From Alistipes sp. (lineage in GTDB: Bacteria; Bacteroidota; Bacteroidia; Bacteroidales; Rikenellaceae), in contig JAFTOU010000016.1 of the NCBI GenBank assembly GCA_017463615.1, positions 338,395-402,394 on the forward strand: a stretch of 64,000 nt of DNA, given 5' to 3'. The position numbers and the translations under genes were made by a program. Numbering within the stretch: position 1 is the stretch's first letter; each line of letters opens with the position of its first letter. Shown piece by piece: positions 1 to 64,000 of this stretch. The notes under the pieces were generated by a model. The model had not been told where the DNA came from. It did no database searches and was given only the letters and a program-made list of their open reading frames with translations.

Positions 1-247
1 CACACCAATCTGTTGCCTCGGCAAGCGCTACGGTGGTGAGGTTTATGACAAACTCGCCCGTGCTGCGAATCATCTGGTACGAGTGCCTCTCTGGGCGAAC
101 CGATATGTAACACATCGCAGGCTCGGAGCATATCGTACCCACCCACGCCACGGTAATAATATTCTTCTGCCCATCAATATCGCCACAACTCACCAGCACC
201 GCTGGCACTGGCGAAATCATCGTCCCGGGCTTCCATAACTGTTTCAT
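1..247 (-). CDS. Flavin reductase-like domain protein (5' part only)
   Basis: The reverse strand reads an open frame starting MKQLWKPGTMISPVPAVLVS that runs off the left edge of the window after 82 codons. The pattern of a conserved start, then ITVAWVGTICSEPAMCYISVRPERHSY and FVINLTT, matches the DIM6/NTAB-type flavin reductase domain (FMN-binding split barrel). These proteins bind FMN and reduce it or act as NAD(P)H-dependent oxidoreductases in the cytoplasm; the substrate here cannot be told. The only good -7 box (TATATTTG, 252-259) lies four bases upstream of the ATG, so the mRNA is probably leaderless. The C-terminal half is outside the window. Confidence 0.85.
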   Translation of the reverse strand, partial: MKQLWKPGTMISPVPAVLVSCGDIDGQKNIITVAWVGTICSEPAMCYISVRPERHSYQMIRSTGEFVINLTTVALAEATDWC

Positions 248-251
248 AGCG

Positions 252-259
252 CAAATATA
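252..259 (-). promoter_or_regulatory. -7 box of the flavin reductase gene
   Basis: TATATTTG on the minus strand fits the Bacteroidetes TAnnTTTG consensus. It ends four bases before the ATG at 247, so the start site should fall on or next to the start codon. No convincing -33 element is seen. Confidence 0.6.
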
Positions 260-284
260 CGACTTTTTTCTCAATGTCGTATAT

Positions 285-319
285 TTGGCTGTTGGCTATT
301 GGCCATTGGCTGTTGGCTC
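285..319. repeat. Heptad array, five 7-bp units (copy 1)
   Basis: Five consecutive units of the form TTGGCYN occupy exactly 35 bp. Equivalent five-unit arrays lie at 2167-2201, 44608-44642 and 50211-50244. The later arrays are followed directly by TTTTAGAGGT or TTTATAGAGGT; here that decamer lies about 80 bp further right (from 400), preceded by a single extra unit. Confidence 0.8.
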
Positions 320-414
320 GTCTGCGACGACCCTTCCTCCTCGCGGCTCGGCATAGTGTGCAAGCACCCTCTGCCCTCGCTCCGCAGCGTCGGTTGGCTT
401 TTTAGAGGTATTTT

Positions 415-532
415 ATTAAAGGTCATTAAAGAGAATTAAGGGTTACTAATGGTCGCTGGCGCGACGCTACGTAATACATAAAATGATTGCGCCACCCTTA
501 ATAACCCTTAATCTCCCTTAATAGCCTTTAAT
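415..532. repeat. ATTAAGGG imperfect palindrome (copy A)
   Basis: The left arm carries ATTAAAGG, ATTAAAGA, ATTAAGGG and ACTAATGG at 10-bp steps. The right arm carries CCCTTAAT three times and then CCTTTAAT, also at 10-bp steps. The arms are complementary over about 45 bp, leaving a GC-rich centre. Related copies lie at 39539-39612 (right arm truncated) and 44661-44779. Confidence 0.8.
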
Positions 533-622
533 ATGTCGCCATCCAGCTTGCTCCGCTGGTTATTATATACACGCATTTAGCGTCAGAACGCGGTAAGCAA
601 TGTTAGACAAGGCGCCGTTCCG

Positions 623-747
623 TTTTGTTGTCAGAGTGTGCCAGATTCGGGGCATCGTGAAAATAGCCTGGATGGGTTGTACTTGAGCGTACTACCCATT
701 CAGGCTATTAAGGGATGTGCCGTAGGTGGCACACTATCACAACAAAA
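623..747 (-). repeat. Stop-codon-adjacent covarying hairpin element, copy 1
   Basis: This 125-bp imperfect palindrome has terminal arms TTTTGTTG/CAACAAAA and a strong inner stem (AGCCTG.ATGGGT with ACCCAT.CAGGCT) around an apex containing GTACTTGAGCGTAC. It begins immediately after the gdhA stop codon (748-750). Five relatives share the CTATCAC end, the TCAGAGTG end and the apex but have different arm sequences. A loose left-end fragment (ATTTAGCGTCAGA) lies at 575-587. It may act as the gdhA terminator. Confidence 0.85.
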
Positions 748-2088
748 CTACACTATGCCTTGTTCTAACATAGCCTGCGCCACCTTCATAAAGCCGGCGA
801 TATTTGCTCCCTTGACATAGTTGATGTAGCCGTCGGGTTGGGTGCCGTACTTGACGCAAGCGGCGTGGATGGACTCCATGATGTAGTGGAGCTTGCTGTC
901 TACCTCGGCGGCGGACCAGCTCAGGTGCATAGCGTTCTGGGTCATCTCAAGACCTGAGGTTGCAACGCCACCAGCATTGACAGCCTTACCCGGAGCGAAG
1001 AGGATGCCCGCGTTCTGGAATGTCGCGATAGCCTCTGGGGTGCAGCCCATATTTGAGACCTCGGCAGCGCACCAGGTGCCATTTGCAAGCAGTTCGGCAG
1101 CGTCGTCGCCATTGAGCTCGTTCTGGAAGGCACATGGCAGGGCGATGTCGCACTTGATGCTCCACGCCTTCTTGCCAGGGATGAATGTTGCGTCGGTGAA
1201 CTTCTCTGCAAAAGGGGCAACGATATTGCGGTTAGATGCGCGCAGCTCAAGCATATAGTCCAGCTTCTGCTGATTCATACCATTTGGATTGTACACCACG
1301 CCGTCAGGACCAGAGATAGCGATGACGGTCGCACCCAGCTCGGTAGCCTTTGTAGCAGCGCCCCAAGCGACATTTCCGAAGCCTGAGATAGCCACCGTAG
1401 CGCCCTTGATGCTCTTGCCAGCCTTTGCGAGCATATGCTCCACGAAGTAGAGCGCGCCGAAGCCGGTAGCCTCTGGACGAATAAGTGAGCCGCCCCAAGT
1501 CATACCTTTGCCCGTAAGCACGCCGGTGTTGTACTCGCGCGCCAGCTTCTTGTACATACCGTACATATAGCCAATCTCGCGACCACCTACACCCACATCG
1601 CCCGCAGGGACATCGGTATCAGGGCCTATGTTGTTCCACAGCTCCCACATAAAGGCCTGGCAGAAGCGCATAATCTCGGCGTCCGACTTGCCCACTGGGT
1701 CAAAGTCCGAGCCACCCTTCGCGCCACCCATCGGCAGTGTTGTGAGTGCATTCTTGAATGTCTGCTCAAAGCCCAAGAACTTGAGCATAGATGGATTTAC
1801 AGCCTTATGGAAGCGAATACCACCCTTGTAAGGACCTATCGCGCTGTTGAACTGGATGCGATAGCCGAGGTTTGTCTGAATCTCGCCATTGTCGTCTACC
1901 CATGTTACTCGGAAGGTAAAGATGCGGTCTGGCTCAACCATACGCTCAACAATCTTCGCCTTCTCAAACTCAGGATGCTGATTGTATACCTCCTCAATAG
2001 ACTCTAACACCTCCTGCACCGCCTGCAGATACTCGCTCTCGCCTGGATGCTTGCGCTCCAAGTCCGCCATAATAGTTTGAACTTTCAT
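748..2088 (-). CDS. gdhA: Glutamate dehydrogenase
   Basis: This 446-aa hexameric-type glutamate dehydrogenase interconverts 2-oxoglutarate plus ammonium and glutamate in the cytoplasm. The sequence shows the substrate-binding stretch NLGYRIQFNSAIGPYKGGIRFH, the catalytic-lysine region PMGGAKGGSDFDP and the Rossmann motif ISGFGNVAWG. Length and features fit the NADP(H)-type family I enzyme; the cofactor is inferred from family. An in-frame ATG exists upstream at 2130, but it lies upstream of the predicted transcription start (-7 box at 2118-2125). The start at MKVQTIMADL (2088) is therefore preferred. The gene appears monocistronic, and its stop codon abuts a hairpin repeat (623-747). Confidence 0.96.
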   Translation of the reverse strand: MKVQTIMADLERKHPGESEYLQAVQEVLESIEEVYNQHPEFEKAKIVERMVEPDRIFTFRVTWVDDNGEIQTNLGYRIQFNSAIGPYKGGIRFHKAVNPSMLKFLGFEQTFKNALTTLPMGGAKGGSDFDPVGKSDAEIMRFCQAFMWELWNNIGPDTDVPAGDVGVGGREIGYMYGMYKKLAREYNTGVLTGKGMTWGGSLIRPEATGFGALYFVEHMLAKAGKSIKGATVAISGFGNVAWGAATKATELGATVIAISGPDGVVYNPNGMNQQKLDYMLELRASNRNIVAPFAEKFTDATFIPGKKAWSIKCDIALPCAFQNELNGDDAAELLANGTWCAAEVSNMGCTPEAIATFQNAGILFAPGKAVNAGGVATSGLEMTQNAMHLSWSAAEVDSKLHYIMESIHAACVKYGTQPDGYINYVKGANIAGFMKVAQAMLEQGIV

Positions 2089-2117
2089 ATCGTAGAAGTT
2101 TTTAGGTTTTTCCTCTA

Positions 2118-2148
2118 CAAAGTTAATCAAAACAACGGAAGAAACAAA
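2118..2148 (-). promoter_or_regulatory. gdhA promoter
   Basis: The minus strand shows TTTG (2145-2148), exactly 19 bp, then TAACTTTG (2118-2125), a textbook Bacteroidetes promoter. Transcription should begin near 2111 and give a leader of about 22 nt to the ATG at 2088. Confidence 0.8.
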
Positions 2149-2166
2149 AAATTTGTAGCGTTTTTA

Positions 2167-2201
2167 TTGGCTATTAGCTGTTGGCTGTTAGCTATTAGCT
2201 T
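2167..2201. repeat. Heptad array, five 7-bp units (copy 2)
   Basis: Five TTRGCTN units fill 35 bp and run directly into TTTTAGAGGT (2201-2210). The array sits just upstream of the gdhA promoter. Confidence 0.8.
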
Positions 2202-2272
2202 TTTAGAGGTGTCGCCTGCGGCGACGAGTGTTGAGGGGTAGGGCTTGTACCGTCGTCCACTCCTTGCACTCA

Positions 2273-2394
2273 TTTATCGTCAGAGTGCGCCAGGTACGAG
2301 ACATCGTGAAAAATCTCCGGATGGGACATCCTATGCGTATTTCCCATTCGGAGATTTGAGGGATGTGCCGTAGATGGCGTGCTATCACGATAAA
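2273..2394 (-). repeat. Covarying hairpin element, copy 2
   Basis: This 122-bp palindrome has terminal arms TTTATCG/CGATAAA and the inner stem AATCTCCG.ATGGGA with TCCCAT.CGGAGATT. The apex is the most diverged of the family. Unlike the other copies it follows no protein gene on the minus strand. Instead it follows the first copy of the 83-bp RNA-like repeat, which suggests that the sequence to its right is a transcribed unit. Confidence 0.8.
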
Positions 2395-2397
2395 ATA

Positions 2398-2480
2398 AAA
2401 AAAAATGAGGTCTTCGGTGGTATTCAACTACCCAAAAGAGCACCTCCTGGGAGTCTTAGCAGGACCCTTTGCCCCGCAAC
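2398..2480 (-). repeat. 83-bp direct repeat, copy 1 (terminator-like)
   Basis: These 83 bp are repeated without change at 2947-3029, an offset of 549 bp. On the minus strand the sequence folds as GAGGT...ACCTC with an inner GGTAgttgaaTACC and ends in a run of T, the shape of an intrinsic terminator. No coding function is recognised. One plus-strand frame runs through both copies but carries no family signature. Confidence 0.85.
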
Positions 2481-2535
2481 GCTGCGATTGAGCCGAGAGT
2501 AGACCGAGATAAGGGGATTTGCATTTTGAAAAAAT

Positions 2536-2891
2536 AACCGTTTTATACACTATGATAAATCTTGATTTAAGTCATAGTTATAAAACGGTTAAAGGAGGAA
2601 CTCCTGCGAATCTCATTATTGAGACAAGTCTACCGAGGCGTAGCAGTGAAGAGGCTGACGGCAGAAGATTTGCCGTTGCAATATGAGAAATTAAGACAAT
2701 GTGATTACGGACTACCCCAACAGACCCGTCAGCCTCAACCGCCGAACTATCCGTTCAACGCAAAATGAGTGCATAGAGGTGACGATTTGCAGAAACCAAA
2801 GGTTTGAATTAGATTTGATGGCAGCAGCCAAACTTGTTTGAGATGATGACAGCAAAGCTAATTCAATGTTGCGAAGCAACTCTGCAAATCG
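2536..2891. ncRNA. Candidate structured RNA between the 83-bp repeats
   Basis: Several perfect stems are visible. They are AACCGTTTTATA (2536-2547) with 2579-2590, extended inside by CTATGA (2550-2555) with TCATAG (2572-2577); GAGGCTGACGG (2651-2661) with 2726-2736; ACGGCA (2658-2663) with TGCCGT (2671-2676), which overlaps and so competes with the previous stem; CGATTTGCAGA (2783-2793) with 2881-2891; TTGAATTAG (2804-2812) with 2858-2866; and GTTGC/GCAAC at 2868-2880. No protein is recognised and no Rfam family could be assigned by eye. Strand and boundaries are uncertain. Confidence 0.45.
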
Positions 2892-2946
2892 CAAGTAAGA
2901 ACTTTACTGAGACAGCCCGTCCAAAGAACAGTTCACATATAGGCAC

Positions 2947-3029
2947 AAAAAAAATGAGGTCTTCGGTGGTATTCAACTACCCAAAAGAGCACCTCCTGGG
3001 AGTCTTAGCAGGACCCTTTGCCCCGCAAC
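2947..3029 (-). repeat. 83-bp direct repeat, copy 2
   Basis: It is identical to 2398-2480, including the terminator-like fold and the terminal T run on the minus strand. A minus-strand promoter lies about 60 bp upstream (3090-3120). Confidence 0.85.
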
Positions 3030-3083
3030 CGCCGATTTCCTCAACCAACCTAAAACTACTAACCTAAAATGAACCTTAAAACT
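2947..3083 (-). ncRNA. Candidate small RNA ending in the 83-bp repeat
   Basis: A minus-strand promoter (TTGC at 3117-3120, 19 bp, TACCTTTG at 3090-3097) predicts transcription from about 3083. The transcript would have no convincing reading frame and would end at the T run of the 83-bp repeat, giving an RNA of roughly 135 nt. Read-through would continue into the structured 466-bp stretch and the second terminator copy. The RNA is inferred from promoter and terminator only. Confidence 0.45.
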
Positions 3084-3089
3084 TCACTG

Positions 3090-3120
3090 CAAAGGTAAGG
3101 GCTTTTTTTGAACTGTGCAA
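3090..3120 (-). promoter_or_regulatory. Promoter facing the 83-bp repeat unit
   Basis: TTGC and TACCTTTG are spaced by 19 bp on the minus strand. There is no protein gene downstream on that strand before gdhA. Confidence 0.6.
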
Positions 3121-3286
3121 GAGTTTTATTAAAAAATTTCAATAATTTTTTCATTTTTCTTAACAATTCGGTTTATACCTATATTTATATACGCGCGTAA
3201 GTGTTTTTTTCGGGTGCGTTTTTGTGTGATTTTGGGCGGCAAGATGGTTGTGATTTGCGTTTTGGCGAAAAAGTTAGCCAAAAAGA

Positions 3287-3302
3287 TAGGTATTTATACC
3301 TA
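3287..3302. promoter_or_regulatory. Palindrome upstream of glpA (possible operator)
   Basis: TAGGTATTTATACCTA is a perfect dyad with 7-bp arms and a 2-bp centre. It lies about 70 bp upstream of the predicted glpA -33 region, so it could be a regulator site. No regulator gene is adjacent. Confidence 0.35.
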
Positions 3303-3371
3303 ACTACGGGGCGAAAGTTTCCTTTTCTTTCTTTTTTATTGCAGATTTTGATAAAAATTTTCCTTTTCCGC

Positions 3372-3402
3372 TTTTATTGTATTCGTTTTTGTTATAACTT
3401 TG
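3372..3402 (+). promoter_or_regulatory. glpABC promoter
   Basis: TAACTTTG (3395-3402) matches the -7 consensus. The -33 region (TTTT at 3372-3375) is weak. The predicted start is near 3409, giving a leader of about 34 nt before glpA. Confidence 0.65.
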
Positions 3403-3442
3403 CATCCAGAAATCTACCACTTGCATTTCACACACAACAAAG

Positions 3443-5056
3443 ATGAACAAACAGTACGATGTAATCATTATCGGCGGAGGAGCTACGGGTGCCGGAGTGG
3501 CGCGAGATTGCGCTCTGCGTGGCATCAAGGCGCTGCTGATAGAGAGGCACGACATTGCCACCGGAGCTACGGGTCGCAACCACGGATTGCTACACTCGGG
3601 AGCGCGCTATGCTGTAAACGACCGCGAGAGCGCAGAGGAGTGTATCAAGGAGAATATGATTTTGCGCCGTATTGCTGCGCACTGCGTAGAGGATACGGGC
3701 GGTATATTCATCTCCCTGCCCGAGGACGGCTTAGATTTTCAGGCGAAGTTTATTGAGTCTTGTCTTGCGGCGGGTATCTCGGCGGAGGCTATAGACCCCA
3801 AGCAGGCCATCGCCCTTGAGCCATCGGTAAACCCATCGCTCATAGGTGCTGTGAAGGTTCCAGACGGCTCGGTAGACCCATTCCGCCTTACGGCTGCCAA
3901 TATTCTGGATGCCAAGCTGCACGGTGCGGATGTGCTGACCTACACGCTGGTGGAGGAGTTGATTATTGAGTCGGGCAAGGTTGTGGGTGTGAAGGTTGTG
4001 GATACGGTTACAAAGGAGCGCAGCGAGTATCGCGCCAGCATAACGGTAAATGCGTGCGGTATTTGGGGTCGCGACCTTGCGGCGAAGGCTGGCGTTACTA
4101 TCAATATGCTCCCTGCCAAGGGCGCGCTGCTGGTCTTTGGTCATCGTGTGAACAATGTGGTTATCAACCGTTGCCGCAAGCCTGCGGATGCGGATATCCT
4201 TGTGCCAGGCGACAACATTACCGTTATCGGTACAACATCGAGCAAGGTTCCTTTTGACCAGTGCGACGATATGTATGTCACCCGCGAGGAGGTAGATCTT
4301 CTGCTGCGCGAGGGTAGTATGCTTGCCCCAGCGCTCAACTATACACGAATTTTGCGCGCATACGCAGGTGTGCGTCCATTGGTTGCTTCGGACGACGACC
4401 CAAGTGGACGAAGCGTCAGTCGCGGTATTGTTGTCCTTGACCACGCTACACGCGATGGTGTGGAGGGCTTTGTGACAATTACCGGAGGTAAGCTGATGAC
4501 CTACCGTCTTATGGCAGAGTGGACCGTGGACCTTATCTGCAAGAAGCTCAACATAGATGCTAAATGTACTACTGCCGAGGCTCTTCTGCCTGGTTCAACA
4601 ACACCAGATGCAGGCTGTAAGCGCACAACAGCTTGTTTCTCAGGCGCGAAGAGCTCGGCTTTTTATCGTCACGGCGACAAAGCCCAGCAGATAGACCACT
4701 CCACAGCAGCCAAGCGCGCCTTGGTGTGCGAATGCGAGCAGGTGTCTGTCGGCGAGGTGGAGTATGCTGTGGGCAAATTGGGCGTCACAAACCTTGTAGA
4801 CCTTCGTCGTCGTACCCGTATGGGTATGGGTACTTGTCAGGGCTCGCTCTGCGCGGCGCGTGCTGCAGCGGTGATGGCGACAACAAGCGGATGTAGCTCT
4901 GCGGAGGCAAAGAGCAACCTCAAGAGCTTTATCGCCGAGCGCTGGAAGGGTATGTCTGCCGTAGCGTGGGGAGATACCTTGCGTGAGGGAGAGCTGCTGA
5001 GCTGGCTCTACGATGGCGTATGCGATTTGTCAAACCTTAACACAACGGAGGAGTAG
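3443..5056 (+). CDS. glpA: Anaerobic glycerol-3-phosphate dehydrogenase subunit A
   Basis: This 537-aa FAD subunit oxidises sn-glycerol 3-phosphate to dihydroxyacetone phosphate and passes electrons through GlpB and GlpC to the menaquinone pool. The N-terminus carries the dinucleotide-binding motif IIGGGATGAGVARD. The middle is a DAO-type oxidoreductase fold with ITGGKLMTYRLMAEW. The C-terminus has a BFD-like [2Fe-2S] domain with CECEQ and GTCQGSLC, as expected for GlpA but not aerobic GlpD. It is the first gene of glpABC, and glpB starts two bases after its stop. No glpK or glpF is nearby; a secreted glycerophosphodiesterase at 13324 could help supply substrate. Confidence 0.96.
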   Translation: MNKQYDVIIIGGGATGAGVARDCALRGIKALLIERHDIATGATGRNHGLLHSGARYAVNDRESAEECIKENMILRRIAAHCVEDTGGIFISLPEDGLDFQAKFIESCLAAGISAEAIDPKQAIALEPSVNPSLIGAVKVPDGSVDPFRLTAANILDAKLHGADVLTYTLVEELIIESGKVVGVKVVDTVTKERSEYRASITVNACGIWGRDLAAKAGVTINMLPAKGALLVFGHRVNNVVINRCRKPADADILVPGDNITVIGTTSSKVPFDQCDDMYVTREEVDLLLREGSMLAPALNYTRILRAYAGVRPLVASDDDPSGRSVSRGIVVLDHATRDGVEGFVTITGGKLMTYRLMAEWTVDLICKKLNIDAKCTTAEALLPGSTTPDAGCKRTTACFSGAKSSAFYRHGDKAQQIDHSTAAKRALVCECEQVSVGEVEYAVGKLGVTNLVDLRRRTRMGMGTCQGSLCAARAAAVMATTSGCSSAEAKSNLKSFIAERWKGMSAVAWGDTLREGELLSWLYDGVCDLSNLNTTEE

Positions 5057-5058
5057 CT

Positions 5059-6273
5059 ATGAGATACGATACAGTAATTGTCGGTGGCGGTCTTACAGCC
5101 CTAATGTGCGGCATTGAGCTTGCACGCAACGGTCGGAGCGTGGCGTTGGTGACAACAGGCCACAGCTCGTTGCACTTCTCCTCTTGCAGCCTCGGACTCT
5201 ACAACGCAGCGGAGCCTCTGAAGGCTATAGAGTCCCTGCCACAGTCGCACCCATACGCTAAGCTCGGCGCGGAGGCGGTAGAGAGCTATGCTGCCCGTGC
5301 AACGGAGATACTAAACATCGCAGGCATTGCCACAAATGGCACGACCGAGGCGAATCACTATATTGTAACCCCTATGGGTCAGCTGCGTCAGTGCTGGCTA
5401 TCCCTTGATGGCGCACTGACAAGCCATAATGGCAAAGAGCTTGACTATAAGAGCGTTGCGCTCTTCTACCCAGAGGGATTTTTGGACTTTTACGCTCAAT
5501 TTATCTGCGATACACTCGGTGCAATGGGCACGACGGTTACCTCACACACCTTCTCCCTCCCTGAGCTTGTTGTTCGTCGTAACAACCAGACCGAGATGCG
5601 CTCTATTCAGGTGGCGCGAGCGTTAGATAAGGAGGAGAACCTGCGCGCATTGGCAAGCATCATCTCTCGCGAGGCGGGCGATGTGGAGGCGGTAGTTCTG
5701 CCAGCAACATTGGGCTTTGACCACGCAGATGTTCGCCAGCGACTCTCACGAATGACCGACAAGGAGATACTCTACATCCCTACCCTACTCACCTCTGTGG
5801 AGGGTGTTAAGGCGGAGCGTGCTCTGCGTCGCACCTTTGAGTCTATGGGCGGAACGATATTTATGGGTCACACCGCCGTAAGTCACACCACCGAGGAGGG
5901 ACTTATAGCTTCCGTAACCACATCCAAGGGCATCACCCTTACTGCCGAGGAGTTTGTCCTCGCGTCGGGTAGCTTCATCGGCGGAGGTCTTGCGGCCGAC
6001 CGTGAGGGGGTTACAGAGGGTGTTTTCGGCGCAGATGTTATCGTGAGCGAGGGCAACCAGACTACGCGCGACATCTTTGAACCTCAGCCATTTATGAGTT
6101 GCGGCGTGGCTACAGATGGTAACTTCAAGGTTCTTATCGGTGGCAAGGCTGTAGAGAATCTATACGCTTGTGGTGCTATTCTGTCGGGCTACAACCCAGT
6201 AAAGGAGGGTTGCGGTGCCGGCGTGGCGGTGACCACAGCACTTAAGGTTGCAGATGATATTATAAACAGATAG
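5059..6273 (+). CDS. glpB: Anaerobic glycerol-3-phosphate dehydrogenase subunit B
   Basis: This 404-aa flavoprotein subunit has an N-terminal Rossmann motif (VIVGGGLTALMCGIELARNG) and a C-terminal NPVKEGCGAGVAVTTAL stretch typical of GlpB. It bridges GlpA to the membrane-associated iron-sulfur subunit GlpC. Its start is two bases after the glpA stop and its stop is four bases before glpC, so the three are co-translated. Confidence 0.95.
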   Translation: MRYDTVIVGGGLTALMCGIELARNGRSVALVTTGHSSLHFSSCSLGLYNAAEPLKAIESLPQSHPYAKLGAEAVESYAARATEILNIAGIATNGTTEANHYIVTPMGQLRQCWLSLDGALTSHNGKELDYKSVALFYPEGFLDFYAQFICDTLGAMGTTVTSHTFSLPELVVRRNNQTEMRSIQVARALDKEENLRALASIISREAGDVEAVVLPATLGFDHADVRQRLSRMTDKEILYIPTLLTSVEGVKAERALRRTFESMGGTIFMGHTAVSHTTEEGLIASVTTSKGITLTAEEFVLASGSFIGGGLAADREGVTEGVFGADVIVSEGNQTTRDIFEPQPFMSCGVATDGNFKVLIGGKAVENLYACGAILSGYNPVKEGCGAGVAVTTALKVADDIINR

Positions 6274-6277
6274 AGCG

Positions 6278-7486
6278 ATGAAACAGTATAGCGAAAACAA
6301 CTTTGAGCAGTGTACCAAGTGTACCGTTTGTACCGTTTACTGCCCCGTAGCGGCGGTAAATCCGCTCTATCCAGGCCCTAAGCAGGCGGGTCCCGATGGC
6401 GAGCGTCTGAGAATGAAGAGCAGCGAGTTCTACGACCAGAGCCTCGCCCTCTGCCTCAACTGCAAGCGCTGCGAGGTTGCCTGCCCGTCCGATGTCCGCA
6501 TTGGCGATATTATCCAGAGCGCGCGCATCAAGCACAGCACCAAGAAGCCTGGCCTGCGCGAGTTTACCCTCGCAAATACCGACCTTGTGGGTTCGGTAGC
6601 CACCGTGGTAGCTCCCGTAGTAAACGCAACCCTCGGACTCAAGCCCGTAAGACATATTGTGGAGGGCGTGATGAACATTGACCACCGCCGCATATTCCCG
6701 AAGTACGCCTTTGGCACCTTTGAGAGCTGGATGCGCAAGCAGCGCAAGGAGCAGGCTCTCTTTGCTAAGCAGGTGGCATACTTCCACGGCTGCTATGTAA
6801 ACTACAACAACCCTCCGCTCGGTCAGGCATTTGTCAAGGTGATGAACGCCTTGGGCTATGGCGTGCAGCTATTGGATAAGGAGAAGTGCTGCGGCGTGGC
6901 GCTGATATCCAACGGTTTTGTGAACAAGGCGAAGAAGCAGGCGCAGGTGAACATCAACTCTATCCGCAAGGCTGCCGTAGAGAACAACCTGCCCGTTGTT
7001 GCAACATCCTCTACCTGCACATTCACCCTGCGCGATGAGTACCACCACCTGCTCGGACTGGACAATGCCGACATCCGCGAGAGCATCAACCTGGCGACAA
7101 AGTTCGTCTACACCCTGCTCTGCGACGGCAACCACACCCTTAAGTTCAACCCCGACGCCGCTCGCATCCGCGTGGCGTATCACAGCCCGTGCCACCTTGA
7201 GCGCCTCGGCTGGACACCATACTCCATTGAGCTGCTGAAACTTATACCAAATGTAGAGCTGGTAAAACTGGAGTCCCAGTGCTGCGGTATCGCCGGCACA
7301 TACGGCTTCAAAAAGGAGAACTACGCCACCTCACAGTCTATCGGCGAGCCACTCTTTAATGCCATTGAGGCCTCAGAGTGCGATATAGTCGCTACCGACT
7401 GCGAGACCTGCAAGTGGCAGATTGAGATGTCTACCACCAAGCGCGTCCTCCACCCAATAGAGATCCTCGCAGCATCGCTGTTGTAA
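6278..7486 (+). CDS. glpC: Anaerobic glycerol-3-phosphate dehydrogenase subunit C
   Basis: This 402-aa iron-sulfur subunit has two [4Fe-4S] cysteine clusters near the N-terminus (CTKCTVCTVYCP and CLNCKRCEVACP). Two CCG domains follow (EKCCGVAL and QCCGIAGTYGF), as in HdrB/GlpC-type quinone-linked proteins. It anchors GlpAB at the inner membrane and hands electrons to menaquinone. It is the last gene of the operon and is followed by a strong terminator. Confidence 0.95.
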   Translation: MKQYSENNFEQCTKCTVCTVYCPVAAVNPLYPGPKQAGPDGERLRMKSSEFYDQSLALCLNCKRCEVACPSDVRIGDIIQSARIKHSTKKPGLREFTLANTDLVGSVATVVAPVVNATLGLKPVRHIVEGVMNIDHRRIFPKYAFGTFESWMRKQRKEQALFAKQVAYFHGCYVNYNNPPLGQAFVKVMNALGYGVQLLDKEKCCGVALISNGFVNKAKKQAQVNINSIRKAAVENNLPVVATSSTCTFTLRDEYHHLLGLDNADIRESINLATKFVYTLLCDGNHTLKFNPDAARIRVAYHSPCHLERLGWTPYSIELLKLIPNVELVKLESQCCGIAGTYGFKKENYATSQSIGEPLFNAIEASECDIVATDCETCKWQIEMSTTKRVLHPIEILAASLL

Positions 7487-7487
7487 T

Positions 7488-7521
7488 AAAAAACCAATTG
7501 TCATTCGGCAATTGGTTTTTT
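7488..7521. terminator. Bidirectional terminator after glpC
   Basis: AAAAAACCAATTG and CAATTGGTTTTTT flank a 7-base loop. T runs on both strands allow it to serve glpC and the convergent DUF4252 gene. Confidence 0.9.
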
Positions 7522-7542
7522 GTTATCCTTCAAGGCTTTTTA

Positions 7543-7959
7543 CTACCTACCTCCCAATAGTTTAGGCATCTGGCTTAACTCTATATTCTCCCCCGCAAGG
7601 CAGACGAGCGTTGCGCTCTTTGCTCCATGGGTATATATAACAACAATTTTATTAGATTGGCTATAGATATTTACATTGTTCCCGCTATTTGCAACCGCCA
7701 TAATACGCTTCATATTAGCCACATACGCCTCGGCATCAGCATTAAAAGAGGGTAAGAGCTCCGCATCCTCAACAGTTATTGCCCTCAGGCTATCTATACC
7801 ACCACTAACACCCATAGCCTTAAGCGCCTCACGCGACAATTCTACAGTAGTAAAGCCCTGCTTATTGGAGTACTTTGCAAACATCTCCGAGAAGTTTGCG
7901 TTCTGTGCCATAGCCACAAAGGGTAATAGCATCAGTATAAGTAACATTATTCGTCTCAT
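7543..7959 (-). CDS. DUF4252 domain protein
   Basis: This 138-aa secreted protein starts with a signal peptide (MRRIMLLILMLLPFVAMAQ). The body (NFSEMFAKYSNKQGFTTVELS and a later KIVVIYTHGA) resembles the Bacteroidetes-specific DUF4252 family, whose function is unknown. It closes an operon of sigma factor, anti-sigma, barrel protein and DUF4252, and lies 12 bp after the barrel gene. DUF4252 proteins often occur next to ECF sigma/anti-sigma pairs, so a role in the envelope response controlled by that sigma factor is plausible but inferred. Confidence 0.8.
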   Translation of the reverse strand: MRRIMLLILMLLPFVAMAQNANFSEMFAKYSNKQGFTTVELSREALKAMGVSGGIDSLRAITVEDAELLPSFNADAEAYVANMKRIMAVANSGNNVNIYSQSNKIVVIYTHGAKSATLVCLAGENIELSQMPKLLGGR

Positions 7960-7971
7960 AGCGCAACCCGT

Positions 7972-8802
7972 TTAGAAGTAAAAGCCCATACCTGCCGAGA
8001 CTCTATTTGCCGAGACATTGCTCGCCTTTTTGTACATATTCATCGGCGAGTAGTTCACAAAGGCGTATATTCTGCGCCAGCCTATCCTACCCGTAACACC
8101 CACCTGCACGGGGTTGAGCGGCAGAGTACCCTCAATAGTCGTCTTTGGCCTCTTATATGTCAGGCGGGAGGCGCAGAGTATATCAAGCGACGCGCCCGCG
8201 GAGATAAAGAAGCCCTTGCGGATATTGAAGTCAAAGAGCAGCGGGATATGGATATAGTCTACCAACATCTTAGACTTCTTAATGCTCTGGTCTAACTCCA
8301 CAAGCTCAAAGTTACCGCTATTATACTTAAGCGATACATCGCCATCAAAGGTGTAGTTCTCCATAGCAAAGCCGAAGCCCATACTAAAGCAGACTGTTCG
8401 CTTGGCACTGAGCGGCACATTCATAGTCATCAGGTTGATAGTCACATTCACCGCCTTGCGATTGCTAAAAGCCAGCGCCGCAGCCACCTCGTCGCTACAG
8501 CTGCTAAAGTCGGTATTTGCAACAAAATTACTACCTATCTCAATGAGTGCCAAGTGGTTATAACTCGGTGCATCTATGCCCGCAAAGCCGAAGTGCACCT
8601 TGCCAGCACTCTTGCTATTAGCGCTCTTTGCCGTTCCGTCCGAGCCGAAGATAAAGTTCATACCCGCGATGTTAATCGCCAGATTGCCATCCTCCGCCTT
8701 AACGGTACTCTCGCCCTTGCTATCCAGTGGTAGCTCCTGCGCCGAGGCGCTACCGAGCAGTGTCAGAAGTAGTAGTGTTGTAAAAAATCGTCTCATATCC
8801 AC
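7972..8802 (-). CDS. Outer-membrane beta-barrel protein (PorT-like)
   Basis: This 276-aa protein has a signal peptide ending in ASAQ. The rest alternates hydrophobic and polar residues and ends in an aromatic (SAGMGFYF), the usual signature of an outer-membrane barrel. Strand-like segments such as MGFGFAMENYTF and HIPLLFDFNIRKGFFISAGASL fit the small-barrel superfamily found next to ECF sigma factors in Bacteroidales. The anti-sigma gene ends where this one begins, so translation is probably coupled. The specific function is unknown. Confidence 0.75.
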   Translation of the reverse strand: MDMRRFFTTLLLLTLLGSASAQELPLDSKGESTVKAEDGNLAINIAGMNFIFGSDGTAKSANSKSAGKVHFGFAGIDAPSYNHLALIEIGSNFVANTDFSSCSDEVAAALAFSNRKAVNVTINLMTMNVPLSAKRTVCFSMGFGFAMENYTFDGDVSLKYNSGNFELVELDQSIKKSKMLVDYIHIPLLFDFNIRKGFFISAGASLDILCASRLTYKRPKTTIEGTLPLNPVQVGVTGRIGWRRIYAFVNYSPMNMYKKASNVSANRVSAGMGFYF

Positions 8803-9240
8803 CTAAATTTGAATGTTAATCTTCTCTATTGCCGCCAGGGCCATCTCCATATCGCCAGCCACGCCATCAAGTATGCGCGCAGCCTCGTCGGCAGCCCTCT
8901 GCGGGTCTGTAACCTCCCTGCCATCTATGTGGCAGATAATCTCACCCTTTGTACTCTTAGGCTGTACGAAGAATAGCGCAACAACCACGCACGCAGCCAC
9001 AGCTACAGAGCCCACAGAGCCCCAAATAACTCTCCACCGCGGAAGTGCCACCACAGGAGCTACTGGCGCTGCCTCCTCGCGCGCCTGACCAAAGGCTGCG
9101 AACATAACCCTATAGGGCATCAGCTCCTTAGCCACACTCTGCGCCGAGGCGAAGTATTCGGCTATCTGCTGCTCCTGCTCAAGGGTTGTCTCGCCCTCAA
9201 GGTAGAGGTCTAAAAGCTCTCTTATCTCTCTATCGTTCAT
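8803..9240 (-). CDS. Putative anti-sigma factor
   Basis: This 145-aa protein has a cytoplasmic N-terminal half (LLDLYLEGETTLEQEQQIAEYF, reminiscent of anti-sigma zinc-finger-like helices but without the HxxxCxxC motif). One membrane segment follows (about residues 71-91, WGSVGSVAVAACVVVALFFV), then a short periplasmic tail. Its start overlaps the end of the sigma gene by 11 bp. Position, size and topology argue for a membrane anti-sigma factor holding the partner ECF sigma. Confidence 0.7.
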   Translation of the reverse strand: MNDREIRELLDLYLEGETTLEQEQQIAEYFASAQSVAKELMPYRVMFAAFGQAREEAAPVAPVVALPRWRVIWGSVGSVAVAACVVVALFFVQPKSTKGEIICHIDGREVTDPQRAADEAARILDGVAGDMEMALAAIEKINIQI

Positions 9241-9727
9241 AGTCTATCGCTTTTAATAGCTCCTCGCGCACACGCTTGCGTGCCCTGGAGAGGTTCATTC
9301 GTACACTTACGGCGTCACACTCTAACATATCGGCAATCTCATCTATCTGGTAGCCCTCCACATCTCGCATCTCTATAATTGTCCGCTGTCGCTCGGGCAG
9401 TGAGGCTATTATCCGCTTTGTGAACTGCGCCATATCGTTCACATCCGCCGTCACGCGACCATCTGTAGAGTCGCTATCCCTAACCTCCACCACTTGTACC
9501 CTGGAGCGGAGGTGGTCTATTGATAGGTTACGCGTCATCCGGCAGACATACGCCCTCGGATAGCGCTCCGACAGCACTTTGTCGCGAGCCCTCCATACCT
9601 TTTCGTATATATCCTGAGTGATATCCTCCGCCTCGGCACTACTTCCGACAATGCTCTTCGCCAGTCGGAAAATAGTATCCTTGACAGATAGAATAAACTC
9701 CGTATATCGCCCCTCTGTGACCTTCAA
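9230..9727 (-). CDS. ECF-type RNA polymerase sigma factor
   Basis: This 165-aa sigma-70 family protein has region 2 (AEDITQDIYEKVWRARD, then AYVCRMTRNLSIDHLR) and region 4 (LPERQRTIIEMRDVEGYQIDEIADML, then SVRMNLSRARKRVREEL). The only workable start is TTG at 9727. A stop lies three codons upstream, and no ATG occurs before region 2 is already under way. A -7 box (TATATTTG, 9753-9760) gives a leader of about 20 nt. It heads the operon with its putative anti-sigma, a barrel protein and DUF4252. Confidence 0.9.
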   Translation of the reverse strand: MKVTEGRYTEFILSVKDTIFRLAKSIVGSSAEAEDITQDIYEKVWRARDKVLSERYPRAYVCRMTRNLSIDHLRSRVQVVEVRDSDSTDGRVTADVNDMAQFTKRIIASLPERQRTIIEMRDVEGYQIDEIADMLECDAVSVRMNLSRARKRVREELLKAIDYER

Positions 9728-9752
9728 AATTGCCTATTTTATGTTCTGTTTG

Positions 9753-9760
9753 CAAATATA
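9753..9760 (-). promoter_or_regulatory. -7 box of the ECF sigma operon
   Basis: TATATTTG on the minus strand matches TAnnTTTG and lies 25 bp upstream of the TTG start. The -33 region is not clear, which would fit additional control by the ECF sigma itself. Confidence 0.5.
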
Positions 9761-9809
9761 ACGAAAAACCACCCCGAAATGTAACATCTGTATGTAAAAT
9801 TTGCATACT

Positions 9810-11222
9810 CTACCCGCGGAAGAAGTGGACCTTGTGGATTTTGTTGCTGCTCTCCTGCTCTACGATGCCAGTGAGCACATCGGCAGCGTCGTGCCAGCGG
9901 TTGGAGCTGAAGAGGCGGCGGTAGGTGGTTAGGTGGTTATAAAACTCCTCCCAGCGGCGATTCCAGTGGTAGGGCATGCGGATGGTGTGCATAACGGTGG
10001 CGGAGTTGGAGAGTATGCGCGCCTCCTTATTGGCACTCTGGTGGAACCACTCAATGCGCACCGAGGGGCAGAGCCGCTGCAGCACGCGGGCGAAGCCTCG
10101 GCCGCCATTATTACTCTCAATAGTCGCCACGCGGGTCTTGGAGCTCAGCAGCATCTGGCTCACACTCTGCTCCGTAACCTCCATAGGCTCGCGAGTGTAG
10201 GTCACATCGGTGACATATATCACACCATCGCTATCTACCGCATAGCAGACCGAGCAGAGGTAGTCGTCGCCCATATCTGCCGTATCGGTATAGTTTGCAA
10301 ATCGGACGATATCCTTCGGCAGGGTGGTATATGTGGCAAAGCCGTCGCCATAGAGCAGACCCTCGCGCGTGGAGGGGTTACCCTGATAGAGGCACTCAAA
10401 CTTCTGCGGGTCCAAGCGTCGCTTAGAGGCGAGCAGGGTCTGGCTATGCTGCTCCTCCCACAGCGCCTGACCTATCGGTCGCGGGTCTATCTCGGTAGGA
10501 GGTCCGACCTTCAGCGCCTCAAAGTTGAGTGCCACCCAAGTATCGGGCGCAACGCTATCCAGCTCGCTCCACTGCTGAAGGTCTATAACCTTCTCGCAGC
10601 TGCGGATAGTGCCTATAAGGTCGTTCTCGTGCCAGCGCGTAAAGACCATAATCTCCTGCGAGTCGTTGTGCATACGGGTGCGCACGACGGATGTGTACCA
10701 CTCGCGGCAGTTCTCGCGGATGATGGGAGAGTTCGCCTCCATAGCATCCTTATAGAGGTCGTCAAGGATGAAGCAGTCCACCCTATTGCCTGTAAGGCTA
10801 CCCTCGCGACCTACGGATATGAGCGAGCCATGGTGGGAGATAATCTCCACCTCGTCAGCCGTACGGATATAGGAGCCGCCACCCTTGCCACTGCGCTTGA
10901 TGGTCGTAGCGGGAAATATCTCGCCATACTCCTCGCTCTCCAATATGCGCTGCACGCGGCGGTTGAACTTGCTCGCCAACGATGCGGAGTAGGAGGCTAT
11001 AGCTATGCGCAGGTCGGGATTAAGACCCAACATATAGGCGGGCAGCAGCGTGCTTGCACCCACGCTCTTGCCGTGCTGGGGCGGCATAGTTATTAGTAGT
11101 TTACGCACGCGACCCTGGGCAAACGCCTCCAGTAGGCGGTAGTAGCTGCGATGAAAGGGTTGCAGCTCAATGAACGGATATACTGCCGTGGCAAAATCTT
11201 CAAAACCTCTGCGCTCTAACAT
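9810..11222 (-). CDS. Phage-type terminase large subunit (orphan)
   Basis: This 470-aa protein has an ATPase half with Walker A MPPQHGKSVGAS (residues 46-57) and Walker B RVDCFILDDLYKD (about 148-160). A nuclease half has acidic clusters in TDTADMGDDYLC, ATIESNNGGRGFARVL and WHDAADVLTGIVE, matching the RNase H-like nuclease of terminases. In phages this enzyme cuts and pumps DNA into the capsid. No portal, capsid or tail genes are present here. Only a 97-aa partner (overlapping by 7 bp) and a divergent CI-like repressor accompany it. Both catalytic halves look intact, which suggests a retained or domesticated gene rather than a decaying one. Confidence 0.88.
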   Translation of the reverse strand: MLERRGFEDFATAVYPFIELQPFHRSYYRLLEAFAQGRVRKLLITMPPQHGKSVGASTLLPAYMLGLNPDLRIAIASYSASLASKFNRRVQRILESEEYGEIFPATTIKRSGKGGGSYIRTADEVEIISHHGSLISVGREGSLTGNRVDCFILDDLYKDAMEANSPIIRENCREWYTSVVRTRMHNDSQEIMVFTRWHENDLIGTIRSCEKVIDLQQWSELDSVAPDTWVALNFEALKVGPPTEIDPRPIGQALWEEQHSQTLLASKRRLDPQKFECLYQGNPSTREGLLYGDGFATYTTLPKDIVRFANYTDTADMGDDYLCSVCYAVDSDGVIYVTDVTYTREPMEVTEQSVSQMLLSSKTRVATIESNNGGRGFARVLQRLCPSVRIEWFHQSANKEARILSNSATVMHTIRMPYHWNRRWEEFYNHLTTYRRLFSSNRWHDAADVLTGIVEQESSNKIHKVHFFRG

Positions 11223-11509
11223 AACTCCTCCCTCAATCTGTTAAAATCAAAATCGTTAATCATAGGTATCGGCTCGCCCTGCTTGTTCTCCACTATGGTG
11301 TAGCTGTCCCACCACACATCGCCGATGTCTATAATCTGCCAGTTGTTGCGGTCACGATAGATGACCAAATTGACCTCCAATCGGTGGCGAACATCCCCCT
11401 GGTCGCTATAAAATACCCCCGACAGATAGCATCGCTCGCCCGCCCGCTCTACTATCTGCGCCGCAAAATCGCGGTAGCAACCTTTAGTAATAGTATAAAT
11501 ATCCTTCAT
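11216..11509 (-). CDS. 97-aa protein coupled to the terminase
   Basis: I do not recognise the family. The protein (MKDIYTITKGCYRDFAAQI, ending FDFNRLREELC) is soluble, without signal peptide or membrane segment, and rich in aromatic and charged residues. Its end overlaps the terminase start by 7 bp, so the two are translationally coupled. A small-terminase-like or phage accessory role would fit the position, but no DNA-binding motif is evident. Confidence 0.6.
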   Translation of the reverse strand: MKDIYTITKGCYRDFAAQIVERAGERCYLSGVFYSDQGDVRHRLEVNLVIYRDRNNWQIIDIGDVWWDSYTIVENKQGEPIPMINDFDFNRLREELC

Positions 11510-11546
11510 AAGTTGAAATAAATTAGTAAATTACTGTGTTAATCTC

Positions 11547-11588
11547 TTGATTTTTTGAGATAAATTATTTATCTTTGCGACAAAGATA
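11547..11588. promoter_or_regulatory. Overlapping face-to-face promoters of the repressor and terminase genes
   Basis: TATCTTTG on the plus strand (11570-11577) and TATCTTTG on the minus strand (11581-11588) form the perfect dyad TATCTTTGcgaCAAAGATA. The plus promoter has a TTG-like -33 near 11547-11549. Each polymerase would have to pass through the other -7 box, so only one should fire at a time. The surrounding ATCTC...GAGAT (11542-11560) and AACTT...AAGTT repeats are candidate repressor operators. Confidence 0.6.
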
Positions 11589-11654
11589 TAACCAAAACTT
11601 GAAAATTATACCTTAAAAGTTCAATATTTGTATAATAATTTATCATAGTTTTTT

Positions 11655-12329
11655 ATGGGACATAGGTTGAAACTTATACGCAAAAACCTCGGTATGACGC
11701 AAGAGCAACTGGCTCAGCGACTTGGTGTGGGCAAGACTGCCCTCTCGATGATTGAGACCGGCAAGGCGCGACTATCCAACAGAAACAAGAACATCCTTGT
11801 TCAAGAATTTAACGTTTCGCCTGAGTGGTTGGAGAGTGGCGAGGGCGAGATGTTCAATGCCGACCCTGCGTTGGTCAAAGCATTTAGCCTGAAGACCGAC
11901 AACTCGCTGCCGATGCAGTCTGTACCGCTCTACTCCATAGAGGGTACGGCGGGGCTTGTGCCGCTATTTGCGGATAGTCGCAGCGTGGAGCCGGTGAACT
12001 TTATCCACATACCGAACCTGCCGAAGTGCGACGGTGCGATTTATGTGGTGGGCGACTCTATGTATCCGCTGCTTAAGAGTGGCGACATTGTACTCTACAA
12101 GCAGCTGCAGAGCATTGACGATGTATTTTGGGGAGATATGTACCTGCTCTCTATAGATATAAATGGCGAGGAGTATATCACTGTGAAGTATATTCAGAAG
12201 TCCGAGAAGGCGGGCTGTGTGCGTCTTGTAAGTCAAAATCAGCACCACGCCGAGAAGGATGTGCAGATAGATAAGATTCGCGCCATAGCGTTGGTTAAGG
12301 CATCTATCCGCATGAACTCTATACGATAA
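11655..12329 (+). CDS. XRE-family repressor with S24 (LexA/CI-type) peptidase domain
   Basis: This 224-aa phage-repressor-like regulator has an N-terminal helix-turn-helix (MTQEQLAQRLGVGKTALSMIE, about residues 14-34). The C-terminal S24 domain carries the serine in GDSMYPLLKSGD (S135) and the lysine in ITVKYI (K178). A candidate self-cleavage Ala-Gly bond lies at residues 99-100 (EGTAGLV). DNA damage would therefore be expected to trigger RecA-stimulated cleavage. It is divergent from the terminase pair and shares the overlapping promoter dyad with it, so it probably represses that pair. Confidence 0.88.
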   Translation: MGHRLKLIRKNLGMTQEQLAQRLGVGKTALSMIETGKARLSNRNKNILVQEFNVSPEWLESGEGEMFNADPALVKAFSLKTDNSLPMQSVPLYSIEGTAGLVPLFADSRSVEPVNFIHIPNLPKCDGAIYVVGDSMYPLLKSGDIVLYKQLQSIDDVFWGDMYLLSIDINGEEYITVKYIQKSEKAGCVRLVSQNQHHAEKDVQIDKIRAIALVKASIRMNSIR

Positions 12330-12338
12330 AGTGGTTGT

Positions 12339-12779
12339 ATGTTAGATTTTCTGTTAGAATATGGTCTGATAGGCCTATTTATCGGCTCGTTCCTTGCAGC
12401 AACAATCGTCCCCTTTAGTGCCGATGTGCTACTTGTCGGTATGCTTGTAGCGGGGGCAGACCCTGTGGCGGCGATTGCTGTGGCTACGGCGGGCAACTGG
12501 CTCGGCGGTGCGACAAGCTACGGCATAGGTCGCGCGGGCAAGTGGGAGTGGATAGAGCGGCTGCATGTCAAGCGCGAGAGCCTTGAGCGGCAGAAGCAGC
12601 GCATAGAGCGTTTCGGCGCGCCCATAGCCCTACTGACCTGGGTGCCATTTGTCGGCGATGTCTTTGCCGTGGCGCTGGGTTTCTACCGCGTGCGATTTAT
12701 CCCTGCGATGTTCTGGATGCTTATAGGCAAGGCCGCCCGATTTATCTGCTGGTACTGGATAACGATGTGGGTAGGTTAG
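12339..12779 (+). CDS. YqaA/DedA-like membrane protein
   Basis: This 146-aa inner-membrane protein has hydrophobic segments around residues 1-20, 28-50, 95-115 and 122-143. The sequence (LLVGMLVAGADPVAAIAVATAGNWLGGATSYGIGR) is typical of the YqaA branch of the SNARE-associated/DedA superfamily, a group linked to lipid scrambling or membrane homeostasis. It starts nine bases after the repressor gene and may be co-transcribed with it. Confidence 0.85.
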   Translation: MLDFLLEYGLIGLFIGSFLAATIVPFSADVLLVGMLVAGADPVAAIAVATAGNWLGGATSYGIGRAGKWEWIERLHVKRESLERQKQRIERFGAPIALLTWVPFVGDVFAVALGFYRVRFIPAMFWMLIGKAARFICWYWITMWVG

Positions 12780-12784
12780 AAACA

Positions 12785-12812
12785 GCAGAGCCTCACACTT
12801 GTGAGGCTCTGC
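12785..12812. terminator. Shared terminator between yqaA-like gene and the 122-aa gene
   Basis: GCAGAGCCTCAC pairs with GTGAGGCTCTGC around a 4-base loop, followed by GTTGTTTT. It sits between two convergent genes and overlaps neither. Confidence 0.85.
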
Positions 12813-12818
12813 GTTGTT

Positions 12819-13187
12819 TTAGTGGGCAGCTCTCTTCTTCTGCTTCGCCCTCTTGGCGGCAGCCTGCTCGGTGGTGAGCATAACGATAAGGTCAAGGTCT
12901 ATATTTGGCTGATCGACCTCTATCTCGCTCTGGTAGCTCTGGTAGCCATCCGCCACGATAGTCATCAGGTAGCTACCCTGCGGCAGAACAACGCGAAAAC
13001 CCTCGGCATCCACCTTACGCTGGTACTTAAGCTCCGTATCCCACTCCGAGGTGAAGGTGACAAGTGCGCCGACAATAGCCTCAGCGCTCTTTTTAGGCAC
13101 TGGCAGACCCGACACGGCTGCGAGCGATTGTGCGGAGAGTGTACCGCCAAAAGCGAGTGCCACAAGGATTGTAAATAGTTTTTTCAT
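12819..13187 (-). CDS. Small secreted carboxypeptidase-regulatory-like/PEGA-like protein
   Basis: This 122-aa protein has a signal peptide (MKKLFTILVALAFGGTLSAQ). One beta-sandwich-like domain follows (VTFTSEWDTELKYQRKVDAEGFRVVLPQGSYLMTIVADGYQSYQSEI) that resembles PEGA or carboxypeptidase-regulatory folds. The tail is very basic (AAKRAKQKKRAAH). A longer frame opens upstream at 13286, but the signal peptide and the -7 box at 13192-13199 favour the ATG at 13187. That leaves only 4 bp between box and start, so the mRNA is probably leaderless. Function unknown. Confidence 0.7.
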   Translation of the reverse strand: MKKLFTILVALAFGGTLSAQSLAAVSGLPVPKKSAEAIVGALVTFTSEWDTELKYQRKVDAEGFRVVLPQGSYLMTIVADGYQSYQSEIEVDQPNIDLDLIVMLTTEQAAAKRAKQKKRAAH

Positions 13188-13191
13188 AAGG

Positions 13192-13199
13192 CAAAAATA
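13192..13199 (-). promoter_or_regulatory. -7 box of the 122-aa gene
   Basis: TATTTTTG on the minus strand ends four bases before the ATG at 13187. The -33 element is weak. Confidence 0.5.
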
Positions 13200-13274
13200 C
13201 AATAAATCTACTAATAAAGAGCGTTTGAAAGTATAAAAGTTAAAAAACGATTTCGCAAATCGGATAAAAATTCG

Positions 13275-13282
13275 TACCTTTG
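13275..13282 (+). promoter_or_regulatory. -7 box of the glycerophosphodiesterase gene
   Basis: TACCTTTG lies 41 bp upstream of the ATG at 13324. The -33 region (TTCG) is a weak match. Confidence 0.6.
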
Positions 13283-13323
13283 ACATTGGAAAGATATTTT
13301 TTAACCTTAAATAACGACTAAAG

Positions 13324-14184
13324 ATGAAAAGATTTTTGAAGATCGCAGCATTTGCTGCACTGCTCTTCTCAACCGACTTCGCTACAGCTCAGAGCAAGGT
13401 TGAGGACTACCCAACCATCCAGTTCTTTGCTCACCGCGGTAGCCGCTTTGAGTATGACGAGAACACTATGAAGGCATTTAAGGAGGCTTATGCTCGCGGT
13501 GCTCGCGGCTTTGAGACCGATGTTCGTATGACCGGCGATGGCGACCTTATCCTCAGCCACGACGAGTCTCTCTACCGCACCTGCGGCGTAGATGTTCAGA
13601 CCGAGGATCTGACTACAAAGCAGTGCCTTAAGATTAAGACTAAGGCTGGTAACGACCTTGCACTCTGCCAGGAGCTTGCAGACTTCCTTGCTGATAAGGA
13701 GAATATGTACATTGAGTGGGAGATTAAGACTATCCCTGAGCTCTACACCCAGGCTATGCTTGACGACCTTTGCGAGAAGCTCTGGAATATGACCATGACT
13801 CAGAAGCCAGCATCTTCACTCTACCTCTTCACCTCTTTTGACAAGCGCGCCCTGAACACCATGAAGCGCCTGCACCCAGAGGCTGAGATGATGCTGCTCA
13901 AGAGCAAGCCAGCATCTCCAGAGATTCTTATGGAGGCTTACAATATGGGCATTATGCGCGTAGGTTGTAAGATGGACGGCACTACCCGCTCAACTATCCG
14001 CTTGGGCCATAAGCTGGGTATGATTGTATCCCTCTGGCCAGGAAACAACAAGGAGGACTTCTTCCTCGGCGCTGCTCTGGGTTGCGATGCAATGTGCTGC
14101 GACCGCTTCTTTGAGGTTGGCGATTGGGCAGAGAAGAACCTCCCATTCGTAAAGATTAAGGGTTACGAGAAGCCTCAGAAGTAA
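13324..14184 (+). CDS. Secreted glycerophosphodiester phosphodiesterase
   Basis: This 286-aa GDPD-family enzyme has a signal peptide (MKRFLKIAAFAALLFSTDFATAQ). The TIM-barrel signature starts at FFAHRGSRFEYDENTMKAFKEAYARG and continues with ETDVRMTGDGDLILSHDESLYRTCG, which supplies the two catalytic histidines and the metal-binding acidic residues. It hydrolyses glycerophosphodiesters to glycerol 3-phosphate plus an alcohol, probably in the periplasm. The product could feed GlpABC (3443-7486). It appears monocistronic. Confidence 0.92.
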   Translation: MKRFLKIAAFAALLFSTDFATAQSKVEDYPTIQFFAHRGSRFEYDENTMKAFKEAYARGARGFETDVRMTGDGDLILSHDESLYRTCGVDVQTEDLTTKQCLKIKTKAGNDLALCQELADFLADKENMYIEWEIKTIPELYTQAMLDDLCEKLWNMTMTQKPASSLYLFTSFDKRALNTMKRLHPEAEMMLLKSKPASPEILMEAYNMGIMRVGCKMDGTTRSTIRLGHKLGMIVSLWPGNNKEDFFLGAALGCDAMCCDRFFEVGDWAEKNLPFVKIKGYEKPQK

Positions 14185-14208
14185 TCTGCGACTGAGAAGT
14201 CTCGCAGA
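14185..14208 (+). terminator. Hairpin directly after the glycerophosphodiesterase gene
   Basis: TCTGCGA and TCGCAGA pair around a short loop immediately after the stop codon. There is no T run, so termination is more likely at the second hairpin. Confidence 0.4.
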
Positions 14209-14215
14209 CAATGTG

Positions 14216-14252
14216 ATTGACCCCAAAAGTTTTAAAAACTCTTGGGGTCAAT
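14216..14252. terminator. Terminator between the glycerophosphodiesterase gene and the tubulin operon
   Basis: ATTGACCCCAA pairs with TTGGGGTCAAT, with an AAAGTTTT-rich upper part. It separates the two convergent units and marks the downstream edge of the AT-rich operon. Confidence 0.7.
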
Positions 14253-14313
14253 TGTAATAATCATAAAGAACTATAGTTCTACTTTTACTATTTATGTAGT
14301 TAGTCAAAAACAC

Positions 14314-14610
14314 TTATTTAAAGTCAAAACCGAATATTTTCCCTCTCCTTCGCCACTCTTCATCATCTCGTTCAAACTGATCAAGCGTCTGTTCTGTACT
14401 AGATATAAACGAGTCTGTCTTATCAAGCAGTGCCGCAGTCCGCAATCTCAACTCTATACGCTGGCGTACAAACACCAACTCATTGGCTGTCGCGCCAATT
14501 GTTCGAGCAACTTTCTCTACACAACTATTAGTTGCGTCTAACTTCACGTCACAACCATCGATTAACTTATCAAGTTGTTTTTGTCTATCTGTTAAATTAT
14601 TCCAAGCCAT
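14314..14610 (-). CDS. 98-aa helical protein at the end of the tubulin operon
   Basis: I do not recognise the family. The protein (MAWNNLTDRQKQLDKLIDGC) is soluble, highly charged and predicted almost wholly helical. Heptad-like spacing between residues 1 and 60 suggests coiled-coil assembly. It follows the membrane transglutaminase gene by 38 bp in the same direction and shares the low GC of the operon, so it is probably an accessory or scaffold part of the same system. Confidence 0.6.
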   Translation of the reverse strand: MAWNNLTDRQKQLDKLIDGCDVKLDATNSCVEKVARTIGATANELVFVRQRIELRLRTAALLDKTDSFISSTEQTLDQFERDDEEWRRRGKIFGFDFK

Positions 14611-14648
14611 AGTTATTTTTATTTATTCGTTTTATTATGCTTACAAAT

Positions 14649-16127
14649 CTAATTTACTATATAACCTATCACTCCCCAATATGAGCCACCATCATCCAAT
14701 TGAACATAAAGGCACATCTTCCCCGACTGAGGTATTATTGTCATTGAATACATATTATCACTATCAACATGCCACTCATTATACCATTCATCATTATTTA
14801 CAATTGCCCATTTTATACCAGACAAAGGGTAAAAACTGAATGTATATGGGCATCCCGACTTTAGAATTCTACTCATCGGAACCGACACAACCTTCAATCG
14901 TTTCTCGTCATTGATATAAATATCTGGAAGTTCTCTAATTTTCTCAGCGCGAATAACCTTCAATAGTTCCTTGGGGCAAATACCAGCAGCTTCCCAAGTA
15001 TCTGGACGCAAATTCTTCACACCTTTCACATCTGGCACACACATGGGATAATATTGTTCAACCTTTTCCCAATCTCTCTCATCTGGCTCATCGACAACAT
15101 ACTCCATAAAAGAGTAAAATGAATTTTCTCCATTCTCCTTTACTCCAAGTACCACACTTGATTCATTCCTAGGCATAAACGAGATTGAATAAGTATCATC
15201 CCCACAAAGTTCCCATTCTTCTTTGTTAATATACAAGTCTTTATTCACCAGTACAAGTTCAACATCCCGGTTCATTAGCTTTATAGTTATTCGGTAGAAC
15301 TCTCCGATTGACAAAGATTTACTCTTTGGCAAATCTACAATCTTAATATCTCCAGCTGCAGAAGAATACAACTTTGGCAGACTTAATGGATTGCCTTTAA
15401 TGGCAGAGTTATAGGCCTCATCAACACTCAAGCCATAATCTACATATGCTTCATCTATTGAGGGCACAGATTGAAACTGCTCAAGACTCATATCTCTATC
15501 GAGCAATTGATACTGTTCTTCATCAGGATAATGAGACAAAATCATCCACTTCGGATCAACATTAAACCAATGTAAATGATTATCGCTCTTCTCAAAAGTC
15601 CCCGAGTCATCTACGCTACCAGCGCCCCATGTGGGATCCAATAGTATACCGTGATTTTTTCGTGTGTATGCAAAAATCCAAGCGTGCCCCTCTTCTCTAA
15701 GCATCCCATTCTTGTCCTTAGTTTTTCCAACAACTATTTCAGATCTAATTCCAATAGAGTTGGCCATGTGATAAAACAACTCTGTGTAAGCAGCACATAC
15801 TCCTTTCCTGCAATCATAACATCTATCAGCTCGATAAATTTCATATGATGTATCATACTCAATATTATCACACAACCACAAATAGATTGCCCGAATCCTA
15901 TCATAGTCAGTATCGCAACCCTCCGTGACACTTCTTGTCAACTTGGAGTAATCATATCGCGTATCATACGACCTCAACTCTTTATTAGGTTTCTTGAAGT
16001 AATCGTCATACTCTGCTGCATCATCCTTAAAGAATATAGAATACAAAAGGTAAAACACTACTGCGCAAAGAGCGATAACGGCAGATATTACTAAAACATC
16101 AAGTACTCTAGCAATTAATCTCCACAT
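14649..16127 (-). CDS. Membrane-anchored transglutaminase-like protein
   Basis: This 492-aa protein has one N-terminal membrane helix (about residues 8-32), so the rest should be periplasmic. A transglutaminase-like domain follows with a complete Cys-His-Asp triad: C111 in GVCAAY, H148 in EGHAW and D164 in LLDPTWG. The remaining 300 residues hold repeated beta-rich segments, in which LPKLYSSAAGDI, ELPDIYINDEKRL and similar stretches recur. Such domains act as proteases, amidases or cross-linkers. The domain is clearly paralogous to the C-terminus of the 959-aa protein encoded just upstream (shared DPTWGAG and WFNV.P.WMI.SH.PD), so one likely arose from the other. Substrate unknown. Confidence 0.75.
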   Translation of the reverse strand: MWRLIARVLDVLVISAVIALCAVVFYLLYSIFFKDDAAEYDDYFKKPNKELRSYDTRYDYSKLTRSVTEGCDTDYDRIRAIYLWLCDNIEYDTSYEIYRADRCYDCRKGVCAAYTELFYHMANSIGIRSEIVVGKTKDKNGMLREEGHAWIFAYTRKNHGILLDPTWGAGSVDDSGTFEKSDNHLHWFNVDPKWMILSHYPDEEQYQLLDRDMSLEQFQSVPSIDEAYVDYGLSVDEAYNSAIKGNPLSLPKLYSSAAGDIKIVDLPKSKSLSIGEFYRITIKLMNRDVELVLVNKDLYINKEEWELCGDDTYSISFMPRNESSVVLGVKENGENSFYSFMEYVVDEPDERDWEKVEQYYPMCVPDVKGVKNLRPDTWEAAGICPKELLKVIRAEKIRELPDIYINDEKRLKVVSVPMSRILKSGCPYTFSFYPLSGIKWAIVNNDEWYNEWHVDSDNMYSMTIIPQSGKMCLYVQLDDGGSYWGVIGYIVN

Positions 16128-16146
16128 ATCAATCTACCCCATTGAG

Positions 16147-19026
16147 TTAAATATCCGAAAGTTCTTCAAACAAGGCATCTTTTCCATCATTATCTTCCGA
16201 AGGTTGTTTATACGGAAGCCTCCTAAACTGCTCTTCTGTAATCCGAATATCAAGCTTGGTCCAATATTGCAAATCAGGGAAATGACTGTAGATCATCCAA
16301 GATGGCGAAACATTAAACCAAACCGAGTTATCATCATGTTTTATAAACTTTCCATTATCAACACACCCAGCGCCCCATGTTGGATCAATCAAAAGCCCGG
16401 CGTATGCATTAGTATAAACAAATATCCATGAGTGCTTACTATCTGAGACTGTACCATCAGAAATCTTAACCTTGCCCGTGATGATATCGGCGGTCAAGCC
16501 AATAGCATCTGCCAAATAACAGAACATTTCACAGTATGCCCAACAAACACCTCTTCTTGATCTCAAGCAGGTATCTGCATCTTGAATTTGCTTTGTGGTG
16601 TCATACTCAATATTCTCGCATAGCCAATTGTAAATACATCGCGCCTTTTTCTCTACAGTATCTGCTGTGCTATCAATAATCTCTGACAGTAGGCCTGTTA
16701 AATCCGTACGCAACCTGCTTAATTTAGCCTCCCTCTTAGGTTTAAAGTCCTTAATTGCATCTATATGGTCTGGGATATTCAACACCTGTACCACACAAAG
16801 AGAGTTTACAAAATCACAAGGACATTGAGGGACTATAGACTCAGTTCCCACCTCGTAACGCGCTCTAAATTCCGTAGGCTCTATTATAACATTCTGGTTA
16901 TTTGAGAAAAAGCCAATACTTACATTAGATGCAAGATTATTCTCCCGAATACGAATATATTCAACAAACGGTTTCGACTGCGTGATATTATACTCAATAA
17001 TCCGATGTAGATCCTGATCTGTCAACATCTCCTTTACAAATGGATTACTCCCATCCCACTTAAGAGTATGATACTTCCCCACAAGTGGATCTAAGACCTG
17101 ATGTTTGATAAGTTCAAGCATAGTCATCCTATTATCAGGTTCAGCAGTGGCATCAAACCATCTACACAGAAATCTATCTATCATTTCCGCGTAATATCTA
17201 TGGGAATCTCGAAACTTACGAACAAGTTCCATGTCTATCAAGGAAATTGACTTAATATGCCATTTAGGTCGATAGCCTTCCTTCCCCAATACATACTGAC
17301 CACTAACATTTTTTTCACCATCCATGAGTAGTATGCACTCTCTCCTACGCGCCTCATAGTTCTCAATCATCTCTGTAAGATGGCTCCACCAATCGCGAAC
17401 TTCATCTACCCGCTTCAGTTCCGCAATGCACTTATTCAACTTTGTTGCAATATCTTCACGAATTTGTTCTGATATCAGAGCTGGCGAATCCAATAGCAAA
17501 GCTCCAAACAAGGTATTTGGGCTCGCATCTTTCTTTCTTTTATTAAAGAATGAGAAAAAACATGTCAAACAACCTGTTCTTTCAGGCAAATCATCTAACG
17601 ACTTCTGTTGAATCATCTCGGCCTCAACAGGCAGCTCCTCGGCTCGTCCCACATTTAGCATTGTGTTCACCGGGTAGTTCTGTGGCAATTCGTCGGCAAC
17701 TGTCGCCCTATCCACAGCATACCTCATTGTTTTGATTCCCTCATCTGATTTAAGATATTCAACCAGCGAGTCAATTTGTTGATAGTGGGAGCTATAATTC
17801 TCTTCATCCTCCTCGGTCACTCTTACACAATGCCCATAATTCTCACAGAACTCATCTGCATCAATAAATGTATTTTTGCAAATATTTTCCTCGTGATCTT
17901 CAATTTGCGCTTGGTAATCTGCAATACTATCCTTTAGCTGAGATATCTCAACCTGGGCTGCCAAAATCTGAGTTGGGTCAAGCGTCAATAAAGAACTTTC
18001 AAGCGCTGCTATTTCAGCCTCCTTTTGCTTAATCTGAATATTTAGGTTTGATATCTCTCGTTTTTCCTCACTAATATAGAGCTTAAGAAATGAATTCAGA
18101 TATGTCGCAATCTGCTGTTCCTGACGAGAAACAGAATATTCATTATCAACAAGTAGTTTTGCAGGATTCCACTGAGCAGTACAATACAAATTCCATCTCT
18201 CCCATATTGAGCGAAGACCATCTAACCATTGCAAGCCTAAATCTATCTTTTTGTAATAGTTATAGTCTATGAGCTTCTGTGTATCCAATGACGGAGCTGC
18301 ATTTAGCGCTCTATTGAGCAATCGTTCCTCCGCAGAAAGTCTAAAAAAATCGTTAAGATCGCAGAAATCATACTGATGCTCAGACATGCCAATAGAGTAA
18401 ATACCAGAACCTACAGTCGTTTTAGGATTATCATCTCCTGAGCATACCAATTTTGACCAATAACAGAGAAACTTCGCAAGCAAATTCGAATTCAAACTAG
18501 TTGCAGCTCCCATATAGTCCATATTATTGATATACAAAATATCTGTACGGAAACGATTGTCCACCTCAAGTCCTCGTAAAGATTCAAGAAGCTTCCAATG
18601 CGGGCGAATAGTAACATCCTCAGGCTTATTTATGTCATATCCGATAAGGACAATATCAATATGAAGCCCGAGCATCATTGCGCCGCCAATTTCGCGCAAC
18701 TCCTCACACACCATTCGCAAAGTTTCGCCATGCTCTTCTTCAAGGCACTGTGACACTATAAAAACATTGGGCACAACGCCACTAGGAATTAGATTCTTAA
18801 AATGAGAGATCTGATTAGTTAATGCTTTATGTAACGCTATCGGCTCATCGCTCTCATTTATTTTATCACCCGCATTATCGTAAATATCCCAACGATAGTG
18901 AAGGCCATCTACCTCCTTAACAATACATCCAGATGTTATGACATTGTGTTGTAGGTGAGCATTTTTAATCTCACCTACAACATCTTGAATGTCATTATTG
19001 GCACCTATGACAATAAAATAAGCCAT
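16147..19026 (-). CDS. 959-aa tubulin-partner protein with C-terminal transglutaminase-like domain
   Basis: This large soluble protein has no signal peptide or membrane helix, so it should be cytoplasmic. Residues 1-320 form an alpha/beta domain starting MAYFIVIGANNDIQDVVGEI that I cannot assign. A coiled coil of about 60 residues follows (REISNLNIQIKQKEAEIAAL onward), then a mixed region. The C-terminal transglutaminase-like domain has the triad C (RRGVCWAY), H (SKHSWIF) and D (LIDPTWG). The gene lies six bases after the tubulin-like gene, which strongly suggests a physical partnership. The coiled coil could be an adaptor for the GTPase or its filaments. The function is inferred from context only. 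Confidence 0.7.
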   Translation of the reverse strand: MAYFIVIGANNDIQDVVGEIKNAHLQHNVITSGCIVKEVDGLHYRWDIYDNAGDKINESDEPIALHKALTNQISHFKNLIPSGVVPNVFIVSQCLEEEHGETLRMVCEELREIGGAMMLGLHIDIVLIGYDINKPEDVTIRPHWKLLESLRGLEVDNRFRTDILYINNMDYMGAATSLNSNLLAKFLCYWSKLVCSGDDNPKTTVGSGIYSIGMSEHQYDFCDLNDFFRLSAEERLLNRALNAAPSLDTQKLIDYNYYKKIDLGLQWLDGLRSIWERWNLYCTAQWNPAKLLVDNEYSVSRQEQQIATYLNSFLKLYISEEKREISNLNIQIKQKEAEIAALESSLLTLDPTQILAAQVEISQLKDSIADYQAQIEDHEENICKNTFIDADEFCENYGHCVRVTEEDEENYSSHYQQIDSLVEYLKSDEGIKTMRYAVDRATVADELPQNYPVNTMLNVGRAEELPVEAEMIQQKSLDDLPERTGCLTCFFSFFNKRKKDASPNTLFGALLLDSPALISEQIREDIATKLNKCIAELKRVDEVRDWWSHLTEMIENYEARRRECILLMDGEKNVSGQYVLGKEGYRPKWHIKSISLIDMELVRKFRDSHRYYAEMIDRFLCRWFDATAEPDNRMTMLELIKHQVLDPLVGKYHTLKWDGSNPFVKEMLTDQDLHRIIEYNITQSKPFVEYIRIRENNLASNVSIGFFSNNQNVIIEPTEFRARYEVGTESIVPQCPCDFVNSLCVVQVLNIPDHIDAIKDFKPKREAKLSRLRTDLTGLLSEIIDSTADTVEKKARCIYNWLCENIEYDTTKQIQDADTCLRSRRGVCWAYCEMFCYLADAIGLTADIITGKVKISDGTVSDSKHSWIFVYTNAYAGLLIDPTWGAGCVDNGKFIKHDDNSVWFNVSPSWMIYSHFPDLQYWTKLDIRITEEQFRRLPYKQPSEDNDGKDALFEELSDI

Positions 19027-19032
19027 AAATAT

Positions 19033-21789
19033 TTAGAATTCAAGTTCTCTTAAATAAACAACTTCTCTTTCAAGAAGATCTCTTACCATTTGGTAAGCCG
19101 CATCCTTCTCTATAACACGCTCACGCTCTATTGTGCTTAGATTTGCGATTTCCAATAAGTATTTTCCATATTCCTCCTGCGCCTTTTTCATCACAGCTAC
19201 AACAGCTGGCCTACCTTGGTCAAGAATCATCTTCTGAATACGGGCTTCAACTTCACTACCAAGTCCGCGAAGTTGGAACTGGTCAAATGCGATATCTCGT
19301 CTCTGCCCCAGTTCAAGAAGTCCTCCTGAAAGAATATCTCCCTGAGATGACTCTATACAGTACGACTTACGCGATTCGTCGTACTTAATAAAGCCATATA
19401 CGATTGCATTTACCCAGTTAGGGAGTACAATATCCTTCTCTTGCTTAGGCATAAGATCAAAATTCTCAACAATCATTCTCTGGTTCCACCTTTCATCCAA
19501 ATAACAAACAGGGCAAGCCTCTGAACTATACTTATCCTCTGCCTCTCTCATATAACCAAGCATATTATTTACAGCAAATGCAGGGCTAAAGCACTGGCTC
19601 TGGAAGAATGTAATTCTATCCGTTTGATGTATACTCTCAAAAATCGGTTTGGTTGCGCCAATCATAAACATATCGCTATAACCACTTTGAATTATACCCT
19701 TAGATTGATTATATACTCCAATGGTAAAGACGGTTGTCAACTCTTGTGCATGATCGAGTTTGCCGTGAGTATCTGTTGACCATAGAGGGCTAGACATCTC
19801 CTTCACCTTATCAAAAATCCTCCTCAGGTCGGCGTCTGTCATTTTACTCAGTCTATGTTCAATGGTCACATTCTTCACATCTGCGACACTCTGCAGGCCC
19901 TTGGCAAAGTTAAATAGCACGGCATCAATAGTTTCTGCAGGCTGATTAATCAACCCCTCGATCGGATGCTCTTTTATAAAGAGAGCCGATGTTTCTGCCA
20001 CATCTGGCAAAACAAAGTCGTTCACATCATCTGAATGTAAGAAAATCTGGAATTTAGAAGGCGTTTTAGCAGCCTGCTGAATAGTAGTAATTGCATTCAC
20101 ATTCTTCTTCTGTATAGCTTCTACATTTGCCTTAAGAACAGTTATTTGACTCAAGATGGAACAAACATACTGGTCAAAATCAGTAAAGAACTGAATTGCT
20201 TTTTGATGTCTTAATAAATCTCGTTTCTGGGCAATATACTCCTCAACTTTATTCTGCAATGCAACAGCTGCATCTCTATTAAATATTGACAAGATACCAG
20301 TTCTTAGATCAGAGATATCAGCACTCCAGTCTACATTATATGCGAGTTTCTTCTGGAGATCGCCAACTTCTTTGACCATCTCATCTTTACAAAGCGTAAT
20401 ACTAGTCTGCAGAGCTTCTAGAAACGCCTGCGCCAACCCTACACCCTGTAGGCTATTAAGAATTATCCGAATTTTTTCATCAAGTTTACTTTTTACATTT
20501 GCAAGTTTAGTCTCTACATTATCATCTGCTTCCTCACTCACATTTGCTGCCTCAGCTCCAGCTGTAATATTTGCTTTAATTGTATTTACATCTGCAGTCC
20601 TATCTATTATAACACTAAATGGGGCCCTATATGCAAGGATGCTATCTATAAGCAGATTAGCATCATGCTCTTGAATCGCCACTGCATCGCTCTCCATCCA
20701 AGTATTTACAGTCTTCAATGTAGCTATTGGGTCTGGCTTAGATAGTTGTTCTTTGCAGATTTGTGCCACAATACCATGAGCAACCACATTTCCAACCGCT
20801 TTATTGTCATACACGATCTCTGCGCTACCAGCCGAAGAATAAAACGCCTTCTTATTCTTAATACTATAATATCCTTTATCAATATTATCTTTAACACTAT
20901 CTAGTTCGCCTGATGGAAGGAACATACAGCGGCCTATAGAATCCGTAATCTCATCTACAGTTTGCAATACAACACCCATCTTATTCCTGTTGTTTATAAG
21001 ATACGCATCTCTAACACCTTCGTCAAGATAGTACACATTTGCAAAACCGAAATCAAGTGCATTCTGATTATCATATGGCAGATGGTATAGATAGTCTAAC
21101 TCCCTAATTGCGCCATATGCATTTTGATACACATTTGCAGTAGCAGGTCCATTTACCATATTACGGAATACTTCTGGTAATACAATCCAAGGTGTAATAG
21201 AATATGGATGTCCCAGCTCTCTAAGGGTTTTTGCCACAAGAACAATAATATCCAACATAGTACCACTCCCCGTACCCCCGGCAACAGAACCAACGATATT
21301 GACCTTGGTAGGATATTCCACCCCATCCTTATTTGTATCATACGCGAATTTACATCCTACTGGCAGAGGCGCGCAAATTTCACTCACCTTGCTAGCCACA
21401 CGCGCACTAATATCTGTAGCATTATGCCTAGCAAGGAAGCGACCATTGCTTCTTATTTGACCAGCTCCAGTATTCATTAGATTGGACAGGAACTGAGAGT
21501 TTCTTCTTGGGAGCCACTGGAACTGCGAAAGATGATTGCGATATATTTCAAGCGCACTACCGACAATCCCGCAAAAACACAGCTCATTTTCCGACAGTTT
21601 TACCTCTTTTCCCATTCTTGATAGGACAGACTTATTTCGAATCCCCCTATCGGTATCAATCGCAAGAAATGCCACCATTGGAGGGACCTCTCCATACGCA
21701 TCCACGAAACACTGTTTCGTACGAAGAATTGACTTAACACCAGTACCACCTAAACCCACATAAAGGGTTCTTGTAATTTTAATTGACAT
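19033..21789 (-). CDS. Tubulin/FtsZ-superfamily GTPase (Tubulin_2-like)
   Basis: This 918-aa protein has the nucleotide-binding loops of the tubulin superfamily: an N-terminal glycine loop YVGLGGTGVKS (residues 10-20) and the signature GSVAGGTGSGTMLDI (167-181). The acidic AIDTD (43-47) fits the ribose-binding loop. It is far longer than FtsZ (about 400 aa) and carries a large helical insert or C-terminal extension (about 400-560 is rich in coiled-coil-like sequence), as in the Tubulin_2 group. That group has been proposed to act in membrane remodelling. It lies between a membrane VWA gene and a coiled-coil/transglutaminase gene. Filament formation is likely by family but not shown. Confidence 0.85.
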   Translation of the reverse strand: MSIKITRTLYVGLGGTGVKSILRTKQCFVDAYGEVPPMVAFLAIDTDRGIRNKSVLSRMGKEVKLSENELCFCGIVGSALEIYRNHLSQFQWLPRRNSQFLSNLMNTGAGQIRSNGRFLARHNATDISARVASKVSEICAPLPVGCKFAYDTNKDGVEYPTKVNIVGSVAGGTGSGTMLDIIVLVAKTLRELGHPYSITPWIVLPEVFRNMVNGPATANVYQNAYGAIRELDYLYHLPYDNQNALDFGFANVYYLDEGVRDAYLINNRNKMGVVLQTVDEITDSIGRCMFLPSGELDSVKDNIDKGYYSIKNKKAFYSSAGSAEIVYDNKAVGNVVAHGIVAQICKEQLSKPDPIATLKTVNTWMESDAVAIQEHDANLLIDSILAYRAPFSVIIDRTADVNTIKANITAGAEAANVSEEADDNVETKLANVKSKLDEKIRIILNSLQGVGLAQAFLEALQTSITLCKDEMVKEVGDLQKKLAYNVDWSADISDLRTGILSIFNRDAAVALQNKVEEYIAQKRDLLRHQKAIQFFTDFDQYVCSILSQITVLKANVEAIQKKNVNAITTIQQAAKTPSKFQIFLHSDDVNDFVLPDVAETSALFIKEHPIEGLINQPAETIDAVLFNFAKGLQSVADVKNVTIEHRLSKMTDADLRRIFDKVKEMSSPLWSTDTHGKLDHAQELTTVFTIGVYNQSKGIIQSGYSDMFMIGATKPIFESIHQTDRITFFQSQCFSPAFAVNNMLGYMREAEDKYSSEACPVCYLDERWNQRMIVENFDLMPKQEKDIVLPNWVNAIVYGFIKYDESRKSYCIESSQGDILSGGLLELGQRRDIAFDQFQLRGLGSEVEARIQKMILDQGRPAVVAVMKKAQEEYGKYLLEIANLSTIERERVIEKDAAYQMVRDLLEREVVYLRELEF

Positions 21790-21814
21790 ATTAAAAAAAT
21801 TTTAAGGTTATTTA

Positions 21815-23620
21815 TTAGTTTATGTTTATTATCGTATTGCTCTTAATCTCAGTAATAGTAGAGGCTCCAATTTGAGGCATTGGATTGGGATTAATCCAAT
21901 AAGCGCCGCCCTGAGACACTGCAAGAATGCATCCTCCACGACTCGGTTTAAAAATCATCGGAGTTGCAAACGCTGAGTGGGTTACATATAATATCTTCCC
22001 CTTCAGAGCTCGATCAACCCAAGACTGCTTTTTCTGATGATTTGCTGCAATCACCACCATTCTCACACCTCTAAATCTAATGATAACAGGGGCTAATCCT
22101 CGAGCACTCAGTGTTTTTTGAATGGCTCCAAACCTCGGAAAGAACACAGGTCTAAGAACTGTAAACCAAAGAAGTAGTGCCACAACTAGAAGGCCCAATA
22201 TACAAGTAAGCCCTAACTTAATTGGGTTCCATCGTTCTTCAAATCTGAAGTTCCACCTAAATACATCAGGGGAACCATTTATCAAACAATTATCAAGTTT
22301 TGAAGGGATTAGCTCTATTCTACCGTAATATTTACCCTCCTGGCTCATATCATGCCCGATGATAGATAATTTAAGATTCGTGACATCTGGAGTTATCTTG
22401 AACGAATCACCCTTTATCTCATCCCCATTAATAAATAGCTTGAAGTTCTGTGACGATAGGTTCAGCATCCCTTCCCCCGCTTTATTAACAAGGTAAACTT
22501 TCATAATCGCCGACGAGCCGTCAACTTTAGCTTGTTCACTAAAATTCACTTTAATATTAGACTCTGCAGGAGTATACGCCTCTTCTGAGATTTTGCCAAA
22601 AGAACCATAATACGACGCTTCGCCAAAGTTTTTATCCTTTATATCAAGACTCAAGCTACGTTCTGGGATGTTAACAACCTCGCAGAAAATTGCATCCGGT
22701 CCTACAAAAGTATAAGAGTCATGTCCTTCAAGTTTGGGCGACAACTTTATAGTATGTTTAATCGGCGGAGTTATACCCTCCTTACACCTAACCTCAAATG
22801 CTATTTTCTCATCTCTAATATCTCTATCAGAACATAAAACTTCATAATATTGATCATCGTATACCAATCGCAGAGTGCCCTTTGCATCCTTGCAATTATA
22901 ACCCTTTAACTCAATAGTCTTAGCTCCCTTATCATCCCTTACATTATACTTAAGGTATGTGGGCAGAGTGGCTGTTTTTATACGCACTTTGGCATCTGGG
23001 ACAATCCAAAAATGGGGCTGGTTTTCTATTGCATCTCTAATATACGGTTTATCCGCGTCCTGATGTACAAGTACATAAAAGCCATATGCATTTTTCCCTC
23101 GGGTCAAATTTATCCAAGAGTTTATAGTTGGAACCAACTCTGGTTTTGTCCCTTGATGATCATTTTCTCCATCTGTAAAAAGAAACATATACTTGATTTT
23201 ATCACCTCTAAGATATGTATAAAACTTCTTTATTGGAGCAACAATATTTGTATTCTTATGGGGTATATACTTGTATTTTGTAACAAATTCCACCAAATAT
23301 TCCTTCCCCGCAGATGATGCTTTTTGCGTTTCTACCGTTCTTATATCATCTTGGAAAGCGATAATGGTTATCTCATTACTGGGGTCATCTTCTACATATT
23401 CTATACATTCTATTATCGCTTTCTTGAGTTCCACCCACAACCCATTTCCATCCGAATATGTTTTCAGATCAGTACCATCAAGATCTTTCATCCCTGGTTG
23501 CTTAGGCAGGAGTGAGCCTGTAACATCCCACAATATCACAATATGCGCTCCGTCTTGAGCATTAGCATTAAAAAACACACTCAGACACAAGAATAACGCT
23601 GCTACTAATTTAAACTTCAT
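21815..23620 (-). CDS. Membrane-bound von Willebrand factor A protein
   Basis: This 601-aa protein has a signal peptide ending ANA. A VWA domain follows (about residues 24-230) whose metal-ion site reads DVTGS (32-36), a variant of DxSxS. Beta-rich extracytoplasmic domains follow, then one membrane helix (CILGLLVVALLLWFTVL, about 475-495) and a cytoplasmic tail of about 110 residues. It is therefore built to bind a ligand outside and signal or attach inside, next to the tubulin-like GTPase encoded 25 bp downstream. Its ATG overlaps the stop of the truncated radical SAM gene (ATGA), so translation is coupled. Confidence 0.85.
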   Translation of the reverse strand: MKFKLVAALFLCLSVFFNANAQDGAHIVILWDVTGSLLPKQPGMKDLDGTDLKTYSDGNGLWVELKKAIIECIEYVEDDPSNEITIIAFQDDIRTVETQKASSAGKEYLVEFVTKYKYIPHKNTNIVAPIKKFYTYLRGDKIKYMFLFTDGENDHQGTKPELVPTINSWINLTRGKNAYGFYVLVHQDADKPYIRDAIENQPHFWIVPDAKVRIKTATLPTYLKYNVRDDKGAKTIELKGYNCKDAKGTLRLVYDDQYYEVLCSDRDIRDEKIAFEVRCKEGITPPIKHTIKLSPKLEGHDSYTFVGPDAIFCEVVNIPERSLSLDIKDKNFGEASYYGSFGKISEEAYTPAESNIKVNFSEQAKVDGSSAIMKVYLVNKAGEGMLNLSSQNFKLFINGDEIKGDSFKITPDVTNLKLSIIGHDMSQEGKYYGRIELIPSKLDNCLINGSPDVFRWNFRFEERWNPIKLGLTCILGLLVVALLLWFTVLRPVFFPRFGAIQKTLSARGLAPVIIRFRGVRMVVIAANHQKKQSWVDRALKGKILYVTHSAFATPMIFKPSRGGCILAVSQGGAYWINPNPMPQIGASTITEIKSNTIININ

Positions 23621-23973
23621 AATATGATTGATTTATTATTAAAAATCTCTCTCGACACAAATGAACTTATTGTACCGTTTGTACTGCCAAAAAATTTATA
23701 GGGCCTATTCCACGACCCTCGCTCCACCCATTCAACAAGAGGGCGAATAACATCAATAGCCAGAAGAGTCTCTCCTCCCATAAATGCGATATCAAGTCTA
23801 CCACCAGTTCTCATTAGAAATCGTTCAATGATAGACTTGACCATATCAAACGACATATCCTTGTCACGTTTTGTTCGAACATAACAATACCTGCAGTTAA
23901 GATTACAGCGATATGTTGTAAGCAATCCTACTGCTTCACCGCTCATTTCATCCAGACAATCTTTCCTATCCAT
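23617..23973 (-). CDS. Truncated radical SAM protein
   Basis: This 118-aa protein has the radical SAM cluster motif CNLNCRYC (cysteines 23, 27 and 30), the SAM-binding GGE motif (FMGGETLL) and STNGT. It ends after the first half of the barrel; normal peptide-modifying radical SAM enzymes have 350 or more residues and a SPASM domain. The stop overlaps the VWA start codon. It follows a 69-aa Gly/Tyr-rich peptide gene by two bases, the arrangement of a RiPP precursor and its maturase. Either the enzyme lost its 3' half when the operon was assembled, or this is a reduced form with another role. Radical SAM membership is sure; activity is doubtful. Confidence 0.75.
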   Translation of the reverse strand: MDRKDCLDEMSGEAVGLLTTYRCNLNCRYCYVRTKRDKDMSFDMVKSIIERFLMRTGGRLDIAFMGGETLLAIDVIRPLVEWVERGSWNRPYKFFGSTNGTISSFVSREIFNNKSIIL

Positions 23974-23975
23974 AA

Positions 23976-24185
23976 CTAACCTGGATAAGAACCATAACTA
24001 TAGTTACAGTCCGTTGCACCTTGATAGCCATGTCGCGTTGGGTACATCTTACGGCCATAAGCAACGGTTGCAATTGATCTTGTTCGCTGGTCCCCTTTAG
24101 CTCGCTCAATCAAGACACTTATCTCTGTATTAGATATATCAAGCACTCTTTTCATAGCAATAAACTCAGCCCTTATTATTGTCAT
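23976..24185 (-). CDS. 69-aa peptide, possible RiPP-like precursor
   Basis: The first gene of the operon codes for MTIIRAEFIAMKRVLDISNT, a charged middle, and a C-terminus rich in Gly, Tyr and Ser (HGYQGATDCNYSYGSYPG). A charged helical leader followed by a small-residue and aromatic core just before a radical SAM gene is the usual layout of ribosomal natural-product precursors. An alternative start at Met11 would leave 59 aa. The family is not recognised. GGAG nine bases upstream of the first ATG supports the longer form. Confidence 0.55.
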   Translation of the reverse strand: MTIIRAEFIAMKRVLDISNTEISVLIERAKGDQRTRSIATVAYGRKMYPTRHGYQGATDCNYSYGSYPG

Positions 24186-24200
24186 CTAATAGGCTCCGTA

Positions 24201-24221
24201 GCACAAGTTCTATAAAAGAAC
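24201..24221 (+). repeat. Left inverted repeat of the switch
   Basis: This 21-bp repeat lies in the 5' leader of the operon, 15 bp upstream of the first start codon, so it remains in place whichever way the promoter points. Confidence 0.85.
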
Positions 24222-24235
24222 TTTTAACCTATACG

Positions 24236-24269
24236 CAAAGATATAATAAAAAGTTTGAATTAAAGCAAA
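24236..24269 (-). promoter_or_regulatory. Promoter of the tubulin operon, inside the invertible segment
   Basis: TATCTTTG on the minus strand (24236-24243) is a perfect -7 box. TTTG lies at 24266-24269, a spacing of 22 bp rather than 19, so the promoter may be moderate or use a weaker -33. The predicted start is near 24229, just inside the left repeat. Confidence 0.6.
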
Positions 24270-24437
24270 TCTAGACTAATTATTTTTCAGCCCTTTTCTC
24301 CCAAAGTCTATTTTATAAGGATTTGTTTTTAGACTACAATTCGTTATCCGTGTATCTCTTGCTGTATTTTTGGAGAGTTTAGATATCTATCCGCTGATTA
24401 TACTTCTAAGTTATAATCATCAAACATCTTGACACAA

Positions 24438-24461
24438 AAGCATTTATGTGTGAAATGCTTC
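24438..24461. other. Hairpin within the invertible segment
   Basis: AAGCATTT and AAATGCTT flank a 7-base loop. Nothing else is recognised in the 24270-24512 interval, which is very AT-rich and non-coding. Confidence 0.4.
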
Positions 24462-24512
24462 AAATGCTAAAAATTAATTATATAGTTACCAATCGTTTCA
24501 GAAGGAGGTTGT

Positions 24513-24533
24513 GTTCTTTTATAGAACTTGTGC
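24513..24533 (-). repeat. Right inverted repeat of the switch
   Basis: This is the exact complement of 24201-24221. The bases outside the two repeats do not match, so there is no target-site duplication of the kind left by a transposon. Confidence 0.85.
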
Positions 24534-24566
24534 CCTTTGTCTAGAATCTTTAATAGATATTCCAAC

Positions 24567-24604
24567 AAAAAAAGCACCGCTACAGTTTGTGGCGGTGCTT
24601 TTTT
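24567..24604. terminator. Terminator of the SusC/SusD operon
   Basis: GCACCGC and GCGGTGC are flanked by A and T runs on both sides. It ends the nine-gene operon transcribed from 39480 and insulates it from the tubulin operon. Confidence 0.9.
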
Positions 24605-24618
24605 GTCTGTGCGGTGCG

Positions 24619-25068
24619 CTACTGAATATCCTCGGGTAGGGAGTCGGCGCGGACATAGACCGAGACATTCTCGCTATCGTCCTTAGCCGTCCAGCGCATG
24701 TGGGTGGCGGTAAGCTCTACGATATAACGGTGCGACCAGTCAAAGTAGTTATACTCGTCGGTGCCGTAGTTGCCACGAATTACTGCGCCGAGAGCAGAGT
24801 CTACCTCTATAAAGTAGTTGCCCGTAATGGTCTGGGTGTACATACTACCCACATTCTGATAGAGGGTATAACTGCGGTCAGAGCGCTCAAAATTGATATA
24901 GACAAATGCCCCATCGGCAAGCGTTGCGCCATTGTCGTAGCTCTCAAGCATCCACAGCCCCGCGATATTTGTCGGGGTGACATCCAACAGAGGCTCTGAG
25001 GCCTCGTTACTCTGATTGTTGCAGCAGCAGAGTGTCAGCGCTGCAAAGAAAATTGCAATGTATCTCAT
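24619..25068 (-). CDS. Lipocalin-like lipoprotein
   Basis: This 149-aa protein has a lipoprotein signal (MRYIAIFFAALTLCCCNN). The mature part (IAGLWMLESYDNGATLADGAFVYINFERSDRSYTLYQNVG, then TITGNYFIE) reads as a small eight-stranded lipocalin-like barrel of the Bacteroidetes type. It is the last gene of the SusC/SusD operon, one base after the DUF1573 stop, and probably sits on the outer membrane. The ligand is unknown. Confidence 0.65.
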   Translation of the reverse strand: MRYIAIFFAALTLCCCNNQSNEASEPLLDVTPTNIAGLWMLESYDNGATLADGAFVYINFERSDRSYTLYQNVGSMYTQTITGNYFIEVDSALGAVIRGNYGTDEYNYFDWSHRYIVELTATHMRWTAKDDSENVSVYVRADSLPEDIQ

Positions 25069-25069
25069 A

Positions 25070-25792
25070 CTATTCTATTATTATCTCTCTTCTGCTCGGT
25101 GCGGTCTGAGCGTTGATATAAAGTTTCATATTCTCCCTCTTCTCCCCCCTCAGCCGAATAACCAAATCGCCCTGCTCGCCAGCCTTAAGCGTTGCAGGCT
25201 CGGTATATACCTCCAGCTCGGGCGAGGAGAGCATTCTATCCTTGGTTATCTGCAGCTCCGTAGTGCCACCATTCATGCAGGCTATGCGCTCCGTAGCGCC
25301 GCTCTGAATCTTCACTCCCCGCTGACGCAGCAGCAGCGCACCGCAGGTATATGGGTAATCGCCTCGGCGGTCGGCAGAGGCGACGACAAAGCCCTTGATG
25401 GCAACCACAGCCGTAGGGATAGTCCCATTGTCGGCATATACAAAGAGCTTATGGCTAAAAGGTCCTGGGTAGCCCTTGCCCACAAAGGAGAGCCTTATAA
25501 CTCCACGCTCTCCAGCCTTAAGCACTCCACTTGTAGCCGTAAGGCAGCGGCAGGTGGTGCGGGTGCGGTAGGTTGCAGGGCTCTTGCCGCTATTATGCAG
25601 AGCAATCTCCGCCGTGGCAATATCACTCTCTGCCACCCGACCCAGCTCTACGGTGCTCTGCCCTACCACAATATCTGTAGCCACAGTGCGGGGCGAGGCG
25701 AGGCTATCTAAGGTCGCCTTGGGCACCAACCGAAGTTGTGCCGCACTACAGCCCCACGCAAGGCTCAGAATAAGCAGCAGAGCGTATCGCAT
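25070..25792 (-). CDS. DUF1573 domain protein
   Basis: This 240-aa secreted protein has a signal peptide followed by two Ig-like units. The first carries the DUF1573 hallmark (FELGxV-like LGRVAESDIATAEIALHNSGKSPATY, then TTCRCLTA with paired cysteines and GVIRLSFVGKGYPGPFSHKLFVYADN). DUF1573 proteins are common periplasmic or surface proteins of unknown function in Bacteroidetes. The start codon overlaps the stop of the protease gene (TAATG), so the two are coupled. Confidence 0.82.
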   Translation of the reverse strand: MRYALLLILSLAWGCSAAQLRLVPKATLDSLASPRTVATDIVVGQSTVELGRVAESDIATAEIALHNSGKSPATYRTRTTCRCLTATSGVLKAGERGVIRLSFVGKGYPGPFSHKLFVYADNGTIPTAVVAIKGFVVASADRRGDYPYTCGALLLRQRGVKIQSGATERIACMNGGTTELQITKDRMLSSPELEVYTEPATLKAGEQGDLVIRLRGEKRENMKLYINAQTAPSRREIIIE

Positions 25793-27801
25793 TACAACCA
25801 GCCGTTACTGTTTGCACCGCGACGCACGGTGATGGTAAAGTCAAACTTGCTACCGTTGCTTGCGGTGATAGTTGCCGCGGTAGAACCACTATCGTTACCC
25901 TTGAAAATCAGCTTATCATCGGACTCACTAACCGACGCAACGGCAGTATTGGCGATAGTTACGCTATAGGTAAGAGCCTGACCATCAACAAAATATCGTG
26001 CAGGAGCGACCGCTACGCTACCATCTACGGCGACATAGATATTAGGGAAGACCATAGGCTGACCCGCATCGCCAGCAATAGCTGCGAGGAATGCCGAGGC
26101 ATTGACCTGACCGCCCATCTGACCGCGGTAGTCGCCCATATTTATCTGCATAGGCTGTATAGGACCCACATCGGCAACATAGCGGCAGTAGTTCTTCTTG
26201 CCCACAAAGTAGCTATCAATATTATCGGCACTCGCAACGAGCAGCTGCTGAATCTCCGATGCCTTGAAGTGGCGACGAAGCTGTGTAGCATAGCTTATAC
26301 CCAGCGCAACCACGCCCGAAACATGCGGACAAGCCATAGAGGTACCCTCCATATATCCGTAGCCCGAAGGTGCGATATGGTACGGCAGTGTTGAGAGTAT
26401 ACATCCCACCTCGCCGTAGTTATGGGTATCATCAACATAGTCGTAGTAGTAGTCCTGGTCACCGCCTGGCGCAGAGATAGTAGTACCCGGTCCGAAGTTG
26501 GTATATACGGCAGGGGTAAAGTCGGCAGCCGTAGCCGCTACGGAGATATACTCCTCGGCAGCACCTGGATAGCCCGCAGCGGCAGCACTCTCGTTACCGC
26601 CCGCAAAGACTGCAATACCGCCCTCAACAGCGCCATTTGCAGAGCCAGCATAGTGGGTGAAGTACTCCAGAGCCTCGCGCTCCAGCGGAGAGCCTGCAAT
26701 CCACTCCTCCTTACTTCCGAAGCCCGCAGCGCCCCAGTCGTAGACATTGGCACAAGGCGACACATAGCCCCAGCTACACTGAAGCACCACAGCGCCATTA
26801 TCTGCCGCGTACTTTATAGCGCGAACAGTAGAGAGTATGCTTGTGGCCACATTTCCAGAGAATATCTGGCAGACCATAATCTTCACGCCGCTATCAGCAC
26901 CACCATCGCCACCTGCGATAGAGCTGATACCCACGCCATTATTGTTCACCGCCGAGATAACGCCAGCCACATGCGTACCGTGACCTGAGTCGTAGACATC
27001 GTCCCAGACAATCTTGCCCGACTGGTGCACGAAGTTATATCCATACACATCGCCCTTATAGCCATTGCCGTCGGCATCAACATCCGAGCGCAGACTCTCG
27101 CCCTCGTTCACCCAGATATTTGGCAGCAGGTCGGGGTGCTCCACAAAGATACCCTCGTCCAGCACTGCCACGATAACGCTACTATCGCCCGTGCTACGCT
27201 CCCAAGCCTTCTCAACCTGCACATCGGCATCCTTCACGGACTTTACTACGCCATCCTTTACAAACAGGTCGCCGTGGTTGATAATGTTCCACTGCGCTGG
27301 CAGCAGAGGGTCTGTCATCTGTGCGCGGGTAGAGGCTACAGCGCGCTCCACCTTACTCTCGCTCAGCGGAGTAGCCTTGCCAGTATAGGCGCGCTTGATA
27401 GTGCGGTTTACATCCACCTTCTGCACCTGACCCAGGCGGGCAAAGCGACGAGCGACATCCTCCACAGCCACCTTAGAGCTATCAAAGCGCACGACATACC
27501 AGAGGTTAAGTCCACTCTCAACAGTGCGCTCCTCGGCGCTACTATCTACGGCAAAGACGCGCTCAATAGAGCAGGTGCCGATAGTCTGAAGCAGAGTATC
27601 CAGCGTAATGTCGCCACTGCGAGTTACGCGGCTGCCATCCAGGCCTGCCTCGGCAATCATCTGTGCCACCTGCGGGGTGAACTTTACCAGTAGCTCGTCC
27701 TCGGCATATGGGACAGGGGCAACATCTGCCACCTGCTCAAAGTCGGTGCTGCAAGAGAGTAGCAGCATCAGCGACAAGATATATATCAATTTACTCTTCA
27801 T
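25792..27801 (-). CDS. Secreted subtilisin-like (S8) serine protease, lipoprotein
   Basis: This 669-aa protein has a lipoprotein signal (MKSKLIYILSLMLLLSCST). An N-terminal propeptide-like domain follows (YAEDELLVKFTPQVAQMIAEAG). The S8 catalytic domain has Asp in VLDEGIFVEHPDLLP, His in GHGTHVAGVISA and Ser in GTSMACPHVSGVVALG, with the oxyanion Asn in AGGNES. A short beta domain closes the protein. An upstream in-frame start exists at 27981, but the signal peptide fixes the start at 27801, which overlaps the previous gene by 11 bp. It is probably surface-exposed and processes the substrate handled by the SusC/SusD pair. Confidence 0.92.
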   Translation of the reverse strand: MKSKLIYILSLMLLLSCSTDFEQVADVAPVPYAEDELLVKFTPQVAQMIAEAGLDGSRVTRSGDITLDTLLQTIGTCSIERVFAVDSSAEERTVESGLNLWYVVRFDSSKVAVEDVARRFARLGQVQKVDVNRTIKRAYTGKATPLSESKVERAVASTRAQMTDPLLPAQWNIINHGDLFVKDGVVKSVKDADVQVEKAWERSTGDSSVIVAVLDEGIFVEHPDLLPNIWVNEGESLRSDVDADGNGYKGDVYGYNFVHQSGKIVWDDVYDSGHGTHVAGVISAVNNNGVGISSIAGGDGGADSGVKIMVCQIFSGNVATSILSTVRAIKYAADNGAVVLQCSWGYVSPCANVYDWGAAGFGSKEEWIAGSPLEREALEYFTHYAGSANGAVEGGIAVFAGGNESAAAAGYPGAAEEYISVAATAADFTPAVYTNFGPGTTISAPGGDQDYYYDYVDDTHNYGEVGCILSTLPYHIAPSGYGYMEGTSMACPHVSGVVALGISYATQLRRHFKASEIQQLLVASADNIDSYFVGKKNYCRYVADVGPIQPMQINMGDYRGQMGGQVNASAFLAAIAGDAGQPMVFPNIYVAVDGSVAVAPARYFVDGQALTYSVTIANTAVASVSESDDKLIFKGNDSGSTAATITASNGSKFDFTITVRRGANSNGWL

Positions 27802-29419
27802 CTCCCATAGGTTTTTTCTTGGTTGTATACTCCTTATAGTAGTAGTCCATATTTGACGGTTCGTTGTCAAATACCGCCAGCGTACCATTCTTTGCGCGAC
27901 CCTCCTGCGGGAAGACAAGGCTATATGGCTCCCACATATCCAACGCTGGGTGGTAGAGCAGCCAGTCTGGCAACTTACCATAGAGGCGGTTGTGGTTGAT
28001 GCTCAGTCGCTTACAGTTAGGCATAACCTTCTTCACGCGACGGTCTACAAGCACCTGCGGCAGGGAGTCTACGGCGTTAATCTCCTCCTGAGTATAGTAA
28101 GGCACTGTATCGTCGTCCTCAAAGGTTGGAAGCTCGCCCTGCAGGTAGTTCACCGAGAGGACAAGGGTATCCAAATCCCACTTGAGCAGATGCTCTGGGA
28201 ACTTAGGCTCGTCAATAAAGCCACCAAGGTCGGTGCGGTTATTGTTGCTCAAGTCCGAGACTACGCTGCGCTGGTTAGCATTGAGAATCAGCGTGCGCAG
28301 CTTAGGGAAGTTCTCCTTAGTAAGCACCGCAGGGATGGTCTGGAAGTTGTTTGAGCAGATATTGAGGTGCTCCAGATTCTTCAGCGCCGCGAAGCTCTGA
28401 GGCAGAGATACCAGTCCGTAGCTACCGAGCGTGAGTCGGCGCAGCTGGGTGAGGTTGGCAATATCGTCGCCCAAATCAAGGCTGAGCAAGAAGGTGTTGG
28501 TATTTCCGAAGAAGTAGAGCTCGTCGGCAGCGGTCAGGTAGCGCACCTCGTATGGCAGCGGCTCCTTGATGTTGAAGAAGTAGAACTCCGCGCTACGCAC
28601 ACGACCCACCTTCTCAGGGGTGCAGCCCTCCATACCCTCGTGCCACAGAGTAACATTATCCCACATATCCATCGGCTGTGAGGCATCCCACGAAGCCATA
28701 GTCTGGAGCGTGCGCGAGATAGAGAGCAGCGCCACAGAGTCGCCCTGACGGGTATCAGGGACGATAGGCTCTGCCGCCTGCTGAGTTACGCTGAGCAGAT
28801 CCTGACGGGCAAGTGTTACATCCGTCTTAGGGCGGAAGGCAACCTGTGCCAATCGCTCGCGGTCGGTAGTATTTATATCCCACTTAAAGCGGACAGTTGT
28901 CGTACGAGGACGAGCACCGCGGTTAAGGTCAAGGGTATGACGCTCGCTACTGAGCCAGCCCGCATTGTCGGGCACAGCGACCTCAAAATCTACATTTGAA
29001 CGCACCGTAACATCAAAGTAGCGGCTCTCCAGACGGTCGTAATTAGAAATCTTAACCTCCGAGCCCTCAACCTCAATGGCGTAGTCAAAGCCCTTCTGGT
29101 TGATGACAATCTCCTTCTCCTGCCAAGTATCAATATTCTGAATACGCACCACACCACGACGCGCCGAGGTTGTAAGTGCCGAGTCGATGATAAAGTTGCA
29201 CTCGGTAGTACCGCGACCATTTGCTGGCGAGACGGTTATCCACGCATTGTCGGTAGATGCTATCCAGCGATTTGACGAGGTGATGGTGCGGCTTACGGTG
29301 CCACCCACAGCCTCCACATCAAACTCAATGCCCTCGGTAGTAAAGGCTTGGTCTGTATTATCCGTATGACAGCTAACAGCTACGAAGGCTGCCATTAAAA
29401 ATATAATCACTCTATTCAT
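27791..29419 (-). CDS. BACON and leucine-rich-repeat lipoprotein
   Basis: This 542-aa protein has a lipoprotein signal (MNRVIIFLMAAFVAVSC). A BACON domain follows (GTVSRTITSSNRWIASTDNAWITVSPANGRG), then a second related beta-sandwich. The C-terminal half contains leucine-rich repeats (LTQLRRLTLGSYGLVSLPQSFAALKNLEHLNICSNNF). BACON domains usually mediate surface or mucin/carbohydrate association and LRRs bind protein. The start at 29419 is one base after the stop of the preceding gene; an earlier ATG at 29440 would lie inside that gene. Confidence 0.85.
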   Translation of the reverse strand: MNRVIIFLMAAFVAVSCHTDNTDQAFTTEGIEFDVEAVGGTVSRTITSSNRWIASTDNAWITVSPANGRGTTECNFIIDSALTTSARRGVVRIQNIDTWQEKEIVINQKGFDYAIEVEGSEVKISNYDRLESRYFDVTVRSNVDFEVAVPDNAGWLSSERHTLDLNRGARPRTTTVRFKWDINTTDRERLAQVAFRPKTDVTLARQDLLSVTQQAAEPIVPDTRQGDSVALLSISRTLQTMASWDASQPMDMWDNVTLWHEGMEGCTPEKVGRVRSAEFYFFNIKEPLPYEVRYLTAADELYFFGNTNTFLLSLDLGDDIANLTQLRRLTLGSYGLVSLPQSFAALKNLEHLNICSNNFQTIPAVLTKENFPKLRTLILNANQRSVVSDLSNNNRTDLGGFIDEPKFPEHLLKWDLDTLVLSVNYLQGELPTFEDDDTVPYYTQEEINAVDSLPQVLVDRRVKKVMPNCKRLSINHNRLYGKLPDWLLYHPALDMWEPYSLVFPQEGRAKNGTLAVFDNEPSNMDYYYKEYTTKKKPMGDEE

Positions 29420-29420
29420 A

Positions 29421-32066
29421 CTACTCAAGCATTGCGTCACAGTTTAGTATAGTCTGCGACTTGTCGTAAATAAGGTAATAGGCTCCCACCTGCCAAGCAT
29501 AGCATATATCCGAGGCGTCAAAGATGATGTTCGGATTGTCCGATATGTCAAGGTAGTAGATAAGCGTAGATATTGTATCCTCCACCTTGCGGATGTCGTT
29601 AGAGCCGATATAGAGGCCACGCAGACCCTTATGGTTGAAGATACCCTGCGGCCACTCGCGCATACAACGCTCGCCCTTCTCGTTACGCTGCGAGCGCAGA
29701 CCGTAGACCGTAAGGTAGAAGCTATCCAACGGCTCAAATGGGAAGTGGTCAAACTGGTTGAACGAGAGCTCCACACCATAGAGATATGGCAGATTTACGG
29801 CGTGCATCTCGCGCGGGAGACTCTTGAGGTTGTTCCACGACAGGTCCATAGAGGACATATAGATAGAGTTCTCGTACTCAAACGACCCCTCTGGAATCTC
29901 GTCTATATTACAGCCACGCAGGATGATATACGATACGAGCGAGTTGGTCGTAGCCAGCGCCTTTGGATACTTCGTCAGCTTAGGGTTCTGCGCCAGCGAG
30001 AATGTCTCCGCCTTCAGTCCGCGGTAAGAGCCATCCTCCTCGCCCTCAAAGCCGTCAATATCGTTACCCGACAGGTCTAACGAGGTGAGCGCTGCGCTAC
30101 TCTTTGCCGAGAAGATATTTGGCACCTTCTTCAGGCGGTTGTACTTCACAGAGAAACTCTCCGAGTCGGCATAGCCACAGAAGTAGCCCTCGCTATCGGC
30201 TGGCAGGCTCTCCAACAGGTTGTTGTCAAGGTAGAGCTGCACTGGCGATACGGACTTACCGAGCGGATGAACCTTTGAAATCTTGTTGTATGCCAAATCC
30301 AGCAGCGACATCTTAGTCATATTGCGGAAAGACTCTGGAAGCTCCTCCAGACTATTCTGGCGGGCATAGAGAATCTGAATCTTCTCCTTAGATGCGCCAT
30401 TTGCCAGTGCCTCAAAGCCGGCATAAATCTGCTCGGCACTCCACTGCGAGTTGTTAGAGATGTTGATAGATACCAGCTCCGGCATACGGGCAATCTGCAC
30501 TGGGAAGGTGGTGAGCTTAGAGCAGTTGTAGAGCTCAAAGTCGGTGCAGGATACCAGGTCGCCAATCTCCTCTGGCAGGCTCTCAATCTCGCCATTGGCG
30601 ATGAAGAGGTACTGCAACTTTGTCAGGCGGCCAATCTCGGCAGGGATGCTCTTCAGACCATTGCAGAGCGTGCCGTGGTTGGTGTCCATCTTCTGGATAA
30701 ACTGCGTGCCACTCTTGCGGTCAATAATATCACTCTCCTTCATCGTCTTGTAGAGCGATGTGGCAGCAATCTCTATATTGTGCTCCGCCAGCGCACGAGC
30801 ACAAGGCTCAGCCATCTGCGTTGCAGGGTGAATCATTCGCAGATACTCGCCGTGGCTCTGCAGACGGGTAGCGTTACGCTCGGCGAGGGACTTGCTACTA
30901 TCCAGCGTAGGGTCGTAGGAGAGCAGGTTGTTATCGTTGTGCGTGCCGAGGTAGAGCTCTACAAGCTCCGTCAGCTGACCGATAGCGGGGCTTAGATGAC
31001 CGCGGAAGGCAAAGCCGCTGATGTCAATCTTCGCCACGCGACCATTGGCGTGCAGCTCCACACCCGGCTGGTCGCCCCACAGGTCGGGGTCTTTGTTGAA
31101 CTCCCAGTTGCAGCCGCGAGTCCAGTTCTCGCCCACATAGTACCAACGCTCGCCATCAAGGCTCTTCCAAATCTCATAGAGGGCGTAGTAGTCCTTCAGG
31201 TACTCGTCGCTCTGGTAGAGCGAGACGAGCACATCCGCCTCGGTAGTAACATTGTCCGTAACGGTAAACTCCGAGAGCTTCGGCGAACTATTGCTCTCCA
31301 GCAGATTCTTATCCTTGTCGTAGGTCTCGTACGCCACCACGCGATACTTCGCCGCTGGGAGCGATACCAACGAGTCGCAGAGGATGGTAGAGGTGCGGTA
31401 GCCGCTCTTGTCGCTCATACGGTCATCCTCGTCAAAGTGCATAGAGAACTCCGCCTTCATCTTCTCAACCTTTATCGGGTTGGTAACACTTCCCGATGCG
31501 AGCAGCTGACCCACGGTAAGGGTCACATAGCTAACCTCGTCAAGGGTATACTGGCGGGTAACGGCGCGAGTAGGAGCCTCCGAGAAGTCCTCCTTATCCT
31601 TCTTGAGGGTAAAAAGCACCGTGCCTCGCTCGGCAACCTTCACTGTAATGTCGTGCATAGTAAGTCCGCCGCTAACCACCTCAAAAGAGCTCTGGGTCTC
31701 TGGCGCGCCGGCATATACCAGCTCGTCGGCAGTATCATAGAGCGAGAAGGATACCAGACGGTACTCACCCGTAAGCAGCTGCAGCTTATCCGAGCGCAGA
31801 CCCATCTCCTCCGCCCCCTCTACGGCGTGCAGCGGCAGCGTCTGGGCGATAGTGGTCTCGCCATAGCCCAGCGTGACCTTCACCTTGCAAGCCTCGGCAA
31901 GGTAGTCCAGCGTACCCTTCACCGCGCGGGTAGAGTCGTAGGATGCCGCCTTGTAGAGCTTGAATTGTGCATATCCGTAGTCGTCGTTGCGATAGTCGGG
32001 CGCAGACTCCTTACTACAGCCGACAAAGAGCAGGACTATGGATAGTATTGAAACAAATCTTTTCAT
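29421..32066 (-). CDS. DUF4458-type leucine-rich-repeat lipoprotein
   Basis: This 881-aa surface lipoprotein (MKRFVSILSIVLLFVGC) has an N-terminal half resembling DUF4458, with two beta-sandwich units (for example YRLVSFSLYDTADELVYAG and YRVVAYETYDKDKNLL). The C-terminal half has many LRRs (IPAEIGRLTKLQYLFIANG, LPESFRNMTKMSLLDLAYN, LTSLDLSGNDIDGF). The start overlaps the stop of the previous gene (TAATG). It likely binds a protein ligand at the cell surface. Confidence 0.82.
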   Translation of the reverse strand: MKRFVSILSIVLLFVGCSKESAPDYRNDDYGYAQFKLYKAASYDSTRAVKGTLDYLAEACKVKVTLGYGETTIAQTLPLHAVEGAEEMGLRSDKLQLLTGEYRLVSFSLYDTADELVYAGAPETQSSFEVVSGGLTMHDITVKVAERGTVLFTLKKDKEDFSEAPTRAVTRQYTLDEVSYVTLTVGQLLASGSVTNPIKVEKMKAEFSMHFDEDDRMSDKSGYRTSTILCDSLVSLPAAKYRVVAYETYDKDKNLLESNSSPKLSEFTVTDNVTTEADVLVSLYQSDEYLKDYYALYEIWKSLDGERWYYVGENWTRGCNWEFNKDPDLWGDQPGVELHANGRVAKIDISGFAFRGHLSPAIGQLTELVELYLGTHNDNNLLSYDPTLDSSKSLAERNATRLQSHGEYLRMIHPATQMAEPCARALAEHNIEIAATSLYKTMKESDIIDRKSGTQFIQKMDTNHGTLCNGLKSIPAEIGRLTKLQYLFIANGEIESLPEEIGDLVSCTDFELYNCSKLTTFPVQIARMPELVSINISNNSQWSAEQIYAGFEALANGASKEKIQILYARQNSLEELPESFRNMTKMSLLDLAYNKISKVHPLGKSVSPVQLYLDNNLLESLPADSEGYFCGYADSESFSVKYNRLKKVPNIFSAKSSAALTSLDLSGNDIDGFEGEEDGSYRGLKAETFSLAQNPKLTKYPKALATTNSLVSYIILRGCNIDEIPEGSFEYENSIYMSSMDLSWNNLKSLPREMHAVNLPYLYGVELSFNQFDHFPFEPLDSFYLTVYGLRSQRNEKGERCMREWPQGIFNHKGLRGLYIGSNDIRKVEDTISTLIYYLDISDNPNIIFDASDICYAWQVGAYYLIYDKSQTILNCDAMLE

Positions 32067-34054
32067 TATTGAGCAATATTGAGTGTACAAATAAGTACCA
32101 GCTCGCCCTGTCCAAAGACAAGTGCGCCAGTCTTACCATTACCTGTATTAGCATTCATCGTAACCACCTGATACTCCTCGCTATACTCATACTTGAGCCA
32201 ACTTTCGTCAGCGCTATCTACATAGCTCCACTCCTGTGGCAGACCATTGAGCATAGAGAGGTTTGGAGTGGCGGTGGTGTAGGTGAGGTGATATACCTTC
32301 TCGCCATAAGAGGCATACTTAATATAGAGGTCGCCCGAGGTAAGCTCCTCCAATGTAGAACCCTGCTGTGCAGCATAATCTGGGTAGCCGAAAGCAACGC
32401 CCTCTGTACCCTGAGCCGCAGACTCATTGTAGCGACAGAAGAGCAGAGCAAAGACGCCACTCTCGTCTACGAAGGTTACAACGCCCTCGTAGTCGCCCGT
32501 CATAGCGTTCTTAGCCGCTGCGGCTGTAGACTTGGTGGTATCCATCTGGATGCGCACCTTCTCGTTATTTGTGCCAAATACGGTAGTTGTAATCCACGCG
32601 GTGCTACCCGAAATCTCTACAAGCGAGCCATTTGCATCAAATGAGTAGCACTTGATTGCAGTGTAAGGGCGAACAACATTCACATACCAATCCTCGTGCG
32701 CCCACTCAGAGGTGTAGAGCACATCGTAGCCTACGGTAGTGCCGGCGAACTCGCTGAAAATCCAGTGGCTACCCTCCAGCTGGTCGATATTGCTACCAGC
32801 CGCCTCCATAGCCTGCTCGCCCACAATCTCAATAGAGCCAGGGTTACCAGCCTGCTCCACGGTAGTTACCACATACTGCTGATAGTCAGGCGAAATCTGG
32901 TCGTTCACAGCAATAACATCAATATCGTTTGTAGCTACGCTCTGTGGCATCACAAGCACCACAGCGCGGCGCGGAGCGCCCTCGTTCTGAACTGCGGAGA
33001 GTGAGAGAGTACGACGCTGGATAACATCCTCATTAGCGCTATCCCACGCAGCATACTCTGCAGTGAGCCACTCAGGTGCGAGTGTTGGCTGCACAAGACC
33101 TGCCGCCTCGGTAAACTCTACAACAGCTACAGCAGAGCCATTAACAGCTGTAACAGAGCCATTTACACCACCCTCAACATACTCGCCAACCATAGAGCTA
33201 TATACCAGACCCTGATAGTTGAACTGGGTTGTAGCCGAAAAGCCCTCAACGGTAAAAATCTCAGTCGCCGCAGGGATAGTAACCTTCAGCTGGCCGACGC
33301 TCTTATCTGTCGCAACGGCATCTACGAAGCTGAGCACAGCGCTCTGCTCGGTCATAGGGTACTTTGCCGAGTTGCCCTTAATCCAGAGCTCGGTAGTACC
33401 AGCCTTGCCGCCCTCAATAGGGACAATCCACTCTGGCGTGCCATCTACAATCCAGTCAAAGTTGCTGACTACCTTCACGCGGGTTGAGTAGAGTGCCATC
33501 TCCTGAGGCCAAATCATCTTCATACCCTCCGCTGGGCACTCGGTGCTCTGGTAGGCGTAGGTCTGCTCGCCCTCGGTAGCATAGCTGAAGGCGTTATCCT
33601 CAACAACAACGGAGTAGATCTTCATCTCGCGCTCCTTATGCGAGAGTGTAAGTGTTGCAATAGTGCGGCTCTCGCCCTGCATGGTCATGGTAACCTCGCA
33701 GATGTGGTCGGCGTCAAACTCCTCAACATTAGCCACAACGACAGTAATCTCGTGTGTACCCTTATCGCCACGCAGCTTATAGACGAGGTTGTCGCCACTG
33801 CGGAGCTGGAAGTATGCTGCCGTAGCCTCTGGCACGCTAACCTCCCACGCCATATTTGGCTCAATAGTGAGGGTATACTCGCTACCAGCGACAACATTAT
33901 CGGTTACAGCCTCCGGGAAGGCGGGACTCTCTACCTGAGGCTTATCGTCTGGGTTGTTAGGGTCCTCAGGAGTTGGGGTTGGGTCATTGCCACAAGAGGC
34001 AAAGAGCAGAATGGTTGCAAGCAGTGCGCTCGCGGTTCTAAACATAGCTTTCAT
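32066..34054 (-). CDS. Large BACON-like surface lipoprotein
   Basis: This 662-aa lipoprotein (MKAMFRTASALLATILLFASC, then an acidic Pro/Asp linker TPTPEDPNNPDDKP) is built from several beta-sandwich domains. Stretches such as YTLTIEPNMAWEVSVPE and VKVVSNFDWIVDGTPEWIVPIEGGKAGTTELWIKG recall BACON domains, and the overall size is like DUF5003 proteins of SusCD loci. It probably acts as a surface glycan- or protein-binding partner (SusE/F-like position in the operon). The exact family is uncertain. Confidence 0.7.
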   Translation of the reverse strand: MKAMFRTASALLATILLFASCGNDPTPTPEDPNNPDDKPQVESPAFPEAVTDNVVAGSEYTLTIEPNMAWEVSVPEATAAYFQLRSGDNLVYKLRGDKGTHEITVVVANVEEFDADHICEVTMTMQGESRTIATLTLSHKEREMKIYSVVVEDNAFSYATEGEQTYAYQSTECPAEGMKMIWPQEMALYSTRVKVVSNFDWIVDGTPEWIVPIEGGKAGTTELWIKGNSAKYPMTEQSAVLSFVDAVATDKSVGQLKVTIPAATEIFTVEGFSATTQFNYQGLVYSSMVGEYVEGGVNGSVTAVNGSAVAVVEFTEAAGLVQPTLAPEWLTAEYAAWDSANEDVIQRRTLSLSAVQNEGAPRRAVVLVMPQSVATNDIDVIAVNDQISPDYQQYVVTTVEQAGNPGSIEIVGEQAMEAAGSNIDQLEGSHWIFSEFAGTTVGYDVLYTSEWAHEDWYVNVVRPYTAIKCYSFDANGSLVEISGSTAWITTTVFGTNNEKVRIQMDTTKSTAAAAKNAMTGDYEGVVTFVDESGVFALLFCRYNESAAQGTEGVAFGYPDYAAQQGSTLEELTSGDLYIKYASYGEKVYHLTYTTATPNLSMLNGLPQEWSYVDSADESWLKYEYSEEYQVVTMNANTGNGKTGALVFGQGELVLICTLNIAQ

Positions 34055-34081
34055 ATCTCTATTTTTTTATTATTAACAACA

Positions 34082-34981
34082 CTAAAGTCCCTCGCGCATA
34101 AGGCGCTCAGCCTCCTCGTCAGAGACCCACTCAAAGACATTGTAGAAGTGGCCTACAGTACCTACCATCTCGCCCAAATCCTCCACATAGACATGGAGCC
34201 AGAGCACAGCAAAACGCTGGCAGGAGTTGAAGTAGGAGTCGTATAGCGGGCTATCGTCGCACAGAATGTGGTTGTCGCCCAATATCTGACCGAAGACCGA
34301 AGCCTCGTCGCTGACAACCTGGTCGGCATCCATAGTAATGCGCGGAGCGGCTGCATCCGTAGGGTCAAACGACATAGTTACATCGTAGCCATTGAAGAAG
34401 CAGTCGCGGATGATAATCATATTCTGCTCCGTAGGGTGCGGCTCGGTGTAGACCAGCTTCTGGAACGAGCTATTCTCGCCTGGATAGCTACGCAAGAAGA
34501 GCGACGAGAGGACAGCATAGCCCGTAAAGTTGTTACGGTCGTATGGACAGCTCTTGTACATCACCACCTTGGTGCAGTCCGAATCCTTGTAGAGCTCCCA
34601 CTTGAGCTTTGGATTCATCACCAGTCGGAGCTTGAAGCCCAGCGAGTCTGTAGCCTCAATATTATCGTAGATACCCTCCACCTCCACATCGGCAGCGGTA
34701 GCACCTGCAGGGATGGTAACACTATTGGAGAGCAGGCGGTAGTGCTTGCCCTCAATGGCGTTGCTACCGGCGTCTACAACCTCCACGCCGAAGGTGCGGT
34801 CGTAGTTACGCGCCACGGTAGATGCCACAGCTACGCGGAAGGTGCTCTTATCCTGCTGCACCATATTGGTAGAGAGGCTATCGGCAAACATCACATACTC
34901 GGCATCCGAGTAGGTGGTATACTGCTCCTTACAGCCTACAAGGGCGAGCAGTATTATTATATATATAGGTAACTTTCTCAT
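34082..34981 (-). CDS. DUF4843/DUF4984-like lipoprotein
   Basis: This 299-aa lipoprotein has a signal ending LALVGC and an N-terminal DUF4843-like part (YVMFADSLSTNM, TFRVAVASTVARNYDRTFGVEVV, EGKHYRLLSNSVTIPAGATAADVEVEG). The second domain resembles DUF4984 (CPYDRNNFTGYAVLSSLFLRSY). Such proteins commonly follow susD. It begins three bases after the susD stop. Confidence 0.72.
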   Translation of the reverse strand: MRKLPIYIIILLALVGCKEQYTTYSDAEYVMFADSLSTNMVQQDKSTFRVAVASTVARNYDRTFGVEVVDAGSNAIEGKHYRLLSNSVTIPAGATAADVEVEGIYDNIEATDSLGFKLRLVMNPKLKWELYKDSDCTKVVMYKSCPYDRNNFTGYAVLSSLFLRSYPGENSSFQKLVYTEPHPTEQNMIIIRDCFFNGYDVTMSFDPTDAAAPRITMDADQVVSDEASVFGQILGDNHILCDDSPLYDSYFNSCQRFAVLWLHVYVEDLGEMVGTVGHFYNVFEWVSDEEAERLMREGL

Positions 34982-34984
34982 CTC

Positions 34985-36505
34985 TTAGTTACTTTCGTTA
35001 GGTTGAACAAGTGAGCCCGGAGCCTCAATCTCGTGCACAGGGATAGGCCATACAAAGAGTGGATGGTCTGCCTTGATGCTCAGCGAGCTACCCTCCTTGA
35101 GCGAGTTAGACTGCGGTGTGCGGGTAAAGCCCTCGCCACCGCGATAGAGCGTACCCCAGCGCTTGATATCCTGCAGGCGGAAACCCTCCATATAGAGCTC
35201 ACGAACACGCTCGGCAGCAATCTGCTCAATATAGTTATCGGCTGTAAGGCTTATGCTACCACCTCCTGCAATACGCGAAGCGCGCAGAGTGGTCAAATCC
35301 TTAGAGGCAGCCGAGAAGTTTGGCGTGCTCTGACGGCAGTATGCCTCGGCACGAATAAGGTACTGCTCTGCCAGTCGGAAAGGCTTTGGCATAACGATAT
35401 GATAGAGCAGGGCGTTATTTATAAAGTCCTGATTTCCAAAGTACTTAACCAGCAGCGGATACTGCAAGCCGTGACTATAGCCCGTCTGCAGAGTGTAGAA
35501 GTAGCTGCTGTAGCGCATATCGCTATCCGAGTAGAGGTCCAGCACCCACTGCGCAGGGACATAGTCGGGATAGTAGTATGTGTAGTCGTTGTTAAAGCCG
35601 AGGAAGACCTGACCCAGACCTCCGCCGTAGGATGTGGTGGTAAAGCCGATGCGCCAGATAATCTCCGTAGCCACATCGTAGTTCCACATATAGTCAAAGT
35701 AAGTCATATCGGATGTATAGTAGCTCACCGCCGAGCTGAGGGCGAAGTGCTCGCTCTCAATAAGCTCCGTTGAGTAGTGCACTGCACTCTCCCAGTCCTG
35801 CATATAGAGCGCCACGCGGGCATGCAGAGCCTGAGCCATAGCGCGAGTGACAAAGGCGCTACTATAGGCGTCATCCTCCTCATCAAGCAGCTCCTCCGCA
35901 CGCTCAAGGTCGGATACGACCTGCTGATAGGAGTCGTAGAGCGAAGCGCGAGGCATCGGCTGCGGGTCTATAGTAGAGGTGCGCAGAACGACACCCAGCT
36001 CCGTCTTTGCCGTTGCAGGGTCGTAAGCCTTGCAGTAGCACTTGATAAGCTCCGAGTATGCGAGGGCACGAATGGCATAGACCTCGCCCGTATAGGTATC
36101 AAGGGTCTGCAGCTTGCTGTCGTCTGTTGTCGCCGCAACAACGCGGTCAATATAGTCGAGGTAGAAGTTACAGTTTGCAATAATCTGATAGAGTGATGCG
36201 TAGACGCTCTCAACCTCCGAGGTCGTTGAGCGCACGGTCCAGAGCCAGAAGCTACCGTATGTATTTGAGTAGCCATCTACGGCATAGACCAAGTCGGTCT
36301 GCAGGTCGGGCAGTATAGTAAGGTAGCCACTATAGAGAGCACTGCTCTTGAGCAGCGAGTAGATACCTGTAACGCTCTGCTCGGCATCGTCAAAGGTCTG
36401 CATAGCCTCCCCCTGCGGAATGGCCGACTGAGGCACCTTATCAAGGCACGATACGGCAGTAAGAGCCGTAAGAGCCACGAGTAATATCTTTATATTTTTC
36501 AACAT
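34985..36505 (-). CDS. SusD/RagB-family nutrient-binding lipoprotein
   Basis: This 506-aa lipoprotein has a signal ending TAVSC followed by the usual SusD pattern: ETFDDAEQ-like QTFDDAEQSVTGIYSLL near the N-terminus, TPR-like helices with EVYAIRALAYSELIKCY, and a C-terminal RVRELYMEGFRLQDIKRWG. It caps the SusC barrel at the cell surface and captures oligomeric substrates. It begins 11 bp after susC. Confidence 0.95.
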   Translation of the reverse strand: MLKNIKILLVALTALTAVSCLDKVPQSAIPQGEAMQTFDDAEQSVTGIYSLLKSSALYSGYLTILPDLQTDLVYAVDGYSNTYGSFWLWTVRSTTSEVESVYASLYQIIANCNFYLDYIDRVVAATTDDSKLQTLDTYTGEVYAIRALAYSELIKCYCKAYDPATAKTELGVVLRTSTIDPQPMPRASLYDSYQQVVSDLERAEELLDEEDDAYSSAFVTRAMAQALHARVALYMQDWESAVHYSTELIESEHFALSSAVSYYTSDMTYFDYMWNYDVATEIIWRIGFTTTSYGGGLGQVFLGFNNDYTYYYPDYVPAQWVLDLYSDSDMRYSSYFYTLQTGYSHGLQYPLLVKYFGNQDFINNALLYHIVMPKPFRLAEQYLIRAEAYCRQSTPNFSAASKDLTTLRASRIAGGGSISLTADNYIEQIAAERVRELYMEGFRLQDIKRWGTLYRGGEGFTRTPQSNSLKEGSSLSIKADHPLFVWPIPVHEIEAPGSLVQPNESN

Positions 36506-36516
36506 ATCTCCGCAAT

Positions 36517-39480
36517 TTAGAAGGTTATATCAATACCGAAAGTGAACTGGCGAGACATAGGATACTGTGCCGCATAGACATTTGTCGTACCCTCTGGGTC
36601 CAAGCCCGAGAAGCGAGTGAAGGTAAAGAGGTTCTGCGCCTGAGCGTATACTCTCAGCCCACTCATAACCTTGCTACGACGGATAAGTTTATCTGGCAGC
36701 GAGTAGCTGAGCATCAGGTTCTTAAGGCGCAAGAACGAGGCATCCTCCAGCAGGCGGCTATCAAACTCCGTATAGACACCGTGGCGCGGTATGTCGGTAA
36801 TATCGCCCGGCTTCTGCCAACGCTCCAGCAGACGGCGCGACTGGTTGTAGGATGCAAAGCGGCCGTTAGACTCGTCAAAGTAGCGGTCGTTGTTGAGCAT
36901 CCAGCGGTCTGCCACCCAGCTAAACTGAGCCGTCAGCTGCAGACCCTTCCAGCCTAATGCCGTACCGAAACCACCCTGCCAAGGGGCGATGTAGCTCTTG
37001 CCAACAAGCACCTTATCCTCGTCACGAAGCACATTTGTCAGCTCGCCATCCTTTGTGTACCACAGCGCATCTCCATTTGCTGGATTTACGCCCGCATAGC
37101 GGTTGATGTAGAACTCGCCGAGTGGATGGCCTACAACGAGCTTGGTGTTTGTGCCCGAGCGCTCATACTCCTGAACGCCATTGTAGAGCTCGGTAATCTT
37201 ATTGTTGTTGTACGACACATTGGCATTTACTGTCCACAGGAAGTCCTTAGCTGCGATAAGCGTACCCACGGCGTTGAGCTCAACACCCTTGTTTACCATC
37301 GCACCCACATTGTCCCAGTAGTAGCCAAAGCCAGATGTTGAGTATGGCTCCGGCACCTGCATAAGCATATCGGAGGTGTGTTTGTAGTAGAGCTCCAAAT
37401 CTACATTGAGCCTATGCCAGAAGCCGAAGTGCAGACCGAGGTTTGTGGTCCACGGCTTCTCCCAGCCCAGATTCTCATTACCCGGCTGCATAAGACCTAC
37501 GCCCGCATTGCCCACATAGTCAGCACCACCGCCGACGAGTGCCAGATGCTCGTAGTTAGGGATAGAGGAGTTACCCGAAGTACCCGTAGAGAGCGAAATC
37601 TGAGCATTTGTCATCCAGCCCTTAGCGCCCTCAACAAAGGACTCGTTGAGCATATTCCACATAAAGCCGACACTCCAGAAGCCTGCCCAGCGGCGCGAGC
37701 TACCGAAACGTGAGCTACCATCGGTACGCACCGAGAAGTCGGCGAAGTAGCGGTCGTCGTAGTTATACTCGCCACGACCGAAGAATGACACGAAGCCGTA
37801 GTCCGAGTCGGTTGTATCGCCCCACGAGTTGGCACGAGTACCCGACGAGAGGTTTGTCAGCCTATCGTTATTCTGACCCGCCGTAAGGACATTGAACGCC
37901 TCGTAGTGGCTATCCACGCCCTCGTGACCGATAAGGAAGTTGAAGTTGTGGCGGCGGTCAATATCAAAGCGGTAGTTTACCGTATTGGTGATTGTAAGGC
38001 TATAGCTATCTGTAGAGCTGCGCGAAGCCGAGCCCTGTCCCTGATTTGGAGCATAGCTTGGGAACGACTGACCGAAGCCCGTAGTGTGCGAGTAGTCGAT
38101 ACCGAACTGGCTCTTGAGCGTCAGACCCTCAATAGGCGTAGCCTCGGCAAACTGCGTAGAGATTACCTTGTACTTCTTGAAGGTAACAGGGTTGTTCTCA
38201 AGCCACTCCAGTGGGTTCTGACCATTACCCTTCCAGCTGCCGTCGGCAATAGAGGCGGTAGTACCATCTGCGCGGTATGGATTCCAGTATGGCTGCATAA
38301 ATCGCGCTGCCGAGATTGGCGTCACAAGGGTATAAGCGCCCTCGTCTGCCTGCTGAATAGCCTGATAGTTGAGCATATTGTTCACACCTATCTTGAGCCA
38401 CTTGGCAGCCTTGCGCTCAAAGTTTTGACGCGAGGAGAAGCGCTTGAAGCCAGAGCCTAAGGCTGTACCCTGCTGGTTGTAGTAACCACCTGATACATAG
38501 TAGGATGTCTTCTCGTCAGCACCAGAGACAGAGAGCTCGTAGTTCTGCAACATAGCCGTAGAGTTGAATACCACATCCATCCAGTTGATGTCGGTCTGCG
38601 AGAGTACGGCGTAGTTCTGACCCTCGTCCATACCTATCTGGCGCTCATACTCTATACGCTCGGCAGTGTTCATCAAGTCCCACTTGCCACACGCCACCTG
38701 CGAGAAGCCCAACTGCATACGATACTCTATGCGTGGACGCTCTGCCATCTTTCCGCGCTTGGTGGTGATTACAATAACACCATTTGCCGCACGCGCACCG
38801 TAGATAGATGTAGAGGAGGCATCCTTGAGCACCGATATAGACTCAATGTCGGCAGGGTTGATGGTGTTGAAATCGCTTGCCTCAATAGGCACACCATCCA
38901 GGATGTAGAGCGGCGCTGTTCCCGAGTTGATTGAGTTTGTACCACGGATGGTCATCACTGCCGATGCACTTGGCTCGCCCGTATTGGAGAGCACGGTAAG
39001 ACCCGGCACCTGACCCTGCAGCGCCTGGTCAAAGGCTGCCGTTGGGGTCTTCTCAACCTTCTCCATCTTCACAGTAGATACCGAGCCGGTGATAGTACCC
39101 TTCTTACGCACACCGTAAGCGATAACTACCACATCGTCAATAGCCTCGGTCTCAGGCTGGAGCACAATGTTCTGAGTGATGTTTCTCTCCGACGCAGGGA
39201 CAGTCCACACCTGCTCCTTAAAGCCGAGGAAGGAGAAGGAGATGTTGTTCCCCACCGCTGCCTCTATGGTGTAAGTACCGTCAAAGTTGGTTGTCACTCC
39301 CTGCATCGTCTCCAACACAACCACCGCCACTCCCAGTAGCGGCTGATTGTCCTCGGCAGAGGTTACTACGCCACTAATTGTCACCTTTCCTGCCGCCACC
39401 TGCGCCGATGCAGTCGCAGCCGATAGGGATAGCATAGTCGCTACGCCGAGTATTAGAAAAAATTGTTTGAGTGAGTTCAT
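36517..39480 (-). CDS. SusC/RagA-family TonB-dependent transporter
   Basis: This 987-aa outer-membrane protein has a signal peptide ending TASAQ and an N-terminal carboxypeptidase-regulatory-like domain (ISGVVTSAEDNQPLLGVAVVV ... GTYTI). The plug contains VVVIAYGVRKKGTITGSV and the RGTNSIN motif, and the large barrel ends in FTFGIDITF. It imports the substrate bound by the SusD partner using TonB. An upstream in-frame ATG at 39516 lies upstream of the predicted transcription start, so 39480 is chosen. It is the first gene of a nine-gene operon ending at 24619. The presence of a secreted S8 protease and LRR proteins suggests a protein or glycoprotein substrate rather than a simple glycan; that is inference. 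Confidence 0.95.
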   Translation of the reverse strand: MNSLKQFFLILGVATMLSLSAATASAQVAAGKVTISGVVTSAEDNQPLLGVAVVVLETMQGVTTNFDGTYTIEAAVGNNISFSFLGFKEQVWTVPASERNITQNIVLQPETEAIDDVVVIAYGVRKKGTITGSVSTVKMEKVEKTPTAAFDQALQGQVPGLTVLSNTGEPSASAVMTIRGTNSINSGTAPLYILDGVPIEASDFNTINPADIESISVLKDASSTSIYGARAANGVIVITTKRGKMAERPRIEYRMQLGFSQVACGKWDLMNTAERIEYERQIGMDEGQNYAVLSQTDINWMDVVFNSTAMLQNYELSVSGADEKTSYYVSGGYYNQQGTALGSGFKRFSSRQNFERKAAKWLKIGVNNMLNYQAIQQADEGAYTLVTPISAARFMQPYWNPYRADGTTASIADGSWKGNGQNPLEWLENNPVTFKKYKVISTQFAEATPIEGLTLKSQFGIDYSHTTGFGQSFPSYAPNQGQGSASRSSTDSYSLTITNTVNYRFDIDRRHNFNFLIGHEGVDSHYEAFNVLTAGQNNDRLTNLSSGTRANSWGDTTDSDYGFVSFFGRGEYNYDDRYFADFSVRTDGSSRFGSSRRWAGFWSVGFMWNMLNESFVEGAKGWMTNAQISLSTGTSGNSSIPNYEHLALVGGGADYVGNAGVGLMQPGNENLGWEKPWTTNLGLHFGFWHRLNVDLELYYKHTSDMLMQVPEPYSTSGFGYYWDNVGAMVNKGVELNAVGTLIAAKDFLWTVNANVSYNNNKITELYNGVQEYERSGTNTKLVVGHPLGEFYINRYAGVNPANGDALWYTKDGELTNVLRDEDKVLVGKSYIAPWQGGFGTALGWKGLQLTAQFSWVADRWMLNNDRYFDESNGRFASYNQSRRLLERWQKPGDITDIPRHGVYTEFDSRLLEDASFLRLKNLMLSYSLPDKLIRRSKVMSGLRVYAQAQNLFTFTRFSGLDPEGTTNVYAAQYPMSRQFTFGIDITF

Positions 39481-39486
39481 AATCGG

Positions 39487-39517
39487 CAAAGGTACGACTT
39501 TTGTACTAAAGTACAAA
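39487..39517 (-). promoter_or_regulatory. susC promoter with internal palindrome
   Basis: TTTG (39514-39517), 19 bp and TACCTTTG (39487-39494) give a consensus promoter ending six bases before the ATG, so the mRNA is leaderless or nearly so. Between the boxes lies the dyad TTTGTACT.TTAGTACAAA-like sequence (39500-39517), well placed for a repressor. Confidence 0.75.
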
Positions 39518-39538
39518 GGCTTTGCAGAGGAATTTTCT

Positions 39539-39612
39539 ATTAAGGGTCATTAAAGAGTATTAAGGGTTACTAATGGTTGCTGCGCAGTATAGTATATTGC
39601 GCTACCCTTAAT
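39539..39612. repeat. ATTAAGGG palindrome (copy B, shortened)
   Basis: The left arm is complete, with repeats at 10-bp steps, but the right arm keeps only one CCCTTAAT. It is followed by the CGCCATCC-GCTTGCACCGTC linker also seen after copy C. Confidence 0.75.
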
Positions 39613-39650
39613 CGCCATCCGGCTTGCACCGTCATCTATCCCTTGCACCC

Positions 39651-39780
39651 ATTTTGTCGTCAGAGTGGTGCAGTTACAACGCTCGGCAAAAAGGCTCAGC
39701 GATGGATAGTACTAAATGCGTACAGCCATTGCTGGGCCTTTTTGTTAGCGAAAATAAATGCGCCGCTATCACGACAAAAT
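39651..39780 (-). repeat. Covarying hairpin element, copy 3
   Basis: This 130-bp palindrome has terminal arms ATTTTGTCGT/ACGACAAAAT. The inner stem AAAAAGGCTCAGC.ATGG pairs with CCAT.GCTGGGCCTTTTT around the apex TAGTACTAAATGCGTACAG. It overlaps the last base of the TonB receptor stop codon (39780-39782). Confidence 0.88.
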
Positions 39781-42047
39781 TAAAATTTTATTGTAACATT
39801 CGCTAAACAATGCAACGGTGCTTGTGGGAAGTAGTACGCCTCATCATAGCGAACACCATCCCACATGTAGGAGTAGCCGTAGGCGTTGCTGCAATACTCG
39901 GCGTTGAAGAGGTTATAGATGGTTGCGCCGAAGCGGATAGAGCGCAGGCCGTGCAGGCGGAGGGTGTAGCCGAGGTTTAGATTTGTTACGCAGTAGCCAT
40001 CTAAAGTGAGCGCATCTATCTGATTATTAGTAAGATACTGCTTGCTCACATAGCGGGTATGGAGCAGAGCCTCAAAGCCCTTGATATGGAAATCAAAGCC
40101 GAGCGAGGCGATGCAAGATGGCGAGTAGGCGATGGTCATAGTGCCCAGATTTTCCCCGTAGGTTGGGCTGTCGGCAAGCAGGTCTACATAGTTGCGAATC
40201 TTATTTCGGCTAAGGGTAACATCGCCCGTTGCGGTGAGCCACTTAGCGATTTTCCAGCCCAGCGTAACCTCCACGCCACAACGGTAACTATCAGGCACAT
40301 TGACATTTAGCGCATCCGAGCTATCATTTACCATACCCGTAGGGATAAGCTGGTCGCGGTACTGCATATAATAAAAGTTCACGCCCGCATCAAACCTCTC
40401 CGAGGCGAAGCGGTAGCCCAGCTCGTAGTCAAAGAGTCGCTCGGGGCGTGGCTCGCTATCGTCCTTGGCGAACATATATCGGTCGGTAAAGTCGGCACGC
40501 GTAGGCTCCTTATTCGCCATCGCAAACGAGCCGTAGATGGTGTGGTGCTGTGCGAAGTGGTAGTTTACACCCACATGCGGGTTGAAGAAGTGGTAGAGCT
40601 TATCCACATCTATCGACTGCATCTGCATGGTGTTCCAGTCAAAGTTATCGTTCACACCCCATGCGCGATATTTCACCACGCGGTACTGCAAATCGGCGCT
40701 GATATTCAGACCCTTAGCCACGCTCCACACTGCCTTGGCAAAGATATTTGCATCCTGCTTGCGGACATCGTTGTCGTACCAGCGACCCGCCACATCGCTA
40801 CTCTGAAAGCCATCTACCCAATCTATCTCGCCCCAGTGCGGACACTGATAGCCACTCCACGAGCCACCAAACGACGCCGAGAGACGCTCCGTGCGATAGT
40901 GAGCCGAGGCGTTGAGTCCGTAGGTGTGGTTGAGCATAATCTTGCGACGAATCATATCCGCCTCCACGCTCGCATCTGTAATCCCGAGGTTGCCATACTC
41001 CAGCAGTGTGCGCTCTGCCTTATACTGCTTGTAGTAGCCGTAGCCGTAGGTATAGAAGCCCGTAGCGTTCATCTGCCAGTGGTCATTAAAGCGGTGATTT
41101 ACAATCAGTTGATTGTTTATCTGCAGGTAGTTGTCGGTCTGGTCGTCGTAGTAGTCTACATGCGTGCCGTCGGCAAGGACAAATGGGCCATTTGAGGTCT
41201 CATACTGACCCTCGGTGTGATAGCGACGGCCGTAGAGCTCCATCTCCTCCTTAGTCACGCCCGTATATGTCAGGTTGGTCTTCGCCACGCCACCGAAGCT
41301 GAGCAGCTTGACCGATGTGCGACTGCCGTAGTAGCCGCCCTGCAACAGGTAGGACTTAAGGTCGGTAGCTCCGCGGTCAATATATCCATCCGAGCCGATA
41401 TGTGTCAGGCGAGCATCTACCGTCCAGTGGCCACCCATCAACCCCGAGCCGATATGCAGAGCCTGCTTATTGGTGTTATACGAGCCGTAGGAGAGCGACG
41501 CCTCGCCACCAAAATCTGTCGCAGGGGTGGCTGTGGTCATCGTTATAGCACCACCAAAAGCGCCTGTGCCATTGGTAGATATGCCCGCACCGCGCTGCAC
41601 CTGCACATCCCCAACGGCAGAGATAAGGTCGGGGGTGTCGTACCAATAGGTGGAGTGGGAGTCGGGATTGTTGAGCGCCATACCGTTGATAGTCACATTC
41701 AGGCGCGTAGCGTCCGTACCGCGCAGGCGAATAGATGTGCCGCCAATGCCGATACCCGTCTCGTTGGTGGCTATGAGCGAGGGCGTGAGGGCAAGCAGCG
41801 AGGGGATGTCGGTGCCGTAGCTGTTGCGCTCAATCTCCTTGCGACCCAAGTTGGAGTGCGCAACTGCCGAGCTGCTGTCGGCACGCAGAGCGACAACCTC
41901 AATAGCCCCGATGTTGTCGTACATCGCAACCGAGTCTGCCTCCGAGTGTTGTGTTGATTGTGTTGTGTGATTGTTTGGCGCAGTAGTAACTGCGTGTGCG
42001 CCGAGCGATAACCCCGCCACGGCGAGAGTCAGAAAAAACCTTTTCAT
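39780..42047 (-). CDS. TonB-dependent receptor under TPP riboswitch control (thiamine uptake)
   Basis: This 755-aa outer-membrane receptor has a signal peptide (MKRFFLTLAVAGLSLGAHA), a short linker, a plug (GTDIPSLLALTPSLIATNETGIGIGGTSIRLRGTDATRLNVTINGMALNNPDS) and a barrel ending in LANVTIKF. The TPP riboswitch in its leader indicates import of thiamine or a precursor, as known for related receptors in Bacteroides. It stands alone with no thi or pnuT gene beside it. Its stop codon touches hairpin copy 3. Confidence 0.93.
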   Translation of the reverse strand: MKRFFLTLAVAGLSLGAHAVTTAPNNHTTQSTQHSEADSVAMYDNIGAIEVVALRADSSSAVAHSNLGRKEIERNSYGTDIPSLLALTPSLIATNETGIGIGGTSIRLRGTDATRLNVTINGMALNNPDSHSTYWYDTPDLISAVGDVQVQRGAGISTNGTGAFGGAITMTTATPATDFGGEASLSYGSYNTNKQALHIGSGLMGGHWTVDARLTHIGSDGYIDRGATDLKSYLLQGGYYGSRTSVKLLSFGGVAKTNLTYTGVTKEEMELYGRRYHTEGQYETSNGPFVLADGTHVDYYDDQTDNYLQINNQLIVNHRFNDHWQMNATGFYTYGYGYYKQYKAERTLLEYGNLGITDASVEADMIRRKIMLNHTYGLNASAHYRTERLSASFGGSWSGYQCPHWGEIDWVDGFQSSDVAGRWYDNDVRKQDANIFAKAVWSVAKGLNISADLQYRVVKYRAWGVNDNFDWNTMQMQSIDVDKLYHFFNPHVGVNYHFAQHHTIYGSFAMANKEPTRADFTDRYMFAKDDSEPRPERLFDYELGYRFASERFDAGVNFYYMQYRDQLIPTGMVNDSSDALNVNVPDSYRCGVEVTLGWKIAKWLTATGDVTLSRNKIRNYVDLLADSPTYGENLGTMTIAYSPSCIASLGFDFHIKGFEALLHTRYVSKQYLTNNQIDALTLDGYCVTNLNLGYTLRLHGLRSIRFGATIYNLFNAEYCSNAYGYSYMWDGVRYDEAYYFPQAPLHCLANVTIKF

Positions 42048-42100
42048 AACTTCTTAAGTGTTAAATAGTTAAAAAATTAGAAAAGGGGTATGTAGATTAT

Positions 42101-42183
42101 GCTATTTCCCGGTCTCAGCATTACCCGTATCCGGTTCAATGGGTATAATCTCAGCCTTCTGCAACGCAAAAAGCACCCCTATG
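42101..42183 (-). ncRNA. TPP riboswitch (THI element)
   Basis: The minus strand reads AGGGGTGC ... GCTGAGATTATACCCATTGAACC ... GATACGGGTAATGCTGAGA ... GGGAA, which contains the conserved CUGAGA and ACCU/GAACCUGAU-like cores of the TPP aptamer. It lies in the leader of the TonB receptor gene, about 55 nt upstream of the start, so it probably controls translation or early termination when thiamine pyrophosphate is plentiful. Confidence 0.93.
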
Positions 42184-42189
42184 CGACCG

Positions 42190-42219
42190 CAAAGGTAGTG
42201 CTTTTCGCTCAATTTGCAA
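42190..42219 (-). promoter_or_regulatory. Promoter of the thiamine receptor gene
   Basis: TACCTTTG (42190-42197) is preceded at 19 bp by TTG, and the predicted start coincides with the 5' end of the riboswitch. Confidence 0.75.
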
Positions 42220-42223
42220 TAGC

Positions 42224-42835
42224 CTACGCCATAATTTTCAGCGTCTTGATTGCGTAGACCACTAAGCTGGCGGTGTTGTTGCAGCCCGTCTTCTCAAGGA
42301 TGCGGGCGCGATGAGCATCCACGGTGCGCTTGGAGATATTCAGGCGCTCGGCAATCTGCGGCGTAGAGAGGCCCTGACAGATGCAAGTCAGCACTGCAAT
42401 CTCGCGCTCGGTGAGTGGGTCGGGGTCGTTATACTGTGGGGTAAATGGATGATAATCAACGATATACTTCTCGCCACACATAACGGCATCTATAGCGTCA
42501 AAGACCACCTGTATATCCGAATCCTTATGGATAAATCCCATAACGCCGGCATCAATCATCTGCTGGGTATACTGCTGCTCGCCGAACATCGTAAGGGCGA
42601 TAATCTTAAGCTCGGGCCGCTGGTTGAGTGCCAGGGTGGTAGCCGTCTTGCCATCCATATTGGGCATAGAGATATCCATCAGCACCACATCCACATCAAG
42701 CTGTGGCAGGGCGGCAATAAGCTGTGAGCCATCGGAGTAGTCCCCCACGACCGTATAGCGGGAGTTTGCCGTAAGCAACCCCTTAAGACCATTTCTGAAG
42801 AGGGTATGGTCATCCACGAGAGCTATCTTTACCAT
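42224..42835 (-). CDS. NarL/LuxR-type response regulator
   Basis: This 203-aa cytoplasmic regulator has a receiver domain with the phosphorylated Asp54 (VDVVLMDISMPNMDG). A LuxR-type helix-turn-helix follows (LTEREIAVLTCICQGLSTPQIAERLNISKRTVDAHRARI). It overlaps the histidine kinase gene by 26 bp and is its partner. Target genes are unknown. Confidence 0.95.
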   Translation of the reverse strand: MVKIALVDDHTLFRNGLKGLLTANSRYTVVGDYSDGSQLIAALPQLDVDVVLMDISMPNMDGKTATTLALNQRPELKIIALTMFGEQQYTQQMIDAGVMGFIHKDSDIQVVFDAIDAVMCGEKYIVDYHPFTPQYNDPDPLTEREIAVLTCICQGLSTPQIAERLNISKRTVDAHRARILEKTGCNNTASLVVYAIKTLKIMA

Positions 42836-43787
42836 CGGAAGTGCGATTTACCGTTACACAAACTTTTGCCTTCATACCATTGCCCTTGCTGCTATCAATA
42901 GCGAAAGTGCCACCCAACGAACTGATGCGAGAGTCCATATTTGACAGACCCATACCGCACTCAAGCATCGCCTGAGGGTCAAAGCCGCGACCATTGTCGG
43001 CATAGTTGAGCAGTATGTTGCCATTGTCGTAGTTGAGCTCCAGCTTTATGGTGGTGCAGCCCGAGTGCTTGAGCGAGTTGTTTATCAGCTCGCAAATCAC
43101 GCGATAGATAATCACCTCCACATCGTTGTTAAATCGCTCGGAGCGCAGGTTTGTATTAAATCGTATAGCCACGCCGTGCAGTGCCGCACATCGGGTCGTA
43201 AAGTTGTGCACCGCCTGCGAGAGCCCAAAGTCCATAAGCACCTGCGGCGAGAGGTTGTTGGATATCTCACGCACCGAGCGCAGAGCCTCCTCTAACACAT
43301 AGGTCGTGTTGTTCACAATATCGCGCTGCTGCTCCGACAGTCCCTCACGCGAGAGCGCCGAGAGCGACATCTTTGCCGAGGAGAGCAACGGCCCAAGACC
43401 GTCGTGCAGCTCCTTGGAGAAGTCTAATCGCGAACGCTCCTCAGCACGCAGCACCGCAGTCATAATGCGGCGGTTGAAGAGTGCGCGCTGACGATTTAGG
43501 CGCTCTAAATAGCTGACCAATCGGTGGGCAAAGAGCACCGCCACCGAGATACATACCGACACACCAATGCCCAGAGCCGTTGCAACATAGAAGTTGGACT
43601 TCTCGCCACGGAGAATCATCAGCTCAAAATATCGCTCAAAAGCCACAAGCACAAAACCTATAACGCAGAGAATCCAGATGGCGTTATACTTCGTGCGCTT
43701 AACCAAGCGCAGGGCGTAGATGATTGCCAGCACCTGAAGTATCAGCGCCAGCACCAGTGCGATATTAAAGACAAGTGGTGTTTTCAT
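42810..43787 (-). CDS. NarL-type sensor histidine kinase
   Basis: This 325-aa inner-membrane kinase has three N-terminal membrane helices (about residues 5-27, 36-52 and 68-90) with almost no periplasmic part, so the signal is likely sensed in or at the membrane. A HisKA_3 domain with H128 (FSKELHDGLGPLL) and a HATPase_c domain (ELINNSLKHSG, NGRGFDPQAMLECGMGLSNM) follow. It starts six bases after surE and is probably in the same operon. Confidence 0.94.
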   Translation of the reverse strand: MKTPLVFNIALVLALILQVLAIIYALRLVKRTKYNAIWILCVIGFVLVAFERYFELMILRGEKSNFYVATALGIGVSVCISVAVLFAHRLVSYLERLNRQRALFNRRIMTAVLRAEERSRLDFSKELHDGLGPLLSSAKMSLSALSREGLSEQQRDIVNNTTYVLEEALRSVREISNNLSPQVLMDFGLSQAVHNFTTRCAALHGVAIRFNTNLRSERFNNDVEVIIYRVICELINNSLKHSGCTTIKLELNYDNGNILLNYADNGRGFDPQAMLECGMGLSNMDSRISSLGGTFAIDSSKGNGMKAKVCVTVNRTSDGKDSSRG

Positions 43788-43793
43788 AGTATG

Positions 43794-44567
43794 CTATTTT
43801 AGAGTCTTGCTCAGAATATTCAGCTGGTCGTAGGCGGTAAGGTCTACCTGCACAGGCACCACGGCAACATAACCGTTCTTGAGTGCCCACTCGTCGCTAT
43901 CCTCCGCATCCGGCTCGGCATTGTTGAAGCCGCCCGTCAGCCAATAGTACTTGCCACCCATAGGGTCGGTGCGCTCCAGTATGTTGTCTATCCAGAAGCC
44001 CTTGGTCTGACGGCACGCCTTTATACCCTTAATCTGCTCTACTGGCAGAATCGGAATGTTCACATTCAGGCACAGCGGACGCGGAAGGTCGCTGCTGAGC
44101 ACACTCTCCGCTATCCTGATGCCATACTCCACGCAGGTGTCAAACTCCGCATCCCAGTTGTGGTCAAGGTTAGACAGACCGATAGACGGCACACCGTAGA
44201 ATGCCGACTCTATAGCTGCACCCATCGTGCCAGAGTAGAGCACATTGGCCGCCGAATTGGGTCCGTGGTTTACACCCGAAATTGTCAGGTCTATCTTCTG
44301 CCCCTTGAGGAAGTAGTCAAAGGCAAACTTCACACAATCTACTGGCGTGCCGTTGAGGGAGTAAATCTCTACCCCTTCGCTGCTGCTTATATGCTTGAGG
44401 CGCAGCGTGTCGCAGATTGTAATCGCCTGACTCTTACCACTCTGCACAGTATCGGGAGCGATGGCTACAACTCGTCCAAAATGGCGAGCAACCTCTATCG
44501 CCGCCTTAAAACCCTTTGATGCGTAGCTGTCATCATTGGTCACAAAAATCAGTTTCTCATTCATCAT
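43794..44567 (-). CDS. surE: 5'/3'-nucleotidase SurE
   Basis: This 257-aa metal-dependent nucleoside monophosphatase has the N-terminal FVTNDDSYASKG metal-binding motif, APDTVQSGKSQAIT and SGVNHGPNSAANVLYSGTMGAA. It dephosphorylates nucleoside monophosphates and is linked to stationary-phase survival. The frame extends upstream, but the -7 box at 44572-44579 excludes that. Two adjacent ATGs (44567 and 44564) are possible starts, both consistent with a leaderless mRNA. Confidence 0.95.
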   Translation of the reverse strand: MMNEKLIFVTNDDSYASKGFKAAIEVARHFGRVVAIAPDTVQSGKSQAITICDTLRLKHISSSEGVEIYSLNGTPVDCVKFAFDYFLKGQKIDLTISGVNHGPNSAANVLYSGTMGAAIESAFYGVPSIGLSNLDHNWDAEFDTCVEYGIRIAESVLSSDLPRPLCLNVNIPILPVEQIKGIKACRQTKGFWIDNILERTDPMGGKYYWLTGGFNNAEPDAEDSDEWALKNGYVAVVPVQVDLTAYDQLNILSKTLK

Positions 44568-44571
44568 AATG

Positions 44572-44602
44572 CAAAGGTAGAAAAAAAATCTTGCGATTGC
44601 AA
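44572..44602 (-). promoter_or_regulatory. surE promoter
   Basis: TTGC (44599-44602), 19 bp and TACCTTTG (44572-44579) precede the ATG by four bases. The -33 element is part of the ileS-side terminator stem, so terminator and promoter overlap. Confidence 0.75.
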
Positions 44603-44609
44603 GATTTTT
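44581..44609 (-). terminator. Terminator ahead of surE
   Basis: AAAAATCTTGC pairs with GCAAGATTTTT around a 4-base loop and is followed on the minus strand by eight T. It would stop transcription coming through the ileS 3' repeat region. Confidence 0.8.
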
Positions 44610-44642
44610 AGCCATTAGCTATTGGCCATTAGCCATTAGCTT
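44608..44642. repeat. Heptad array, five 7-bp units (copy 3)
   Basis: Five TTRGCYN units run into TTTTTAGAGGT, as at 2167 and (with a slightly different decamer) 50211. Confidence 0.8.
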
Positions 44643-44660
44643 TTTAGAGGTATGTTTTTA

Positions 44661-44779
44661 ATTAAGGGCAATTAAAGAGTATTAAGGGTTACTAATGGTC
44701 GCGTTCCGCGACGCTACGCAGTATAGGAAATGGTTGCGCCGCCCTTAATCGCCCTTAATAACCCTTAATAGCCTTTAAT
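44661..44779. repeat. ATTAAGGG palindrome (copy C)
   Basis: The 119-bp palindrome has arms built from ATTAAGGG-like and CCCTTAAT-like octamers at 10-bp steps, closely matching copy A (415-532) including the CGACGCTACG centre. Confidence 0.82.
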
Positions 44780-44852
44780 ATATCGCCATCCAGCTTGCAC
44801 CGTCGGCTATTCTTCGCACTGTTTTCGCGTCAGAGTCACCCTTCCATCACTC

Positions 44853-44982
44853 AAATTTAGCGTCAGAGTGGTGTAGTGGCGGGGCATCGTGAAAAAATCA
44901 GTCTCGGATAGTACTAAGAGCGTACAGCCGAGACTGATTTTTAAGGGATGTGCCGCAAATGCGCCGCTATCACGCTAAATTT
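44853..44982 (-). repeat. Covarying hairpin element, copy 4
   Basis: This 130-bp palindrome has terminal arms AAATTTAGCG/CGCTAAATTT. The inner stem AAAATCAGTCTCGG pairs with CCGAGACTGATTTT around the apex ATAGTACTAAGAGCGTACAG. The ileS stop codon (44975-44977) lies inside its terminal arm. A loose left-end fragment (TTTTCGCGTCAGAGT) is at 44822-44836. Confidence 0.88.
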
Positions 44983-47900
44983 TCGTGATGGAGAGGGTGA
45001 GCGGTCTATCATTTATATCCGACTTCACCACATTATCTCCCGCTGGAGATTCTGTGCAAACGACCTCTACGGCGAGGGTCTGCTGGCCGATATAAGAGCC
45101 GAACTGAGCCACGGCATCAACGACAAGTGGCTGAGCCTCAACCTCTACGCGAATCTTATCGGTAACCTCCAGGCCAGACTCCTTACGGATATTCTGGATG
45201 CGGTTGATAAGCTCACGAGCAACGCCCTCGCGCTCCAGCTCTGGAGTGATGGCGATATCAAGGGCCACGGTGAGCTTGCCCTCCGAAGTGACGAGCCAGC
45301 CTGGCATATCCTCCGAGGTAATCTCAAAGTCGGCAGCGGTAACCTCAATAGTCTCAGCGCCCATATCCAGCGATGTGAGAGCACCGCTCTCCACGGCAGC
45401 AATCTGCTCCTGAGAGAATGTTGCAACCAGAGCCGAGATAGCCTTCATATACTTGCCATACTTAGGTCCGAGGGTCTTGAAGTTAGGCTTGATACGCTTT
45501 GTGATAATGCCGGTAGTGTCGTGGATAAGCTCCACCTCCTTGACATTCACCTCGCCTGCCACCAGCGCCTTAACATCATTGATACGACGCTCCAGCTCGG
45601 CATCCAGCACCGGAATGATAATCTTTGTCAGTGGCTGACGCACCTTGATGTTCACCTTACGACGCAGGGCGAGCACCATAGACGAGAGCTGCTGAGCCAC
45701 TGCGGTGGTCTGCTCAAGGTTATCGTCCACCATATCTGGGTTGCAGACTGGGAATGAGGCCAAGTGCACAGAACTCTCCGCATTACGGCCGCTAACGGCA
45801 TTCAGGTCGCGGTAGATGCGGTCGGTGATAAACGGAGCAAATGGAGCTGCCAGCTTAACCACGGTCTCAAGGCAGGTGTAGAGGGTCTGATAAGCGGCGA
45901 GCTTATCCTCGGTCATACCACCGCCCCAGAAACGCTTACGGTTCAGGCGGACATACCAGTTACTGAGGTTGTCGCAGACAAAGTCCTGAATAGCACGAGC
46001 CGCAGGGGTTGGGTCGTAGTTCTCCAGATACTCGGTAACACGCTGTGTGAGGGTGTTGAGCTCCGAGAGAATCCAACGGTCAATATCTGGGCGAGCGCTA
46101 AGGGCAACCTCTGCCTCCTTACCTGTAAAGCCGTCTACATTTGCATAGAGGGCGAAGAAGGAGTAGGTGTTGTAGAGTGTGCCGAAGAACTTGCGGTATA
46201 CCTCCTTGATACCCTCGTCGTCAAACTTGAGGTTATCCCACGGCTGCGAGTTGGATATCATATACCAGCGAGTTGCATCTGCGCCCCACTTATTCAGGGT
46301 CTCAAATGGGTCTACGGCGTTACCCAGACGCTTAGACATCTTGTTACCATTCTTATCCAGCACAAGGCCGTTAGAGATGATATTCTTAAATGCCACGCTG
46401 TCAAAGAGCATCACTGCAATAGCGTGCAGCGTGTAGAACCAACCACGGGTCTGGTCCACACCCTCGGCAACGAAGTCGGCAGGGAATACGGTATTAAACT
46501 TCTCTGCATTCTCAAATGGGTAGTGCAGCTGTGCATAAGGCATTGCGCCCGAGTCAAACCAAACATCAATAAGGTCGCTCTCGCGGTGCATAGGCTCGCC
46601 CTTAGAGGAGAGCAGCACAATGCGGTCTACATAAGGCTTGTGCAGGTCTATGCGCTCTACGGAGTAGTTCTCCTTAGACATATCGCCAACGACGAACTCC
46701 TTGTATGGGTTGCTCTCCATAACGCCTGCAGCTACAGAACGCTCAATCTCGGCGATAAGCTCCTCAACAGAGCCGATACACTTAACCTCCGAGTAGTCCT
46801 CAGTAGCCCAAATTGGCAGCGGAGTACCCCAGAAGCGGGAACGAGAGAGGTTCCAGTCTGTAAGTCCCTCCAGCCACTTGCCAAAGCGGCCGCTACCTGT
46901 ACTCTCTGGCTGCCACTTGATGGTCTTGTTCAGCTCCACCATACGCTCGCGCAGGTCGGTAACCTTCACAAACCAAGAGTCAAGTGGGTAGTAGAGCACC
47001 GGCTTGTCTGTACGCCAGCAGTGTGGGTAGGAGTGGGTGTGCTTCTCTATCTTGAAGGCCTTGTTCTCAGCCTTCAGAGCCACACAGATATCCACATCAA
47101 GGGTCGGGGTCTGCTCTGTAGCCTCGCTGTCGTAGGCATTCTTCACATAGCGACCTGCCCACTGGCTGTACGCCTGAACATCTACATACTGAGCCACAAA
47201 CTGAGCATCCATATCCTCCAGGCGGAAGAAACGACCCGAGCGGTCTACCATTGGGCAGTTCTTGCCTGCAGCATCTACAACAAAGAGCGGAGCGATACCC
47301 GCAGCCTTAGCTACGCGGTCGTCATCAGCACCGAAGGTTGGCGCGATATGAACGATACCCGTACCGTCCGAGGTGGTTACATAGTCGCCCACAATCACGC
47401 GGAAGGCGTCGCCATACTGCTCCATAGGCTTAACCCATGGGATGAGCTGCTCGTAACGAATACCCTCCAGCTCGCGACCTGTGTAGTGCTCCTCGGTAAC
47501 GGTAAACTTGCCCTCCATCTTCTTGCCGAAGAGTGTAGGGACAAGCTCCGATGCCATGATGATGGTCTGCGGAGCGTCGGTATATGGATTGAGGCACTTA
47601 ACCTTCACATAGTCGATTGTAGGGCCTACGCAGAGGGCAGTATTTGAAGGGAGCGTCCACGGAGTGGTTGTCCACGCCAGGAAGAAGAGCTCGCCCTCAA
47701 CATCGGCAAACAGATGCTCCGACTTATCGTTGCGAACAATGCGGAACTGCGCGGTGCAGGTGGTATCCTTAACATCGCGGTAGCAGCCTGGCTGGTTAAG
47801 CTCGTGGGTAGACAGGCCCGTACCCGCCGCTGGCGAGTATGGCTGAATGGTGTAACCCTTGTAGAGTAAACCCTTGTCAAACAGACGCTTAAGCAGGTGC

Positions 47901-48379
47901 CACAGAGTCTCAATATACTTGTTGTCGTAGGTGATATATGGGTCGTTGAGGTTCACCCAGTAACCCATCTGACGGGTCAGGTTGCTCCACACATCGGTGT
48001 ACTTCATCACATCGGCGCGGCAGTGGCGGTTGTACTCCTCCACAGTAATCTTGCGGCCGATATCCTCCTTGGTTATGCCCAAGTTCTTCTCCACACCGAG
48101 CTCTACGGGCAGACCGTGAGTATCCCAGCCCGCCTTGCGATGAACAAGATAACCCTGCTGAGCCTTGTAGCGGCAGATAATATCCTTAATAGTACGCGCC
48201 ATGACATGGTGAATACCCGGCATACCATTTGCCGATGGCGGTCCCTCATAGAAGACGAAGGCAGGATGTCCCTCTCGCGTAGAGATACTCTGACCAAAAG
48301 TATCCTCCGCATCCCACAGCTGCAAAACCTGATCTACAATCTGGGGTAAATCAAAATTCTTGTACTCTGCAAATTTCAT
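44975..48379 (-). CDS. ileS: Isoleucyl-tRNA synthetase
   Basis: This 1134-aa class I synthetase attaches isoleucine to tRNA-Ile. The HIGH-type motif reads PGIHH (about residue 55), the KMSKS loop reads GNKMSKRLGN, and the large CP1 editing domain is present. The length and the GIHH variant resemble the eukaryote-like IleS group found in Bacteroidetes, a group often less sensitive to mupirocin (family knowledge). It appears monocistronic, and its last codons (ending ITKI) run into hairpin copy 4. Confidence 0.97.
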   Translation of the reverse strand: MKFAEYKNFDLPQIVDQVLQLWDAEDTFGQSISTREGHPAFVFYEGPPSANGMPGIHHVMARTIKDIICRYKAQQGYLVHRKAGWDTHGLPVELGVEKNLGITKEDIGRKITVEEYNRHCRADVMKYTDVWSNLTRQMGYWVNLNDPYITYDNKYIETLWHLLKRLFDKGLLYKGYTIQPYSPAAGTGLSTHELNQPGCYRDVKDTTCTAQFRIVRNDKSEHLFADVEGELFFLAWTTTPWTLPSNTALCVGPTIDYVKVKCLNPYTDAPQTIIMASELVPTLFGKKMEGKFTVTEEHYTGRELEGIRYEQLIPWVKPMEQYGDAFRVIVGDYVTTSDGTGIVHIAPTFGADDDRVAKAAGIAPLFVVDAAGKNCPMVDRSGRFFRLEDMDAQFVAQYVDVQAYSQWAGRYVKNAYDSEATEQTPTLDVDICVALKAENKAFKIEKHTHSYPHCWRTDKPVLYYPLDSWFVKVTDLRERMVELNKTIKWQPESTGSGRFGKWLEGLTDWNLSRSRFWGTPLPIWATEDYSEVKCIGSVEELIAEIERSVAAGVMESNPYKEFVVGDMSKENYSVERIDLHKPYVDRIVLLSSKGEPMHRESDLIDVWFDSGAMPYAQLHYPFENAEKFNTVFPADFVAEGVDQTRGWFYTLHAIAVMLFDSVAFKNIISNGLVLDKNGNKMSKRLGNAVDPFETLNKWGADATRWYMISNSQPWDNLKFDDEGIKEVYRKFFGTLYNTYSFFALYANVDGFTGKEAEVALSARPDIDRWILSELNTLTQRVTEYLENYDPTPAARAIQDFVCDNLSNWYVRLNRKRFWGGGMTEDKLAAYQTLYTCLETVVKLAAPFAPFITDRIYRDLNAVSGRNAESSVHLASFPVCNPDMVDDNLEQTTAVAQQLSSMVLALRRKVNIKVRQPLTKIIIPVLDAELERRINDVKALVAGEVNVKEVELIHDTTGIITKRIKPNFKTLGPKYGKYMKAISALVATFSQEQIAAVESGALTSLDMGAETIEVTAADFEITSEDMPGWLVTSEGKLTVALDIAITPELEREGVARELINRIQNIRKESGLEVTDKIRVEVEAQPLVVDAVAQFGSYIGQQTLAVEVVCTESPAGDNVVKSDINDRPLTLSITKI

Positions 48380-48419
48380 AGTTATATATATTTTTTGCCT
48401 AATTGCGCGTATAATCGTG

Positions 48420-48450
48420 CAAAGTTAATAATTTTTATCAATAATTACAA
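48420..48450 (-). promoter_or_regulatory. ileS promoter
   Basis: TTGT (48447-48450), 19 bp and TAACTTTG (48420-48427) on the minus strand predict a start near 48413 and a leader of about 34 nt. Confidence 0.78.
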
Positions 48451-48568
48451 CTCGCGCCCTGCTATCAGCGGTCAAAACACCCTATTTTCAGCCACTTCTG
48501 ACCGCCTGACTGCGGGTGCAAAACCGACCAAATTTGGCAAAAATCGCCCTCCTTTGTCTGAAAATTAC

Positions 48569-48608
48569 GCGAATTTCACCCCTAAATAGCGAATTTCACC
48601 CCTAAATA
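48569..48608. repeat. 20-bp tandem duplication
   Basis: GCGAATTTCACCCCTAAATA occurs twice in direct succession (48569-48588 and 48589-48608) between the ileS and fadL-like promoters. The rest of the 320-bp gap holds only those promoters. Confidence 0.85.
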
Positions 48609-48672
48609 CCGCGATATTTTCCCTATGAGGGGGTCTATATCACTAAAATTTTCAAGAGCCAAAACTATGCGC

Positions 48673-48680
48673 TATCTTCG
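48673..48680 (+). promoter_or_regulatory. -7 box of the FadL-like gene
   Basis: TATCTTCG is one base off TAnnTTTG and lies about 20 bp upstream of the ATG at 48701. A weak TTTTC lies about 19 bp further upstream. Confidence 0.45.
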
Positions 48681-48700
48681 CCGCTGAGGAATTGAAAAAA

Positions 48701-50155
48701 ATGTTGAAAATGAAGAAAATTTTACTCACAATCATCTCGCTCGCAGCTGTAGCTACAGCTTTTGCAGGCGGCACCAATGTAAACACAAATCACGCAACTG
48801 CATACCTGCGTAGCGTAGCTCGCGGAACAACCCTTGACCCAGATGCAGTATATCACAACCCTGCGGGCGCATCATTTATGAACGACGGCTTCCACTTTGC
48901 AATCAATATTCAGGAGGCACTTCAGCAGCGCTCTACAGAGTCTACATTTGCACCTTTTGCATACAATATAAATAATACTGGCAACCCTACTAAGGAGTAT
49001 GTCGGTAAGACCTTCGCGCCAGTCATTCCGAGCTTTGACCTTGTGTGGAAGAAAAAGCGTTGGGCGGTAATGGCATCGTTCGGAATCGGCGGCGGAGGAG
49101 GTACAGCTAAGTTTGAGAATGGCCTGGCATCGTTTGAGAGCATGCTCGCGCAGATACCTTACGGCGTAGGTATGCAGGCAACGCAGGGTCAGCAGGGCTT
49201 CCCTTACTCTATGAATATGAATATCAAGGGTAGCTCGATGACCTTCCAGGGACAGCTTGGCGTATCGTTCCGCATCACAAATTGGCTCTCTGTAGCTGCT
49301 CAGGCACGCCTCAGCTACGCATCTAAGAGCTATAGCGGCTATCTGAAGGATATTCAGATGTACAACCCACTCACTCAGGCTATGGGTCCTGCTCCGGCAT
49401 TCTTCCAGACAATGGCACAGCAGTACGCTGCGGGCGCTCAGGCAGGAAACCAGGAGGCTCTGGCTGCATACACCCAGTATATGACCTACGCTGCAATGAC
49501 CTCCGACCACGAGTTGGATGTCAAGCAGAGCGGTCTGGGTATCTCGCCAGTCGTTGCGCTGATGTTTAACCATAAGGGTTGGGCTGCAAGTGTGAAGTAT
49601 GAGTTCAAGACCTGCCTTGACCTTACAACTAAGCTGGGCGAGGCCTCTAAGAGCGACGCTGTTATCAGCACTATGTTCCCAGATGGTGGCACCTCTGAGG
49701 CAGATATGCCTGCACAGCTGGCCATTGCTGCAAGCCGTACCTTCGCCGAGAAGGTTAAGCTGACCCTTGAGTGGCACCACTTCTTTGACAAGAACGCAAA
49801 CAATAGCTACTCTGAGGCTGTTCTGGGCAATACTAACGAGTATCTGGCAGGTGTAGAGTACTATATCAACAATAAGTGGCTCGTAAGCGCTGGCTACCAG
49901 TATACCGACTTCAACCTGGATAGCGCAAAGTACTCAGACCTTGACTTTGCAATCAACGCTCACGCTGTAGGCTTTGGCTTCGCATACAACTTCAGCGAGC
50001 ACATCCGCCTCAACGCAGGTGTTATGAAGCCATTCTACGAGCAGGTTACTAAGGAGTCGGCAGTGTACAACGGCAACTCCCTCGGCCTTGGCGGCAAGGA
50101 TGTCTTCAAGAACTCCCGCTGGGCTTGGGGCTTAGGCTTGGATTTCCACTTCTAA
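48701..50155 (+). CDS. OmpP1/FadL-family outer-membrane protein
   Basis: This 484-aa barrel has a signal peptide (MKKILLTIISLAAVATAFAG). It shows the FadL hallmark near the mature N-terminus: NHATAYLRSVARGTTLDPDAVYHNPAGASFMNDG (the NPA motif). Many strand-forming segments follow, ending WGLGLDFHF. FadL proteins carry hydrophobic compounds such as fatty acids across the outer membrane. The ATG at 48701 has GAGGA about 10 bases upstream; a second ATG at 48710 is also possible. It is followed by a strong terminator. Confidence 0.92.
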   Translation: MLKMKKILLTIISLAAVATAFAGGTNVNTNHATAYLRSVARGTTLDPDAVYHNPAGASFMNDGFHFAINIQEALQQRSTESTFAPFAYNINNTGNPTKEYVGKTFAPVIPSFDLVWKKKRWAVMASFGIGGGGGTAKFENGLASFESMLAQIPYGVGMQATQGQQGFPYSMNMNIKGSSMTFQGQLGVSFRITNWLSVAAQARLSYASKSYSGYLKDIQMYNPLTQAMGPAPAFFQTMAQQYAAGAQAGNQEALAAYTQYMTYAAMTSDHELDVKQSGLGISPVVALMFNHKGWAASVKYEFKTCLDLTTKLGEASKSDAVISTMFPDGGTSEADMPAQLAIAASRTFAEKVKLTLEWHHFFDKNANNSYSEAVLGNTNEYLAGVEYYINNKWLVSAGYQYTDFNLDSAKYSDLDFAINAHAVGFGFAYNFSEHIRLNAGVMKPFYEQVTKESAVYNGNSLGLGGKDVFKNSRWAWGLGLDFHF

Positions 50156-50183
50156 GAGGTTATCAAATATAATGTGTGTGTCG

Positions 50184-50212
50184 TCAGCGGGCTTCGGTCC
50201 GCTGATTTTTTT
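50184..50212 (+). terminator. Terminator of the FadL-like gene
   Basis: TCAGCGG and CCGCTGA pair around GCTTCGGT and are followed by seven T. Confidence 0.9.
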
Positions 50213-50244
50213 GCTGTTGGCCGTTGGCTATTGGCTGTTAGCTT
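50211..50244. repeat. Heptad array (copy 4)
   Basis: Five units, the first one base short, run into TTTATAGAGGT. The array abuts the FadL-like terminator. Confidence 0.75.
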
Positions 50245-50334
50245 TATAGAGGTATCGCTGCGCGATAGTGTTTAGGGGTGCGGCAGATGCACCGCCCGTT
50301 TTGCTATCAGAGTGCGCCAGATAATGCTCCGTCC

Positions 50335-50463
50335 GTTTTATTGTCAGAGTGCGGGATATGCCACGCTCGGCAAAAAGTCCCAGCGATGGATAGTACTAAA
50401 GCGTACAGCCATTGCTGGGACTTTTTGTTAGCGGAAGCAGATGCCGCACTATCACAATAAAAC
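50335..50463 (-). repeat. Covarying hairpin element, copy 5
   Basis: This 129-bp palindrome has terminal arms GTTTTATTG/CAATAAAAC. The inner stem AAAAAGTCCCAGC.ATGG pairs with CCAT.GCTGGGACTTTTT around TAGTACTAAAGCGTACAG. The stop codon of the DUF4465 gene (50452-50454) lies inside it. A left-end fragment (TTTTGCTATCAGAGTGCGCC) lies at 50299-50318. Confidence 0.88.
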
Positions 50464-51255
50464 TAAAATATTGTCGAGGGCGAAATAACTTGGGAAGTTA
50501 GGATACTCGGCGGTAGAATCTACGCGAACACCATCCTCGGTGGTGCCCTCATACATGCGGAACTCTACGCGCTTGACGACGCCGAGGGAGGAGAGGTCCC
50601 ACTTGCGCCAACTATTGAAGTTACGGCCGTCGTAGAGGTACATCTCGGCGGTGGAGGTGGTGTTGCCATCCTTATCTATGCCGGTAGCCTGAATGCGGAT
50701 ATATCCGTTCTGAGCCATTGGGGCACTGAAGGCGTTGCCATTCTGAACGATAGCGTTGGTATAGACCGTAGGGATGACATAGAGGCTACTGATTGTGCCT
50801 GTGCCGTACTTAAACTCCAGGAACGGAGGACAGAGGTTTGTAGCCACATAGCATACGGCGAAATTCTTACCCGACACTGGCGTAGAGCCGATAGTGAGCT
50901 GCTGCTCATAGGTTGGCTCGGCGGGGTTTTCCACATAGTCAGAGATAGCGATACCACCGCCGAAGAAGGTCTTATCTCCCCAATAATCAGGCAGATAGGA
51001 GGTCAGCGTAGTGGAGTTGTCGTACCACGCATAGCCATTGCCGCCATAGAGCAAATCGCCACCATACTGCGGACTGTCAATATACTGTTCCCACCAACCA
51101 GTGGTTACGGTGTTGTTACTCTCCGCATCGCCGCCAGCGAAGGAGGTATCCTCAAAGGTTATCAGCACCTTCTTCTGTGCGGTAATCTCTGTATTTACCT
51201 TATCGCACGAGCAGAGGAGCAGAAGTGTTGTAATTGCGAGTGTTAAGTGTCTCAT
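50452..51255 (-). CDS. DUF4465 domain lipoprotein
   Basis: This 267-aa lipoprotein (MRHLTLAITTLLLLCSC) has a single beta-sandwich-like domain matching DUF4465, with ITFEDTSF near the start, FGGGIAISDYVEN, AEMYLYDGR, WDLSSLGVVKRVEFRMY and the terminal PSYFALDNILV. Function is unknown, but the family is often surface-exposed. Its last residues (VLL) and stop are encoded by the arm of hairpin copy 5. It lies downstream of rodA in the same direction. Confidence 0.82.
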   Translation of the reverse strand: MRHLTLAITTLLLLCSCDKVNTEITAQKKVLITFEDTSFAGGDAESNNTVTTGWWEQYIDSPQYGGDLLYGGNGYAWYDNSTTLTSYLPDYWGDKTFFGGGIAISDYVENPAEPTYEQQLTIGSTPVSGKNFAVCYVATNLCPPFLEFKYGTGTISSLYVIPTVYTNAIVQNGNAFSAPMAQNGYIRIQATGIDKDGNTTSTAEMYLYDGRNFNSWRKWDLSSLGVVKRVEFRMYEGTTEDGVRVDSTAEYPNFPSYFALDNILVLL

Positions 51256-51258
51256 ATT

Positions 51259-52713
51259 CTACCATTTACGAAGTGATGTTTGTCTTTTTATTGGCGAGGC
51301 GTCAAGGGCTATAGCCACGAAGATAAGCACCGTAAAGCCTATCATTGACGAGCCTCCATAGCTAACGAGTGGCAGCGGGATACCCATCACAGGCACCACG
51401 CCCATAGTCATACCCAGATTTATCAGGCAGTGGAAGAATATTATTGACGCCACGCAGTAGCAGTATATTCGTCCAAAGCCCTCCAGCTGCCTATCTCCCA
51501 TACGCATAAGTCGCAGAATTAGCGAGCAGAAGAGCGTGAAGAGCACAACAACGCCGACAAAGCCGAACTCCTCGCCAATAGCGCAGAAGATGAAGTCGGT
51601 GTGTCGCTCAGGCACCTGGCGATAGCGGGTCATAGCGCCCTCCAGAAAGCCCTTACCGAAGAGGCCTCCCGAGCCGATAGCAATCTTTGACTGGGAGACA
51701 TTATAGAGCAGGTCGTTATCGGTACTCAGACCCAAGAATGTGCGGATACGATTCTGCTGGTGCTCCTTGAGGTGGTTGAAGACCATATCGGAGGTTGGCA
51801 GGCAGATAACCGACGCAAGGAAGATAAGCACCAGGAAGTAGAGCTTGCGGATATTGGCACGATAGGCATATATCACCACGCCCACCATAGAGAATCCCGT
51901 GGTGTAGAGCAGGCACTGATAGAAGTTCCAGTCCTTATTCAGCACCACGCTCATAAGCAGGAAGAGCAGCGTGCTGACAAAGAGCAGCACAGCCACATAC
52001 TTGACGCAGACCTTCCAGCGGTCGCGCATAATCATACCCGCGCTGAAGGTGAAGATAAATATCAGCGCCACAAGCAGCACGCCCGGCGTAAGGAGGAAGG
52101 AGAGGATAAGCAGCGAGGCGAGAAATATCATCGGCACGCATATCCAGTTGTCCAAACCCTCGCGGTAGAACATAAAGAGCAGCGAGAAGAATACCAGACC
52201 CGAGCCCGTATCGTTCTGCAGCACAGCGATACCCACAGGTATGCAGAGCAGTATTCCCACCCTTGCCATATCGCCAAAGCGTTGGACAGAGAAGCCATAT
52301 TCGCTCATAATACGAGCCACAGCGAGCGAGACGCCCACCTTGGCAATCTCCATAGGCTGGAAGGTCATTCCTCCGACGCCAATCCACGCGCGAGCACCAT
52401 TTACCGTCTTGCCCAGACCAGGGATGAAGGTGGTCAGGACAAAGAGTATAGATAGCGCGCAGAATATATAGGCGAACTTATGCCACACGCTCCTATCCAA
52501 GAGCAGGATAACAAGGGCGAGGATGTAGGCTATGCCCATCCACATCAGGTGCTTGGCATAGTCAAGGTCTAAAGATATCGGCTTATCCTCAACATAGGAG
52601 GCGCTAAAGACCGCCAAAAAACCTACAATGGTAATGGCGACATAGAGCAGCACCGTACCCCAATCAACTCCCTGAAAGAGAGATATTTCGTTACTTCTTC
52701 TTATGTCTGTCAT
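51259..52713 (-). CDS. rodA: Rod shape-determining peptidoglycan polymerase RodA
   Basis: This 484-aa SEDS-family membrane protein has about ten or more helices and works as the glycosyltransferase of the elongasome with PBP2. Visible family features are FIPGLGKTVNGARAWIGVGGMTFQPMEIAKVG and the C-terminal GMTMGVVPVMGIPLPLVSYGGSSM. It overlaps the PBP2 gene by 23 bp. It is longer than the Escherichia coli protein (370 aa), as usual in Bacteroidetes. Confidence 0.95.
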   Translation of the reverse strand: MTDIRRSNEISLFQGVDWGTVLLYVAITIVGFLAVFSASYVEDKPISLDLDYAKHLMWMGIAYILALVILLLDRSVWHKFAYIFCALSILFVLTTFIPGLGKTVNGARAWIGVGGMTFQPMEIAKVGVSLAVARIMSEYGFSVQRFGDMARVGILLCIPVGIAVLQNDTGSGLVFFSLLFMFYREGLDNWICVPMIFLASLLILSFLLTPGVLLVALIFIFTFSAGMIMRDRWKVCVKYVAVLLFVSTLLFLLMSVVLNKDWNFYQCLLYTTGFSMVGVVIYAYRANIRKLYFLVLIFLASVICLPTSDMVFNHLKEHQQNRIRTFLGLSTDNDLLYNVSQSKIAIGSGGLFGKGFLEGAMTRYRQVPERHTDFIFCAIGEEFGFVGVVVLFTLFCSLILRLMRMGDRQLEGFGRIYCYCVASIIFFHCLINLGMTMGVVPVMGIPLPLVSYGGSSMIGFTVLIFVAIALDASPIKRQTSLRKW

Positions 52714-54532
52714 AAGCCTTGTAGTAGTCTAATTTAAGATTCTTGACATGCTCTACCAACCACGGACGGGTGATGGTGTCGGTGAGATACATCTCCTCAA
52801 TCAGCGAGGCGATAGGCACCGCCGCCGTAGCACCCCACACACCATGCTCAACATATACGGCAATGGCAATCTTAGGGTTATTGCGCGGAGCAAAGGAGAT
52901 GAATGTTGAGTGGTCGTCGCCCTGCGGGTTCTGCGCCGTACCGGTCTTTCCGCAGACATCCAACCCCGGCAACTTCGCCGTCTGGCAAGTACCGTCCTGA
53001 TTTACCGCGCGCCACATACCCTTGATAATGGTCTCAAAGTGGCGCTTATCCACTGGGGTGTAGTGCGGCGTGCGATACTTGATATCTATTGAGTCCTGAC
53101 CCTCTATCTGCTTGATAATGTGCGGAGTATAGTAGTAGCCGCGGTTAGCTATCGTAGCTGCAAAGTTAGCCAGCTGCAGCGAGGTAGACTGAATCTCGCC
53201 CTGACCGATAGATACCGAGAGGACTGTAAGTGCATTCCACGAGCGGCGGTAGACCTTATCGTAGTACTCACGAGGCATCACCGTGCCGTTACGCTCGCCA
53301 GGCAGGTCAGTGCCGAGCTTAGTTCCGAAGCCGAAGCTCTTGACATAGTCGTACCACACCTCGTAGCCCTCCTTTGGCGACTTATACTTCTTATTCTCCA
53401 GAATATTACGGAAGACATTGGCGAAGTAGGCGTTGCAGGATGTTGCAATAGCGAACTCCAGGTCGGCTGGCGAGCGGTGCTCGTGACAACCCATCTTCAC
53501 GCCACCTGCGCGGTAACCCCTATTACAGCTATACTTATAGTGCGGCTTGAGCACACCCTCCTGCAGACCAATAAGGCCATTGAGCAGCTTAAATGTTGAG
53601 CCCGGAGGCTGCGACGATGTTACAGCGCGGTTATAGAGCGGACGGCGTGGCTCGTTGAGCAGGCGCATATAGTTATTTCCGCGCTCACGACCGATAACCA
53701 GCTCATTAGGGTCAAAGGTTGGCGAGGATGCCATAACCAGTATCTCGCCCGTAGCGGGCTCTATAGCCACCACAGAGCCTACCTTGCCCGCCATAAGCTC
53801 CTCGGCAAACTCCTGCAGGCGGGCATCTATGGTGCAGACCATACTCTTTCCCGCCACAGCCTCCTTCTCCACCACATCGGTAGTGTGCTGGCTGTCGTAC
53901 TTATTGCGACGGATACGGCCCTTCTCGCCACGCAGCTCCTGCTCGTAGGAGGACTCAATGCCCTGCTCGCCGATATAGTCGCCCATAACATAGTAACCCT
54001 CCTCGTTCTGGGTATTGAGAATCCTGTCGTTCACCTCGCGCATAGCACCGAGCAGGTTTCCGCCGATTCTTCGCGGATATTGACGCACGGTACGCGGCAC
54101 GGTGTAGAAGCCGGGGATGTTCCACTCGTCCAACTTGAGCTTCGCCTCGGCAGAGAGGTACTTAGCCACAGGTGACGCCACACGCCAGTTCATACGCGCA
54201 TCGCCAAAGGCGCGACGCAGACGGCGGGCACTCTCGCCCGTGATGGTCATCAGACGGGCGGTATCTATGCTTTTTGGGGCCTCGCGGGGCACAACCATAA
54301 GGTCGTAGCAGATACGGTTCTGTATCAGATACTCGCCATTGCGGTCAAAGACCTCGCCACGCGGAGGATATGTCAGCACATAACGGATAACACGGTGCTC
54401 TGCCTTATCCTCGTAGAAGTTACCCTCTATAAGTTGCAGGTAGGCGGCCGTGGAGGCAAAGAAGATAAAGACAGCCATCACCAACCAGCGAAGGATGCGA
54501 TGGCGCCACTTATCGTTGCGCGGATTATTCAT
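52691..54532 (-). CDS. mrdA: Penicillin-binding protein 2
   Basis: This 613-aa transpeptidase has one N-terminal membrane helix (about residues 14-33), a dimerisation domain with YPPRGEVFDRNG, and the penicillin-binding motifs S-x-x-K (PPGSTFK), S-x-N (TSCNAYF) and K-T-G (CGKTGTAQN). It cross-links the side-wall peptidoglycan made by RodA. It overlaps mreD by 4 bp and rodA by 23 bp. Confidence 0.96.
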   Translation of the reverse strand: MNNPRNDKWRHRILRWLVMAVFIFFASTAAYLQLIEGNFYEDKAEHRVIRYVLTYPPRGEVFDRNGEYLIQNRICYDLMVVPREAPKSIDTARLMTITGESARRLRRAFGDARMNWRVASPVAKYLSAEAKLKLDEWNIPGFYTVPRTVRQYPRRIGGNLLGAMREVNDRILNTQNEEGYYVMGDYIGEQGIESSYEQELRGEKGRIRRNKYDSQHTTDVVEKEAVAGKSMVCTIDARLQEFAEELMAGKVGSVVAIEPATGEILVMASSPTFDPNELVIGRERGNNYMRLLNEPRRPLYNRAVTSSQPPGSTFKLLNGLIGLQEGVLKPHYKYSCNRGYRAGGVKMGCHEHRSPADLEFAIATSCNAYFANVFRNILENKKYKSPKEGYEVWYDYVKSFGFGTKLGTDLPGERNGTVMPREYYDKVYRRSWNALTVLSVSIGQGEIQSTSLQLANFAATIANRGYYYTPHIIKQIEGQDSIDIKYRTPHYTPVDKRHFETIIKGMWRAVNQDGTCQTAKLPGLDVCGKTGTAQNPQGDDHSTFISFAPRNNPKIAIAVYVEHGVWGATAAVPIASLIEEMYLTDTITRPWLVEHVKNLKLDYYKAYDRHKKK

Positions 54533-55041
54533 CGTCCAGTGAGTTTAGAGGTGAATATTCCGATAAAGAAGTAGACAATACCCAGAGTAATCAGCGTGCT
54601 GAGGATAAAGCGCAGCAGCATAAATCCGAAGTTTGCGAAGCTCAGGTGCTCAAAGATGAAGAATATAGCGCTATGCAACACCACCATAGCCACCACATAG
54701 TTGTGGAAGCGCGAGATACGCAGCACCGTAGGCACACCGCCCTCGCCATCTACATCGGCAAAGGAGGCGAAGAAGTGGAGTATCGGGCGGCGGAAGTATG
54801 CGATAGCCAGCGTAGCGATGACATTAAGTCCCATAGTACCCATCGTAAGGTCCATAATAAGACCCAGCAGCGTACCTACGACAATCATCTTGAGCGGCGA
54901 AGAGCCAAGTGGGGTCATAATGATGCAGACGATATATGCCAGCGGGGCAATATAGGGGCTGAAGGTGATATTGTTGAGCAACAGCACCTGCACCAGCAGC
55001 ACCACGACCACAAAGAGTATATATTGTGAACGATTCTTCAT
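54529..55041 (-). CDS. mreD: Rod shape-determining protein MreD
   Basis: This 170-aa membrane protein has five to six helices and the family pattern LLNNITFSPYIAPLAYIVCIIM, then LLGLIMDLTMGTMGLNVIATLAIAYFRR. It links MreB to MreC in the elongasome. It follows mreC by six bases. Confidence 0.92.
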   Translation of the reverse strand: MKNRSQYILFVVVVLLVQVLLLNNITFSPYIAPLAYIVCIIMTPLGSSPLKMIVVGTLLGLIMDLTMGTMGLNVIATLAIAYFRRPILHFFASFADVDGEGGVPTVLRISRFHNYVVAMVVLHSAIFFIFEHLSFANFGFMLLRFILSTLITLGIVYFFIGIFTSKLTGR

Positions 55042-55047
55042 CTTCGT

Positions 55048-55899
55048 TTAGTTATTAGCATCAACCATAGAGTCAATAGGCGGCACAGGCTCACGCTTAA
55101 GCTGGCGCACCTGGTCTATCTGGTGGTTATCCACCAGTATTACATTATCTATGCGCGAGAGGTCGGCAGCAAGGCGTAGGCGGCAGGTATACATCGTCTG
55201 CTCCTCGTTCAGCTCCTTGCTCTCCACCCTACCGATGATAGTTCCTGCGGGGAAGTACTCCGAGAAGTCCATAGCCTCAACAGTATCGCCCACATCTATC
55301 TGCGCATACTTAGTAACATCCGAGAAGTAGAATGTATGCACATCGCCACCTCCCCAGTATGCCAGTCCCGAGCTACGGTCCTCCGAGAGTCGGGCGCTCA
55401 CCTTGAGCGAGGTGCTCAGGATAGAGGATGCAATGGCGAAGTTCTGCGAGCAGTTGGTCACATATCCCACAGCATAACCCTCGGGGGTGAGCACCGACAT
55501 ACCTATTCGCACATCGTCCTCAATGCCCTTATTGATTACAATATAGTTCTGCGAGCGGTTTAGCGAGTTGCTCACTATGCGCGCAGCGACATACATCGTC
55601 GGTGGCAGGTCAAGCTCGCTCTCCACAACCTCTGGCATAAGGTTTTGGTACTGGTCCAGACGGCTCTCAAGCTCGGCAATGCGCTCTGTGAGCACAATAT
55701 TGTCCTGCTCAAGCGAGAAGTAGCTGCCAATTCTGACAAACAGAGCACTACTCCAGCCCGTAAGGTGGTGGCTGAAGCTGAGCAGACGCGACTGCGAGTA
55801 TGGAGATGCGGAGGCATAGAGATATATTGCCAGCAACTCTATAAAGAGAAACAAGAATGGCACATATACCTTCTTGATAAAATATATCAGTTTATGCAT
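55048..55899 (-). CDS. mreC: Rod shape-determining protein MreC
   Basis: This 283-aa protein has one N-terminal membrane helix (FLFLFIELLAIYLYASASPY) and a coiled coil (ERIAELESRLDQYQNLM). The periplasmic beta domain contains ARIVSNSLNRSQNYIVINKG and GMSVLTPEGYAVGYVTN. It organises PBP2 and RodA in the periplasm. A hairpin separates it from mreB. Confidence 0.93.
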   Translation of the reverse strand: MHKLIYFIKKVYVPFLFLFIELLAIYLYASASPYSQSRLLSFSHHLTGWSSALFVRIGSYFSLEQDNIVLTERIAELESRLDQYQNLMPEVVESELDLPPTMYVAARIVSNSLNRSQNYIVINKGIEDDVRIGMSVLTPEGYAVGYVTNCSQNFAIASSILSTSLKVSARLSEDRSSGLAYWGGGDVHTFYFSDVTKYAQIDVGDTVEAMDFSEYFPAGTIIGRVESKELNEEQTMYTCRLRLAADLSRIDNVILVDNHQIDQVRQLKREPVPPIDSMVDANN

Positions 55900-55916
55900 A
55901 CGATTATTCTAAACGA

Positions 55917-55946
55917 GATAGGCTGCCCACACATAGACAGCCTATC
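55917..55946 (-). terminator. Hairpin between mreB and mreC
   Basis: GATAGGCTG and CAGCCTATC pair around 12 bases without a T run. It more likely trims or partly attenuates the transcript, so that mreB is made in excess over mreCD, than stops it fully. Confidence 0.5.
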
Positions 55947-55963
55947 AAGTACTATGTGAGTAG

Positions 55964-56983
55964 TTACGCGCGGATAAGGAACGAGTAACGGTCCATATTC
56001 TTAAGTGCCAAGTTTGTACCGCGAACGATAGCACGCAGTGGGTCCTCAGCGATATGGAACTGCAGACCTGTGCGGTCAGACAGACGCTTGGTAAGGCCCT
56101 TAATCATAGCACCACCACCTGCGATATAGACGCCATTCTTAACAACATCCGAGTAGAGCTCGGCTGGCATATCCGAGAGTACAGACATCAGCGCATCGTC
56201 CAGCTGAGCCAGTGAACCCTCCAGTGCGTAGGCAATCTCGCTGTAGTTGAGCGTTACGGTCTGTGGCAGCGATGTGAGCACGCTTGGACCGCTGATAGAC
56301 ATATCCTCTGGCTCATCCTCCAGCTCTGGCAGCGCTGCGCCAATCTTACACTTAATCTGCTCGGCAGTGCGCTCTCCGATGCGGATGTTGTGCTGCACGC
56401 GAACATAGTTCTTAATATCCGAAGTAAATACATCACCTGCGATGTTGATAGACTTTGAGCAGACAATACCACCCAGTGAGATACAAGCAATCTCCGAAGT
56501 ACCACCACCTATGTCGATAATCATATTACCCTCTGGCGCGGTAACATCCAGACCTGCACCCAGCGCCGCAGCCATAGGCTCAAAAATCATAGCCACCTCG
56601 CGACCACCTGCGTGCTCTGCAGACTCGCGCACGGCACGAATCTCCACATTGGTAGAGCCCGAAGGGATGCAGATAACCATCTTGAGCGATGGCGAGAAGA
56701 GCGAGCCGGTAGTCTTGATACGACCAATCATACCCTTGAGCATCAGCTCCGTAGCGTCAAAGTCGGCAATTACACCATTCTGAAGCGGGCGAATGGTACG
56801 AAGATTGTCCGGACACTTACCGATATATCGTGCTGCCTCGTGACCAAAAGCCTTCAATTTACCCTGCTGATCCACCGCGATTACCGATGGCTCCTCTACA
56901 ACAATCTCGTCATTGTAGACAATAAGTGTGTTGGCAGTACCCAAGTCTATTGCCAACTCGTGCGTTAATGAAAAAAGTCCCAT
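55964..56983 (-). CDS. mreB: Rod shape-determining protein MreB
   Basis: This 339-aa actin-family ATPase shows phosphate-1 DLGTANTLIVYND, IDIGGGTSEIACISLGG (phosphate-2) and AGGGAMIKGLTKRLSD (adenosine). It forms membrane-bound filaments that direct side-wall synthesis. It is the first gene of mreBCD-mrdA-rodA-DUF4465, and its promoter is divergent from pgi. Confidence 0.97.
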   Translation of the reverse strand: MGLFSLTHELAIDLGTANTLIVYNDEIVVEEPSVIAVDQQGKLKAFGHEAARYIGKCPDNLRTIRPLQNGVIADFDATELMLKGMIGRIKTTGSLFSPSLKMVICIPSGSTNVEIRAVRESAEHAGGREVAMIFEPMAAALGAGLDVTAPEGNMIIDIGGGTSEIACISLGGIVCSKSINIAGDVFTSDIKNYVRVQHNIRIGERTAEQIKCKIGAALPELEDEPEDMSISGPSVLTSLPQTVTLNYSEIAYALEGSLAQLDDALMSVLSDMPAELYSDVVKNGVYIAGGGAMIKGLTKRLSDRTGLQFHIAEDPLRAIVRGTNLALKNMDRYSFLIRA

Positions 56984-57051
56984 TTTGTATCTTTTATTTT
57001 TTATTTCAGCTCAAACAACACCCCATTTTTCAGTGAAGTGCTATCTAGTTG

Positions 57052-57059
57052 CAAAGATA
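57052..57059 (-). promoter_or_regulatory. -7 box of the mreB operon
   Basis: TATCTTTG on the minus strand gives a leader of about 60 nt. The -33 is not clear. Confidence 0.55.
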
Positions 57060-57116
57060 CGAAAAAACAAATGAAACTTTTGCAAAAAAATGATAGTTTT
57101 TTTACAAAAAATTTTA

Positions 57117-57124
57117 TATCTTTG
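57117..57124 (+). promoter_or_regulatory. -7 box of pgi
   Basis: TATCTTTG lies 48 bp upstream of the pgi start. The -33 element is weak. Confidence 0.6.
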
Positions 57125-57172
57125 AACTGCGTTTGAATGCACACTTATAAATCAATAATATAGAACTATTTT

Positions 57173-58504
57173 ATGGAATTAATCAAGCTTGATACCCGCT
57201 GTGCCGGTATCGAAATTTCTGAAGAGATTAAGCGCGAGGCTATCGCTGCAAATGAACTGCTCCACGCCGGTGAGGGTAAGGGTAGTGACTTCCTTGGCTG
57301 GATTACCCTGCCATCGGATATTGACCAGGCTCACCTGGACGCTATCAACGCTCAGGCTGCAAAGCTGCGCGCTGTGGCAGATGTTGTTATCTGCATCGGC
57401 ATCGGTGGCTCATACCTGGGCGCTAAGGCCGTTATTGACGCTATGACAAACTCTTTTGAGCTGCTGCACAAGAGCCACAAGAACCCTATCGTCCTCTTCG
57501 CAGGTCAGAACATCTCTGAGGACTATATGGGCGAGATGATGGAGGCTCTCAAGGAGTACTCTATCGCAACTATCGTAGCCTCTAAGTCAGGTACTACTAC
57601 CGAGCCAGCTATCGCCTTCCGTATCGTTAAGGAGGAGATTGAGCGTCGCTATGGCAAGGAGGGCGCTAAGGAGCGCATCGTAGCCGTTACCGATAAGGCG
57701 CGTGGTGCACTCAAGACCCTGGCTACAAACGAGGGCTACCCTACTTTCGTTATTCCTGACAATGTGGGCGGTCGCTTCTCTGTCCTCTCTCCTGTAGGTC
57801 TGCTCCCTCTGGCTGTGGGTGGCGTAGATATCGCTGAGCTCGTTGCTGGCGCAAAGGCTGTAGAGCAGAGCACTAAGGCTGGCACTGCTTACGAGGATAA
57901 TATCTCCGCTCAGTATGCAGCTGTTCGTAACGCCCTCTACCGCGCAGGTAAGAAGATTGAGATTCTGGGCTCTTACGAGCCTAAGTTGATGAATATCAAC
58001 GAGTGGTGGAAGCAGCTCTATGGCGAGAGCGAGGGTAAGGATGGCAAGGGTATCTACCCTGCATCAGTAACCCTTACTGCCGACCTCCACTCTATGGGCC
58101 AGTATATCCAGGATGGTGAGCGTACCCTCTTTGAGACCATCATCTCCGTGGCAAACCCTAAGTACGATGTGCGCGTATGCTCAGACAACGACAACCTTGA
58201 CGGTCTGAACTACCTCGCAGGTCGCCGCCTGAGCGATATCAATAGCATGGCAGAGCTCGGCGTGAAGATCGCCCATGTAGACGGTGGCGTGCCTAACCTC
58301 CGCGTAGAGATTCCGGAGATTAACGAGCGTGCCCTCGGCGCACTTATCTACTTCTTTGAGAAGGCGTGCGGCATCAGCGGCTATATGCTCGGCGTAAACC
58401 CATTTGACCAGCCAGGCGTAGAGGACTATAAGCGCAATATGTTCGCCCTGCTTGAGAAACCAGGCTACGAGGAGCAAACCGCCGCTATCAAGGCTCGCCT
58501 GTAG
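57173..58504 (+). CDS. pgi: Glucose-6-phosphate isomerase
   Basis: This 443-aa isomerase of the short Bacillus-like type interconverts glucose 6-phosphate and fructose 6-phosphate. Seen are the sugar-phosphate binding [15 protein letters not shown] and [28 protein letters not shown] (signature 1-like), and [18 protein letters not shown] (signature 2). It is monocistronic. Confidence 0.97.
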
Positions 58505-58588
58505 TTAGGCTACGCAGTACCGTCCCTTTTCTGAAGAAAAGTGACCCAAAAGACTTTCGGAGAAACCTCGTTTCTCTTCTATTCGCTG

Positions 58589-58703
58589 CGGAAATAGCCT
58601 GTTGTCTACGACAATACAAAATCAGAGAGATACATCACCTTCAAGCGAGCTTGAGTGAGTATCTCTCTAATTTTAGTACCCTGCGGATACCCGACTATTT
58701 CCG
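58589..58703. repeat. Cloverleaf-like palindrome downstream of pgi
   Basis: An outer stem CGGAAATAG (58589-58597) pairs with CTATTTCCG (58695-58703). It encloses three hairpins: TTGTC/GACAA (58602-58614), AGAGAGATAC/GTATCTCTCT with an inner TCAAGC/GCTTGA (58624-58668), and GTACCC/GGATAC (58676-58690). The fold is a four-way junction and differs from the other repeat families. No anticodon or tRNA consensus is present. Confidence 0.65.
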
Positions 58704-58721
58704 AGTAGAATCACACCACCC

Positions 58722-58852
58722 AATTTGTCGTCAAAAGTGCGCAGTTGCGGTGCATCGTGCAAAAAAAAGTAGCATCGGATAGTACTAAAAGCGTACAGCC
58801 GATGCTACTTTTTAAGGGATGTGCCGCAAATGCGTGCTTTTCACGGCAAATT
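58722..58852 (-). repeat. Covarying hairpin element, copy 6
   Basis: This 131-bp palindrome has terminal arms AATTTGTCGT/ACGGCAAATT (one wobble). The inner stem AAAAAGTAGCATCGG pairs with CCGATGCTACTTTTT around ATAGTACTAAAAGCGTACAG. It starts one base after the dksA-like stop codon. Confidence 0.88.
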
Positions 58853-58853
58853 A

Positions 58854-59237
58854 TTATTTGCGAGCTTCTTTGGCCTCAATACACTCCGTCGCATGAGGGA
58901 CACGAAGCAGACGCTCTTTCGGAATCAGCTTGCCGGTAGTTTTGCAGATGCCGTAGGTTTTGTGTTCAATACGGATGAGGGCCATCTCAAGGTTTTTGAT
59001 AAACTTGAGCTGGTGAGCGGCGAGGCGTTCAATCTCCTCCTTAGAGAGGGTCATAGCGCCCTCCTCCAGCACCTTGAAGGTTGGCGAGGTATCCTCGGTA
59101 TCATTATCTGCCGAGCGGGTGATAGATGCACGCAACTGCTCGTAGTCGCTTCGTGCAACCTGTAATTTCTCCAGAATGAGCGCCTTGAACTCGGCAAGTT
59201 CGGCGTCACTATATCTGGTTCTAATATTCTCTGCCAT
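58854..59237 (-). CDS. DksA/TraR-family transcription factor
   Basis: This 127-aa protein has an N-terminal coiled coil (about residues 10-90) and a short C-terminal zinc-finger-like end (YGICKTTGKLIPKERLLRVPHATECIEAK). Only two of the four classical finger cysteines remain: the second is Thr and the fourth is Ala. Other Bacteroidetes homologues show similar losses. It should bind RNA polymerase through the secondary channel and adjust transcription in the stringent response. The stop codon is followed at once by hairpin copy 6. Confidence 0.9.
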   Translation of the reverse strand: MAENIRTRYSDAELAEFKALILEKLQVARSDYEQLRASITRSADNDTEDTSPTFKVLEEGAMTLSKEEIERLAAHQLKFIKNLEMALIRIEHKTYGICKTTGKLIPKERLLRVPHATECIEAKEARK

Positions 59238-59257
59238 AGTTTTAAGGTTTTATTTAC

Positions 59258-59288
59258 CAAAATTAAATATAATATTTGACATTTACAA
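59258..59288 (-). promoter_or_regulatory. Promoter of the dksA-like gene
   Basis: TTGT (59285-59288), 19 bp and TAATTTTG (59258-59265) precede the start by about 20 bp. Confidence 0.65.
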
Positions 59289-59314
59289 ATATCGGGCAGA
59301 TTTTTTACAACAAT

Positions 59315-59340
59315 AGAGGCCACACACGCGTGTAGCCTCT
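59315..59340 (-). terminator. Hairpin after the PLP enzyme gene
   Basis: AGAGGC and GCCTCT flank a palindromic ACACGCGTGT core. The T content downstream is modest. Confidence 0.55.
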
Positions 59341-59365
59341 ACTATTTATAAATCAAGAGATTAGA

Positions 59366-60637
59366 TTATCGTACCTTAAACTCTGGGTCAGCCTTCATTG
59401 GGATAGGCATAGAGCTGTAGTAGCCTGACTCAAACTTATCGCGCACAGCCTTGAATGCGTTGATAGTATACTCAACATCCTCCATAGTATGCGCTGCGGT
59501 AGGGATTACGCGCAGGATAATCTCGCCCTTAGGGATAACCGGATAGATTACGATAGAGCAGAATACGCCATAGTTCTCGCGCAGGTCAACGATAAGGTTT
59601 GTACCCTCCTCGTTACCGCCCTTCATATATACAGGGGTTACAGGCGACTGGGTAACGCCAATCTCAAAGCCGTTAGCCTTCAGACCACTCTGCAGTGCGC
59701 GGGTAATCTCCCACAGCTTCTCCTGATACTCAGGGTGGTTACGGATAAGCTCCAGACGCTTCAGCGCACCGATAACCATTGGCATTGGCAGCGACTTAGC
59801 ATAGAGCTGTGAGCGCATATTGTAGCGCATAAGGTTGATAAGCCAGCGTGGACCAGATACAAATGCACCGATACCAGCCATAGACTTAGCGAAGGTGTTG
59901 AAGAGTACATCTACGCCATCAACAACGCCGAAGTGAGCAGCAGTACCGCGACCGCCAGGGCCCATAGTACCGAAGCCGTGAGCATCGTCCACCAGCAGGC
60001 GGAAGTTAAAGTCCTTCTTAGCCTTCACGATAACATCCAGGAAGCCCAGATCGCCCTTCATACCGAATACGCCCTCGGTAATTACCAGCACACCACCTCT
60101 CTGCTCGTCAGCAAGCTCGGTTGCGTGCTTAAGCTGGAGGCGCAGAGACTCCTCGTTGTTGTGTGCATAGACAAATCGCTTACCCTTGTGCATACGCAAT
60201 CCGTCAATGATACAAGCGTGACACTCAGCATCATAGACAACTACATCGCGGTGTGTAAGCAGACAGTCGATGATTGAAATCATACCCTGATAGCCGAAGT
60301 TGAGCAGGAAAGCATCCTCCTTACCAACAAACTCAGCCAGCTCGCGCTCAAGCTGCTCGTGGTACTTAGTCTGACCACTCATCATACGAGCACCCATAGG
60401 CGCCGCCATACCGAACTCTGCCGCACCGGCAGCATCTGCCTTGCGTACCTCTGGGTGGTTAGCCAGACCCAGATAGTTGTTAAGACTCCAGTTGAGCATC
60501 ATCTTTCCACGGAAACGCATGTGAGGACCAATTTCGCCCTCCAGTTTAGGGAATGCAAAGTAACCGTGTACAAACTGCATATACTGACCAATCGGTCCGC
60601 CTGTGTTCTTTTCAAGGCGCTCAAAAATATCTACCAT
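59366..60637 (-). CDS. Alpha-oxoamine synthase family PLP enzyme (serine palmitoyltransferase/KBL-like)
   Basis: This 423-aa fold-type I PLP enzyme has NNYLGLANHPEVR and the glycine-rich MGARMMSGQTKYHEQLERELAEF. The cofactor-binding DDAHGFGTMGPGGRG follows, and the lysine lies in NTFAKSMAGIGAF. The family joins an amino acid to an acyl-CoA (serine palmitoyltransferase, 2-amino-3-ketobutyrate ligase, 8-amino-7-oxononanoate synthase). In Bacteroidetes, relatives make the sphingoid base of sphingolipids, but sequence alone does not settle the substrate. A longer frame starts at 60676, but that ATG overlaps the -7 box (60676-60683), so MVDIFERLEK at 60637 is chosen. Confidence 0.88.
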   Translation of the reverse strand: MVDIFERLEKNTGGPIGQYMQFVHGYFAFPKLEGEIGPHMRFRGKMMLNWSLNNYLGLANHPEVRKADAAGAAEFGMAAPMGARMMSGQTKYHEQLERELAEFVGKEDAFLLNFGYQGMISIIDCLLTHRDVVVYDAECHACIIDGLRMHKGKRFVYAHNNEESLRLQLKHATELADEQRGGVLVITEGVFGMKGDLGFLDVIVKAKKDFNFRLLVDDAHGFGTMGPGGRGTAAHFGVVDGVDVLFNTFAKSMAGIGAFVSGPRWLINLMRYNMRSQLYAKSLPMPMVIGALKRLELIRNHPEYQEKLWEITRALQSGLKANGFEIGVTQSPVTPVYMKGGNEEGTNLIVDLRENYGVFCSIVIYPVIPKGEIILRVIPTAAHTMEDVEYTINAFKAVRDKFESGYYSSMPIPMKADPEFKVR

Positions 60638-60675
60638 ATTGCAATATAATTTTTTATTTGTGATATTTACTAGCA

Positions 60676-60683
60676 CAAAGGTA
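60676..60683 (-). promoter_or_regulatory. -7 box of the PLP enzyme gene
   Basis: TACCTTTG on the minus strand places the transcript start near 60669 and a leader of about 32 nt. Confidence 0.65.
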
Positions 60684-60820
60684 ATAAAATAATCGTAAGA
60701 TTATCCGTAAAAATACCTATTTTTTTACAATTTGCCTCTGCTGCCTATATATTATATAATATAGGTATAGCCCAAAAATGAAGAAAAGTTGAACTTTTTT
60801 AAGAAAAAATGCTCAGACTC

Positions 60821-60851
60821 TTTCATTTTTCACAAAACTATTCTATCTTTG
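60821..60851 (+). promoter_or_regulatory. Upstream promoter of the tRNA-tuf cluster
   Basis: TATCTTTG (60844-60851) is preceded at 19 bp by TTTC. It resembles the second promoter 125 bp downstream, both followed by GCACYYGG-like sequence. Confidence 0.6.
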
Positions 60852-60945
60852 CACTCGATTTTGCAATCATATCTGATGGGGCGAGGCTCAGGATGTGTGC
60901 AGAATTGGGTTCTTTGAAGAAAAATGAGAAATTTGTGCAAAAAAT

Positions 60946-60976
60946 TTTGCAGATTAAAAAATTTCGTCTATCTTTG
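60946..60976 (+). promoter_or_regulatory. Main promoter of the tRNA-tuf cluster
   Basis: TTTG (60946-60949), 19 bp and TATCTTTG (60969-60976) form a consensus promoter 23 bp before the first tRNA. Apart from the two promoters the 60684-60999 gap is AT-rich and empty. Confidence 0.8.
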
Positions 60977-60999
60977 CACCTCGGTTGGGAGTTAGATCT

Positions 61000-61076
61000 G
61001 CCGATGTAGCTCAGTTGGCCAGAGCAGCTGATTTGTAATCAGCTGGTCGGGGGTTCGAATCCCTCCATCGGCTCCA
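61000..61076 (+). tRNA. tRNA-Thr(TGT)
   Basis: A full cloverleaf is seen with acceptor GCCGATG/CATCGGC, anticodon loop TTTGTAA and T arm GGTTCGAATCC. CCA is encoded. Confidence 0.95.
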
Positions 61077-61096
61077 GTTACAAAACTCCAACCAAC

Positions 61097-61179
61097 GGGA
61101 AGATACCAGAGTGGCCAAATGGGGCAGACTGTAAATCTGCTGGTTTTTACCTTCGGTGGTTCGAATCCATCTCTTCCCA
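61097..61179 (+). tRNA. tRNA-Tyr(GTA)
   Basis: A class II cloverleaf is seen with acceptor GGGAAGA/TCTTCCC, anticodon loop CTGTAAA, a long variable arm and T arm GGTTCGAATCC. CCA is not encoded. Confidence 0.95.
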
Positions 61180-61215
61180 CTCAAGTGCCGGGCGAAACTG
61201 TAAGCACAATTTCTT

Positions 61216-61288
61216 GCGGAAGTAGCTCAGTTGATAGAGCATCAGCCTTCCAAGCTGAGGGTCGCGAGTTTGAGCCTCGTCTTCCGCT
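61216..61288 (+). tRNA. tRNA-Gly(TCC)
   Basis: The acceptor is GCGGAAG/CTTCCGC and the anticodon loop CTTCCAA. The T loop reads GTTTGAGCC, a slight departure from GTTCGAATC. Confidence 0.93.
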
Positions 61289-61297
61289 CTAATGTCT

Positions 61298-61324
61298 GCA
61301 ATACACCTTACTTAGGTGTATTGC
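61298..61324 (+). terminator. Hairpin between tRNA-Gly and tuf
   Basis: GCAATACACCT pairs with AGGTGTATTGC around TACTT without a T run. It may separate tRNA processing from the tuf message rather than terminate. Confidence 0.5.
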
Positions 61325-61396
61325 TTGCATAGTATAAAAGAGACCTTAAAACAAAAGATATAAAGTAACTTTTTAAAAACTTAATAATTAAACGCT

Positions 61397-62581
61397 ATGG
61401 CAAAAGAAAAATTTGACCGCTCGAAACCGCACGTAAACATCGGTACTATCGGTCACGTAGACCACGGTAAGACTACTCTTACTGCAGCTATCACTACTGT
61501 ACTTGCAAAGGCAGGTCTGTCTGAGCTCCGTTCATTCGACTCTATCGACAACGCACCAGAGGAGAAGGAGCGTGGTATCACCATCAACACTTCACACGTT
61601 GAGTATCAGACTGCTAACCGTCACTACGCACACGTAGACTGCCCAGGCCACGCCGACTATGTAAAGAACATGGTTACTGGTGCTGCTCAGATGGACGGTG
61701 CTATCCTCGTAGTTGCTGCTACTGATGGTCCTATGCCTCAGACTAATGAGCACGTTCTTCTCGCAAAGCAGGTAAACGTTCCTAAGATCGTTGTATTCCT
61801 CAACAAGTGCGATATGGTTGATGACGCAGAGATGCTTGACCTCGTTGAGATGGAGGTTCGCGACCTGCTCGCTAAGTATGACTTTGATGAGGATGCTCCT
61901 ATCATCCGCGGTTCTGCACTCGGTGGTCTGAATGGTGAGCCACAGTGGGAGGAGAAGATCATGGAGCTCATGGCTCAGGTAGACGAGTATGTGCCAATCC
62001 CAGCTCGTGAGAACGAGAAGCCATTCCTTATGCCAGTTGAGGACGTATTCTCAATCACTGGTCGTGGTACTGTAGTAACAGGTCGTATTGAGACCGGTAT
62101 CATCCACGTAGGTGATCCAGTTGAGATCGTAGGTCTTGGCGAGAAGTCAATGAACTCTACTTGTACTGGTGTTGAGATGTTCCGTAAGCTCCTCGACGAG
62201 GGTGAGGCTGGTGACAATGTAGGTCTGCTTCTCCGTGGTATCGACAAGAAGGAGGTTAAGCGTGGTATGGTTGTAGCTAAGCCAGGTTCTATCAAGCCAC
62301 ACACCAAGTTCACCGCTGAGGTTTATATCCTCAAGAAGGAGGAGGGTGGTCGTCACACTCCATTCCACAACAAGTATCGTCCTCAGTTCTATCTCCGTAC
62401 TATGGACGTAACTGGTGAGGTTGCTCTTCCAGAGGGCGTAGATATGGTTATGCCAGGTGACCACGTAACTATCACCGTTACCCTCATCTACCCTGTAGCT
62501 ATCAACGAGGGTCTGCGTTTCGCAATCCGCGAGGGTGGTCGTACAGTAGGTGCAGGTCAGGTACTTGCAATCGTTGAGTAA
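61397..62581 (+). CDS. tuf: Elongation factor Tu
   Basis: This 394-aa GTPase carries aminoacyl-tRNA to the ribosome. G1 GHVDHGKT, G3 DCPGHADY, G4 NKCD and the C-terminal barrel domains are all intact. It is transcribed with the flanking tRNAs, an old bacterial arrangement (tRNA-Thr-Tyr-Gly-tuf-Trp-secE-nusG-rplK). Confidence 0.99.
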
Positions 62582-62598
62582 TTAAACTTGACACAATA

Positions 62599-62620
62599 GG
62601 GAGAGGCTAATCCCTCTCCC
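62599..62620 (+). terminator. Hairpin after tuf
   Basis: GGGAGAGG and CCTCTCCC pair around CTAATC, followed only by ACTTTT. It may be a partial terminator or a processing site before tRNA-Trp. Confidence 0.55.
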
Positions 62621-62626
62621 ACTTTT

Positions 62627-62697
62627 AGGAGCATAGTTCAAGGGTAGAATAGCGGTCTCCAAAACCGTTGATGGGAGTTCGAATCTCTCTGCTCCTG
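62627..62697 (+). tRNA. tRNA-Trp(CCA)
   Basis: A cloverleaf of 71 nt has acceptor AGGAGCA/TGCTCCT, anticodon loop CTCCAAA and T arm AGTTCGAATCT. Confidence 0.95.
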
Positions 62698-62719
62698 CTT
62701 TTGATAAAAGAGAAAAACT

Positions 62720-62914
62720 ATGGGATACATTAAAGACTCATACAAAGAGTTAGTAGAGAAGGTTAGCTGGCCTTCTTTTGCTCAGTTACAGAGCTCGACA
62801 ATCGTAGTAATGGTCGCATCACTGATCTTCGCGATTATCGTGCTTGTTATGGATGTTTCGTTTGAGACTGTTATGCAGGGAATCTACAAGTTCCTCGGCG
62901 GTCTTGGTCAGTAA
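62720..62914 (+). CDS. secE: Preprotein translocase subunit SecE
   Basis: This 64-aa inner-membrane protein has the conserved amphipathic helix (KDSYKELVEKVSWPSFAQLQSS) and a single membrane helix (IVVMVASLIFAIIVLVMDV). It clamps SecY in the translocon. It lies directly upstream of nusG as in most bacteria. Confidence 0.96.
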   Translation: MGYIKDSYKELVEKVSWPSFAQLQSSTIVVMVASLIFAIIVLVMDVSFETVMQGIYKFLGGLGQ

Positions 62915-62934
62915 TCGTTTAGCTTAGTCAGACT

Positions 62935-63501
62935 ATGAGCGAAACAAAGAAGGAGAAGGCGTGGTATGTTGTTCGCGCAATCGGTGGCAAGGAGCATAAG
63001 GTAAAGGAGTACCTTGATGCTGAGATTCGCCGCAATGGATTGGAGGAGCAGATATCACAGGTTCTTATCCCAACCGAAAAGGTCTATACCATCCGCAACG
63101 GAAAGAAGGTCTCTAAGGAGAGAGTCTCCTATCCGGGCTATGTGTTGGTAGAGGCTATCTTAGATGGACAAATTCCTTATATCATTCGCAATACTCCAAA
63201 CGTACTCGGTTTTCTTGGTGACACCAAGGAAGAGAGCCGCAAGCTGAAAGCAACCCCTCTACGTCCACAGGAGGTAAGTCGCATTTTGGGTCGCGTCGAT
63301 GAGTTAAACGAGGCGGAGGAGGAACAGGAGATACCGTATGTTGTTGGCGAGACCGTAAAAGTTACAGACGGTCCATTCTCAAGCTTCCAAGGTACCATTG
63401 AGAGTGTCAATAGCGAGGCGCGTAAGCTCGTTGTTTCAGTGAAGATATTTGGTCGCAAGACTCCAATGGAGTTGAGCTTCACACAAGTAGAAAAAGAATA
63501 A
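62935..63501 (+). CDS. nusG: Transcription termination/antitermination factor NusG
   Basis: This 188-aa protein has the NGN domain ([30 protein letters not shown]) and the C-terminal KOW domain ([21 protein letters not shown]). It binds RNA polymerase and couples it to Rho or the ribosome. Confidence 0.97.
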
Positions 63502-63517
63502 TAAACCAAGGAAAATT

Positions 63518-63958
63518 ATGGCAAAAGAGGTTGCTGCATTTATTAAGTTGCAGATCAAAGGTGGTGCTGCCAACCCTTCACCTCCGGTAGGTCCAGCATT
63601 GGGTTCTAAGGGAGTCAACATCATGGACTTCTGTAAGCAGTTCAATGCACGTACACAGGACAAGGCGGGAAAGGTTCTGCCAGTTATCATCACAGTTTAT
63701 AGCGATAAATCTTTCGATTTCATCGTAAAACAGCCACCGGTAGCCGTTCAGCTCAAAGAAGCTGCTAAGGTAAAGGCAGGTTCAGCACAGCCTAACCGTT
63801 CAAAGGTAGGCCAGGTAACCTGGGAGCAGGTTGCAGAGATTGCAAAGGACAAGATGCCTGATCTTAACTGCTTTACACTTGAGGCTGCAATGCGTATGAT
63901 TGCTGGTACTGCACGCAGTATGGGTATCAACGTAGTTGGTGAATTTCCTAACGCGTAA
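63518..63958 (+). CDS. rplK: 50S ribosomal protein L11
   Basis: This 146-aa protein shows the L11 signature ([32 protein letters not shown]) and the RNA-binding C-terminal domain ([10 protein letters not shown]). It belongs to the GTPase-associated centre. Confidence 0.98.
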
Positions 63959-63971
63959 TTAAATTACAAAG

Positions 63972-64000
63972 ATGAGTAAGTTGACAAAAAATCAAAAGAT
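63972..64000 (+). CDS. rplA: 50S ribosomal protein L1 (first codons only)
   Basis: An ATG at 63972 opens the frame MSKLTKNQK, which runs off the right edge. Position after rplK and the start sequence fit L1. Confidence 0.85.

Follow-up and report, generated by a model that had tools for sequence, protein, structure and literature searches.

The seven closely spaced genes that form a low-GC block in Alistipes sp. may best be read as a mobile, probably phase-variable signalling system of the FtsZl1/VWA kind, which would run from the envelope to the cytoplasm and have a cysteine enzyme as its output; the probability that we give to this reading is about 0.45. The window, which is the whole stretch of DNA analysed here, has a length of 64,000 nt (assembly GCA_017463615.1, contig JAFTOU010000016.1, positions 338,395 to 402,394). 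What appears to be new is that the 959-aa protein would be a scaffold with an appended transglutaminase-like domain, the enzyme module of which changes among loci. The features are as follows:

13324-14184, GDPD-like gene, left flank
14188..24557 (approximate borders), no strand, inserted block of ~10.4 kb between the GDPD-like gene and the lipoprotein gene
14217..14251, no strand, hairpin-like palindrome past the last gene, read by eye
14314..14610, minus strand, 98-aa protein, last gene
14649..16127, minus strand, 492-aa transglutaminase-like protein, predicted membrane-anchored (Cys111, His148, Asp164)
16147..19026, minus strand, 959-aa putative scaffold (~1-760), to which a transglutaminase-like domain is appended at the C-terminus (Cys828, His865, Asp881)
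19033..21789, minus strand, 918-aa Tubulin_2 (FtsZl1-type) GTPase
21815..23620, minus strand, 601-aa putative sensor with signal-peptide-like start, VWA-like domain, one TM helix and conserved C-terminal, predicted cytoplasmic domain
23617..23973, minus strand, 118-aa ORF, 5' piece of a gene for a radical SAM maturase (has CxxxCxxC and GGE but lacks the remainder)
23976..24185, minus strand, 69-aa Gly/Tyr-rich ORF, first in the operon
24201..24533, no strand, putative invertible promoter segment (291 bp between the arms of a perfect 21-bp inverted repeat, 24201-24221 and 24513-24533)
24236..24269, minus strand, promoter-like site inside the segment, facing the operon (TTTG, 22 bases, TAnnTTTG; consensus match only)
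24619-25068, lipoprotein gene, right flank

The inserted block and its minor genes

Seven same-strand, closely spaced ORFs had been described in the first-pass annotation, and these were recovered at their positions and lengths with one promoter-like site in front. With ascending coordinates they encode 98, 492, 959, 918, 601, 118 and 69 aa, the intergenic distances being 38, 19, 6, 25, -4 (an overlap) and 2 bases. The domain identities are likewise confirmed by Pfam, motifs and relatives. The extent needs revision, as the ORFs do occupy 14314..24185 but the full unit is the insert of about 14188-24557. This insert has a GC content of 0.389, the adjoining 10-kb flanks having 0.523 and 0.535, which bears out the AT-richness noticed before, and the window's lowest-GC stretch of the same length begins at about 14200 in a scan with steps of 200. 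The flanking genes directly adjoin each other in three relatives where the insert is absent, and a fourth relative is rearranged at the neighbours of this empty site. Both the empty site and the inverted repeats had been overlooked previously. The block looks foreign and is a low-GC insert, presumably mobile, with its closest kin in a Prevotella MAG. Any match was found in nine of 180 genomes of the genus, a rarity which fits conflict systems but also other accessory functions. Carriage as phage or plasmid cargo was considered and rejected, as the GTPase protein search returned no confirmed viral contig; it did return three plasmid records (Thermus, Meiothermus and Allomeiothermus, 28-30% identity) and one unannotated phage-labelled record (26.5% identity).

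The first genes of the operon had been taken for a RiPP-like pair. The 118-aa ORF matches Radical_SAM (Pfam, E 2.4e-9), spans positions 4-112 of 330 in PapB, its best family, and has top relatives of 385 and 375 aa. Judged by this coverage it is a truncated gene and not a complete RiPP maturase; the earlier description as a half-length radical SAM protein is corrected to this extent, and the case for the pair is weak. A RiPP-linked killing or signalling device, in which the radical SAM enzyme would modify the small peptide while the VWA/GTPase machine handles it and the cysteine enzymes trim it, is accordingly quite unlikely. In its favour, the 69-aa and radical SAM ORFs head the operon, and a radical SAM gene with a peptide gene has been reported beside another vWA system (PMC7159879). 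At one related locus, L115, the triad directly adjoins the genes of a His-Xaa-Ser set (HxsA, D, B, C), but this is the sole locus where BLAST found radical SAM genes among the stretches retrieved for the 14 relatives, and the ORF in the window is only a 5' piece. At L113, CxxxCxxC also occurs in a 302-aa protein which was not judged to be radical SAM. The 69-aa ORF has no family match, and its matches near other related loci stay at chance level. For the 98-aa protein, family searches gave no family above its cut-off, and the palindrome behind its gene is a possible terminator candidate with no clear T run.

The truncated gene, together with a broken relative of the 492-aa gene in another genome (G010), could also indicate that the block is decaying foreign DNA without a current function. 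This is highly improbable, the least probable of the explanations weighed here, as the core genes are open with intact motifs and the promoter-like site faces the genes. The dN values against the Prevotella copy (0.24 for the GTPase, 0.34 for the 959-aa protein and 0.63 for the C part of the VWA protein) also speak against decay, with dS not computable, as expected at saturation.

GTPase, third protein and cysteine enzymes

The 918-aa protein is a clear member of Tubulin_2 (Pfam, E 1.3e-46, 159.9 bits against a cut-off of 27) and carries the GTP-binding glycine loops GLGGTG (12-17) and AGGTGSG (170-176). It was compared across 15 loci, which are the window and every near-full-length relative retrieved with the GTPase sequence or its alignment; this count excludes the second GTPase copies in G028 and G1093 as well as GTPase matches that are partial or remote (L014, L028-L036, L054-L061, L114 and L119 among others). 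Neighbours differ at those of the partial or remote loci that were inspected, L119 not being among them. Co-occurrence and retention of key residues had been set beforehand as refutation tests, and the outcomes favour the earlier interpretation. A large third protein was found to adjoin the GTPase in the window and in all 14 relatives. The VWA protein is present at 14 loci (the window and 13 of 14 relatives), with none shown at L112. Two further observations concern single loci: an EF-G-like protein is encoded 0.5 kb downstream at L010, and L011 has a weak SLATT match (E 0.088).

The third protein is where the loci differ, a change of enzyme that had escaped the first-pass annotation. It carries a papain domain at 11 loci, a transglutaminase-like domain at two and neither at the remaining two; in the window, Transglut_core matches the end of the 959-aa protein with an E of 3.7e-13 (Pfam). 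The papain group is weakly supported in the GTPase tree (69/63). Retention of key residues is nearly complete: the papain Q, C, H and N are invariant in 11/11 and the transglutaminase Cys-His-Asp is intact in the window and L009, so that catalytic residues are intact wherever an enzyme is present and activity is predicted. The first GTP loop pattern is likewise found in 15/15 triad GTPases, but the second is missing by pattern in two of them (L116, L118). As two of the 15 third proteins have no recognisable enzyme, the enzyme may be accessory.

Several comparisons suggest that one scaffold underlies these types. The L052 scaffold stops where the transglutaminase-like domain begins, and profile comparison found that scaffolds with different enzymes resemble each other at both ends (E 5.7e-5 for the N part; E 1.6e-4 for the C part, L053 omitted), with controls of 0.23-0.64 for reversed and 0.011-0.58 for unrelated segments; the choice of these trimmed ends was guided by earlier comparisons at full length (E 0.0016, probability 16%; E 0.00049, probability 32%). 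The L053 third protein was counted mainly by position, since it could be aligned with the papain type (E 0.0011-0.0021) and failed to align with the transglutaminase type (E 0.053-0.17). The N part might conceivably be a degenerate tubulin: when it was compared with tubulin, E values of 0.011-0.053 were obtained against reversed controls of 0.39-0.64, the two runs aligning different places. The scaffold, a regular neighbour of the GTPase, acquired cysteine enzymes of two different families, each at its own position, which points to an enzymatic output.

The 492-aa protein (Transglut_core, Pfam E 2.3e-17) had been called a paralogue of the 959-aa enzyme. The two domains are indeed related, with 44% identity, but the 492-aa protein falls in a family of stand-alone genes known from the host genus and therefore looks like a local recruit. 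The tree of six transglutaminase-like domains places the scaffold domains apart from the stand-alone ones and nothing more, as two of its forks are open and the L092 row is very long.

Hydropathy shows hydrophobic stretches at 3-21 and 471-489 of the 601-aa protein and at 8-26 of the 492-aa protein, and none in the GTPase or the 959-aa protein. This hydropathy pattern agrees with the earlier proposal that the VWA and the 492-aa protein would lie outside and the GTPase and the 959-aa protein inside. The VWA reading of the 601-aa protein is based on its D-x-T-x-S and TDG motifs and its relatives, beside a weak match to VWA_2 (Pfam, E 0.0048) that lies below the curated cut-off, and its putative cytoplasmic linker domain aligned in 14/14 rows tried. 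The VWA domain outside, one helix, a conserved cytoplasmic domain, the GTPase and the scaffold would together read as an outside-to-inside relay controlling the cysteine enzyme.

Inverted repeats upstream of the operon

The arms of the inverted repeat are 100% complementary, with a mean of 0.00 matches in 100 shuffles, and 15 bases separate the inner-facing arm from the first start codon (24185). The site between them matches what we take to be the Bacteroidetes-type promoter consensus; this pattern occurs only once in the segment, both strands counted, and eight times in the window, compared to 0.68 expected. The segment is probably an ON/OFF switch of the operon, with inversion being predicted. 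In Bacteroidales invertons (PMC10939037), the promoter in front of an operon is similarly flanked by inverted repeats, but their cargo as described there is capsule synthesis, whereas here a GTPase/cysteine-enzyme system would be switched by an inversion predicted from sequence. An invertible promoter as a trait of the whole family was rejected, as none of the 14 relatives has inverted repeats longer than 12 bp within 1.5 kb ahead of the gene assigned as first.

The core motif of the repeats also adjoins lipoprotein gene clusters of the same genome, which look fimbrillin-like by eye. This favours a possible but more tentative explanation, in which the operon encodes an envelope-building or membrane-remodelling machine with the GTPase as a dynamic scaffold at the inner membrane, the VWA protein holding partners outside and the cysteine enzymes trimming or cross-linking a surface structure, so that the purpose of phase variation would be to vary the surface. 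Such a role was predicted for FtsZl1/VWA operons in 2010 (PMC2875224) and would suit the N-terminal hydrophobic stretch of the second transglutaminase-like protein. By contrast, the enzyme that varies among loci sits, in the window, on a protein for which no signal peptide is predicted, and none of the seven proteins matched an outer-membrane protein family (Pfam).

Relation to known systems and proposed mechanism

The combination of genes had been thought to look new, which holds for the scaffold with its changing cysteine enzyme but not for the GTPase and VWA protein. Makarova and Koonin reported Tubulin_2 (FtsZl1, PF13809) GTPases next to VWA proteins in 2010, with Bacteroides caccae among the aligned species (PMC2875224), and the theme recurs in the predicted conflict systems of Kaur et al. 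2020 (PMC7159879). The operon has in common with the former the GTPase family, a predicted membrane role, a patchy spread and, next to the GTPase, a VWA protein that has signal or membrane segments. The main text of PMC2875224 mentions neither protease, peptidase, papain, transglutaminase nor radical SAM, and its description includes no scaffold with a changing cysteine enzyme and no invertible promoter; the P-loop GTPase, protein kinase and OmpA partners, which it gives as frequent and not universal, are absent from the operon's seven proteins by Pfam. The GAP1-N2 GTPase-centric systems (PMC7159879) similarly have a tubulin fused to a helical or coiled-coil part, a TM-anchored extracellular vWA and a large central protein that bears the effector domains, and related systems have peptidases among their effectors. 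The tubulin theme is placed there in actinobacteria and firmicutes, compared to Bacteroidales here. Among the seven proteins, Pfam found neither a TRAFAC-type GTPase component nor any further GTPase, nor an FNIII protein, and identity of the scaffold with GAP1 was rejected on the GAP1-M profile (PF20014), which was above cut-off in 0/14 triad genomes (two sub-threshold matches) and 1/14 control genomes, GAP1-N and GAP1-C being covered through Pfam scans alone.

A known PADLOC defence system was also rejected, as no defence family matched the scanned core proteins save for weak, chance or viperin-like matches in the window. These were, with PADLOC 2.0.0, a viperin-like radical SAM (E 2.2e-8), JetC/LmuB coiled-coil (E 0.0036 and 0.012) and PDC-S26 (E 0.63); 0/7 core proteins of relatives matched at E 0.01. 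In favour of a conflict function, candidate defence genes lie beside four of the six relatives (out of 14) whose neighbours were scanned, a count that comes from 11 hand-picked proteins without background and includes some generic families.

The function would be that of a conflict or stress protease or of an envelope machine. In the favoured signalling model, the periplasmic VWA domain would sense or bind something in the envelope and pass the signal through one membrane helix and the conserved cytoplasmic domain to the tubulin-like GTPase, altering its assembly or conformation. The GTPase would act on the large scaffold, which would hold or activate the papain-fold cysteine enzyme (transglutaminase-like in the window, papain in most relatives), and the activated enzyme would cleave or modify a cell component. 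The most likely use would be a conflict or stress response at the cost of damage to the cell's own proteins, and the invertible promoter would keep the system OFF in part of the population. The sequence itself shows how the parts are ordered and that they co-occur, that motifs are intact, that the enzyme module changes, that the block is inserted and that inverted repeats surround the promoter-like site, whereas the detailed topology, the signalling direction, physical contacts among the parts, enzyme activity, inversion as such and the purpose are predictions.

More speculatively, and on present evidence doubtful, these loci could form a trans-envelope "execution" family of the Bacteroidales, in which a periplasmic VWA receptor signals to a tubulin-like GTPase and on to a scaffold arming an interchangeable cytoplasmic papain-fold cysteine enzyme, loosely like caspase activation platforms. 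The family would travel as cargo between genera, and this member would be switched by DNA inversion with only part of the population armed. The role of Tubulin_2/FtsZl1, the most divergent prokaryotic tubulins, is a mere prediction in the literature cited here. If the model is true, a tubulin-type GTPase would be tied to regulated proteolysis across the bacterial envelope. How a cell might afford cargo of this cost is suggested by the empty site and by the promoter between inverted repeats.

A GTPase-centred triad with a changing enzyme

The positions that the first-pass annotation assigned to seven consecutive minus-strand ORFs match the window exactly, and by their coordinates successive ORFs are separated by 38, 19, 6 and 25 bases; at the remaining two junctions they overlap by 4 bases and leave a gap of 2. 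The 918-aa protein, described there as a tubulin-superfamily GTPase, is recognised by Pfam as Tubulin_2 (E 1.3e-46), and the two transglutaminase-like domains are borne out by Transglut_core matches (E 2.3e-17 and 3.7e-13). Two other assignments hold in part. The radical SAM ORF does carry a Radical_SAM piece (Pfam, E 2.4e-9) with CxxxCxxC and GGE motifs, but it is only the 5' piece of a gene: it covers positions 4-112 of 330 in the best family, the top-scoring relatives found for it in the genus measure 385 and 375 aa, and its stop overlaps the VWA start. For the 601-aa VWA protein the Pfam VWA match remains sub-threshold (E 0.0048), while the single transmembrane helix is recovered by hydropathy, together with a signal-peptide-like stretch. 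The 492-aa protein has one N-terminal hydrophobic stretch by the same method, which detects no such stretch in either the GTPase or the 959-aa protein.

Fifteen loci encode a near-full-length GTPase (the window, L009-L013, L052, L053, L111-L113 and L115-L118), and in all of them a large third protein directly adjoins it. In a tree with four remote Tubulin_2 proteins, which have different neighbours and include one on a very long branch, these GTPases form one clade (100/100). Upstream, the window and 13 of the 14 other loci encode a VWA protein; a profile of the VWA part, built from five of the rows compared including the window, matches 13 ORFs at E 1.3e-13 or better and finds none in L112. 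The VWA domain and transmembrane part are two genes in most relatives and one gene in the window, L010, L052 and L053. Past the helix, the short cytoplasmic domain at the C-terminus is alignable in all 14 rows tried; L118, outside that alignment, encodes a protein whose end is similar.

The enzyme carried by the third protein changes between loci. In 11 of the 15 a papain domain lies mid-protein (PF00112, E 3.6e-17 to 1.1e-20 in the four run against Pfam), and Q541, C547, H693 and N711 (L010 numbering) are kept in all 11. The third proteins of the window and of L009, a locus in a Prevotella metagenome-assembled genome, show no papain match in Pfam and end in a transglutaminase-like domain at the extreme C-terminus, with Cys828, His865 and Asp881 of the window's protein common to both. 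Papain and transglutaminase-like enzymes belong to two different families that share the papain-like fold. The L052 protein is collinear with window residues 1 to about 760 and ends where the transglutaminase-like domain would start; neither it nor the L053 protein, which counts as a triad scaffold mainly by position, has a Pfam domain. Profile comparison aligns the papain and transglutaminase types collinearly in their N-terminal (E 5.7e-5) and C-terminal (E 1.6e-4) parts, ends that were picked under guidance of the weaker full-length comparisons (E 0.0016 and 0.00049), against 0.23-0.64 for reversed sequences and 0.011-0.58 for unrelated segments; HHalign assigns the two ends moderate probabilities (66% and 51%). 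The evidence for a common scaffold is therefore good without being conclusive; it may be read as one protein that holds a papain domain within it in one group and gained a transglutaminase-like domain at its end in another.

Several related arrangements were seen. Beyond the third protein, L013:4841-7075 and L118:2611-4086 hold a second, divergent GTPase copy in which GLGATG and GLGEVG, respectively, replace GLGGTG, as if some systems pair GTPases. A second Tubulin_2 neighbourhood type exists in Bacteroidota (L030, L054, L055, L057-L059, L114); there the GTPase, 755-1058 aa long, has close to it several signal-peptide proteins and a protein that looks zinc-ribbon-like by eye. Small lipoproteins that look alike by eye (L113:4558-5112, L117:6261-6689, L055:10839-11288) are encoded close to VWA or GTPase genes belonging to different subtypes. 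A Tubulin_2-like match (26.5% identity) occurs at 6934-8133 of MT836542.1, a short unannotated human-faecal record from a phage collection, which may be mislabelled bacterial DNA.

A mobile block behind a putative promoter switch

The block is an insert. Among 29 loci of the genus holding the genes to its right, the GDPD-like gene lies within the fetched flank in four. In L131 (where the stretch shows only the end of that gene), L133 and L134 the lipoprotein gene adjoins it and the block is absent; the block is absent from G028 as well, where the GDPD-like gene and a small neighbour are inverted. Similarity of the window to the empty sites stops at about 14188 and restarts at about 24557-24592, around a terminator-like hairpin common to both, with no target-site duplication seen at the borders. 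The region was called AT-rich, and its GC content is indeed 0.389, compared with 0.523 and 0.535 in the flanks. GTPase alignment matches occur in 9 of 180 genomes of the genus, nearly full-length in eight. The closest relative found is the Prevotella locus L009 (66% identity for the GTPase, 57% for the 959-aa protein), which pairs with the window at 100/100 in the GTPase tree, apart from the genus's other copies. Insertion, patchy spread and Prevotella as nearest kin together make a pattern of horizontal transfer.

The gap between the lipoprotein gene (24619) and the GDPD-like gene (14184) is a variable site in the genus. Wider stretches fetched for four further loci show other single genes there in L163 (1029 aa) and L164 (282 aa), and no GDPD-like gene in L165 and L167.

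The operon has probably recruited the 492-aa gene from the host genus. Its enzyme domain shares 44% identity with the scaffold's, but in a six-row tree it groups with its other relatives; these occur in 3 of 100 further genomes of the genus searched and stand alone beside the same neighbours (G034, G851 and, as a broken copy, G010). For the 69-aa and 98-aa ORFs no family scored over cut-off, and their matches in the loci compared were at chance level. Downstream of the papain-type triad of L115, on the same strand, lies a His-Xaa-Ser RiPP set (652-5378; genes 1-12 bases apart, overlapping once) with HxsC, HxsB and HxsD over NCBI cut-offs and HxsA below its own.

The sequence ahead of the operon holds a pair of perfect 21-bp inverted repeats, the nearer stopping 15 bases short of the first start codon and its partner lying 291 bases upstream; shuffles of the window give no comparable match. 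Bacteroidetes promoters follow the consensus TTTG, 22 bases, TAnnTTTG, and one such site, a pattern match, lies between the repeats, aimed into the operon, with none on the segment's other strand, so the window would show the ON orientation. The repeat core AAGTTCTnnnnAAGAAC recurs at three more sites in the genome, on C10, C58 and C67, all less than 150 bases from contig ends, and its backwards control has no match. Palindromic AAGTTCTTATCAAGAACTT-like sites are found there (C58, 36922; C67, 4988; C10, 123), possibly invertons that broke the assembly. Those on C58 and C67 border lipoprotein gene clusters that are fimbrillin-like by eye, which suggests that a host recombinase flipping surface genes may also invert the operon segment. 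None of 14 relatives has such repeats upstream.

Known systems and a possible relay

Passages of Makarova and Koonin 2010 (PMC2875224) describe FtsZl1 GTPases with VWA neighbours and propose membrane remodelling; its main text makes no mention of protease, peptidase, papain, transglutaminase or radical SAM. Passages of Kaur et al. 2020 (PMC7159879) place tubulin and vWA genes inside GAP1-N2 conflict systems, with effectors fused to GAP1; they also describe peptidase effectors and, next to another vWA system, a radical SAM gene accompanied by a peptide gene. Because none of 14 genomes with the triad has a GAP1-M match over cut-off and Pfam finds no second GTPase in the operon, the triad loci are not filed as GAP1-N2 systems; the two may work alike. 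Among the open-licence papers that literature searches listed, none appears, judged by title and abstract opening, to describe a tubulin/VWA/cysteine-enzyme system. An EF-G-like GTPase lies about 0.5 kb downstream of one papain-type triad (L010:17075-19228).

A PADLOC scan of 11 hand-picked neighbour proteins at six related loci, run without background, gave candidates at four.

Defence candidates among hand-picked neighbours of related triads
L009:359-1687, beside the triad: PDC-S01 (PADLOC E 7.8e-108; generic family)
L116:15827-18133, beside the triad: CorA/DHH hydrolase (PADLOC E 8.9e-114; generic family)
L117:2474-3871, upstream of a papain-type triad: TIR-domain protein, ThsB-like (E 6.7e-9)
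L011, upstream of a papain-type triad: PDC-S72 (PADLOC E 4.4e-128)

L011 also has a weak SIR2 match upstream (E 0.0066). At L115 PADLOC matched HxsB alone, as viperin-like, plus one more protein weakly; the scanned L010 neighbours gave no match. Downstream of the L011 triad, repeats readable as a repetitive ORF and apparent cas genes were seen by eye; these and the upstream L011 matches fall in the stretches 1269-3477 and 15822-19813.

In the proposed arrangement the VWA domain would lie outside, one helix would cross the membrane, and the conserved domain, GTPase, scaffold and enzyme would lie inside. The simplest reading is that an event at the envelope would alter the GTPase, by which the enzyme would be released or concentrated; we give such an outside-to-inside relay to a cysteine enzyme a probability of about 45%. 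Exchange of the enzyme on a constant core resembles how conflict systems swap effectors. Two results count against a role in conflict, namely that the core proteins scanned match no defence family and that two loci have no recognisable enzyme, and an envelope-building machine is a serious, if somewhat improbable, rival explanation. For the conflict reading speaks the manner of carriage: patchy, mobile and apparently switchable, it fits a costly weapon or alarm.
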